A stretch of 32,931 bases of DNA from Alphaproteobacteria bacterium. Its GTDB lineage: Bacteria > Pseudomonadota > Alphaproteobacteria > Rs-D84. Of this stretch, positions 1 through 32,931 are shown piece after piece. A program made the translations under genes and the position numbers. The notes beneath the pieces were generated by a model that was not told the DNA's origin, searched no databases, and worked only from the letters and a program-made list of their open reading frames with translations. Positions within the stretch are counted from its first letter, which is position 1, and each line of letters opens with the position of its first letter. Where the stretch lies: positions 1 to 32,931 of the forward strand of contig JAFXVB010000027.1 of assembly GCA_017534945.1 (NCBI GenBank), given 5' to 3'.

Positions 1-72
1 GAAGATGTAAAATTATTAAAAAAGTTCGGAACTTTTGATGGTGCGGCAATTGCGCTTATATTTAAGGAATGA
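1..72 (+). CDS. C-terminal fragment of an unidentified upstream gene
   Basis: Frame 1 is open from the window edge to a TGA at 70-72 and encodes 23 residues ending in AALIFKE-like sequence (exact tail: GAAIALIFKE). The next gene starts five bases after the stop, and its likely ribosome binding site AAGGAA (64-69) lies inside this reading frame, so the two genes are probably one operon. Too little is visible to assign a family. Receiver-like proteins of the type downstream are often paired with an ATPase or kinase gene, but nothing here shows that. Confidence 0.55.
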   Translation, partial: EDVKLLKKFGTFDGAAIALIFKE

Positions 73-76
73 TAAG

Positions 77-1366
77 ATGACGGGCATATCTAATGTATTA
101 ATAATAGATGATCAATTTGAAGAAACTGTAAAGTTGCGTGAAAGTTTTGATCGCCATGGTATATCATATTTATACATTAATCCGACGGAACTGACAGACG
201 ACTATCATCTGTCATTTATCCCTGATATTGTGTGCTGTGATATAAAACTATTCAATGGAAATGATAATGATAATTATACAAAGATTTGTGATATTCTAAC
301 TCAGTTGTTGCCAGAAAACGCTTTTTATGTTTTTGTTGCTTGGACGTCCAATAAAAATTTATTTGATGCGTTGAAAGCAAAAATGAAACAAGATCAATAT
401 TTAAAATCAAGTAGACAGCCTGTGGAAAGTTTTTGTTGGACAAAATCAAGATGCACTTATGAGATACTTGAAAAAAAATTTAAGGGAATTAAACCGTCTA
501 CGCAGTTACTGTTTTACTGGAAATCTATTATAAGACAATCTGCAACCGGTACAGCTAATCAATTGGTGGAACTATCTAAAAAGAATAGAACTGATTTAAA
601 GCGTATTTTAACATCTCTTGCTATTAATGAAGTTGGAAAACATATAGATACTTCAAAACATTTAGCAATAACTGGGCAATTGCACAGTTTGTTGCTAGAT
701 ACTTCCAATAAAGCGATAATGTCTGATAAGATATATAATATGCTATGTTCTAAATCTATTGATAAAAAAAGACAAAATGTTAATAACAAAATTTCATCAA
801 CTTTAAATACTGCGTTGTTTGTGGACCCTTCATGTGATAATTTAGAGCATATTCCAGCAGGTGATTTTAGAGAGTTAAATGTTAGAGCGTATAAAAAAGT
901 CTTACAATATACGGGACAAGAAGAAGGACAATTAAAAGAACAAAAGAAAAAGTTATTTGAGCAATATTTTTGTAATTCTGGAAAGTCTCAAAAGGCGGCC
1001 ATAGAAGAAGCCATGCGTAATTCTAAACTATGCTTGTTAGATATTACGGCTGGATGCGATTGTGCTCAGAACAAAGAAGGTTTTCATAAGGCTGTTATAA
1101 CTTATTTGGTCCCCAAACTGCCCACATTAAAACTTAGAGATAAAAAAACTAGACCTGCCATTCCAGACTCTGTAAATGTTAAGAATATTTCTCTTAATAA
1201 TGGTGAGTATTTAATGATAATTGACGCAAAATATTTAATGGGATTAAAGCAGAATGAACTAAGTATGATTTCAACGCGTTTGTTTAGAATAAGAGAGCAT
1301 ATGTTAAATTCGATACGGCAAAATGTTTATGCCTACAATTCGCGTATAGGAACTAGCACTTTTTAG
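77..1366 (+). CDS. Response-receiver-domain protein, probable conflict/defence system component
   Basis: Encodes 429 aa from the ATG at 77, chosen over an in-frame ATG at 35 because AAGGAA at 64-69 is well placed and the receiver fold begins at once (NVLIIDDQ). Residues 6-12 resemble receiver strand 1 with its acidic pair (D11, D12), and D55 in the CCDIKL segment is the likely phospho-acceptor position. A WTSN segment near residue 90 fits the conserved hydroxyl residue. The remaining ~300 residues are not a standard output domain. They contain an ITAGCDCAQNK segment and a C-terminal arginine-rich helix ending in SRIG, which I associate with long receiver-type proteins found near DNA methyltransferases. 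The gene follows another gene by five bases and converges with the methyltransferase, overlapping its 3' end by 14 bases. The role as a signalling subunit of a restriction-like or defence module is inference. Confidence 0.6.
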   Translation: MTGISNVLIIDDQFEETVKLRESFDRHGISYLYINPTELTDDYHLSFIPDIVCCDIKLFNGNDNDNYTKICDILTQLLPENAFYVFVAWTSNKNLFDALKAKMKQDQYLKSSRQPVESFCWTKSRCTYEILEKKFKGIKPSTQLLFYWKSIIRQSATGTANQLVELSKKNRTDLKRILTSLAINEVGKHIDTSKHLAITGQLHSLLLDTSNKAIMSDKIYNMLCSKSIDKKRQNVNNKISSTLNTALFVDPSCDNLEHIPAGDFRELNVRAYKKVLQYTGQEEGQLKEQKKKLFEQYFCNSGKSQKAAIEEAMRNSKLCLLDITAGCDCAQNKEGFHKAVITYLVPKLPTLKLRDKKTRPAIPDSVNVKNISLNNGEYLMIIDAKYLMGLKQNELSMISTRLFRIREHMLNSIRQNVYAYNSRIGTSTF

Positions 1367-2630
1367 ATTGTGAGCTTTTCATATCCTGACCAATACTTTC
1401 TGCAATTTGTTTTGCAAGATATACCGGTACGGCGTTCCCTATTTGTTTGAATGCGCTAGATAAGCATTCTTTGTCGTCCGCAGACTCAAAATAGTAGTTG
1501 TCAGGAAATGTTTGTAGGCGGGCCGCTTCTCTTGGTGTTATGGAACGGTTTTGCTTTATGTCTGGATGGATATAGTAATGACCGTCTCTTGATATGTGTG
1601 CAACCACCGTATGTGAAGCCAACAAATCGCCCGCAACTACTTTGAATCTATCTGTAAAAGCGGTTCTATTCCGATGAGTTTGTAATTTATTAGGTAAATC
1701 ATTATAATTTAAACGTAGATGTCCATTATTCCATTTTTCAACGGCTATCCGATATATTTCTAAATCTCGTTCATTATGAGGACGCGATTTGTGCAGAGTG
1801 ATTGGAAAATCATCTTTTAATTTCAAATCGTAAAGTTCTTTACAGCCCTTCTTGGCTTTTACAGTATTTTTTGTTTTATCGCCAGCTTGAATGGCTGGTA
1901 AATCAGCTAACAAATCTGCAATCCTTGCGGATAGTTTTTTCGGAGATAAATGTAACTTTATTGGTGCCAGATCTTTCCGTGTTCCAACAATTATAACCCT
2001 TTTTCGGCTCTGCGGAACTCCGTACAAATCTGCTGATATAATTTCAGGTACGGCAGAATATCCATTCTTACTAAATTCTTTCAAAATTGTATCAAAATAC
2101 TTTTCGCCGTTTCTATCTTTCGCCGACAACAACCCAAGAACATTTTCAAATACAAAATGTTTTGGTTTATATTTTGTCAAAAATTCAATATAATATTTAA
2201 ATAACCAATTGCGTTTGTCGTCTCGCATACCACCATTTTTTTTCGTTGCACCACGCCCAATAAGCGAATAGGCCTGACACGGTGGGCCACCGACTATCAA
2301 ATCTAGCTGTTTGTTTCCAAGGATATTATCTATTTGTGCAAATATACTTTCAATTGTTTTATCGGATATTTCCGCATTTATTACAGAATTAATTATATGT
2401 TTTGGGGTTTTTGAGTAAAGTTCCTCTCTGGTTATTGCGCCCTTTAGGTAGTCTGCGTACAAATTTGCTTTTTTGTGTCCAGCAAGCCAATGAAATGCCA
2501 TACGCGTACGTAAAGAGAAACAAGCGGCCTTGTCCATTTCTACATGAGCAAGCGGTTCAAAACCTGCTTGTATGAATCCTTCGGACAATCCACCACAGCC
2601 AGCAAAAAGATCTATAAATGTTGGTTTCAT
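1353..2630 (-). CDS. C5-cytosine-specific DNA methyltransferase
   Basis: A 425-residue protein with the ordered motifs of C5 methyltransferases. Motif I is DLFAGCGGLSEGF (residues 7-19, SAM binding), motif IV is GGPPCQAYS (114-122, catalytic C118) and motif VI is FENV (161-164). Later come QSRKRVIIVG (motif VIII), ITPREAARLQTFP (motif IX) and QIGNAVP (motif X). It transfers a methyl group from SAM to cytosine C5 in a specific DNA site. The specificity lies in the region between motifs VIII and IX and cannot be read off. The gene converges with the receiver-like gene with a 14-base overlap of coding ends. No restriction endonuclease or Vsr gene is visible beside it, so it is either an orphan methylase or part of a system extending beyond the left edge. 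The ribosome binding site is weak (AAGGGT about 15 bases upstream of the ATG). Confidence 0.93.
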   Translation of the reverse strand: MKPTFIDLFAGCGGLSEGFIQAGFEPLAHVEMDKAACFSLRTRMAFHWLAGHKKANLYADYLKGAITREELYSKTPKHIINSVINAEISDKTIESIFAQIDNILGNKQLDLIVGGPPCQAYSLIGRGATKKNGGMRDDKRNWLFKYYIEFLTKYKPKHFVFENVLGLLSAKDRNGEKYFDTILKEFSKNGYSAVPEIISADLYGVPQSRKRVIIVGTRKDLAPIKLHLSPKKLSARIADLLADLPAIQAGDKTKNTVKAKKGCKELYDLKLKDDFPITLHKSRPHNERDLEIYRIAVEKWNNGHLRLNYNDLPNKLQTHRNRTAFTDRFKVVAGDLLASHTVVAHISRDGHYYIHPDIKQNRSITPREAARLQTFPDNYYFESADDKECLSSAFKQIGNAVPVYLAKQIAESIGQDMKSSQSKKC

Positions 2631-2658
2631 TAGAATACTGCATTACCCTTATGCGTAT

Positions 2659-2688
2659 ATTATACAATAAAAAGCCAAAAATTATCAA
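2659..2688 (-). promoter_or_regulatory. Promoter of the C5 methyltransferase gene
   Basis: On the minus strand a TTGATA -35 box (2683-2688), an 18-base spacer and a perfect TATAAT -10 box (2659-2664) lie about 30 bases upstream of the ATG. The call is from consensus matching only. Confidence 0.55.
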
Positions 2689-2709
2689 TTTATATTTTAT
2701 AATAAAATT

Positions 2710-2731
2710 GTTTCTGAAGAATATCAGAAAC
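2710..2731 (-). terminator. Possible weak terminator after the DUF488 gene
   Basis: A perfect 8-bp inverted repeat, GTTTCTGA/TCAGAAAC with a 6-base loop, sits about 90 bases past the DUF488 stop. The following minus-strand sequence is T-rich but broken (AATTTTATT), so it would be a weak intrinsic terminator. The rest of the 193-base gap holds only the methyltransferase promoter. Confidence 0.35.
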
Positions 2732-2823
2732 GAACAGCGTAGTCCGAATGTTTATTAAAGGTGCTTCGTCTTTTACGATTTGTAGACATAATGCAATGTC
2801 TTTTTCTATCGCGTCATTGCTAA

Positions 2824-3249
2824 TTATAAATGTACAATCTCAATGCTTGGGAATTGTTCTGCGATATATTCTGCGGCTAGGCGGCGGTGGCATTGTGTCG
2901 CGGATTTTTCGGTGCAAAGCAGGCATATGCGGTCAAGAGAGTTCAAGGCAAGTCCCGCAGTTGGGTTGCGAGTGGCCAATAGTTCCCTATACATACGTTC
3001 ATAATCAGGCCAGGTGATGCAACCGTCTTTGTATCCTGCCAAAATGCCCGTCGTTGGGGCAAATTCAGGATGGTGTTCGTATCGTGAACCAAGTGTTGCG
3101 GCCAAATTTGTGCCACTATAAAACGGAACAAAGCGGCTGGTGCGCCAAAGTCGAATATCCCAAACACAGTTTATCTTGGCTGCATTCAGGATATCCAAAA
3201 AATCATCGGGCTTTTTGCCACTAAAACCAATTGTAAAAATCTTTGTCAT
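2824..3249 (-). CDS. DUF488 domain protein
   Basis: A 141-residue protein of normal length for DUF488. It opens with the family signature TIGFSGKKPDDF (residues 6-17), followed by VWDIR, and carries the C-x2-C...CHR cluster near residue 114 (LLCTEKSATQCHRR). Biochemical function of DUF488 proteins is not settled. They recur in defence islands and next to nucleic-acid-binding partners. The gene starts one base after the stop of the preceding gene (TGA-T-ATG) and has no clear ribosome binding site of its own, so translation is probably coupled. Likely transcribed from the promoter at 3995-4023. Confidence 0.85.
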   Translation of the reverse strand: MTKIFTIGFSGKKPDDFLDILNAAKINCVWDIRLWRTSRFVPFYSGTNLAATLGSRYEHHPEFAPTTGILAGYKDGCITWPDYERMYRELLATRNPTAGLALNSLDRICLLCTEKSATQCHRRLAAEYIAEQFPSIEIVHL

Positions 3250-3250
3250 A

Positions 3251-3901
3251 TCAGTATAAAAATAACCCGTTTAACATTAAATAGCAATGATTTTCCTGCA
3301 TCAGGAATTTGCGTGCCAATCCTATACGACAATGAGCATACTGACTGGCGGCAATGGCATTATTCAGATTTTTGACATCTTTATCTTTTTCAAATATATC
3401 ACGCAAGTATTTGCAACTGATCTTTAATTCATATAATTGTTTAGAATAGTCAGTAATGCGGGCGCGTAGCTTGCCATCTTCCGTAAAGAATTCAATGTTG
3501 TGTGCCGGAATCAATATGGCGCCCAACGAAGGACATTTGGTTTTCTGTGGCACATAAGCATTTTCTTTGACATGATGATGGAATATACTTTGTATGTCTT
3601 TTGATATGCTGCTTTTTAGTGCGTTTGCCAACTCTTTTCCTGGTTCAAATTCTTGCAAAATCTCTATAGATTTAATATCTATGTTGACATCTTCGGTTCG
3701 GTGTGGGTAATCTCGTGGTTCTTTAAATTCTTCATTGTCGACCAATATTTCACAATATCTGGTCGGAATCTGATTAGCGTTCCAATAACCACCGTCTATC
3801 ATCAGACGTTTCATGCGTTTTTCATATGTATCAAAACCTGCAATACAGAATTTTTCTTTCATACATGTTATGTCAGAAATGATGATGTGTGACTTTTTCA
3901 T
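3251..3901 (-). CDS. DUF488-partner protein, possible dual-OB-like domain
   Basis: A 216-residue protein with a good ribosome binding site (GGAAT) before the ATG. The N-terminus reads IIISDITCMKEKFCIAGFD (residues 6-24), a beta-strand followed by a cysteine-containing CIAG segment. I associate this with dual-OB-fold proteins that pair with DUF488 in defence neighbourhoods, but this is a pattern match from memory, not a firm assignment. A second beta-rich stretch (PSLGAILIPAHNIEFF) and a C-terminal helical part with ASQYAHCRIGLARKF follow. It is coupled to the DUF488 gene, its only operon partner. Upstream, two terminator-like hairpins separate the promoter from the start codon. A role in nucleic-acid recognition is inference. 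Confidence 0.5.
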   Translation of the reverse strand: MKKSHIIISDITCMKEKFCIAGFDTYEKRMKRLMIDGGYWNANQIPTRYCEILVDNEEFKEPRDYPHRTEDVNIDIKSIEILQEFEPGKELANALKSSISKDIQSIFHHHVKENAYVPQKTKCPSLGAILIPAHNIEFFTEDGKLRARITDYSKQLYELKISCKYLRDIFEKDKDVKNLNNAIAASQYAHCRIGLARKFLMQENHCYLMLNGLFLY

Positions 3902-3928
3902 AATTATTCCTTTTTTTGTAATAAAAAA

Positions 3929-3951
3929 GCCCCACCGATATCAGGTAGGGC
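3929..3951 (-). terminator. Leader terminator-like hairpin 2 of the dual-OB-like/DUF488 operon
   Basis: On the minus strand GCCCTACC pairs with GGTGGGGC (one mismatch) around a 7-base loop and is followed by six Ts. It lies between the operon promoter and the ribosome binding site, only ~27 bases before the ATG, so it would act on this operon's own transcript. Confidence 0.6.
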
Positions 3952-3955
3952 AAAT

Positions 3956-3978
3956 AAAAAAAGGCGATAAAATCGCCT
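3956..3978 (-). terminator. Leader terminator-like hairpin 1 of the dual-OB-like/DUF488 operon
   Basis: On the minus strand AGGCGAT/ATCGCCT form a perfect 7-bp stem with a 3-base loop, then a run of seven Ts. This is a textbook intrinsic terminator placed about 10 bases after the predicted transcription start, in tandem with a second hairpin at 3929-3951. Confidence 0.7.
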
Positions 3979-3994
3979 GCTTAACTTAAGTCGT

Positions 3995-4023
3995 ATTATA
4001 CCAAAAATTAGTTAGAAAATCAA
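3995..4023 (-). promoter_or_regulatory. Promoter of the dual-OB-like/DUF488 operon
   Basis: Minus-strand TTGATT (4018-4023), exactly 17 bases, then a perfect TATAAT (3995-4000). Predicted transcription start is near 3988, giving a leader of roughly 87 bases that contains two terminator-like hairpins. Confidence 0.65.
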
Positions 4024-4046
4024 CAAAAATATAGCGCTTTTTAAAT

Positions 4047-4078
4047 AAATTCCCTGTTATTTGTTTAGGGAATTTTTT
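4047..4078. repeat. Perfect inverted repeat with TTCCCT arms
   Basis: AAATTCCCT (4047-4055) and AGGGAATTT (4067-4075) are perfect reverse complements separated by 11 bases and followed by a T run to 4078, so it could also act as a plus-strand terminator. Two further direct copies of the TTCCCTG core occur at about 4148-4154 and 4158-4164. The 660-base gap between the dual-OB-like gene and the NUDIX gene (3902-4561) otherwise holds a promoter, several terminators, one copy of a longer repeat and a hairpin-rich stretch, with no convincing gene. Confidence 0.6.
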
Positions 4079-4192
4079 ACGGGAAGTGGATAATATGCGA
4101 CTTGGGCGTGGTGCAAAATTGGTTTTTGGAACAAAAATAGCAAAATTTCCCTGTAAATTCCCTGATGTTGTATGCAAAAGACCCTAGAAATA

Positions 4193-4285
4193 TCATACTC
4201 CGCCATAAAAATTAAACACCCCAATTCGGGTGTTTTATTTTTATCGTGATTGGCATTGGGTTGGACACTGCAACAAAGTTGCCGG
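4193..4285 (+). repeat. ~90-bp repeat R1, left of the NUDIX gene
   Basis: Shares with 5184-5283 the order CCGCCATAAAAAT, a terminator stem, TTATTTTTATCGTGATTGG, then GGGTTGGACACTG and a short GTTGCC hairpin. The flanking blocks are nearly identical while the stem-loop sequences differ but keep their pairing (AAACACCC/GGGTGTTT here, AAATGCCC/GGGCATTT in the other copy). Same orientation in both copies. Confidence 0.8.
4214..4240 (+). terminator. Terminator inside repeat R1
   Basis: AAACACCC (4214-4221) and GGGTGTTT (4228-4235) form a perfect 8-bp stem with a 6-base loop, followed by TATTTTT. No plus-strand gene precedes it, so it may be the relic of a lost gene or part of the repeat itself. 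Confidence 0.6.
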
Positions 4286-4430
4286 GTTAGGAACAAGCGC
4301 ACAATGTGCGCGCAGTGACAGGGGCCCGCGAACGAAGTTCGTGGGAATTACAATCCCTCCCCATCCGCCAGTATTCTAGCATGTATGCCGACACAGATAA
4401 AAAGCCCGCGGTTCCGCGGGATTTTTCATG
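4255..4430 (+). other. GC-richer, hairpin-rich stretch; possible structured RNA
   Basis: Several short stems follow each other: GCAAC/GTTGC near 4270, GCGCAC/GTGCGC near 4297, CCCGCGAAC/GTTCGTGGG (one G-T) near 4326, and the terminator CCCGCGG/CCGCGGG at 4405-4420. The segment is visibly GC-richer than its surroundings and has no plausible open frame. It could be an unrecognised small RNA ending at the 4405-4426 terminator. I see no match to 4.5S, tmRNA or RNase P signatures. Confidence 0.3.
4405..4426 (+). terminator. Intrinsic terminator upstream of the NUDIX gene
   Basis: Perfect 7-bp stem CCCGCGG/CCGCGGG with a TT loop, preceded by five As and followed by A and TTTTT, so it could work in either direction. 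A second, shorter hairpin (GGGC/GCCC, 4446-4460, then six Ts) follows 25 bases later, giving another tandem terminator pair upstream of a start codon. Confidence 0.65.
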
Positions 4431-4561
4431 CATTGACTTATGCTTGGGCGAAAAATGCCCTTTTTTACGCCATAATATCCCGCTTTCTATACACCCCCCA
4501 TTTTTCGATAGTCAATGGTATAAAATAATGTTATTATGCATGCGTATAAAAGGGATGTAAG

Positions 4562-5164
4562 ATGGAAAATTTGGATATTTATGATGAATATATGAATAAA
4601 ATCGGCACCGAGCCCCGTGATACGGTTCATCACAACGGATTATGGCATAAGACCGTACATTGTTGGATGTATGACGATGATGGGAATATATATTTTCAAA
4701 TTCGTGCAGATTCTGGTAAGCTATATACTACGGCATCTGGGCATGTATTGGCGGGGGAAACAGTGCGAGATGCTTTCCGCCGCGAAATATTCGAAGAAAT
4801 CGGTATTAACACCGATGCATCAAATGCTGTCGCATTAGATATCGTATTTTGGCGTCAAGACAAACCACAAAAAAACTGGCACGATCGTGCATTTGCGCAT
4901 ATTTATGCAAATAAATTACCGACTGGATTTACAGGGTTTCATTTTCAACCAGACGAAGTTGCAGGATTAGTTCGTATAAATGCAAAAGATTGCCTTGATT
5001 TGTTAATGGATAAATATACTTCTGTCCGCGCAATAAAAATTACAGCCGATAAATCAACAGATATCGATATTACAAAAAACGATTTTCTTGTTGCGTCTGA
5101 CGAAAAACCTATAGTTAAATACGGTTTTGTATTACAGAGTATTATTCAACACTTGCATATTTAA
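4562..5164 (+). CDS. NUDIX hydrolase, IPP-isomerase/YfcD-like
   Basis: A 200-residue protein with a perfect NUDIX box at residues 60-82: G60-x5-E66-x7-R74-E75-x2-E78-E79-x-G81-I82, the metal-binding signature for hydrolysis of a nucleoside diphosphate linked to X. The N-terminus (IYDEYMNKIG...R, then HNGLWHKTVHCW) follows the pattern of isopentenyl-diphosphate-isomerase-like NUDIX proteins of the YfcD type; substrate is unknown. The start has AAAAGGGATG upstream. It stands alone between two copies of the ~90-bp repeat and has its own terminator at 5209-5233. Confidence 0.88.
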   Translation: MENLDIYDEYMNKIGTEPRDTVHHNGLWHKTVHCWMYDDDGNIYFQIRADSGKLYTTASGHVLAGETVRDAFRREIFEEIGINTDASNAVALDIVFWRQDKPQKNWHDRAFAHIYANKLPTGFTGFHFQPDEVAGLVRINAKDCLDLLMDKYTSVRAIKITADKSTDIDITKNDFLVASDEKPIVKYGFVLQSIIQHLHI

Positions 5165-5183
5165 GTATGGGAAAGTTTGCAAC

Positions 5184-5283
5184 AGAATACTAGACCGCCA
5201 TAAAAATCAAATGCCCTTTGGGGCATTTTATTTTTATCGTGATTGGCATCGGGTTGGACACTGGGCAACCTTGGTTGCCGGTT
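5184..5283 (+). repeat. ~90-bp repeat R2, right of the NUDIX gene
   Basis: Second copy of the repeat at 4193-4285, same orientation. Conserved blocks are CCGCCATAAAAAT, TTATTTTTATCGTGATTGG and GGGTTGGACACTG. The downstream short hairpin is GGCAACC/GGTTGCC in this copy, stronger than in R1. Confidence 0.8.
5209..5234 (+). terminator. Terminator of the NUDIX gene
   Basis: AAATGCCC (5209-5216) and GGGCATTT (5221-5228) form a perfect 8-bp stem with a 4-base loop, followed by TATTTTT. It lies 44 bases past the NUDIX stop and inside repeat R2. Confidence 0.75.
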
Positions 5284-5351
5284 GGGTTTTGTGATTTAGT
5301 ATTATAAAACATTTTAACAGTTGCTTTTTTGTTATTATTGGTATAGTATTG

Positions 5352-5375
5352 TTGGATATAAAGATATCCAAAGGA
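5352..5375 (+). promoter_or_regulatory. Hairpin abutting the ribosome binding site of the first glycosyltransferase
   Basis: TTGGATAT (5352-5359) and ATATCCAA (5364-5371) form a perfect 8-bp stem with an AAAG loop. The ribosome binding site AAGGA overlaps its last base, so folding could affect translation start. A possible promoter lies just upstream (TTGCTT near 5320 with TATAGT/TAGTAT near 5343). Confidence 0.4.
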
Positions 5376-5381
5376 CAGTTT

Positions 5382-6233
5382 ATGCCAAAGAAAACACCAC
5401 GTGTTTCTGTATTAACACCAATTTACAATACAAATCCAACGCATTTGCGGGAAATGATTGAATCCATATTGACGCAAACCTTTACAGATTTTGAATTTTT
5501 AATTTTGAACGACAGCCCTGATAATAAAGAAATCGAAAAAATTGTTTTAGATTATGCAAAGCATGATAAACGCGTAAAATACGCGAAAAACGAAAAGAAT
5601 ATGGGTATCACACCGTCGCGTAATAAATTACTAAAAATGGCGGCGGGCGAATATTTGGCAATATTTGACCATGATGATATTTCTGTGCCAACGCGTTTAG
5701 AAAAAGAAGTTGCATATTTGGATTCGCATCCGCATGTTGGTGTGGTATCGGGTTGGTTGCAATATTTTGGTTTAGATAATTCTGTATGTGAAACGCCAGA
5801 AACAGATGCAGATATTCGCGTAATGACATGCGATTGTTGCTATGTTGCGCATACGGCGGCGATGATACGTAAATCTGTGCTGACTGATAACAATATAGAA
5901 TACGAAGAATTTTATACCCCGGCGGAAGATTATCGGCTGTGGGCGCGTTTAGCAGACTTTACACATTTTTATAATATTCAAGAAACTTTGGTTAAATATC
6001 GTTGGACAGGCGACAACACATCGTGCAAACAAAATAACAAACGCGAAATTGCGCGCCGCGCGATATATTTAGAATTTCGCGACAAGCACCCTGCCCTGTA
6101 TGACGAGTTCAAAAAAATGTCACCAAACACAATGTTCCGTCTTCGCCTGTTTGGCTTGCCATTACTCAAAATCAAGAATAACAAAGTCTATTTATTCGAA
6201 TTTATACCAGTTTTCAAAATTATGTGGAGATGA
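5382..6233 (+). CDS. Family 2 glycosyltransferase (copy 1 of an inverted pair)
   Basis: A 283-residue GT-A protein. The start is the ATG at 5382 after AAGGACAG. The N-terminus shows VSVLTPIYN (residues 7-15), IESILTQTFTDFEFLILND and the metal/nucleotide-sugar motif FDHDD near residue 96, typical of GT2 enzymes adding a sugar to a surface glycan on the cytosolic face. There is no membrane segment. The first 230 bases differ at only three positions from the gene at 31641-32501 on the opposite strand, and a 65-base block at 5871-5935 is also identical, while intervening and C-terminal parts diverge. This mosaic suggests recent recombination. It is followed after one base by the RgpF/HAD gene (same operon). 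Confidence 0.88.
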   Translation: MPKKTPRVSVLTPIYNTNPTHLREMIESILTQTFTDFEFLILNDSPDNKEIEKIVLDYAKHDKRVKYAKNEKNMGITPSRNKLLKMAAGEYLAIFDHDDISVPTRLEKEVAYLDSHPHVGVVSGWLQYFGLDNSVCETPETDADIRVMTCDCCYVAHTAAMIRKSVLTDNNIEYEEFYTPAEDYRLWARLADFTHFYNIQETLVKYRWTGDNTSCKQNNKREIARRAIYLEFRDKHPALYDEFKKMSPNTMFRLRLFGLPLLKIKNNKVYLFEFIPVFKIMWR

Positions 6234-6234
6234 T

Positions 6235-8946
6235 ATGAAAATATTTAAAACTGCTGAATTTTTTGATAATAATGGCCACACAAAAAAATATTATTTTTGT
6301 GGTATACGGTATTTGAAAAAAATTTGGTCTTTGTCACAGAGAACGACATACTGGTTCAAATTGAAAGTCAGCGAACATTCAAACACAACAAAATATTTAC
6401 AAAAAAGAACAAAAAAACACATAAAATGTAAACCATATGTATTTCCAAAAGGTGCTATTACACTTAATTACAAAAACAATAATTTTATATTAAAAAAAAT
6501 GCATAAAGTCGCAATTTTTGCGTCGTTTTCTGGTGATGGAAAAATTGCAGATTATGTTCTTTATTATTTGAAAGAATTAAAAAAGGTTTGTGATGCAATT
6601 ATTTTTGTCGCAGACAATCCAATATTTCCCGCGGAAGTTGAGAAAATCAAAGATTTGGTAATTTATGCAAGTTTCAAACGACACGAGGAATATGATTTTG
6701 GCTCGTATAAACGTGGTTATAATTATGCGAAAAAGGCAGGTATTCTAGAAGAAACAGATGAACTTGTTTTGTGCAATGATTCTTGTTTTGGTCCTGTGTA
6801 CCCATTTCAAGAAATTTTTTCTAAAATGGACAAAAATAAAGATTTAGATTTTTGGGGATTGGTGTATAATACAGACGTAAAATTACATTTACAGTCTTAT
6901 TTTTTAGCTTTCAAAAAAAATGTTATTGAATCTAATGCTATACATGACTTTCTAAAACGAGTGCAACACGAAGACGATTTTTGGGACGTTGTATATAAAT
7001 ACGAATTTGAATTTACAGATTTTTTAATAAAACGCGGATTTAAATGTGCAGGCTTTGTGCCGCAAGAAATGCCCGAAACACAATTTGCGTTGGGACGTGC
7101 AGGACACAATAACCCAACTGTGTTTCCTCTGACCTTAATAAAGAAATATAATTTTCCACTAATAAAAGTCAAATGTTTTACAGATGGTTATACATTTGCA
7201 TTAGAAGAACCGATCATCAAAGTATTAGATTTTGTAAAAAAACAAAATCCAGAGTTGTATAAAAATATAATTAGCTACTTAAAACACAAAGATTTATACA
7301 ACAGTATTTATGCTAACAATATTGATGCTATGCTTGATAAAGCAGATGTTGTCAGTTTTGATGTGTTTGATACATTGTTGATAAGACCATATATAAAGCC
7401 AACTGATTTATTTGCTCACATGGAACAAATTTATGATATTCCAAAATTTGAACAATGCAGAATACAAGCTGAATCAAGTGCTAGAAAAATTTATGCTGTC
7501 AAAGAAGATATTACGTATGATGATATCTATACACAAATATTACCAAAATATAAGTCATACAAGTCAAAAGAATTATTATTTGAAAAACAGGTCTTGCGTA
7601 TTCATCCAAAAAACTATCTGATATATAAAAAGGCATTAAAAAAGCACAAAAAAATAATTGCTGTCTCGGATTCTTATTTCCCTACAAAATTTATCAAAGA
7701 TATTTTACAAAGCAACGGTATCACAGTTGACAAAGTTTATGTTTCAGGAGATTATAATAAAACAAAAGCCAGTGGTACTCTGTTTGAACAAGTGTTAAAA
7801 GATTTTAATATACAGCCTAACCAGTTATTACATATCGGTGATAATGAATACAGTGATGTCCAAATTCCACAAGAAAAAGGAATTATGGCTTTTCATGTAA
7901 AAAGGTATTTTGATTGGTTTGCACAATATGGTGGAAATCGTAAATATGTCGTCTTTTATAACAAAAAGCCCTGTCTAGAAAGAAGTGTTATAGTATCTCA
8001 GATAGCGCGTCACCAATTAACAAATAGCTCTTCATATTGGAATGACATTGGATATTGTCTTGCCGGGCCTTTGGCTTATGGATACACACAAAAAATAATG
8101 AAAGAAACAAAAAGAAATAATATTGATTGTCTATTATTTGTTGCGCGGGACGGATATATACTGAAAAATGTATACAATATGTTGGAAAAACAACCAATAG
8201 AAAATCATTATATTTATGCTCCCAGAATATTAAATTTGAAATGTTTTGGCGATTATAGCAATAACCCAGAATATCACAAAAAATTGATTGGATTATTAAC
8301 CGATGTTTTGTCTGGTGCAGAAGTAAGGTTTACACCAGAACAAAATATTAAAATAGAAAAGTATTATAAGGAAAATAAGGATGAATATGAAAAGTATTTA
8401 AAAACACTAAATATAAAAGGACACAGAATCGCGTCTGTAGATATGACAACTGGTGCATTTAGTTCTGAAAAATTTTTAATCAAATTTTTTAAGGACAGGT
8501 ACGCGTTTGGATTCTTTAGTGCTACATTTGTTAACGATTTATATGTTAAATATATCTCGTATATGGATAAATTAATAAAACCGGAAAAACAAGAAAGTTT
8601 AATGATGTTGATGGAATTGTTAATAACCGCTCCAGAGTTGCCAGTTGTCGGTATATATGCAAATAAGCCCGTATATAAAAAGGGGGATGTATACGATATT
8701 CAGCGCGTTGAGATTGTTAAACAAATAGAAAAAGGTGTCAATGCTTTTTGCCAAGATTATCTAGATATATTCGGTTTTACAAAATATTTGCCTGTTTCTA
8801 TGGAAACTAATTTGGATTTATTAGATGCATATTGTACCAATATGTCAAATATTGATACAAAATATCTAAAATCCGTTTATCATGCTACGGATATAGGTAA
8901 CGAACAATATGTTTCTTTATATGACGAGATTGTTAAACAGATTTAG
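6235..8946 (+). CDS. RgpF-like glycosyltransferase fused to a HAD-superfamily domain
   Basis: A 903-residue protein; the ATG at 6235 follows the previous stop by one base. After a short unassigned N-terminus, residues ~90-300 resemble rhamnan synthesis protein F (KVAIFASFSGDG, YDFGSYKRGY, LVLCNDSCFGPV), a family that extends rhamnose-rich or related polysaccharides. Residues ~370-560 form a HAD-like domain with D376-x-F-D379-T-L, a VSDSYFP segment and HIGDNEYSDV, resembling large predicted hydrolases found in polysaccharide loci. The C-terminal ~340 residues (LLFVARDGYIL, IASVDMTTGAF) are unassigned but typical of the same family. Strong A/T third-position bias and many lysines fit an accessory glycan locus. 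It shares a bidirectional terminator with the convergent fibre gene. Confidence 0.78.
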   Translation: MKIFKTAEFFDNNGHTKKYYFCGIRYLKKIWSLSQRTTYWFKLKVSEHSNTTKYLQKRTKKHIKCKPYVFPKGAITLNYKNNNFILKKMHKVAIFASFSGDGKIADYVLYYLKELKKVCDAIIFVADNPIFPAEVEKIKDLVIYASFKRHEEYDFGSYKRGYNYAKKAGILEETDELVLCNDSCFGPVYPFQEIFSKMDKNKDLDFWGLVYNTDVKLHLQSYFLAFKKNVIESNAIHDFLKRVQHEDDFWDVVYKYEFEFTDFLIKRGFKCAGFVPQEMPETQFALGRAGHNNPTVFPLTLIKKYNFPLIKVKCFTDGYTFALEEPIIKVLDFVKKQNPELYKNIISYLKHKDLYNSIYANNIDAMLDKADVVSFDVFDTLLIRPYIKPTDLFAHMEQIYDIPKFEQCRIQAESSARKIYAVKEDITYDDIYTQILPKYKSYKSKELLFEKQVLRIHPKNYLIYKKALKKHKKIIAVSDSYFPTKFIKDILQSNGITVDKVYVSGDYNKTKASGTLFEQVLKDFNIQPNQLLHIGDNEYSDVQIPQEKGIMAFHVKRYFDWFAQYGGNRKYVVFYNKKPCLERSVIVSQIARHQLTNSSSYWNDIGYCLAGPLAYGYTQKIMKETKRNNIDCLLFVARDGYILKNVYNMLEKQPIENHYIYAPRILNLKCFGDYSNNPEYHKKLIGLLTDVLSGAEVRFTPEQNIKIEKYYKENKDEYEKYLKTLNIKGHRIASVDMTTGAFSSEKFLIKFFKDRYAFGFFSATFVNDLYVKYISYMDKLIKPEKQESLMMLMELLITAPELPVVGIYANKPVYKKGDVYDIQRVEIVKQIEKGVNAFCQDYLDIFGFTKYLPVSMETNLDLLDAYCTNMSNIDTKYLKSVYHATDIGNEQYVSLYDEIVKQI

Positions 8947-8951
8947 AATAA

Positions 8952-8978
8952 AATGGCGGTTAAACCGCCATTTTTTAT
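8952..8978. terminator. Bidirectional terminator between glycan operon 1 and fibre gene A
   Basis: AATGGCGGT (8952-8960) and ACCGCCATT (8964-8972) form a perfect 9-bp stem with a 3-base loop, flanked by T runs on both strands. It serves the plus-strand operon (stop at 8946) and the minus-strand fibre gene (stop at 8975). Confidence 0.85.
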
Positions 8979-10252
8979 GATATATCTCCATAATCTTGTA
9001 AATTACATACTTGTCGCATTGACCAATTGGATATCGCCCCGGACGTTGTATTTGATTTTGCTAAAACACAACAATAGAATATGTCATTATTGTGCATCCA
9101 CAGATTTTTTGATGCGTTATATAACCAATAGTTCGTCAGGCTATTTTCTATTGTGCCATCAGGTTTTATCACGTATAATAAATTCGAAGATATATTTGAT
9201 GGATTTGTCAGTGTTTTAACAGTATCTGTCGTAACGATTGTATTATTTAATCTACCATCTGGATCCTTGCCATTAGGAATTAAGGCGGTTATTCCGGGTA
9301 AAGCAAATACTGTTGAGCCAATATAGCCGAAACCGTTGAATACATAATCTATGGACGATATTGATCCATTTGATACTGTAAAGATAGCAACCGGTAAACT
9401 TTCTGTTCTGGCTGGCGTTGTGGGATTGTCCAAGAATAATTTTATTGTATTATTTGTTGTGTCATACCATACAGTATATATTGTTCCCGGGGCGGTTGAG
9501 CCACTTACGGTATTAGATATAGATATAAAATCCACAGATACTTGAGAAGCTTTTACAAATAACATATATTGACCGTTATTTGTTTCTGTTATGTTTATAT
9601 CGTTTGTTATTATTTGTTCATCAAAAATTCCAACCCCGTTTGGTACGTAAACTTTAGAATTTTTCTTCAACGATAATGTTCCATTATTTAATTCAATATT
9701 TATGGTTTGTGGTATTTTTGTAAAACAATTTGTTATATACGAGCAAAAATCATTTTTTGTCATTATATAACCTTTTGCGATTTCTTCATTAAAATCAGTT
9801 ATTGCTTGCTTGACCGCCACAATTTCATCATGGATTGCTGAAATTCGCGCCAATAATGTGGTTGTGGATTCTTTGTCTGTGATTTCACTGTATTGCGTTT
9901 GAAAAGCGTTTAATTCATCTTGCAAATCTTTTAACACTTCCATCATATAATTCATGTCTTGGTTCAATGTTGTTGGAGCGATTTTTTCCAATGGCTGGTA
10001 ATCAACAATGCGTGTTAATGGCAAACTCCGCGCGATTGTAATACTGTCCAACGCCGTTGGTGCGGTGTCAAATACGACTTTGCCGCCGGTGTATGGAATA
10101 TCTGCATCTAAACCCGCCGATGTCCCGATGATGTTGTATTCGGTTGCGGGTGCGCCGTTTTTCGTGACAATTATGTCTGTGTTTTCAAAATATGGGAAAT
10201 TAAATGCGAATTCTGTGGTTTCGCCGTTTCCCATGTATGATACTTTTTGCAT
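8975..10252 (-). CDS. Phage tail-fibre-like protein A
   Basis: A 425-residue protein from the ATG at 10252, which follows GGAGTTTAC. A longer in-frame start would run back into the leader hairpins. Residues 1-147 match fibre B and follow the pattern of T7-type tail-fibre N-termini: an aromatic beta-rich YMGNGETTEFAFNFPYF opening, TIARSLPLTRIVDYQP, then a helical LNQDMNYMMEVLKDLQDEL segment. The C-terminal part is beta-rich and contains FNGFGYIGSTVFALPG, a motif I associate with receptor-binding ends of gut phage fibres. No signal peptide is present and no capsid, tail-tube or lysis gene is nearby. It may be a prophage, tailocin or gene-transfer-agent relic, or a co-opted adhesin. It has its own promoter and a structured leader. 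Confidence 0.65.
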   Translation of the reverse strand: MQKVSYMGNGETTEFAFNFPYFENTDIIVTKNGAPATEYNIIGTSAGLDADIPYTGGKVVFDTAPTALDSITIARSLPLTRIVDYQPLEKIAPTTLNQDMNYMMEVLKDLQDELNAFQTQYSEITDKESTTTLLARISAIHDEIVAVKQAITDFNEEIAKGYIMTKNDFCSYITNCFTKIPQTINIELNNGTLSLKKNSKVYVPNGVGIFDEQIITNDINITETNNGQYMLFVKASQVSVDFISISNTVSGSTAPGTIYTVWYDTTNNTIKLFLDNPTTPARTESLPVAIFTVSNGSISSIDYVFNGFGYIGSTVFALPGITALIPNGKDPDGRLNNTIVTTDTVKTLTNPSNISSNLLYVIKPDGTIENSLTNYWLYNASKNLWMHNNDIFYCCVLAKSNTTSGAISNWSMRQVCNLQDYGDIS

Positions 10253-10277
10253 GTAAACTCCTTTTGTTATAACAAAG

Positions 10278-10305
10278 ACCCGTCTTTGCGTGCGCAAAGA
10301 CGGGT
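10278..10305 (-). terminator. Fibre A leader hairpin C
   Basis: Perfect 13-bp inverted repeat ACCCGTCTTTGCG/CGCAAAGACGGGT with a 2-base centre, followed on the minus strand by CTTTGTT. It is the strongest stem in the leader and lies about 25 bases upstream of the start codon. Confidence 0.65.
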
Positions 10306-10306
10306 A

Positions 10307-10341
10307 ATAAAAAATTCCACTTCGCCAAGGCTATGTGGGAT
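10307..10341 (-). terminator. Fibre A leader hairpin B
   Basis: Minus-strand ATCCCAC pairs with GTGGAAT (one mismatch) around a loop containing CCTTGG, then six Ts. The same element, with a perfect stem, occurs in the fibre B leader at 21476-21503. Confidence 0.55.
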
Positions 10342-10369
10342 AAAAAAACAGCCGACAAAATGTCCGCTG
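10342..10369 (-). terminator. Fibre A leader hairpin A
   Basis: Minus-strand CAGCGGAC pairs with GTCGGCTG (one mismatch) around a 5-base loop and is followed by seven Ts. It begins about five bases after the predicted transcription start. Confidence 0.6.
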
Positions 10370-10380
10370 TGTATGCGGGT

Positions 10381-10409
10381 ATTATATCATAAATCGCGCG
10401 AAAAAGCAA
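10381..10409 (-). promoter_or_regulatory. Promoter of fibre gene A
   Basis: Minus-strand TTGCTT (10404-10409), a 17-base spacer and a perfect TATAAT (10381-10386). Boxes and spacing are identical to those of the fibre B promoter. Predicted start near 10374 gives a leader of about 122 bases. Confidence 0.75.
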
Positions 10410-10436
10410 TATCTTTCGTGTAATCGTAAATTTTAC

Positions 10437-10465
10437 TTGTGTTGCGTGGATTATTGGCTTAATAT
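10437..10465 (+). promoter_or_regulatory. Promoter of the small coiled-coil gene
   Basis: TTGTGT (10437-10442), 17-base spacer, TAATAT (10460-10465), about 30 bases before the ATG at 10496. It is divergent from the fibre A promoter. Confidence 0.5.
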
Positions 10466-10495
10466 TTGTCCCGCTTTACAAAAAAGGATGAAAAT

Positions 10496-10660
10496 ATGAA
10501 GGACGATATTAGAAAGTTAGAACATCAATTGAGTGAATTAAAGTCTGACCGCAAAAATTTGGTGCGTAATGATGCGCGGATTCGGGCTTTGCAGAACAGA
10601 ATCGATGCGGCGTATATGATTGCAGATGCAAATACCGATGCAAAAAAACGCAGACGTTAA
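10496..10660 (+). CDS. Small charged coiled-coil protein, unknown function
   Basis: Encodes 54 residues from the ATG at 10496, preceded by AAAAAGGATG. The sequence is almost entirely charged and helical (IRKLEHQLSELKSDRKNLVR, then IRALQNRIDAAYMIA), with heptad-like leucines and a basic KKRRR tail, so a short coiled coil is likely. The promoter and a shared terminator at 10679-10697 support a real gene. I do not recognise a family. Confidence 0.6.
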   Translation: MKDDIRKLEHQLSELKSDRKNLVRNDARIRALQNRIDAAYMIADANTDAKKRRR

Positions 10661-10678
10661 GATTCTTGTGACGAAAAA

Positions 10679-10698
10679 AAAGCGGGTTGCCCGCTTTC
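10679..10698. terminator. Bidirectional terminator between the small gene and lgt
   Basis: AAAGCGGG (10679-10686) and CCCGCTTT (10690-10697), perfect 8-bp stem with a 3-base loop. Seven Ts follow on the minus strand and a T-rich tract on the plus strand. Confidence 0.8.
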
Positions 10699-11498
10699 TA
10701 TTTTTTGTGGCGAATTGCCCATGCGAATATTGCCGCGCCACCCATAAACATCAATCCAGACAGTAATTGTCCCATGGTCAGCCCCCACGATGTCAAAAAT
10801 CCAATTTGCACGTCTGGGGCGCGAAAAAATTCGCAAATAATGCGTATAACGGCGTATGACATGCCCAATATCCCGGATAATGCACCAGGATATTTTTTCA
10901 AGTTCGTTTTTTTATACAATATCATCATCAATGTGAATAGAAAGATTCCTTCGCCAAAGGCTTCGTACAAATGACTGGGGTGGCGGGGAATCGTGGTTAT
11001 GCCATTGAACACAACCCCCAACGGTCCATCAGTTGGACGACCCATAACCTCTATATTTATAAAATTTGCAATGCGACCAAAAAATAATCCCACCGGTGCA
11101 ATTACCGCGGATAAGTCCAACAATCGCCAACCGTTTGTTTCGTTTCTGTGCGCAAATAAAAAGTTCGCAATGATGACCCCCGCAAGTCCACCATGAAAAC
11201 TCATCCCGCCATGCCAAACCGCCAAGATTTCCAATGGATGCGCAATAAAAAATGGTAAGTTATAGAATAAAACATAGCCCAACCTGCCCCCGATTATAAC
11301 ACCCAAGATTATCGCAGTTAAATAATCGTCATATTGTTTTTTACTAAGTTTTATACCAGAATCGGAATCACGCGATAATTTCAAAAACAACCAAAAACCG
11401 ACCACAAATGCTAAAATATATGCCAGCGCATACCAACGAATATCGATTCCAAAAACGGAAAATGCGACCGGCGAAATTGGATTTATAACGATTGCCAT
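10698..11498 (-). CDS. lgt: Prolipoprotein diacylglyceryl transferase
   Basis: A 266-residue inner-membrane protein with multiple hydrophobic segments. It transfers diacylglycerol from phosphatidylglycerol to the lipobox cysteine of prolipoproteins, the first step of lipoprotein maturation. Family signatures are in order: GGRLGYVLFYN, WHGGMSFHGGLAG, GRIANFINIEVMGRP and RHPSHLYEA (catalytic His and Arg region). Length is typical. The start has AAGGAAG nearby. It is a single-gene unit closed by the terminator at 10679-10698. Confidence 0.96.
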   Translation of the reverse strand: MAIVINPISPVAFSVFGIDIRWYALAYILAFVVGFWLFLKLSRDSDSGIKLSKKQYDDYLTAIILGVIIGGRLGYVLFYNLPFFIAHPLEILAVWHGGMSFHGGLAGVIIANFLFAHRNETNGWRLLDLSAVIAPVGLFFGRIANFINIEVMGRPTDGPLGVVFNGITTIPRHPSHLYEAFGEGIFLFTLMMILYKKTNLKKYPGALSGILGMSYAVIRIICEFFRAPDVQIGFLTSWGLTMGQLLSGLMFMGGAAIFAWAIRHKK

Positions 11499-11549
11499 AA
11501 TGCTTCCTTTGTGTCCAGTGTAGAATAATTATGCGCAAAAATACAATAA

Positions 11550-11574
11550 AAAAACACCCACAAAATTATGTGGG
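11550..11574 (-). terminator. Terminator of the 123-residue unknown gene
   Basis: CCCACA/TGTGGG 6-bp stem (11557-11574) with a 6-base loop. On the minus strand it is followed by TGTTTTTTTA, 25 bases past the stop of the gene at 11599. Confidence 0.7.
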
Positions 11575-11598
11575 CATTAATTTGATTGATATCAAAAA

Positions 11599-11970
11599 TT
11601 ACTGTTGCAAACTACGTAAACGCGCTATTTCTGCACGAAGCATTGCTTCTTTGCGTTCCATGGCCTCCTTAAAACCTTCATCTTGGTCTTGTTCTACCAA
11701 TAAACCACGCAATTCTTTTCTTTTGTCATGAATTTTGAAATTCAGTCCTTTTCTGTTTGGAGAATCCAAATCACCACATTTTTGTAATTCTGTGATTTGT
11801 CTTTTGGTTTCGGCAATACAAGCTTTCGTGGCAGAAATAATTTTTTCTCGTGCATCTATACGTATTTGTATACCAGCAGAACTTGTATCATGATTATCAG
11901 CCAACGGCAAACGAACCCCAGCAATACTGTAAGTATCGTTTTGCATATTTAACGGTCTGCATAATGTCAT
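11599..11970 (-). CDS. Hypothetical cytosolic protein with C-terminal coiled coil
   Basis: A 123-residue protein with an AAAGGAAAAAAG ribosome binding site and a strong promoter. The first ~35 residues are compact and non-helical. From residue ~40 the sequence is charged and helical (AREKIISATKACIAETKRQITELQ, continuing to MLRAEIARLRSLQQ), with two cysteines (C52, C66). No signal peptide or membrane segment. Single-gene unit with its own promoter and terminator. Family not recognised. Confidence 0.7.
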   Translation of the reverse strand: MTLCRPLNMQNDTYSIAGVRLPLADNHDTSSAGIQIRIDAREKIISATKACIAETKRQITELQKCGDLDSPNRKGLNFKIHDKRKELRGLLVEQDQDEGFKEAMERKEAMLRAEIARLRSLQQ

Positions 11971-12005
11971 CTTTTTTCCTTTTTGTTATTTGTTATTACA
12001 CACAC

Positions 12006-12033
12006 AATATAATACAAATTTTTACTTTGTCAA
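12006..12033 (-). promoter_or_regulatory. Promoter of the 123-residue unknown gene
   Basis: Perfect TTGACA (12028-12033), a 16-base spacer and TATATT (12006-12011) on the minus strand. The spacer end TTTGTAT plus the -10 closely resembles the promoter of the unknown gene at 19318-19824. Confidence 0.65.
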
Positions 12034-12085
12034 GATATAAATTACAAAAATCTTGTTTTTATTATTTTTTTATCTGTTTTTATTC

Positions 12086-12114
12086 TTGAATTTCGGGGGG
12101 CTTTGTATTATATA
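12086..12114 (+). promoter_or_regulatory. Promoter of the BI-1/ferredoxin/glyS operon
   Basis: TTGAAT (12086-12091), 17-base spacer, TATATA (12109-12114), about 30 bases before the first ATG at 12145. Confidence 0.55.
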
Positions 12115-12144
12115 AATCTTTGATAAAAACAAAAGGAGAAAAGC

Positions 12145-12837
12145 ATGACAAAAGCAGTAAATACTATGGACATGTATTTGAAGAAAATCTTTGCATTGAT
12201 GTTTGGCGCGGTTGGTGTTACCGCCGTTGCAACATATATGACAATTTGGGGTGGTGGGTTGCCTTATTTGTTCAGTGGAAATGGTTTTTCAGTGTTATAT
12301 TATGTGTTATTATTCGGCGGATTGGCATTTTCTATATGGGCCCAGGTTCGTGCTTTTTCAATGAAGCCGGCTGTGGCGGCGTTGATGTTGATGCTGTATG
12401 CCATTATTATTGGCGTGACGATTACACCGTTGGTCGCGGTAAGTTTGGCGGTTCATCCGGCGGCAATACTATATTCTTTTGTATTAGCGGCATTGATGTT
12501 CGCGTGCATGGCTTTGTTTGGATATAAAACAGTTAAAAACCTTTCTTTCTTGGGTATATTTTTATTTATGGGCATGATTGGTTTAATCTTGGTCGGTATC
12601 GCATCGATGATTTGGCCATTGGGTTCAACATTTTCAACAATCGTATGTTTCATAGGTTTATTGGTTTTCGCATTGTTTACCGCGTATGATATGCAAAATT
12701 TAAAAAATGCATATAATACACTTGGCAATAATGATGAAAACACTAAAAATCAATTGGCGGTATTGGGCGCATTGCATTTGTATATTTCGTTTATTGCAAT
12801 GTTTCAATATCTGCTTAGTTTGTTTAACAGAAATTAA
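12145..12837 (+). CDS. Bax inhibitor-1 (BI-1/YccA-like) family membrane protein
   Basis: A 230-residue protein with about seven hydrophobic segments and the family's C-terminal FTAYDMQNLKNAY signature, which carries the conserved aspartate of BI-1 proteins. Bacterial members (YccA, YbhL, BsYetJ) sit in the inner membrane; YccA modulates FtsH and YetJ shows calcium-leak activity. The role here is not shown. The start follows AAAGGAG. It is first in an operon with the ferredoxin 15 bases downstream. Confidence 0.9.
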   Translation: MTKAVNTMDMYLKKIFALMFGAVGVTAVATYMTIWGGGLPYLFSGNGFSVLYYVLLFGGLAFSIWAQVRAFSMKPAVAALMLMLYAIIIGVTITPLVAVSLAVHPAAILYSFVLAALMFACMALFGYKTVKNLSFLGIFLFMGMIGLILVGIASMIWPLGSTFSTIVCFIGLLVFALFTAYDMQNLKNAYNTLGNNDENTKNQLAVLGALHLYISFIAMFQYLLSLFNRN

Positions 12838-12852
12838 AGAAAGGAAGGTAAA

Positions 12853-13035
12853 ATGGCTTATAAAATAGATTCAAGTAAATGCATTGGTTGTCATACATGT
12901 ATGGGTATGTGTCCGGCTGGGGCTATATCCACCAGCACAGATGGCAAATGCGTGATTGATACAGGTAAATGTATGTCTTGTGGAACATGCGCGGCGGTTT
13001 GCCCAATGGGCGCAATTGTTCCAGAAAACAAATAA
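12853..13035 (+). CDS. 2[4Fe-4S] ferredoxin
   Basis: A 60-residue protein with two C-x2-C-x2-C-x3-C-P clusters (CIGCHTCMGMCP at residues 10-21 and CMSCGTCAAVCP near 40-51), the bacterial clostridial-type low-potential ferredoxin. It carries electrons between redox enzymes in the cytosol. AAAGGAAGG precedes the ATG. It lies between the BI-1 gene and glyS with 15-base gaps; no redox partner is encoded nearby. Confidence 0.95.
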   Translation: MAYKIDSSKCIGCHTCMGMCPAGAISTSTDGKCVIDTGKCMSCGTCAAVCPMGAIVPENK

Positions 13036-13050
13036 AAAAAAGAGGATAAA

Positions 13051-14415
13051 ATGGCGGACGCAACAGTTAACGATATTATCGCATTATGTAAAAGACGTGG
13101 ATTTATTTTCACCGGATCTGAAATCTATGGCGGGTTGCCGGGTGCATACGATTACGGTCCATATGGTGTGGAATTAATGCGTAATATTCGTAATGCATGG
13201 TGGAATACCATGATTTATTCCCGCGATGATATCGAAGGATTGGATGCAGCGGTGATTACCAATCGTTTGTTGTGGAAGTATTCTGGACATGAAGCAAACT
13301 TTTCAGATCCATTGGTCGAATGCAAAAAGTGCAAGGCTCGTATGCGCCAAGATAAAATGAAAGACCCAACCAAATGCGATAACTGTGGTTCAACAGATTT
13401 AACCGAACCACGCGCATATCAATTGATGATGGGTTTATCAATTGGTGCAACCGCCGGTGGCGAAATTAATGCTTATTTGCGCCCGGAAACAGCAACCACA
13501 ACATATATAAATTTCAAAAATGTTTTAGATGCAAAACCACATAAACTGCCATTTGGAATTGCCCAAATCGGCAAGGCTTTCCGTAACGAAATTTCACCGC
13601 GTGGATTTGTGTTCCGTATGCGCGAATTTGAACAGGCAGAAATGCAATACTTTGTCGACCCAGCGCAAGACGAAAAATATTTCGAAATGTGGAAGGCCGA
13701 AAGATTGGCTTGGTGGGTAAATGTGTTGGGTATTCCTGCTGAAAAATTGCGTTTTATGCCACATGAAAAATTGGCGCATTATGCCAAGGCGGCTTGCGAT
13801 ATCGAATATGAATTCCCGGACGGATTTGACGAAGTCGAAGGTATTCATAATCGCCAAGATTTCGATTTGGGTTCACATACTAAATCCCAAGAAGAATTTG
13901 AATTGCATGCAAAAGTCTTGGACAACAAGGATAGTGTTGTCAAATTGGCATACAGCGACCCCCAGGCCGGCAAAAGTTTTATTCCGTATGTTATTGAAAC
14001 GGCAATGGGCGTAAATCGCGCCATGTTTGCGGTTATGTTAAATGCATATGCTGTCGAAGATTTAGGCGACGGCAAAACACGTACTGTGTTGAAATTAAAA
14101 CCATGGTTGTCACCGGTCAAGGCCGCGGTTATTCCATTGGCACGCAATGTTCCAGAATTAACCAATATCGCAAATGATATTGAAAATTCTTTGCGTAAGT
14201 TGGCAATTGGGCGTATAGAAATGGAAAATTCTGGTAATATTGGTAAAAATTATCGTCGTCATGATGAAATTGGAACGCCGGTATGTATTACGGTCGATCA
14301 CCAAACAATCGAAGACGGTACCGTAACTTTGCGTTATCGCGACACAATGGACCAAGAACGCATAGCCGTTGCCGAAGTCCCCGCACGTGTTCGTAAAATT
14401 GTTATGGGGGAATAA
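13051..14415 (+). CDS. glyS: Glycyl-tRNA synthetase, dimeric (eukaryote/archaeal-like) class II type
   Basis: A 454-residue single-chain enzyme that charges tRNA-Gly. The N-terminus GFIFTGSEIYGGLPGAYDYGP is diagnostic of the alpha2 form. A zinc-ribbon-like CKKCKARM...KCDNCG insert follows near residue 92. Class II motif 2 is FRNEISPRGFVFRMREFEQAEM and motif 3 is GVNRAMFAVM. A C-terminal anticodon-binding domain follows. Most Proteobacteria use the unrelated alpha2beta2 GlyQ/GlyS enzyme, so this form is notable if the host is proteobacterial. Last gene of the operon, closed by the terminator at 14445. Confidence 0.95.
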   Translation: MADATVNDIIALCKRRGFIFTGSEIYGGLPGAYDYGPYGVELMRNIRNAWWNTMIYSRDDIEGLDAAVITNRLLWKYSGHEANFSDPLVECKKCKARMRQDKMKDPTKCDNCGSTDLTEPRAYQLMMGLSIGATAGGEINAYLRPETATTTYINFKNVLDAKPHKLPFGIAQIGKAFRNEISPRGFVFRMREFEQAEMQYFVDPAQDEKYFEMWKAERLAWWVNVLGIPAEKLRFMPHEKLAHYAKAACDIEYEFPDGFDEVEGIHNRQDFDLGSHTKSQEEFELHAKVLDNKDSVVKLAYSDPQAGKSFIPYVIETAMGVNRAMFAVMLNAYAVEDLGDGKTRTVLKLKPWLSPVKAAVIPLARNVPELTNIANDIENSLRKLAIGRIEMENSGNIGKNYRRHDEIGTPVCITVDHQTIEDGTVTLRYRDTMDQERIAVAEVPARVRKIVMGE

Positions 14416-14444
14416 TTTAAGTTTTCACAAATAAAGATTGTAAA

Positions 14445-14467
14445 AAAACCGCCGATATGGCGGTTTT
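14445..14467. terminator. Bidirectional terminator between glyS and the glycine-zipper gene
   Basis: AAAACCGCC (14445-14453) and GGCGGTTTT (14459-14467), a perfect 9-bp stem with a 5-base loop. Seven Ts follow on the minus strand. Confidence 0.85.
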
Positions 14468-14472
14468 ATTTA

Positions 14473-16188
14473 TTATTCTTCTGGGGTTTGCATATTTGGA
14501 ATAGTAATAAGTTGGTTATATGGTCCCAATGGTCTTTCGCCCGTTGTACACCATATATTTTTCAAAGAATCGTTATATTCTTGGGTTGCCGCAACCCAAC
14601 GTTCTTGGATTGCCGCGTCCGCACCAGACGCACCCGCCAATGCACCAAGCCCCGCACCACCCGCAGTGCCAATCAATGTGGATTTCATACGGGCTTTGTT
14701 GCTGAAATCAACCATTGCGCCATCGTCCGCAGATTGTGATACAGGATGGAAATTATCCAAATCAATTGCGGTTGTGGTCGTATTGGTCGTTCCGTTTGTA
14801 TTCGCGGTGGACGCAACCCCAGTCTGTGCCGTTCCCAGTTTATTTCCTTGTAAGTCATACACAGGACGGCCTTTCAATTTACCTTTTAATTCTTTTGCCC
14901 AATCAGCGTATTTATAACCGAACAGTTTTTTAGCGTCGGCATCGTCAACTTCTATCATTGCGCCGGTTGTTGAACCAATTTTGGTTGCAGATTTAATTTT
15001 TACATAATCGCCACTGCCTTCCATTATTTTATCAGTCCCAGATTCAACATTTTTATATTTGCGACTTGCATCTATTTTTTGCAAATTGCGTCGGCAATCT
15101 TCGCCGACGTCTATATTATCAGCCTTGCAACCCTCAACTTGGGTGCCTTCGAATTCTATATTTTTCAATGCGACAAATTGGCAATTGTCCCATTTTTTGC
15201 TGTTTTCAGTATCCACAGTACATAAATATGATGCTTTGGTGGTGTAATTATAGAATAACGGAACGTTTTCCAATTTATCGCTGGCATCGTTACCACCGAC
15301 CTCTAACATACCGTATAAGCATTTTGCTTCGACCACATCACCTTTATCGTTGGCTTTTGCATTTTTATAGATTTGGCATTTATCAATCCTTAATACATCG
15401 TCCCCAGATGCCATTAAATTCCCAGCCACCGCACCCGCCGCGGCATTCACACCGGTTGATAATATAACACTGCCGGTTTTATAGTCGTTTACCTGGGTTG
15501 ATGCCGTCATCAATGCCGCACCGCCCAATGCACCAATCGCTGTGCTTTGTAATTTTTCTTTATTTGTTCCCAGTGGAGAATCACTGCCGGCTTCGCCTTT
15601 GCCAACCAGATTACCACCCAATCCACCAACAACCGCCGCCGCCAAAATTTTAAATCCGGCATTTGATTTGTTTTCTTTGGCCATAACTTTTTCGACATCT
15701 GCGATGGTTGGTGCCGCATCCGCAGGATATTCAAATTCGCGTCCCTTTGGGGTCACATCAGAAAAATCATCAATGTTGCATTTCATACTGTCGCCCGCCG
15801 CCAAATACGCAGTTGCCAATACAGTATAATTTGATGTTGAACCATTTTTATAAGAACGCAATTCTACATAAGATACACATGTCGCATCGCCACCACGTTT
15901 TAACCCAGTTGTTGGAACCGCCCAATCAAATTTACCGCTGGGATAAATAGAACTGCATGCGTCCATAGTTGTTGGCGATACATTTAACACTTCGCCATTA
16001 CTGTTTGTGACGACACGCGCCGGTTGTGGTTCCATTTGCATTTGCGCCGCCATCGCACTTACTTGGATTTGATTTTGCATTAATGAAGAATTACTGACAC
16101 GCAAAGCCGCATTTGCCACTGAATACGGAAACAGCACTGTCGCCGCCGGTAATGACAAAATTAAAAAACCTAACTTTTGCGTATTCAT
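14473..16188 (-). CDS. Secreted glycine-zipper envelope protein, unknown function
   Basis: Encodes 571 residues from the ATG at 16188, chosen because it begins a signal peptide (MNTQKLGFLILSL, hydrophobic core, ANA cleavage site). The upstream in-frame extension lies in the tail of the previous gene. Several glycine-rich, zipper-like segments occur (GGLGGNLVG, GALGGAALM, AGAVAGNLMASG, GTAGGAGLGALAG), a pattern that mediates membrane association or oligomerisation. Around ten cysteines are spread through the mature part, suggesting a periplasmic disulfide-bonded protein. It follows the beta-barrel gene by 19 bases, with no clear ribosome binding site, so the two are likely expressed together. 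Family not recognised. Confidence 0.7.
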   Translation of the reverse strand: MNTQKLGFLILSLPAATVLFPYSVANAALRVSNSSLMQNQIQVSAMAAQMQMEPQPARVVTNSNGEVLNVSPTTMDACSSIYPSGKFDWAVPTTGLKRGGDATCVSYVELRSYKNGSTSNYTVLATAYLAAGDSMKCNIDDFSDVTPKGREFEYPADAAPTIADVEKVMAKENKSNAGFKILAAAVVGGLGGNLVGKGEAGSDSPLGTNKEKLQSTAIGALGGAALMTASTQVNDYKTGSVILSTGVNAAAGAVAGNLMASGDDVLRIDKCQIYKNAKANDKGDVVEAKCLYGMLEVGGNDASDKLENVPLFYNYTTKASYLCTVDTENSKKWDNCQFVALKNIEFEGTQVEGCKADNIDVGEDCRRNLQKIDASRKYKNVESGTDKIMEGSGDYVKIKSATKIGSTTGAMIEVDDADAKKLFGYKYADWAKELKGKLKGRPVYDLQGNKLGTAQTGVASTANTNGTTNTTTTAIDLDNFHPVSQSADDGAMVDFSNKARMKSTLIGTAGGAGLGALAGASGADAAIQERWVAATQEYNDSLKNIWCTTGERPLGPYNQLITIPNMQTPEE

Positions 16189-16207
16189 ATTTGTGTGCCA
16201 TGTTGTT

Positions 16208-17329
16208 TTAGAATTGCAAACGCAAACGCGCACCAATATCCAAAGTGCTTAAATTCGCGCTTTCTGTCCAATTGGTATAATGTGCAACGGTTGGGAATCC
16301 TTCTTCACCAGGATAATACCCAGAACCATCACTTATCCATTCTGTTTGTGTTAAAACAATACTGCCCGAAGATTTGACTTTACCCATATGCATATAACGG
16401 ATAAACAAATCTAATTTCATACCGTTGCCGAGTTCTGTACTGACACCGCCCTCTAAAGCAAATGCCAATTGTTCATTTGTACCACCATTATGATATGCCT
16501 CTATATCCGAAACACCGGTTGGGTCACCCGCGGGTGTTGTCAATGGATCGCCTTCGGAATAAAATGTTCCATCATATACGACATAGTCCGCCGTTGTATT
16601 CAATGCAATACCAACACCGGCACCAATATATGGACGAAGCGAACCGCCCGCCAAATATCCAGTATATGAATCAATATTATAATATAAATTCAACAAAGTC
16701 GCATTTGATGTTATTGCACCACCTGTTCCTGTCGCGGTCACGTAACCCCCAGAACCATCCGAAGTTTGCACAGTTTGTGGATACGATATATTGGCATAAC
16801 GTGAATAAGAAAAGTCTATGCGCAAATCACTGTTGATTGCGGCACCCAAAGACAATTGAAACGGAATAATTGTATCTTTCATCAATGATGCACCTTGGAA
16901 AGCCCCAGGCACCATGTATGCGCCTTCTTCACCGGCATAATCAGCCTTCATTTCACCCATAACACTGAGTGTATAAGCCGCCGACAAACCGATATACAGG
17001 CCACTGTCCGCCAATCTATCAAAATCTTCACTTTGATAATAACGCCGTCCCGCATTTATCGAAGATGACCCGACACGCGGCAAAGCACCCGTCACACGCG
17101 TTGGTTGCGCCGCCGCCACAGAATTTGTCGCGATAACATTACCATTTGCAGTTGGCAAATAAACCGTGCGCCCCGCATTTTGGTTTTGATATACCATTGG
17201 TTGCGTTGCAACACGACCCAAATTTGCCTGACCATTATAACCAGTGTACACAGGATACGCCGCATGTGCCGCCACCGGCAGCCCAACAAATAACGCGGCA
17301 AAAGTCCCGAAAATGTTGATGTTTTTCAT
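16208..17329 (-). CDS. Outer-membrane beta-barrel protein, surface-antigen-like
   Basis: A 373-residue protein with a signal peptide (MKNINIFGTFAALFVGLPVAAHA). Residues ~30-110 are a low-complexity linker rich in Gln, Asn and Val. From YIGLSAAYTLS onward alternating hydrophobic strands form a likely 8-strand barrel: LRIDFSYSRY, RPYIGAGVGIAL, GMKLDLFIRYMHMG, and a last strand LDIGARLRLQF ending in Phe, the C-terminal signal for outer-membrane insertion. Resembles small OmpA/Surface_Ag_2-type barrels, exact family unsure. GGACAGAGA precedes the start. First gene of a two-gene unit with the glycine-zipper protein. Confidence 0.8.
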   Translation of the reverse strand: MKNINIFGTFAALFVGLPVAAHAAYPVYTGYNGQANLGRVATQPMVYQNQNAGRTVYLPTANGNVIATNSVAAAQPTRVTGALPRVGSSSINAGRRYYQSEDFDRLADSGLYIGLSAAYTLSVMGEMKADYAGEEGAYMVPGAFQGASLMKDTIIPFQLSLGAAINSDLRIDFSYSRYANISYPQTVQTSDGSGGYVTATGTGGAITSNATLLNLYYNIDSYTGYLAGGSLRPYIGAGVGIALNTTADYVVYDGTFYSEGDPLTTPAGDPTGVSDIEAYHNGGTNEQLAFALEGGVSTELGNGMKLDLFIRYMHMGKVKSSGSIVLTQTEWISDGSGYYPGEEGFPTVAHYTNWTESANLSTLDIGARLRLQF

Positions 17330-17354
17330 TCTCTGTCCATATTTCTTTTATACT

Positions 17355-17383
17355 ATTATATCATAAAAATCCCCCATAAAAAA
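17355..17383 (-). promoter_or_regulatory. Promoter of the beta-barrel operon
   Basis: Perfect TATAAT on the minus strand (17355-17360), 25 bases before the ATG. The -35 region is only T-rich (TTTTTT at 17 bases), so the box is weak. Confidence 0.45.
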
Positions 17384-17399
17384 GCATTTATTGTAAAAG

Positions 17400-17426
17400 A
17401 AAAATCCCCACGAAATTTCGCGGGGA
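17400..17426 (-). terminator. Terminator of the porin-like gene
   Basis: Minus-strand TCCCCGCGAAA pairs with TTTCGTGGGGA (one G-T) and is followed by TTTTTC, about 30 bases past the stop. Confidence 0.75.
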
Positions 17427-17456
17427 AATGTCCAATATAAAATTTAGATTCAAAGT

Positions 17457-18473
17457 TTAGAAGCGAACGTTCGCACGAACACCGACTTCGGCTTTGACAT
17501 CTGTTCCGTTTTGTGAACCACTGTGTGATTGATCAAATGTGTATTCGCCAACCAACGCCAATTGGAAACTGTCTGTGATTTGGTTTGCCAAAACAGCAGT
17601 CAAGATATATTCGTTCCAACCGTCGTTCATATCAGCAGTTTGCAACAATAAACCTTTTACAGCCTGATTTTGCAAATCTTGCATCACAGGATTTGATTGC
17701 GGAACCAATGGTGTATGGATAGATTTTACACCGTTGTCAGAATGTTCAACAAATTTGAAAGTTCCACCAAAGGACCAACGATCGTTTGCCTGATAAAAGG
17801 CGTTCAAACCAATCGTTGTTTCATTGGACGATTTCAAATCAACCGCAACTTGGTCTGGAAAACCAATAGCAGACAATCCCATCGCGCTAACATCAATTTC
17901 ATTGTTGTGATTGCCAAATGTTTGCAAATATTCTGCAAAGATAGATGTAGTCAATTTAGACCATCTTTTACCAAACTTTGTTCCGGCAACCGCACCCCAA
18001 CGACCGTTAGAGAAATTGTCGTATTGGAAACCAGTTGCAGAATAAGAACCCTTCATTGGTGATACACCGGACAAATATGCTTCGCCATAGATGTCCCAAA
18101 CCAAGTTTTCTGGGGTTTCAATAACGCGATAGTTCAAGCCCAAACGGCCACGATGCATACCCTTGCGGTCAATATCGCCGTTGTGTGTATAGCCCAGCGA
18201 GATATATGTGCTTAAACTATCAGAAATACCATAACCGAAATCTTCGGCAAGGCGCCATACAGGAAATTCAGGATCACCAGCATGACTTTTCTTTTGTAAT
18301 GCCTCTGTATGATCTGCCTTTTTATACATCAATCCCGCACCAGTTTTGGAATAAAACTGACCCGCGGTTGGAATATAAAGTGGATTTTCCATATTTTTTG
18401 TGACAGATGCCATGGCCCCTGTTGTCATCATTGTTGCCGCAGCAATCGCCACAGTTTTCAAAGTTTTTTTCAT
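17457..18473 (-). CDS. Porin-like outer-membrane beta-barrel protein
   Basis: Encodes 338 residues from the ATG at 18473, chosen because AAGGAG precedes it and a signal peptide begins there (MKKTLKTVAIAAATMMTTGAMA). The mature protein is a run of amphipathic strands (LSTYISLGYTHNG, RGRLGLNYRVIE, WDIYGEAYLSG, TSIFAEYLQTF, TTIGLNAFYQAN, FQLALVGEYTF) and ends in GVRANVRF with C-terminal Phe. About 12 strands can be guessed. Substrate or pore function is not visible. Single-gene unit with a strong promoter and a ~110-base leader containing a direct repeat. Confidence 0.8.
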   Translation of the reverse strand: MKKTLKTVAIAAATMMTTGAMASVTKNMENPLYIPTAGQFYSKTGAGLMYKKADHTEALQKKSHAGDPEFPVWRLAEDFGYGISDSLSTYISLGYTHNGDIDRKGMHRGRLGLNYRVIETPENLVWDIYGEAYLSGVSPMKGSYSATGFQYDNFSNGRWGAVAGTKFGKRWSKLTTSIFAEYLQTFGNHNNEIDVSAMGLSAIGFPDQVAVDLKSSNETTIGLNAFYQANDRWSFGGTFKFVEHSDNGVKSIHTPLVPQSNPVMQDLQNQAVKGLLLQTADMNDGWNEYILTAVLANQITDSFQLALVGEYTFDQSHSGSQNGTDVKAEVGVRANVRF

Positions 18474-18509
18474 CGAATACTCCTTAGTTTTGTGATGAAA
18501 TTCGTAACC

Positions 18510-18560
18510 CCCATTATTGGCAAGATTACGGTTATTGCCCGCACCACCCATTATTGGCAA
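18510..18560. repeat. Direct repeat in the porin leader
   Basis: The 14-mer CCCATTATTGGCAA occurs at 18510-18523 and again at 18547-18560, 37 bases apart, inside the transcribed leader of the porin-like gene. Confidence 0.7.
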
Positions 18561-18587
18561 TAGTGCGCTTTGTGGCATAACAAGGAC

Positions 18588-18616
18588 ATTATTCTATATA
18601 TCAATGCGGATGTCAA
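18588..18616 (-). promoter_or_regulatory. Promoter of the porin-like gene
   Basis: Perfect TTGACA (18611-18616), 17-base spacer, AATAAT (18588-18593) on the minus strand, predicting transcription from about 18581 and a leader of ~110 bases. Confidence 0.6.
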
Positions 18617-18718
18617 AACAATCTTTTACTTGACAAGGGGGATTGAAATATCAATTTGGTGCACTACATATATATGACAAGGTAGGAAACTTTGTCGCAA
18701 AAACCAAAGGAGTCCGCC

Positions 18719-19273
18719 ATGACACAAAATGTAAAACAGCAATTAAATTCCATGTATGTCGGTTTTGTTTTCGTATATTGGGGCGACGATGAAAAGTCTT
18801 GCCAGTTGGGAACCGCAAAACAAAAATCGTTGCAACAAATGAAAAGTTTTGCCAAAACCATAGACAAGAAAAATCCTGTATTTGATAAAATCAAATCTTC
18901 GGTTGATGAAATGACCCAGTCTGTATCTAAACAGATTATGACCGATAAATCGTCAAATATGGTTTTGGATAACAAACAAAAACAACAATACAAACAATTT
19001 GGTCAAAACCAGGTTGCAACCAGTAAAAAGAATTTACAATCGATTATCGAACGCGAGCAAAATTCTAGGCACAACAACACATTGGCACGCCAGAAAGAAG
19101 CCGTCGAAAAATCAAAGCAGCAAGATATGGTGGCCAAACGAAACGCTATGCAATACCGTCCGACAAAAACTAACGAGGTATCGATGGGCGCAAAACCGTC
19201 TGTGATGATTGAACGCATGGACCAGCGCACATTATTGCAATTGTTGAAAGAACGCAAAATGCAAAATGCCGCT
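18719..19273 (+). CDS. Hypothetical Gln/Lys-rich helical protein
   Basis: Encodes 184-185 residues from the ATG at 18719 after AAAGGAG; an upstream in-frame TTG lacks a binding site. The N-terminal ~40 residues look folded (MYVGFVFVYWGDDEKSCQLG). The rest is strongly helical and rich in Gln, Lys, Ser and Asn (KQKQQYKQF, RQKEAVEKSKQQ) and ends in RTLLQLLKERKM. No signal peptide or membrane segment. Own terminator at 19286. Family not recognised. The final TAA occupies 19274-19276. Confidence 0.65.
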
Positions 19274-19285
19274 TAAAAAATAAAG

Positions 19286-19309
19286 AACCGTCCAAATGGA
19301 CGGTTTTTT
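19286..19309. terminator. Terminator between the 185-residue and 168-residue unknown genes
   Basis: AACCGTCC (19286-19293) and GGACGGTT (19298-19305), perfect 8-bp stem with an AAAT loop, followed by TTTT on the plus strand. Confidence 0.85.
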
Positions 19310-19317
19310 GTTTATGT

Positions 19318-19824
19318 TTATTTTGTATTTTCTTTTATTTGTTTCATACGAATATCATACATATGCTGAATATTATTTTGATTACCACAGTAATTTTCGG
19401 CACGATAATAAACATTAAAATCTACCCAACTGACAAACCCATGTATTACTGCGCAATAAATTGTTGGACCGTCCGGTCTGAGACTGAAATCACCATTTAA
19501 ATAACGCACACGGTTTCCAAATTCTCGTCTTTCATATATTTCGCATATGTCCTTGTTATCATAACTTACCGTAAAACTGTTATATTTGTATTTTCTGATA
19601 CAATGTGGGCCCCAATTTTGTATATTTTCATCGTGTTTATAAGATTTCACAGTTAACCCAGGTATTTGCAACAAAACGGTCAACCATACGTTATAATCGC
19701 TGGAACTGTATGGTCTTTTGGAAAAGAACTGCACCCCCTGTTTATAATAACCGTTCCAAACATCGTTTTCAGTCAATTTGGTCTTACCTTCTGGATACAA
19801 TCTAAAACTTGCTGGTGTAGCCAT
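19318..19824 (-). CDS. Hypothetical 168-residue protein rich in Tyr, Trp and Asn
   Basis: The ATG follows AAAGGAG. The sequence is aromatic and polar (FRLYPEGKTKL, WNGYYKQGVQFF, NVWLTVLLQIPG, YKYNSFTVSYDN) with three cysteines, suggesting a compact beta-containing cytosolic domain without signal peptide. Single-gene unit with a consensus promoter. It converges with the 185-residue unknown gene. Family not recognised. Confidence 0.65.
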   Translation of the reverse strand: MATPASFRLYPEGKTKLTENDVWNGYYKQGVQFFSKRPYSSSDYNVWLTVLLQIPGLTVKSYKHDENIQNWGPHCIRKYKYNSFTVSYDNKDICEIYERREFGNRVRYLNGDFSLRPDGPTIYCAVIHGFVSWVDFNVYYRAENYCGNQNNIQHMYDIRMKQIKENTK

Positions 19825-19853
19825 AATTTTACTCCTTTATTGTATTCAGAGTA

Positions 19854-19882
19854 AATATAATACAAAAAACAATAATTGTCAA
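19854..19882 (-). promoter_or_regulatory. Promoter of the 168-residue unknown gene
   Basis: Perfect TTGACA (19877-19882), 17-base spacer, TATATT (19854-19859) on the minus strand. Closely similar in sequence to the promoter at 12006-12033. Confidence 0.65.
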
Positions 19883-19884
19883 GT

Positions 19885-21123
19885 TTATTTGTGTTTATAT
19901 GCCAATATATATTGTTGCATTTGTGGTAAATATTTTTGTGGAATTAAATTCCGCGGTATCAATAACGAATTCCCCTGGCCCGCAGACATTTTGGGTAATT
20001 CTGTGCCATTTTTGGCATTTATAATTTTATCCAACTTTATTGTAAATTTATCATGCGGCAACAAGAAAGTAATTTCGTCCCCTGCCCTAATCTCGTTACG
20101 TAATTCAAATGTAATATTTTTATCATCCACCATGGTGATAACACCAGCCGCATGATAAGCAGAATCAGATTTGGTTGTGTCGTAATTATGTGCGGTGTCT
20201 GGCAATGGGCCGTCAAAAAATGCGGTTGTGTATCCACGAGATTCCAACACACTTAAATCCGCCATAAATGGTGCCATGTCAAAATTATCTGGGTCACGCG
20301 CCCACGCGTCAATTGCGTTGCGGTATGCACGAACAACGCTGCCGACATAATATTCACTACGGTTGCGCCCTTCTATCTTTAATGAATCTGGGGCTGATTC
20401 CAAGACTTCGGCGATACGTGGCATTAAACACAAATCTTTACTGTTCAAAATATATGCGCCATGTTCATCTTCATCAATTGGCATTTCGATACCACTTTCA
20501 ACCTCGCGCAATATCACATCATATTTCCAACGGCACAGTTGCGCACACGCACCACGATTTGATGGGCGACCGGTTATATAATTAGAAAGCAGACAACGGC
20601 CAGAATACGCCATACACATCGCGCCATGAACAAATATTTCAAGTTTGATATCCGGACATTGTTTTCGGATACTGCAAAATTCATTGTGCGATACCTCACG
20701 CGCGAGGACACAAAGCGACGCACCCGCTGATTTCCAGAATTTAACCGATGCGGCCGAACAAATATTCGCCTGGGTTGATACATGAATTGGCATATCCGGA
20801 AAATGTTCACGCACCCACATCATAACACCCGCGTCCGCCACAATTAACGCGTCTGGCTTTAAATAATCTATGACTTCCGCGACACGTGGCATATTTTGGA
20901 AATCAGTATCGTGCGCAAACAGGTTAAATGCCAAATAAACCTTTTTGCCGTGTGCATGGGCAAATTCGATTCCTTGTTTTACACCATCAACATCAATTTT
21001 TGCGCGCGCACGCATAGAAAACCCCGGCAATCCTGCATAAATTGCATCTGCGCCGTATAAAACCGCCGTTTTAAAAGCGTCCAATGTGCCCGCCGGCGCC
21101 AAAAGTTCAGGTAATTTTTTCAT
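19885..21123 (-). CDS. Peptidase U32 family protein, TrhP/YegQ-like
   Basis: Encodes 412 residues from the ATG at 21123. A longer frame runs back through the tRNA gene and is an artefact. The N-terminus LLAPAGTLDAFKTAVLYGADAIYAG is the family's TIM-barrel opening. The U32 signature is EIFVHGAMCMAYSGRCLLSNYI, with cysteines completed by RGACAQLCRW for a likely iron-sulfur cluster. E. coli TrhP (YegQ) takes part in prephenate-dependent hydroxylation of tRNA uridine-34, and this is the likeliest role. Other U32 members act in ubiquinone hydroxylation (UbiU/UbiV) or as collagenase-like proteins. Adjacent to, and divergent from, tRNA-Thr. Confidence 0.88.
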   Translation of the reverse strand: MKKLPELLAPAGTLDAFKTAVLYGADAIYAGLPGFSMRARAKIDVDGVKQGIEFAHAHGKKVYLAFNLFAHDTDFQNMPRVAEVIDYLKPDALIVADAGVMMWVREHFPDMPIHVSTQANICSAASVKFWKSAGASLCVLAREVSHNEFCSIRKQCPDIKLEIFVHGAMCMAYSGRCLLSNYITGRPSNRGACAQLCRWKYDVILREVESGIEMPIDEDEHGAYILNSKDLCLMPRIAEVLESAPDSLKIEGRNRSEYYVGSVVRAYRNAIDAWARDPDNFDMAPFMADLSVLESRGYTTAFFDGPLPDTAHNYDTTKSDSAYHAAGVITMVDDKNITFELRNEIRAGDEITFLLPHDKFTIKLDKIINAKNGTELPKMSAGQGNSLLIPRNLIPQKYLPQMQQYILAYKHK

Positions 21124-21154
21124 AACAACCCATTTTTTTGTAATTTTTACCAAG

Positions 21155-21182
21155 ATTATAATTTTATACTTGAAATTATCAA
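21155..21182 (-). promoter_or_regulatory. Promoter of the U32 gene
   Basis: Minus-strand TTGATA (21177-21182), 16-base spacer, perfect TATAAT (21155-21160). It overlaps the divergent tRNA promoter. Confidence 0.6.
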
Positions 21183-21198
21183 ATAAAAAATATATGAT
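21170..21198 (+). promoter_or_regulatory. Promoter of tRNA-Thr
   Basis: TTGAAA (21170-21175), 17-base spacer, TATGAT (21193-21198), ending 11 bases before the mature tRNA 5' end. Confidence 0.6.
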
Positions 21199-21209
21199 TG
21201 CTCTACATT

Positions 21210-21285
21210 GCCAGTTTAGCTCAGCTGGTAGAGCATCTGATTTGTAATCAGAGGGTCGTTGGTTCAAGTCCGACAACTGGCACCA
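21210..21285 (+). tRNA. tRNA-Thr (anticodon TGT)
   Basis: A 76-base cloverleaf. Acceptor stem GCCAGTT/AACTGGC, D arm GCTC-AGCTGGTA-GAGC, anticodon stem TCTGA/TCAGA around loop TTTGTAA with TGT at the anticodon, and T arm GTTGG-TTCAAGT-CCGAC. Discriminator A, with CCA encoded in the genome. TGT reads ACA/ACN threonine codons. Confidence 0.97.
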
Positions 21286-21298
21286 GGAAAATTATTAG

Positions 21299-21336
21299 CC
21301 CGCGCACTGAAAAAGCGTGGGCTTAAATTTTTTTAA
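21299..21336 (+). terminator. Terminator of tRNA-Thr
   Basis: GCCCGCGC pairs with GCGTGGGC (one G-T) around a 9-base loop, followed by TTAAATTTTTTT. Confidence 0.75.
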
Positions 21337-21377
21337 TGCCGGATATACAACAATCAAACAACTGTTAAAGCGTATTG

Positions 21378-21406
21378 TTGCTTTCAAATGCGATTTGTGT
21401 TATAAT
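21378..21406 (+). promoter_or_regulatory. Promoter of fibre gene B
   Basis: TTGCTT (21378-21383), 17-base spacer, perfect TATAAT (21401-21406). Boxes and spacing match the fibre A promoter exactly. Predicted start near 21413, leader ~116 bases. Confidence 0.75.
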
Positions 21407-21417
21407 ATATGCATATT

Positions 21418-21446
21418 CAGCGGACGTTTTGTCGGCTGTTTTTTTT
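21418..21446 (+). terminator. Fibre B leader hairpin A
   Basis: CAGCGGAC pairs with GTCGGCTG (one mismatch) around a 5-base loop, then eight Ts. It is almost identical to hairpin A of fibre A, which has seven Ts. Confidence 0.6.
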
Positions 21447-21450
21447 ATTA

Positions 21451-21475
21451 CCATCGCTTTTTTGCGGTGGCTTTT
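21451..21475 (+). terminator. Fibre B leader hairpin C'
   Basis: CCATCGC (21451-21457) pairs with GCGGTGG (21464-21470, one T-G) around six Ts, then CTTTT. Its sequence is unrelated to hairpin C of fibre A and it sits second, not last, in the leader. Confidence 0.5.
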
Positions 21476-21508
21476 ATCCCACATAGCCTTGGCGAAGTGG
21501 GATTTTTT
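21476..21508 (+). terminator. Fibre B leader hairpin B
   Basis: ATCCCAC (21476-21482) and GTGGGAT (21497-21503), perfect 7-bp stem with a CCTTGG-containing loop, then six Ts. The ribosome binding site AAAGGAG follows 12 bases later. Confidence 0.65.
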
Positions 21509-21528
21509 GTTATAACAAAGGAGTTTAA

Positions 21529-22395
21529 ATGCAAAAAGTATCATACATGGGAAACGGCGAAACCACAGAATTCGCATTTAATTTCCCATATTTTGAAAAT
21601 TCAAATATTGTCGTTACCAAAAACGGCGCCGCTGCAACTGGATATGACATCATTGGAACATCGGCGGGATTGGATGCAGATATTCCGTACACCGGCGGCA
21701 CAGTTGTATTCGAAGTTGCACCAACGGCGTTGGACAATATTACAATCGCGCGGCAATTGCCATTGACCCGTATTGTTGATTATCAACCTTTGGCGAAAAT
21801 AGACCCGACGACATTAAATCAAGACATGAATTACACAATGGAAGTGTTAAAAGATTTACAAGATGAATTAGACGGGCTGATGACTCAATATGCAGAAATT
21901 GCAGATAAAGAATCGACAACCACTCTGTTGGCGCGGATTGCCGCGATTCATGATGAAATTGTTGCGATTGATGCAAAAATTACTGCATTGGGCGATGTTT
22001 CGCAAATCCGCAGTGATATAACCGATTTGAATACACGAACAAATAATTTGTTGGATTATGTAATTGAATCACAATTACCAACCGCAGAAAATGACTATAC
22101 TTGGTATCGTAAATATAAATCTGGATGGGTCGAACAAGGCGGTTATATAATGAATGGCACCGGCAGTTATGGTAAAAAACTTGTGAATTTAATTGTTGAA
22201 ATGGCAAATGTTTATTATTACATAGATGCAGGCATACGTTGGGGTAATGAATCCCATTGGTACACATCAAACACCGCCGCCGGTTTAGCCCAAGTCACAG
22301 ATGTATCAGGCCCAGTCACAGAGGTCACAACAACATCATTTAAATTACAAGGCTTTTCAAGTCATTGTTGGATGGCGTGTGGTATGGCCGCATAA
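21529..22395 (+). CDS. Phage tail-fibre-like protein B
   Basis: A 288-residue protein. Its first 71 coding bases are identical to those of fibre A and residues 1-147 remain highly similar (aromatic beta-rich opening, then a helical ETLKDLQDEL-type segment, seen here as MEVLKDLQDELDGL). The C-terminal ~140 residues are unrelated to fibre A: a short coiled region (VSQIRSDITDLNTRTNNLLD), then YTWYRKYKSGWVEQGGYI, a motif I associate with phage tail-fibre tip domains, and a Trp/Tyr-rich end. No signal peptide, no neighbouring phage structural genes. It follows tRNA-Thr and converges on the heptose glycan operon. Its promoter and leader match fibre A. Function as a receptor-binding protein is inference. 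Confidence 0.65.
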   Translation: MQKVSYMGNGETTEFAFNFPYFENSNIVVTKNGAAATGYDIIGTSAGLDADIPYTGGTVVFEVAPTALDNITIARQLPLTRIVDYQPLAKIDPTTLNQDMNYTMEVLKDLQDELDGLMTQYAEIADKESTTTLLARIAAIHDEIVAIDAKITALGDVSQIRSDITDLNTRTNNLLDYVIESQLPTAENDYTWYRKYKSGWVEQGGYIMNGTGSYGKKLVNLIVEMANVYYYIDAGIRWGNESHWYTSNTAAGLAQVTDVSGPVTEVTTTSFKLQGFSSHCWMACGMAA

Positions 22396-22420
22396 AAAAA
22401 GCCCGCATCCCGCGGGCTTT
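22396..22420. terminator. Bidirectional terminator between fibre B and glycan operon 2
   Basis: AAAGCCCGC (22398-22406) and GCGGGCTTT (22412-22420), perfect 9-bp stem with a 5-base loop. Seven Ts follow on the minus strand. Confidence 0.85.
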
Positions 22421-22422
22421 GA

Positions 22423-24429
22423 TTATTTTCTAAATATTTTCCTGAATAATTTTTTTATCTTGCAATACGCAGAAAACTGTTCATATATAAACCGCGGCAT
22501 GCGTTTAATATCACACCTATACGCTTTTTTAAGCAACTTTGTCATCCACTTGCTACCCGTTATAGGCGTTGACAACAATGAATCATTGTTAAAGATAGAC
22601 AAATAATCTTTAAATGAAAGAGCCTCGCCTTTTTCAGAACGCAAACAAATGAAATTAGGTGTTGTTTCAAAAGTGTATTTGAAAAACACTTCGTTCATTT
22701 CTTTAATGCAAGTTTTTGCAGACCGACAATTTGAATTCCAATGTTTTCTGCTTTTTGCGAAGACCGTTTCTGCAACATCCTGTACAGATGATGCGACATA
22801 TCCCGTAGTACAAGCATAAGAAAAGCGTCCAAGTTTAGATGCCTTGATAATGGAACAACATGCCAAATAAAAATGCACACTATCACTGATATGAGAAATT
22901 TCATCTTTATCAATAATGTTCAATATTTCTTTTTTGAATAATGCACAACTTCTAGAAAACATTGTTTCTATAAGGAAGAATTGTTCATCTTTTTTGTGCC
23001 AATCAATACCATACGATAAAGAAAAACTTAAAAATTCATCACGCAAAATAGGATGCGAATTAAGAGTAATATATCCTTTATCTTTTTTTAGATAACAACC
23101 AGAATAAGCAAACAGAGTATCAAAATTCTGTAAAATGTCTGCATTTTTATAAATGTGTCGTTGGTGCATTACAGAATCCGCATCAATAAACATAAAAAAT
23201 TCGCCTTTTAATAATGGAATTGCTTGCAGAAAAGCCCTTCCTTTGAATTCTAAATCCGTTTTAACAAACGTATCATTTTTATGAATTTTTAAATCTTGAT
23301 TGCTAATTACAATCATATTGATGTTTTTATAATATTGTCTTGCTATCTGTGCACACACTTTATCATAATCGTTTTGGGAATAAGCAAAACAGATTACATC
23401 AATAACTTTATTTTGTTTTTTTGCATCACATATCGCTGTTTTATTTTTCTTTATAGCATCAATGGTGTCTTTGACCATATTATCCAATGCTAATTTCTTT
23501 TTGAATATCTCATTGGAACGTTTTGCCATTTCATAGGCTTCATCAGGATGTTCATTTGACCAATTGAGAATATCTAAAATTTTCTGTGAAGCTTCTTCTT
23601 CTGGCAAATTATTATCAATATAAAATACACTGTCGCCAAAATAATCCCTTACAAATTTATTGTCATCAGATATTATCAATGCACCCGCCGCCGCCGCTTC
23701 GTATGTTCGATTTGACACCCCATTTGCATCATTATGCATTGGTGAATTTATAGCCAAACAACATCCGGCTTGATTTATTTTTTCAATTATAGATTTACCA
23801 TCGAAAGGAATTTCACCTTTATAACAATCAAAACCAGCCCATAAATTTTTAATACCATAAACTTCTCGTGGACCATATATTTCTATTTGTTTAGATTTAT
23901 CCAAATTTTGTAATAATTTTCCATACCGCATTTTTTCTGCGTTACTGCGCTCAAAATTTATACCGACATAGAATAATTTTCTATCTGTTTGCTTTCTTGC
24001 AGACAAAGAAAAATCCAAAGGAACCGACGAACCAATAAAAGGAATATCATAAGTTGTTATGTTGCATATTCTGTTGAATACATCTTGTTCATATGTGCAA
24101 CCAAAAGTATCATAACTGTTAAATGCTTTTATTTCGAGTAATGTTTGAAAATTTGCCACAAACCCCAGCGGCGACCAATGAAAAAACATAGAAAATATAT
24201 CTGGATAAGTAATAACCGCTAAATCTAGTGTATTATATGTGAACATAAAATCTGGATTTGTTTCTTCGATATACTTTCCTTTGTCGGCGCCTTCTGTAAT
24301 CACGAAACCATCTTTATCGAACACAACAAGATCGTGTCCTTGCTTGTTAAAACAATGTTCCAACCTAAGCAAAGTTTCCTGTTCCGCGTTTTTCATTTCC
24401 CCAAAAATATTATAAAAAGCAATTTTCAT
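22423..24429 (-). CDS. Two-domain glycosyltransferase
   Basis: A 668-residue protein. Residues 1-~340 resemble CgeB/GT-B-type enzymes: Rossmann-like KIAFYNIFGEM opening, YVGINFERSNAEKMRYGKLL, IEIYGPREVYG, and the sugar-nucleotide-binding region NGVSNRTYEAAAAGALIISDD with its conserved Glu. Residues ~350-570 resemble a GT-A fold: DVICFAYSQNDYDKVCAQI, MIVISNQDL, and a metal-binding FIDADS motif. Two transferase domains in one chain suggest it adds two sugars in succession, as in some O-antigen and capsule enzymes; this is inference. Last gene of the operon; AAGGT precedes its start and the gap to the cupin gene is 11 bases. Confidence 0.78.
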   Translation of the reverse strand: MKIAFYNIFGEMKNAEQETLLRLEHCFNKQGHDLVVFDKDGFVITEGADKGKYIEETNPDFMFTYNTLDLAVITYPDIFSMFFHWSPLGFVANFQTLLEIKAFNSYDTFGCTYEQDVFNRICNITTYDIPFIGSSVPLDFSLSARKQTDRKLFYVGINFERSNAEKMRYGKLLQNLDKSKQIEIYGPREVYGIKNLWAGFDCYKGEIPFDGKSIIEKINQAGCCLAINSPMHNDANGVSNRTYEAAAAGALIISDDNKFVRDYFGDSVFYIDNNLPEEEASQKILDILNWSNEHPDEAYEMAKRSNEIFKKKLALDNMVKDTIDAIKKNKTAICDAKKQNKVIDVICFAYSQNDYDKVCAQIARQYYKNINMIVISNQDLKIHKNDTFVKTDLEFKGRAFLQAIPLLKGEFFMFIDADSVMHQRHIYKNADILQNFDTLFAYSGCYLKKDKGYITLNSHPILRDEFLSFSLSYGIDWHKKDEQFFLIETMFSRSCALFKKEILNIIDKDEISHISDSVHFYLACCSIIKASKLGRFSYACTTGYVASSVQDVAETVFAKSRKHWNSNCRSAKTCIKEMNEVFFKYTFETTPNFICLRSEKGEALSFKDYLSIFNNDSLLSTPITGSKWMTKLLKKAYRCDIKRMPRFIYEQFSAYCKIKKLFRKIFRK

Positions 24430-24440
24430 ATCATACCTTT

Positions 24441-24803
24441 TTATTTCAAAATATCTTTTTCGCCGTTTGGTAATTCAACACCGCGGTCATACATTGAAAT
24501 CAATGCTGTGTCATGTGTATAATCAAAACTGTGAGTGATATTTGGGTGTATTATAAAAAAGTCGCCCGCCTTTATATCGTATTCCGCTGTTTCACCTGTT
24601 TCGTTATGGCGCAAAGATAACCTGAATCCGCCAGAAATGACAAAAAACGCCTCTTTATTTAACACATGATAATGGTCGCCACGAAATGCGCCCGCGCGCG
24701 ATGTTATATAATTTACCTGAGACCAACCGTCATGCACCAATTGAGTTAAAGTGCCGCGGTCATCTGCGAAAGTAAAATCTGGATTTATAAATTCTATTAA
24801 CAT
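24441..24803 (-). CDS. Small cupin protein, sugar-modification associated
   Basis: A 120-residue single cupin: GDHYHVLNKEAFFVISG (residues ~42-58, HxH...E metal/ligand motif 1) and GDFFIIHPNITHSF (~80-93, motif 2). Such cupins in glycan operons act as nucleotide-sugar epimerases or isomerases, or as the C-terminal half of CapF-type reductases. It begins one base after the SDR gene, so the two may work as a CapF-like pair. Reaction not provable here. Confidence 0.75.
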   Translation of the reverse strand: MLIEFINPDFTFADDRGTLTQLVHDGWSQVNYITSRAGAFRGDHYHVLNKEAFFVISGGFRLSLRHNETGETAEYDIKAGDFFIIHPNITHSFDYTHDTALISMYDRGVELPNGEKDILK

Positions 24804-24804
24804 T

Positions 24805-25686
24805 TTATAACTCTAACTGTATGGTTTTTAAATTTAATAATTGTTTTATTTTTGTGTTGTCTAAAATCGCGGTTTCTGCGCGTTTCGCTGTAAATATTCC
24901 GTTTGCAGTTTTAACAGAAATCGGTTTTATTAATTTCGTATCCAGTCCATACTTATTCGCTAAAGCAATTGCCGCATCGTATTTTGACATACCTTTATCC
25001 GCCGCGATATTCAGTACATGTTCATCGCATGTGCCAAACTTTTCAATTATATCAATCAAGAATCCAGCACATTGATTAAAACTGAGTGTTGAACGATATG
25101 AATCATCAAACATTTCAACCGTTTTGCCACTTTCCATATCCGCCCGAATTTTATCAAAGAAATGCGGACGATTTGGTACCAACGACGGCCCAAATATAAA
25201 TGGAAAACGAACAACATTAAAGTTTTTCGCCAATGTTATTTGTTCCGCCAAAACCTTTTGACGACCATATGTATTTACAGGCGCACATTTATCTGTTTCG
25301 GTAAATTTTTTATCTTTGTGTCCTTCGCCATATACGGTATCAGTCGAAGAATAATACAAACATTTTGCATTATGAAACGCATTGACCGCATTTGCCAAAG
25401 CCGTAATGTTTATATTCCATGCATATTCTGGATTTTCCTGAACTTTATCAGGATGATGATATGCAGCCAGATAAATAATTTTTGTATCATTATCCACAGA
25501 TTTTGCCAAATCGTTCACCGCATCCGCGTCTGTGATATTCAACAGTTTCCAATCAACACGATTGTTTGCGTCACAATTCGGCAATGAATTGGAATATGTG
25601 GCGATAATTTTTTCGTCCGTTTTTTCCAGCACGTTTTTAATGCAATAACGCCCCAGAAAACCACTGGCACCAACAATCAAATACAT
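24805..25686 (-). CDS. NAD(P)-dependent extended-SDR nucleotide-sugar reductase/epimerase
   Basis: A 293-residue protein with the Rossmann motif GASGFLG (residues 6-12), catalytic Ser in YYSSTDTVYGEG and the Y-x3-K motif as YGRQK. Overall pattern is RmlD/GalE-like. In this operon it most likely reduces or epimerises the 4-keto GDP-sugar made by the dehydratase at 29742-30779, perhaps with the cupin. It lies between the cupin (1-base gap) and the GT75/STELLO-like gene (1-base gap), indicating tight coupling. Confidence 0.85.
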   Translation of the reverse strand: MYLIVGASGFLGRYCIKNVLEKTDEKIIATYSNSLPNCDANNRVDWKLLNITDADAVNDLAKSVDNDTKIIYLAAYHHPDKVQENPEYAWNINITALANAVNAFHNAKCLYYSSTDTVYGEGHKDKKFTETDKCAPVNTYGRQKVLAEQITLAKNFNVVRFPFIFGPSLVPNRPHFFDKIRADMESGKTVEMFDDSYRSTLSFNQCAGFLIDIIEKFGTCDEHVLNIAADKGMSKYDAAIALANKYGLDTKLIKPISVKTANGIFTAKRAETAILDNTKIKQLLNLKTIQLEL

Positions 25687-25687
25687 T

Positions 25688-26797
25688 TTATTTTACCTTT
25701 ATATTTCTCATTGTTTCAAACCATATTTTATGTCCATCAATTACATGATTTACATATGCGCGTTTCGCCACAGGTAATGTGTCGTTTGGCAAAGAATCAA
25801 TTTTTTCTTTTAATTTACCGAATAATTCTTCGCCTGATTCTAAATAAGTTTTGCCCGTAAGTGGAATTTCACGCAACCATTTGCAAAAATCAGTTGTCAT
25901 TTTTGTTCCCATTTCTTCAACATGTGCATCAACCCAATAATCATGATCATTGCGGATTTGTTTCACCAATGGTTGACCGTATGAAACATAATCGCCCATG
26001 TGCCATGCAATTCTTTCAACAATATACGATGACCAAATATCATCAAAACGGCCAATATCTGGAACCAAGAAATACACCGGCACCATATCACGATGTATTG
26101 CGGTATTTTGTGAATTAAATGGTGAATATGTATTCTTGTCTAAGGCATAGTTGTTGTCTTTTTTATATGACACAACATCAATTGGCGCCGCAAGACGCGT
26201 CACCGCATCAATATCTGGATCGCCCAACCAAAATCCAGCATTGACCACAGTGCGAATATTTTTTGTTTCGCGTTTAATGTCATGAACTTCATCAATTCTG
26301 TCCACCCAAGAATAACCACGCGGATAAAACTTTCTTCCTTGTCTGTCTTGTAAATCTTCACAAATATTGTACCAACCGGTGGGTGAAGAAACGGTTTCCA
26401 TATCAATTCTTTTACCCAAGTTCAAATGATGACCAACATAATCATTGCACGCAATATAATTATCATCATCAATCAAAACAATAACATCAGCCCCCGCATC
26501 ATATGCCTTTAAAATAGCAACCTGACGTCTTTGAATACAATTCCATGGTAAAAATCCGTTCAATTTCGGGAATTTTTTCATGTATTCATTTTGATCGTTC
26601 ACATCCATGAATAATACAGGAATATTATATTTTTCCTGTAAAGATTGACAATATTCTTTGGCCGCCACCGGTGTTTTTTTATCACCAGTTATAACAAAAT
26701 CAACATCATTTTGACGATTATGTTTTATAACATCTTTGATATAATCTTCAATTAAATATGGTACATGTATTGTTGTTGTCGTAATTGTTGTTTTCAT
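25688..26797 (-). CDS. STELLO/reversibly-glycosylated-polypeptide-like glycosyltransferase
   Basis: A 369-residue protein with TTTTIHVPYLIEDYIKD at the start, a metal-binding LIDDDNY segment near residue 108, and NAGFWLGDPDIDAVTRL near residue 187. The last motif is typical of the DUF288/STELLO and GT75 (UDP-arabinopyranose mutase/RGP) group. It probably handles a nucleotide sugar in glycan assembly; mutase versus transferase activity cannot be decided. One base separates it from the SDR gene downstream. Confidence 0.65.
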   Translation of the reverse strand: MKTTITTTTIHVPYLIEDYIKDVIKHNRQNDVDFVITGDKKTPVAAKEYCQSLQEKYNIPVLFMDVNDQNEYMKKFPKLNGFLPWNCIQRRQVAILKAYDAGADVIVLIDDDNYIACNDYVGHHLNLGKRIDMETVSSPTGWYNICEDLQDRQGRKFYPRGYSWVDRIDEVHDIKRETKNIRTVVNAGFWLGDPDIDAVTRLAAPIDVVSYKKDNNYALDKNTYSPFNSQNTAIHRDMVPVYFLVPDIGRFDDIWSSYIVERIAWHMGDYVSYGQPLVKQIRNDHDYWVDAHVEEMGTKMTTDFCKWLREIPLTGKTYLESGEELFGKLKEKIDSLPNDTLPVAKRAYVNHVIDGHKIWFETMRNIKVK

Positions 26798-26827
26798 TTT
26801 ATATTACTCCTTGAAGTTTTTTTTATT

Positions 26828-28048
26828 TTATCTTTGATTTATTTTTATAATCTTGTTCGCGATTGTTTTGGGCGACCCGCGCATATTGCGTTCATTAATT
26901 ACACGAATTGTTTCACCGATACCCGCAGCACGCCCAGCCAATATATCGTTTTCATTATCACCAACCAATGTCGATTGAGATAAATTAATATTATGTTCTT
27001 TGGCAGCACGCAATATCATACCTAGGTTTGGTTTGCGGTAAAAAGAATTACGATTATACGGTGGCATCCCATCGATATGATATGGACAATAATATTCCGC
27101 CGTTATTTCACACCCCATATCTTTGAATTTATTATGTATGAATTCAGTCAACAATTTATAATCTTGTTCAGTGTATTTGCCTTTTGCGATACCGGCTTGG
27201 TTCGTAACAACAACTAATTTATACCCGTCTTGCGTATATTTTCTGCAAAAATCAAAAATTCCTGGTATGAATTTACAATCATTAATTTTATGTAAATATC
27301 CAATATCTTCGTTTATTACACCGTCCCTGTCCAAAAATAACGCACGATTTTGGGCATTACCATAAATCACAGATTTTAATTCATGTTGTGCCGCCGCATA
27401 ACTTTCCGGTAAACCAATGTCGATAAAATAATCGTCGGCAACCATATATGTCGGTTTAATTTGAGGAATTATTGGTTCCAAAATATCTTTTTCAAAAGAA
27501 AATTTCTGTGGCAATTTTTTGTCGAATAAATCACGATTGATTTTATAAATTCCGGCGTTAATAAGCCCCGGTTGTGCAACATCTTGTTTTTCGTGATAAT
27601 CAATAATATGACCGTCATGCACATCCACACGACCGTAACGATTTGCATTATCAACCTGTTTCAACATGACCGCCAATTTTTCATTTTTATTTTGCGACCA
27701 AAAATGAGAATAATCAGCGGCGATATAACTGTCGCCATTTAATACCAACGCGTTGTCCAGATTATACAAATCAAATGCCTGTTTTATCGCACCACCCGTT
27801 CCCAAAGGTTCTTGTTCCACAGAATATCGAACAGGAATCCCTAAAAAATTATCTTTGAAATAATTTTGGATAATTTCTTTTTTATACGACACGCATAAAA
27901 CAAAACGCGCCGGATCCAAGAAACACAGTTCCCGCATCAATAATTCTAAAAAAGGTGTTCCATCAATATCAGCCATAGGTTTTGGAACATCACGAACCAC
28001 AGATTGCAAACGCGTTCCAAAACCGCCAGCCAAAATTACAATATTCAT
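26828..28048 (-). CDS. Bifunctional heptose-1-phosphate guanylyltransferase / heptose-bisphosphate phosphatase
   Basis: A 406-residue fusion. Residues 1-~230 are an HddC-like nucleotidyltransferase (LAGGFGTRL at 6-14, KPM at 23-25, GTGGA at 83-87, LNGDS at 103-107). Residues ~235-400 are a GmhB-like HAD phosphatase (nucleophile D240 in FLDRDGVIN, TNQAG at 282-286, VGDNENDI at 362-369). Together they dephosphorylate D-glycero-alpha-D-manno-heptose-1,7-bisphosphate and activate heptose-1-phosphate with GTP. The zinc loop keeps C321-P-Y-H324 but the usual C-x-C before RKP reads F-Y (336-337), so zinc binding may be lost or altered. It overlaps the hddA gene by four bases (ATGA). Confidence 0.88.
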   Translation of the reverse strand: MNIVILAGGFGTRLQSVVRDVPKPMADIDGTPFLELLMRELCFLDPARFVLCVSYKKEIIQNYFKDNFLGIPVRYSVEQEPLGTGGAIKQAFDLYNLDNALVLNGDSYIAADYSHFWSQNKNEKLAVMLKQVDNANRYGRVDVHDGHIIDYHEKQDVAQPGLINAGIYKINRDLFDKKLPQKFSFEKDILEPIIPQIKPTYMVADDYFIDIGLPESYAAAQHELKSVIYGNAQNRALFLDRDGVINEDIGYLHKINDCKFIPGIFDFCRKYTQDGYKLVVVTNQAGIAKGKYTEQDYKLLTEFIHNKFKDMGCEITAEYYCPYHIDGMPPYNRNSFYRKPNLGMILRAAKEHNINLSQSTLVGDNENDILAGRAAGIGETIRVINERNMRGSPKTIANKIIKINQR

Positions 28049-29115
28049 CTTGTTGTTCCAATTTCGTTGTGTGCCTGTTGTAAATGGATAAAATCACGTT
28101 TTTCAAAAACAGATTTATCGTATTCTTTTGGTGCATAGTAAATAATTTGTGACCCTTGGTCGTCAAATTTAAACGGAACATAAATTAAATTACGCAACGC
28201 TTTTTTGATTGCTTTTTGATTTTCTGAGGTTGCATAGAATAAAATAAATCCACCACCACCGGCACCCAAAATTTTGCCACCCAATGCACCATTATCCATG
28301 GCCGTTTGGTAGATTTGGTCAATCAAAGATGTACTGATTTTATCGGTCAAAGAACGTTTTAACATCCATGTTTCATGCAACATACGACCAAAATCATTTA
28401 AATCTTCGTTTTGATTTGTCAAAATTTTTTCTGCTTCGCCGACCATTTGTTGCATCCTGGTCAATTGTGCGGTTTTTTCCTTGGCAGATTTTACCTGTTT
28501 TTCAGCAATTTCCGAAGATGTTCGCACAACACCTGTAAAGAACAACATTAAATTGTTATTTAATTCTTGTTTTCTTTGGTCGCCTATCAATACTGGATTC
28601 ACAGAAAAAGAACCATTATTATTGATATGAATATGGTTTAATCCCCCATATACAGCCGCAATTTGATCTTGGATTCCGCCGTTTTCAGCCAATATTTCAC
28701 GTTCCAATTTAATTGTTTCTTTGGCCAAACCGTATCGTGTTATCATTTGTCCTTTTAATGCGTAAATTCCTTCTATTAAACCCGCACAAAAAGATGATGA
28801 CGAACCCAATCCAGAACGCGCCGGTAAATCACATTGATTACTGATTTCAACCCCTTGGGTGACATCGTAATATTTCAAGGCCGCACGAACCGCGTTGTGT
28901 TGAATTTGGTCAATAGTTTGTGGGTATTCCATAATTTGCCATGCAATACGATTACGATATTCAACATGAAACGGTGGCAAATACCGACAAGAAATATAGT
29001 TGTAATGATTTATCGTTGTTGATAAAACATCACCACCATGTTGTTCATACCATGTGTGATAATCTGTGCCACCACCAAAAAAAGATATACGGTATGGTGT
29101 TCGTGTAATAATCAT
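28045..29115 (-). CDS. hddA: D-glycero-alpha-D-manno-heptose-7-phosphate kinase
   Basis: A 356-residue GHMP kinase. The N-terminus RTPYRISFFGGGTDY is characteristic of sugar-1-kinases of the HddA/FKP type, the ATP loop is LPARSGLGSSSSFCAG (near residue 100), and the third GHMP motif is GALGGKILGAGGGGFILFY near residue 275. It phosphorylates C1 of D-glycero-D-manno-heptose-7-phosphate in the GDP-heptose route. Located between gmhA and the fused hddC/gmhB gene, in pathway order. Confidence 0.92.
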   Translation of the reverse strand: MIITRTPYRISFFGGGTDYHTWYEQHGGDVLSTTINHYNYISCRYLPPFHVEYRNRIAWQIMEYPQTIDQIQHNAVRAALKYYDVTQGVEISNQCDLPARSGLGSSSSFCAGLIEGIYALKGQMITRYGLAKETIKLEREILAENGGIQDQIAAVYGGLNHIHINNNGSFSVNPVLIGDQRKQELNNNLMLFFTGVVRTSSEIAEKQVKSAKEKTAQLTRMQQMVGEAEKILTNQNEDLNDFGRMLHETWMLKRSLTDKISTSLIDQIYQTAMDNGALGGKILGAGGGGFILFYATSENQKAIKKALRNLIYVPFKFDDQGSQIIYYAPKEYDKSVFEKRDFIHLQQAHNEIGTTR

Positions 29116-29127
29116 TTTATACCCCCT

Positions 29128-29727
29128 TTATTTGGTCTTTCCAAAGAAATGATTTTCGACGATACCGCAAATCATATGACCGCATGCAATATGCATTTCT
29201 TGAATATTATTTGTTGTGTTTGACGGCACATTTAAAACAATATCCGCCGTATCCTTCATCGCACCACCTGTGGCACCAGTGAACGCAACAGTTCTAATTC
29301 CTTTGTCCCGGGCAACATTAAAAGCATTTATAATGTTTTTAGAATTTCCAGATGTAGAAATTCCAACCAAAACATCCCCAGCGTTTCCAATACCACGCAA
29401 TGGGCGCGAAAACACAAAATCATATCCATAATCATTGCCAATCGCAGTCAACGCAGATGTATCCGTTGTTAAACTTAGTGCCGGCATAGGGTTTCTGTCG
29501 ATTTTATAACGCCCCATCAATTCAGCAGCCAAATGTTGCGAATCCGCAGCCGACCCACCATTGCCACAGAATATAACTTTGTTTCCATGTGCCAACGCAT
29601 CAATCCAAGCATTTGCAATTTTAATAATCGTTCCAGTGTGTTGTTGTTTTAACATCACAAAGTTGTTTGAAATCACATCAAATGCATTCTCTATCTCCAT
29701 CACATACTTTGCATTTTGTTGTGTCAT
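29128..29727 (-). CDS. gmhA: Sedoheptulose-7-phosphate isomerase
   Basis: A 199-residue SIS-domain protein of typical length. FCGNGGSAADSQHLAAELMGR (near residue 52; the Ser and the catalytic Glu-65-type residue are present) and GISTSGNSKN are the family signatures; a HIACGHMICG segment near residue 180 supplies the second catalytic His. It converts sedoheptulose-7-phosphate to D-glycero-D-manno-heptose-7-phosphate, the entry step of heptose synthesis. Confidence 0.95.
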   Translation of the reverse strand: MTQQNAKYVMEIENAFDVISNNFVMLKQQHTGTIIKIANAWIDALAHGNKVIFCGNGGSAADSQHLAAELMGRYKIDRNPMPALSLTTDTSALTAIGNDYGYDFVFSRPLRGIGNAGDVLVGISTSGNSKNIINAFNVARDKGIRTVAFTGATGGAMKDTADIVLNVPSNTTNNIQEMHIACGHMICGIVENHFFGKTK

Positions 29728-29741
29728 GTCATTTCCTTTTT

Positions 29742-30779
29742 TTATCTTTGTAAAAATTTTTCACCGCGACCGATGCGTTCACGCCAATAATTCAATAAAT
29801 CGTGCATAGTTTTTTCGTATGGAATCACAGGTTCCCAACCGGTATGTTCTTTGAATTTACGACAATCTGGGACTTGTAAATCTGCATCAATTGGGCGCAA
29901 TCTTTCTGGGTCTGTTTCGATTTTAATTTTGTCTTTCATTGGTGAAAAAGAAATCAAAGTATTCAAAGTGTCGCCAACTTCGCATGTATATGAACCACCA
30001 ATGTTATAATATTCGCCTGGAATTGGATTTACCGTAACCAACATATAATATGCGCGAACCGCATCACGAACATCCGCATATGTCCGCAAAGATTTTAAAT
30101 TACCAACCTTTACAACCGGTGGAATCAAACCTTTTTCAATCATAGCAATTTGTTTTGCAAATGTAGATTCATGAAACACATCACCACGACGCGGACCTGT
30201 ATGTGTGAACATACGGGTTGTCATAACCGGCATATTATATGCTTCGGCATAATAGCGTCCCAATAAATCTGTACCAACCTTGGAAATTGCGTATGGTGAT
30301 GCGGGATGGAAAGGACATTCTTCGTGAATACCGGTTTCTGGTTTTTTTGCCGCCGGTATTTTTCCAAACACTTCGCTGGATGCGCATACATGTATCACAG
30401 GTTTATAATTTTTATCATTTTGTGAAACAAAACGAACACTTTCCAACAAACGCGCCGTCCCTAAAATATTTGTATTCAAAGTATCAATTGGTGCTGTAAA
30501 ACTTGTTTGTGGATAACTTTGTGCCGCCAAATGAAAAATATAATCTGGTTTAATATTTTGCATTGCTGTAATCAAAGAAGTTTGGTCATTTAAATCAGCA
30601 TATTCAAAAAACACCCTGTCTTTATTATTCGCGCGTTCCAGCAAATGCGACACATTGTCCAAAGGACTGCGCCAACGGCATACGCCATGCACATCCCAAT
30701 CTGTATTTTCCAACAAGAAATCACAAAGGTGTGAACCAACCATACCGGTAATTCCGGTTATCAACGCTTTCTTAGTCAT
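29742..30779 (-). CDS. GDP-sugar 4,6-dehydratase (Gmd/DmhA-like)
   Basis: A 345-residue extended SDR. GITGMVGSHL (residues 8-17) is the cofactor loop, FHLAAQSYPQTSF and SSEVFGK carry the GMD-type active-site Ser/Glu, and YAISKVG holds the Tyr and Lys. RMFTHTGPRRGDVF and NIGGSYTCEVGD are typical of GDP-mannose 4,6-dehydratases. In a GDP-heptose operon the likelier substrate is GDP-D-glycero-D-manno-heptose, giving a 4-keto-6-deoxy intermediate as for DmhA of Yersinia. GDP-mannose remains possible. It overlaps the upstream glycosyltransferase gene by four bases. Confidence 0.85.
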   Translation of the reverse strand: MTKKALITGITGMVGSHLCDFLLENTDWDVHGVCRWRSPLDNVSHLLERANNKDRVFFEYADLNDQTSLITAMQNIKPDYIFHLAAQSYPQTSFTAPIDTLNTNILGTARLLESVRFVSQNDKNYKPVIHVCASSEVFGKIPAAKKPETGIHEECPFHPASPYAISKVGTDLLGRYYAEAYNMPVMTTRMFTHTGPRRGDVFHESTFAKQIAMIEKGLIPPVVKVGNLKSLRTYADVRDAVRAYYMLVTVNPIPGEYYNIGGSYTCEVGDTLNTLISFSPMKDKIKIETDPERLRPIDADLQVPDCRKFKEHTGWEPVIPYEKTMHDLLNYWRERIGRGEKFLQR

Positions 30780-31636
30780 TTTTTATCCTTTTTTTGTTTT
30801 AAAATTTTTTTGTAATGCATAACCCACAAAAACAATGGGTTGCCAAACATTTTCATCAACCCGCGATAAATGTATTTGTCCGTTATAAATGGCTTAGCAA
30901 TACTTTCAACAATTTTGCGTTTTGCTAAATTTTTGGTACGCGTTGTCATTTGTGCAGACTTTATAAAAGTCCAAACGGCATCACATGCGGGTAAAACGTC
31001 TTGCTTCAATTTGTTGGCATATTCAGGTGTCCAACCAAATGTTTCGTATGAATAATAGGTGTCGGGGACAGTAATTAATTTTCCGTAATATAACGCACGA
31101 AATATAAATAAATTATCTTCCCAGCGTACGCCTTCCATAAATCGTATATGGTAAGTTTTTATTAACTGTGATTTAAATAATTTATCAAAAGCGGCACCGT
31201 TTTTCAAAATAGACAACTTATCATGATATGTGGAATAAATGGCCGATTTTTTTAACCAATTTCCCTGTTTAATTTGTCCCAAAGCAATATCACAATTGTT
31301 CACATTTGCCGCATTAAATAATTTTTCATAAAAGTCAGCATCGATTGTATCATCTGCTTCGACAAAACCAATCCATGTTCCTGTGGCACAATCCATACCC
31401 ATATTACGCGCACGCCCAGGCCCCAAATTATCAATTTGTTTAATAATTTTTATACGCGAATCTTTGATTGATTTTAATATATCCCAAGATTCGTCATCAC
31501 TTTCTTTGTAAACAATAATTATTTCCAAATTTTTATATGTTTGCGCCAACACAGAATCAATACATCGGCGTAAAGTATCAGCACTGTTGTATACTGGGAT
31601 AATAACACTAATCAAATCTGTGTATGGGTGTTTCAA
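30776..31636 (-). CDS. Family 2 glycosyltransferase
   Basis: A 286-residue GT-A enzyme: ISVIIPVYNSADTLRRCIDSVL (residues 9-30, cut here to its ordered strands), nucleotide-binding NLGPGRARNMGMD and metal-binding EADDT near residue 95, then a GVRWEDNLF segment typical of the acceptor half. A basic C-terminus (KKILKQKKDKK) may touch the inner membrane. Sequence is unlike the upstream glycosyltransferase, so it probably forms a different linkage. Four bases separate it from the upstream gene. Confidence 0.88.
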   Translation of the reverse strand: MKHPYTDLISVIIPVYNSADTLRRCIDSVLAQTYKNLEIIIVYKESDDESWDILKSIKDSRIKIIKQIDNLGPGRARNMGMDCATGTWIGFVEADDTIDADFYEKLFNAANVNNCDIALGQIKQGNWLKKSAIYSTYHDKLSILKNGAAFDKLFKSQLIKTYHIRFMEGVRWEDNLFIFRALYYGKLITVPDTYYSYETFGWTPEYANKLKQDVLPACDAVWTFIKSAQMTTRTKNLAKRKIVESIAKPFITDKYIYRGLMKMFGNPLFLWVMHYKKILKQKKDKK

Positions 31637-31640
31637 TTAT

Positions 31641-32501
31641 TTATCTCCACAGCATTTTGCAAATTGGAATGCATTCAAATAACACAATCCAATTGTTCTT
31701 TATTTTGAGTAAAGGAATAAAACCGAATAAACGCAACCGGAACGTAGTCCCAGGAACCATTACCTTTTCTGCCCAACGACGATATTCAGGATATTTTGAA
31801 GATATTGCCATACGAATATTTGCCGCCGCTTCTTCACGTGCATCGTTCATACGTTTTGATGTATTATTTTCAAACCAACGGTAATGAATCATGGTTTCTT
31901 GAAAATTATAAAAATGTGTCACATCCATTAAACGTGTCCACAGGCGATAATCTTCCGCCGGGGTATAAAATTCTTCGTATTCTATATTGTTATCAGTCAG
32001 CACAGATTTGCGTATCATCGCCGCAGAATGTATAACAAAACAATTTTCTGTTAAATAAATACGAATATTTGAATCTGTTTCCGGGGTTTTGCACATATCA
32101 TCGTAATTGTCGCCAAAATAATGTGCCCAACCCGATACCACACCAACATGCGGATGCGAATCCAAATATGCAACTTCTTTTTCCAAACGCGTTGGCACAG
32201 ATATATCATCATGGTCAAAAATCGCCACATATTCGCCCGCCGCCATTTTCAGCAATTTATTCCGGCTTGGGGTGATACCCATATTCTTTTCGTTTTTCGC
32301 GTATTTTACGCGTTTATCATGCTTTGCATAATCCAAAACAATTTTTTCGATTTCTTTATTATCAGGGCTGTCGTTCAAAATTAAAAATTCAAAATCTGTA
32401 AAGGTTTGCGTCAATATGGATTCAATCATTTCCCGCAAATGCGCCGGATTTGTATTGTAAATTGGTGTTAATACAGAAACACGTGGTGTTTTCTTTGGCA
32501 T
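31641..32501 (-). CDS. Family 2 glycosyltransferase (copy 2 of the inverted pair)
   Basis: A 286-residue homologue of the gene at 5382-6233 on the opposite strand, with the same VSVLTPIYN start and FDHDD metal motif. The first 230 bases (32501 down to 32272) differ at only three positions from copy 1. Residues ~125-160 and the C-terminal third differ, which could change acceptor specificity. AAGGGGG overlaps the stop of the serine recombinase gene ten bases upstream, so the two are co-transcribed and probably translationally linked. Confidence 0.9.
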   Translation of the reverse strand: MPKKTPRVSVLTPIYNTNPAHLREMIESILTQTFTDFEFLILNDSPDNKEIEKIVLDYAKHDKRVKYAKNEKNMGITPSRNKLLKMAAGEYVAIFDHDDISVPTRLEKEVAYLDSHPHVGVVSGWAHYFGDNYDDMCKTPETDSNIRIYLTENCFVIHSAAMIRKSVLTDNNIEYEEFYTPAEDYRLWTRLMDVTHFYNFQETMIHYRWFENNTSKRMNDAREEAAANIRMAISSKYPEYRRWAEKVMVPGTTFRLRLFGFIPLLKIKNNWIVLFECIPICKMLWR

Positions 32502-32511
32502 TTTGACCCCC

Positions 32512-32931
32512 TTAATTTTGTGTATCCAAGAAACGTTTTATTGTTGGCGCAGATACACCAAGTTCGCGCGCGATTGCATACATACTGAATCCGTCGCGAT
32601 ACATTTTTAATGCGGTTGCACCCTTGCCGTCCATTACGTGATTTACACCACGCGCACCATGTGGCCGACCCGGCGCATGACCATTTGCAACACGTTGCCG
32701 CGCCCCATTTATATTTTTGTTGGATATAAAGTTAAAACGGATATCCATGTACATATCAAATGCATATTTCAAAACCTTTATATTCATGGTTTTATCTATG
32801 CAGTATTTACTTTGTACGGAATAAATAAAAATATTGTTGTTAACCAGATATTGAATAAATTTACGCAAAAAATTACGGTCATTACACAAACAATCCCAAC
32901 CATAACAAATGATTGTATCATTCGGCTTAAA
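32512..32931 (-). CDS. Serine recombinase/invertase family protein, 5' end outside the window
   Basis: The frame is open from the right edge and encodes 139 residues ending in TAA at 32512. The visible part covers the second half of a resolvase catalytic domain (DTIICYGWDCLCNDRNFL, then IFIYSVQSKYCID), the connecting helix (LKYAFDMYMDIRFNFIS), a GARQRVANGHAPGRPHG linker, and a C-terminal helix-turn-helix (MYAIARELGVSAPTIKRF) of the Hin/resolvase type. The catalytic serine would lie upstream, beyond the edge. It is the first visible gene of the glycan operon, ten bases before glycosyltransferase copy 2. Whether it inverts, resolves or transposes DNA cannot be told. Confidence 0.85.
   Translation of the reverse strand, partial: FKPNDTIICYGWDCLCNDRNFLRKFIQYLVNNNIFIYSVQSKYCIDKTMNIKVLKYAFDMYMDIRFNFISNKNINGARQRVANGHAPGRPHGARGVNHVMDGKGATALKMYRDGFSMYAIARELGVSAPTIKRFLDTQN

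Follow-up and report, generated by a model that had tools for sequence, protein, structure and literature searches.

What particle, if any, is served by two phage-type fibre genes, here fibre A and fibre B, that lie in a stretch of bacterial DNA where no further phage structural gene is apparent? The stretch, hereafter the window, comprises 32,931 nucleotides of the genome of a gut bacterium, Candidatus Enterousia (G000; 46 contigs totalling 909 kb, completeness 90%). Enterousia is placed in the order Rs-D84 of the Alphaproteobacteria, with genomes of roughly 1 Mb or less (PMC12306168). A first-pass annotation of the window had regarded the two as orphan fibres, each with a conserved virion anchor and an exchangeable tip, that might be domesticated or supplied in trans to a prophage, tailocin or gene transfer agent (GTA). 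The reading we favour, as probable rather than established, is that they are receptor-binding proteins of a domesticated podovirus-like GTA, with tips that are exchanged as cassettes together with glycan genes; packaging, docking, glycan binding and co-expression are inferences within that reading.

The genomes studied are metagenome assemblies of uncultured bacteria, and DprA is present in 36 of 40 of them. Elsewhere in the window (35-2630) a gene that by eye resembles a C5-cytosine methyltransferase lies beside one that by eye resembles a response regulator, perhaps a restriction or defence pair.

Fibre genes of the window

Table 1. Features of the window that concern the two fibre genes, with positions counted from its first nucleotide
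Feature	Position	Strand	Description
Glycan genes convergent with fibre A	5349..8946	+	29 bp from fibre A; family 2 glycosyltransferase and RgpF (rhamnan synthesis) protein
Fibre A	8975..10252	-	N-terminal anchor of podoviral type (about residues 1-157), then a coiled linker and a long FNGFGYIGSTVF-type tip
Leader of fibre A	10253..10419	-	Promoter TTGCTTTTT...TATGATATAAT (matches the fibre/module motif with a score of 35.4); terminator-like hairpins between promoter and ATG
Leader of fibre B	21375..21528	+	TATAAT at about -128, then terminator-like hairpins, palindrome TTGTTATAACAA, ribosome-binding site
Fibre B	21529..22395	+	Same anchor as fibre A; WYRKYKSGWVEQGG-type tip
Tip domain of fibre B	22042..22395	+	Tip type also found behind the RRG adaptor in other genomes
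Bidirectional terminator	22398..22420		Separates fibre B from the glycan operon that faces it
Ten-gene glycan operon convergent with fibre B	22423..32501	-	28 bp from fibre B

It had been claimed that the two genes begin identically, continue with similar N-termini and end in unrelated sequence, and this proved correct throughout: the leading 71 coding bases are identical, read from the ATG at 10252 (minus strand) in fibre A and from that at 21529 in fibre B, the anchors are 81% identical over residues 1-156, and the C-termini are unrelated, their ends being as previously quoted. The further N-terminal paralogues that the annotation proposed searching for are represented by one gene, on another contig of the same genome (G000:C37:29879-30355). 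The shared N-terminus cannot be put down to chance, because the anchor profile was found in 163 of the 201 genomes of the order. A tRNA-Thr gene (21210-21285) lies just upstream of fibre B and is a possible integration landmark.

The anchor matches phage tail proteins of PHROG 1640 (5e-13), and against the phage T7 tail fibre N-terminal domain (PF03906) it scores 14.1 bits, under the Pfam gathering score of 25.2. Confidence in the AlphaFold model of fibre B is limited to the N-terminal part, the predicted fold of the tip being unusable (pLDDT <50). A Foldseek search with the anchor model matched fibre domains of podovirus tail complexes (LME-1, Carin1, P-SCSP1u and Kp7), a likeness between a predicted fold and known ones that supports an anchor working like that of T7, and nothing beyond this.

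A podovirus-like module elsewhere in the genome

The description of the fibres as orphans holds within the window but not for the genome as a whole, where the recommended search for a cluster of tail structure genes found a complete podovirus-like module on contig C42 (locus L088). The module has no fibre of its own, which supports the suggestion that fibres are supplied in trans to a domesticated particle. It encodes a capsid protein (PF19821, 1e-73), a T7-type scaffold, a portal (PF12236, 4e-82), a terminase split into ATPase and nuclease halves, tail-tube proteins and lysis genes, an endolysin-like gene among them. A tailocin, one of the options offered, is not what was found, capsid, scaffold, portal and terminase all being present. 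That the window is itself a degraded prophage can also be rejected, as it contains no relic genes and an intact module lies on a different contig; with paralogues in existence as well, neither of the results that were to have refuted the annotation was obtained.

The module looks domesticated and GTA-like because the capsid gene is present in 178 of the 201 genomes of the order (121 of the 126 of good quality), purifying selection acts on it and a host gene lies inside the module. Candidatus Enterousia is among the named records that have relatives of this capsid. In modules of the genus three genes occupy the opposite strand between the terminase halves: host dnaB, one for a helix-turn-helix protein and one more. 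Departure of the whole module would therefore take dnaB with it. Mean amino-acid identity is 84% for the capsid and 78% for DnaB, with a dN/dS of about 0.08 for both (synonymous sites are near saturation), and capsid and portal both roughly match DnaB in conservation. The terminase motifs seem intact by eye; several genomes seemed to lack the C half of the terminase, but this was traced to a gene-calling artefact. No autonomous replication or integration genes were recognised in the module, the flanking genes of which are annotated only in part. Two criteria for a GTA are fulfilled, namely a phage-derived cluster with capsid, portal and terminase, and its maintenance as a host trait under purifying selection.

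It would seem very improbable that the module is instead a decaying or occasionally mobile prophage of which the fibres are relics. Relatives of the capsid do occur in 81 of 380 sampled genomes of other alphaproteobacterial orders, and in IMG/VR contigs related to the module the terminase is mostly one unsplit gene, so the wider capsid family may include true prophages. However, the module encloses dnaB and is found as one copy in nearly every genome, its intact genes are conserved across the order under selection about equal to that on DnaB, and the fibres are open reading frames with conserved leaders.

Fibres inside and outside the module

Roughly half of the genus genomes examined have a short anchor gene of about 182 aa within the module, flanked by c1 and by the terminase ATPase half; this gene is here termed the slot fibre. 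In G000 c1 ends almost where the terminase begins, with no fibre remnant. The survey covered the 32 genus genomes in which the capsid gene is present and the slot can be scored; for two slot genomes the state was inferred from a 185-aa fibre whose contig is broken. Slot fibres were present in 18 of these genomes, all 18 of which also have separate RRG-type tip genes; the 14 genomes without a slot fibre have no RRG tips (0/14). Long trans fibres, in which anchor and tip are fused, show the opposite distribution, with 12 of the 14 slot-less genomes carrying them as against 3 of the 18 slot genomes. A DnaB plus h12 tree requires at least 8 changes in the state of the slot, 4 of them forced by well-supported branches. 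Two genomes (G009 and G031) have the capsid gene and no detectable fibre. The notion of a conserved virion anchor with exchangeable tips, as originally put forward, is strengthened by this presence of the same anchor within a structural module, and likewise by the podovirus-fibre-like anchor model.

The anchor is not unique to the module, because a 47-kb metagenomic contig of prophage type (IMGVR_UViG_3300033463_010496; L359, L366, L367, L369) encodes an 842-aa fibre with an anchor that is 63% identical. The genes that follow this fibre are of prophage type and belong to a different phage, with lysis genes, a terminase of its own and a possible tail-sheath gene. Such a contig, together with tips that look like those of phages, is what would be expected if the fibres served ordinary phages or prophages or acted as decoys, the anchor circulating among phages and the glycan loci changing under phage selection. 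We give this little credence, since the trans fibres adjoin glycan operons and not phage genes, are associated with the absence of a module fibre, and have a promoter type and leader in common with the module.

Leaders and predicted control

A promoter motif, consisting of TTGATTTTT, a spacer and TATGATATAAT, was built from the fibre leaders and, for fibres, scored leave-one-out. It matches at 44 of the 58 fibres and 13 of the 22 tips, and at module loci its 11 matches all lie before the first module gene, G000 included; there were no matches across 738,440 background positions. The leader of fibre B resembles that of fibre A by eye, with a promoter that scores under the cut-off of the motif scan. 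In fibre B the ribosome-binding site is preceded by the perfect palindrome TTGTTATAACAA (21505-21528), 7-mers of which recur in more than 30 of the 58 fibre leaders. A weaker match (score 29.4) at 4033 on the minus strand, upstream of the ORF at 3251-3901, perhaps marks a gene of the same regulon.

Terminator-like hairpins are found in the leaders of 56 of 58 fibres, 18 of 22 tips and 14 of 21 first module genes, compared with 7 of 94 control genes that have a divergent neighbour. It is the position of these leader hairpins that is kept, not their sequence. The GTA cluster of Caulobacter is under antitermination control through a binding element located between -35 and -10 (PMC11150451). By analogy the fibres and the module of Enterousia may be controlled by antitermination, an inference for which there are no expression data.

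Glycan operons and exchange of tips

Both fibres of the window converge on glycan genes (Table 1), a link that the first-pass annotation had not noticed, as it had not the leader hairpins. The ten genes beside fibre B encode glycosyltransferases, sugar epimerase/dehydratases, a nucleotidyltransferase-HAD fusion, a GHMP kinase and a SIS isomerase. For 52 of 56 trans fibres, and likewise for 17 of 21 RRG tips, the gene on the 3' side is convergent, in most cases at a distance of tens of base pairs; a divergent 5' neighbour is found for 24 of the 56. The 3' neighbours are rich in glycosyltransferases, RgpF, TupA, WavE and sugar dehydratases, and the 5' neighbours are housekeeping genes. Each glycan locus of the window also has one of two family 2 glycosyltransferases (5349-6233 and 31641-32501) with near-identical N-terminal halves, a possible point of recombination between the two loci. 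A second class of RRG tips with a different C-terminus (L314, at 16196, and L315, L316 and L317) is followed by a same-strand gene of 413-429 aa, with no convergent glycan operon.

Similar tips tend to keep the same 3' neighbour, a gene of at least 60% identity being common to 10 of 18 similar-tip locus pairs as against 147 of 3142 (permutation p = 2e-4). Similar-tip pairs also have their 5' flanks in common more often than expected (5/18), and Fisher and binomial values overstate independence because the loci share ancestry. A clear view of the boundary comes from the C37 fibre of G000 and an RRG tip of G001, in which the tips are 99% identical, the glycan operons about 83% identical in DNA and the 5' flanks unrelated; here homology breaks off within the fibre gene, at the edge of the tip. 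Three further pairs (L350/L307, L053/L309 and L036/L054) have similar operons without common 5' flanks, and in L350/L307 and L036/L054 the DNA similarity continues into the tip. Two candidate markers from the window were discarded: the middle domain of tip A occurs in about ten genomes with other 3' neighbours at the loci examined, and the glycosyltransferase beside fibre B occurs in only 3 of 200 genomes, in one of them near its fibre.

The same linkage of tip and operon is predicted if the particle is a weapon against non-self, killing or lysing other strains, with the linked glycan operon shielding the producer from its own tips as in tailocin/O-antigen pairs; indeed, the fibre type of Pseudomonas syringae tailocins correlates with an O-antigen gene (PMC12208367). 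We think this unlikely, though it remains worth considering: capsid, scaffold, portal and both terminase halves are kept and conserved, with terminase motifs intact by eye, and a pure tail weapon would have no need of them. Whether self or non-self is targeted is itself inferred, as the linkage of tip and glycan fits both.

A proposed domesticated particle

Under the reading that we favour, in which the fibres belong to a domesticated GTA, the module on C42 would make the particle, and fibres A and B would be supplied to it in trans as its receptor-binding proteins. The anchor may dock on the tail-tube proteins of the module, for which direct evidence is absent, and the tip may bind the glycan made by the neighbouring operon. 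An antitermination switch is envisaged as turning on module and fibres together, and the particle as packaging host DNA. Swapping a tip-plus-operon cassette would then shift surface and particle specificity together, such that delivery stays among kin. That the particle is a GTA rather than some other virus-like particle is inferred, no particle, packaged DNA or transfer having been observed.

A broader generalisation can be offered only tentatively and may well not hold: that of a podovirus-derived GTA across the whole of this order of genome-reduced gut Alphaproteobacteria, with tips that travel with the operon for their receptor glycan, a role in self-recognition or kin compatibility, a single antitermination regulon and two interchangeable architectures, one with an anchor and a separate tip and one with the two fused. 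If true, bacteria that have lost much else have retained a podovirus-type gene-transfer-like particle, and how GTAs choose their recipients becomes testable. A receptor-binding tip physically linked to a surface-glycan operon would couple lock and key directly at the genetic level.

Comparison with known systems

Close parallels are the alphaproteobacterial GTAs RcGTA and CcGTA, which, as is proposed for the module, are domesticated, conserved clusters of phage structural genes that need separate loci for the particle. The tail fibre and head spike of RcGTA bind capsular polysaccharide (PMC10218006), and CcGTA is controlled by activation plus antitermination (PMC11150451). The Enterousia module differs from both in being podovirus-like (PF12236 portal, PF19821 capsid and T7-type scaffold), in having its terminase split around dnaB and in its numerous, variable receptor-binding genes with their linkage to glycan operons, and DNA packaging has not been shown for it. 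In Bartonella, also an alphaproteobacterium, BaGTA is a retained cluster that includes genes for capsid, portal and terminase as well as fibre-like ones, but glycan-linked tips are not described in the available portion of its account (PMC3610622). The FpGTA of Faecalibacterium is from a different phylum, and the accessible part of that report does not describe glycan-linked trans fibres (PMC12946183).

Pairs of tailocin and O-antigen in Pseudomonas resemble the present case in that fibre type correlates with surface-glycan genotype (PMC12208367), yet these tailocins are headless and have their fibre in the tailocin region, whereas Enterousia tips adjoin the glycan operon and are exchanged with it. 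Finally, the N-terminal anchor of T7-like gp17 offers a likeness at the level of the fibre domains of podovirus tail complexes, with the difference that the Enterousia fibres are encoded apart from the virion genes.
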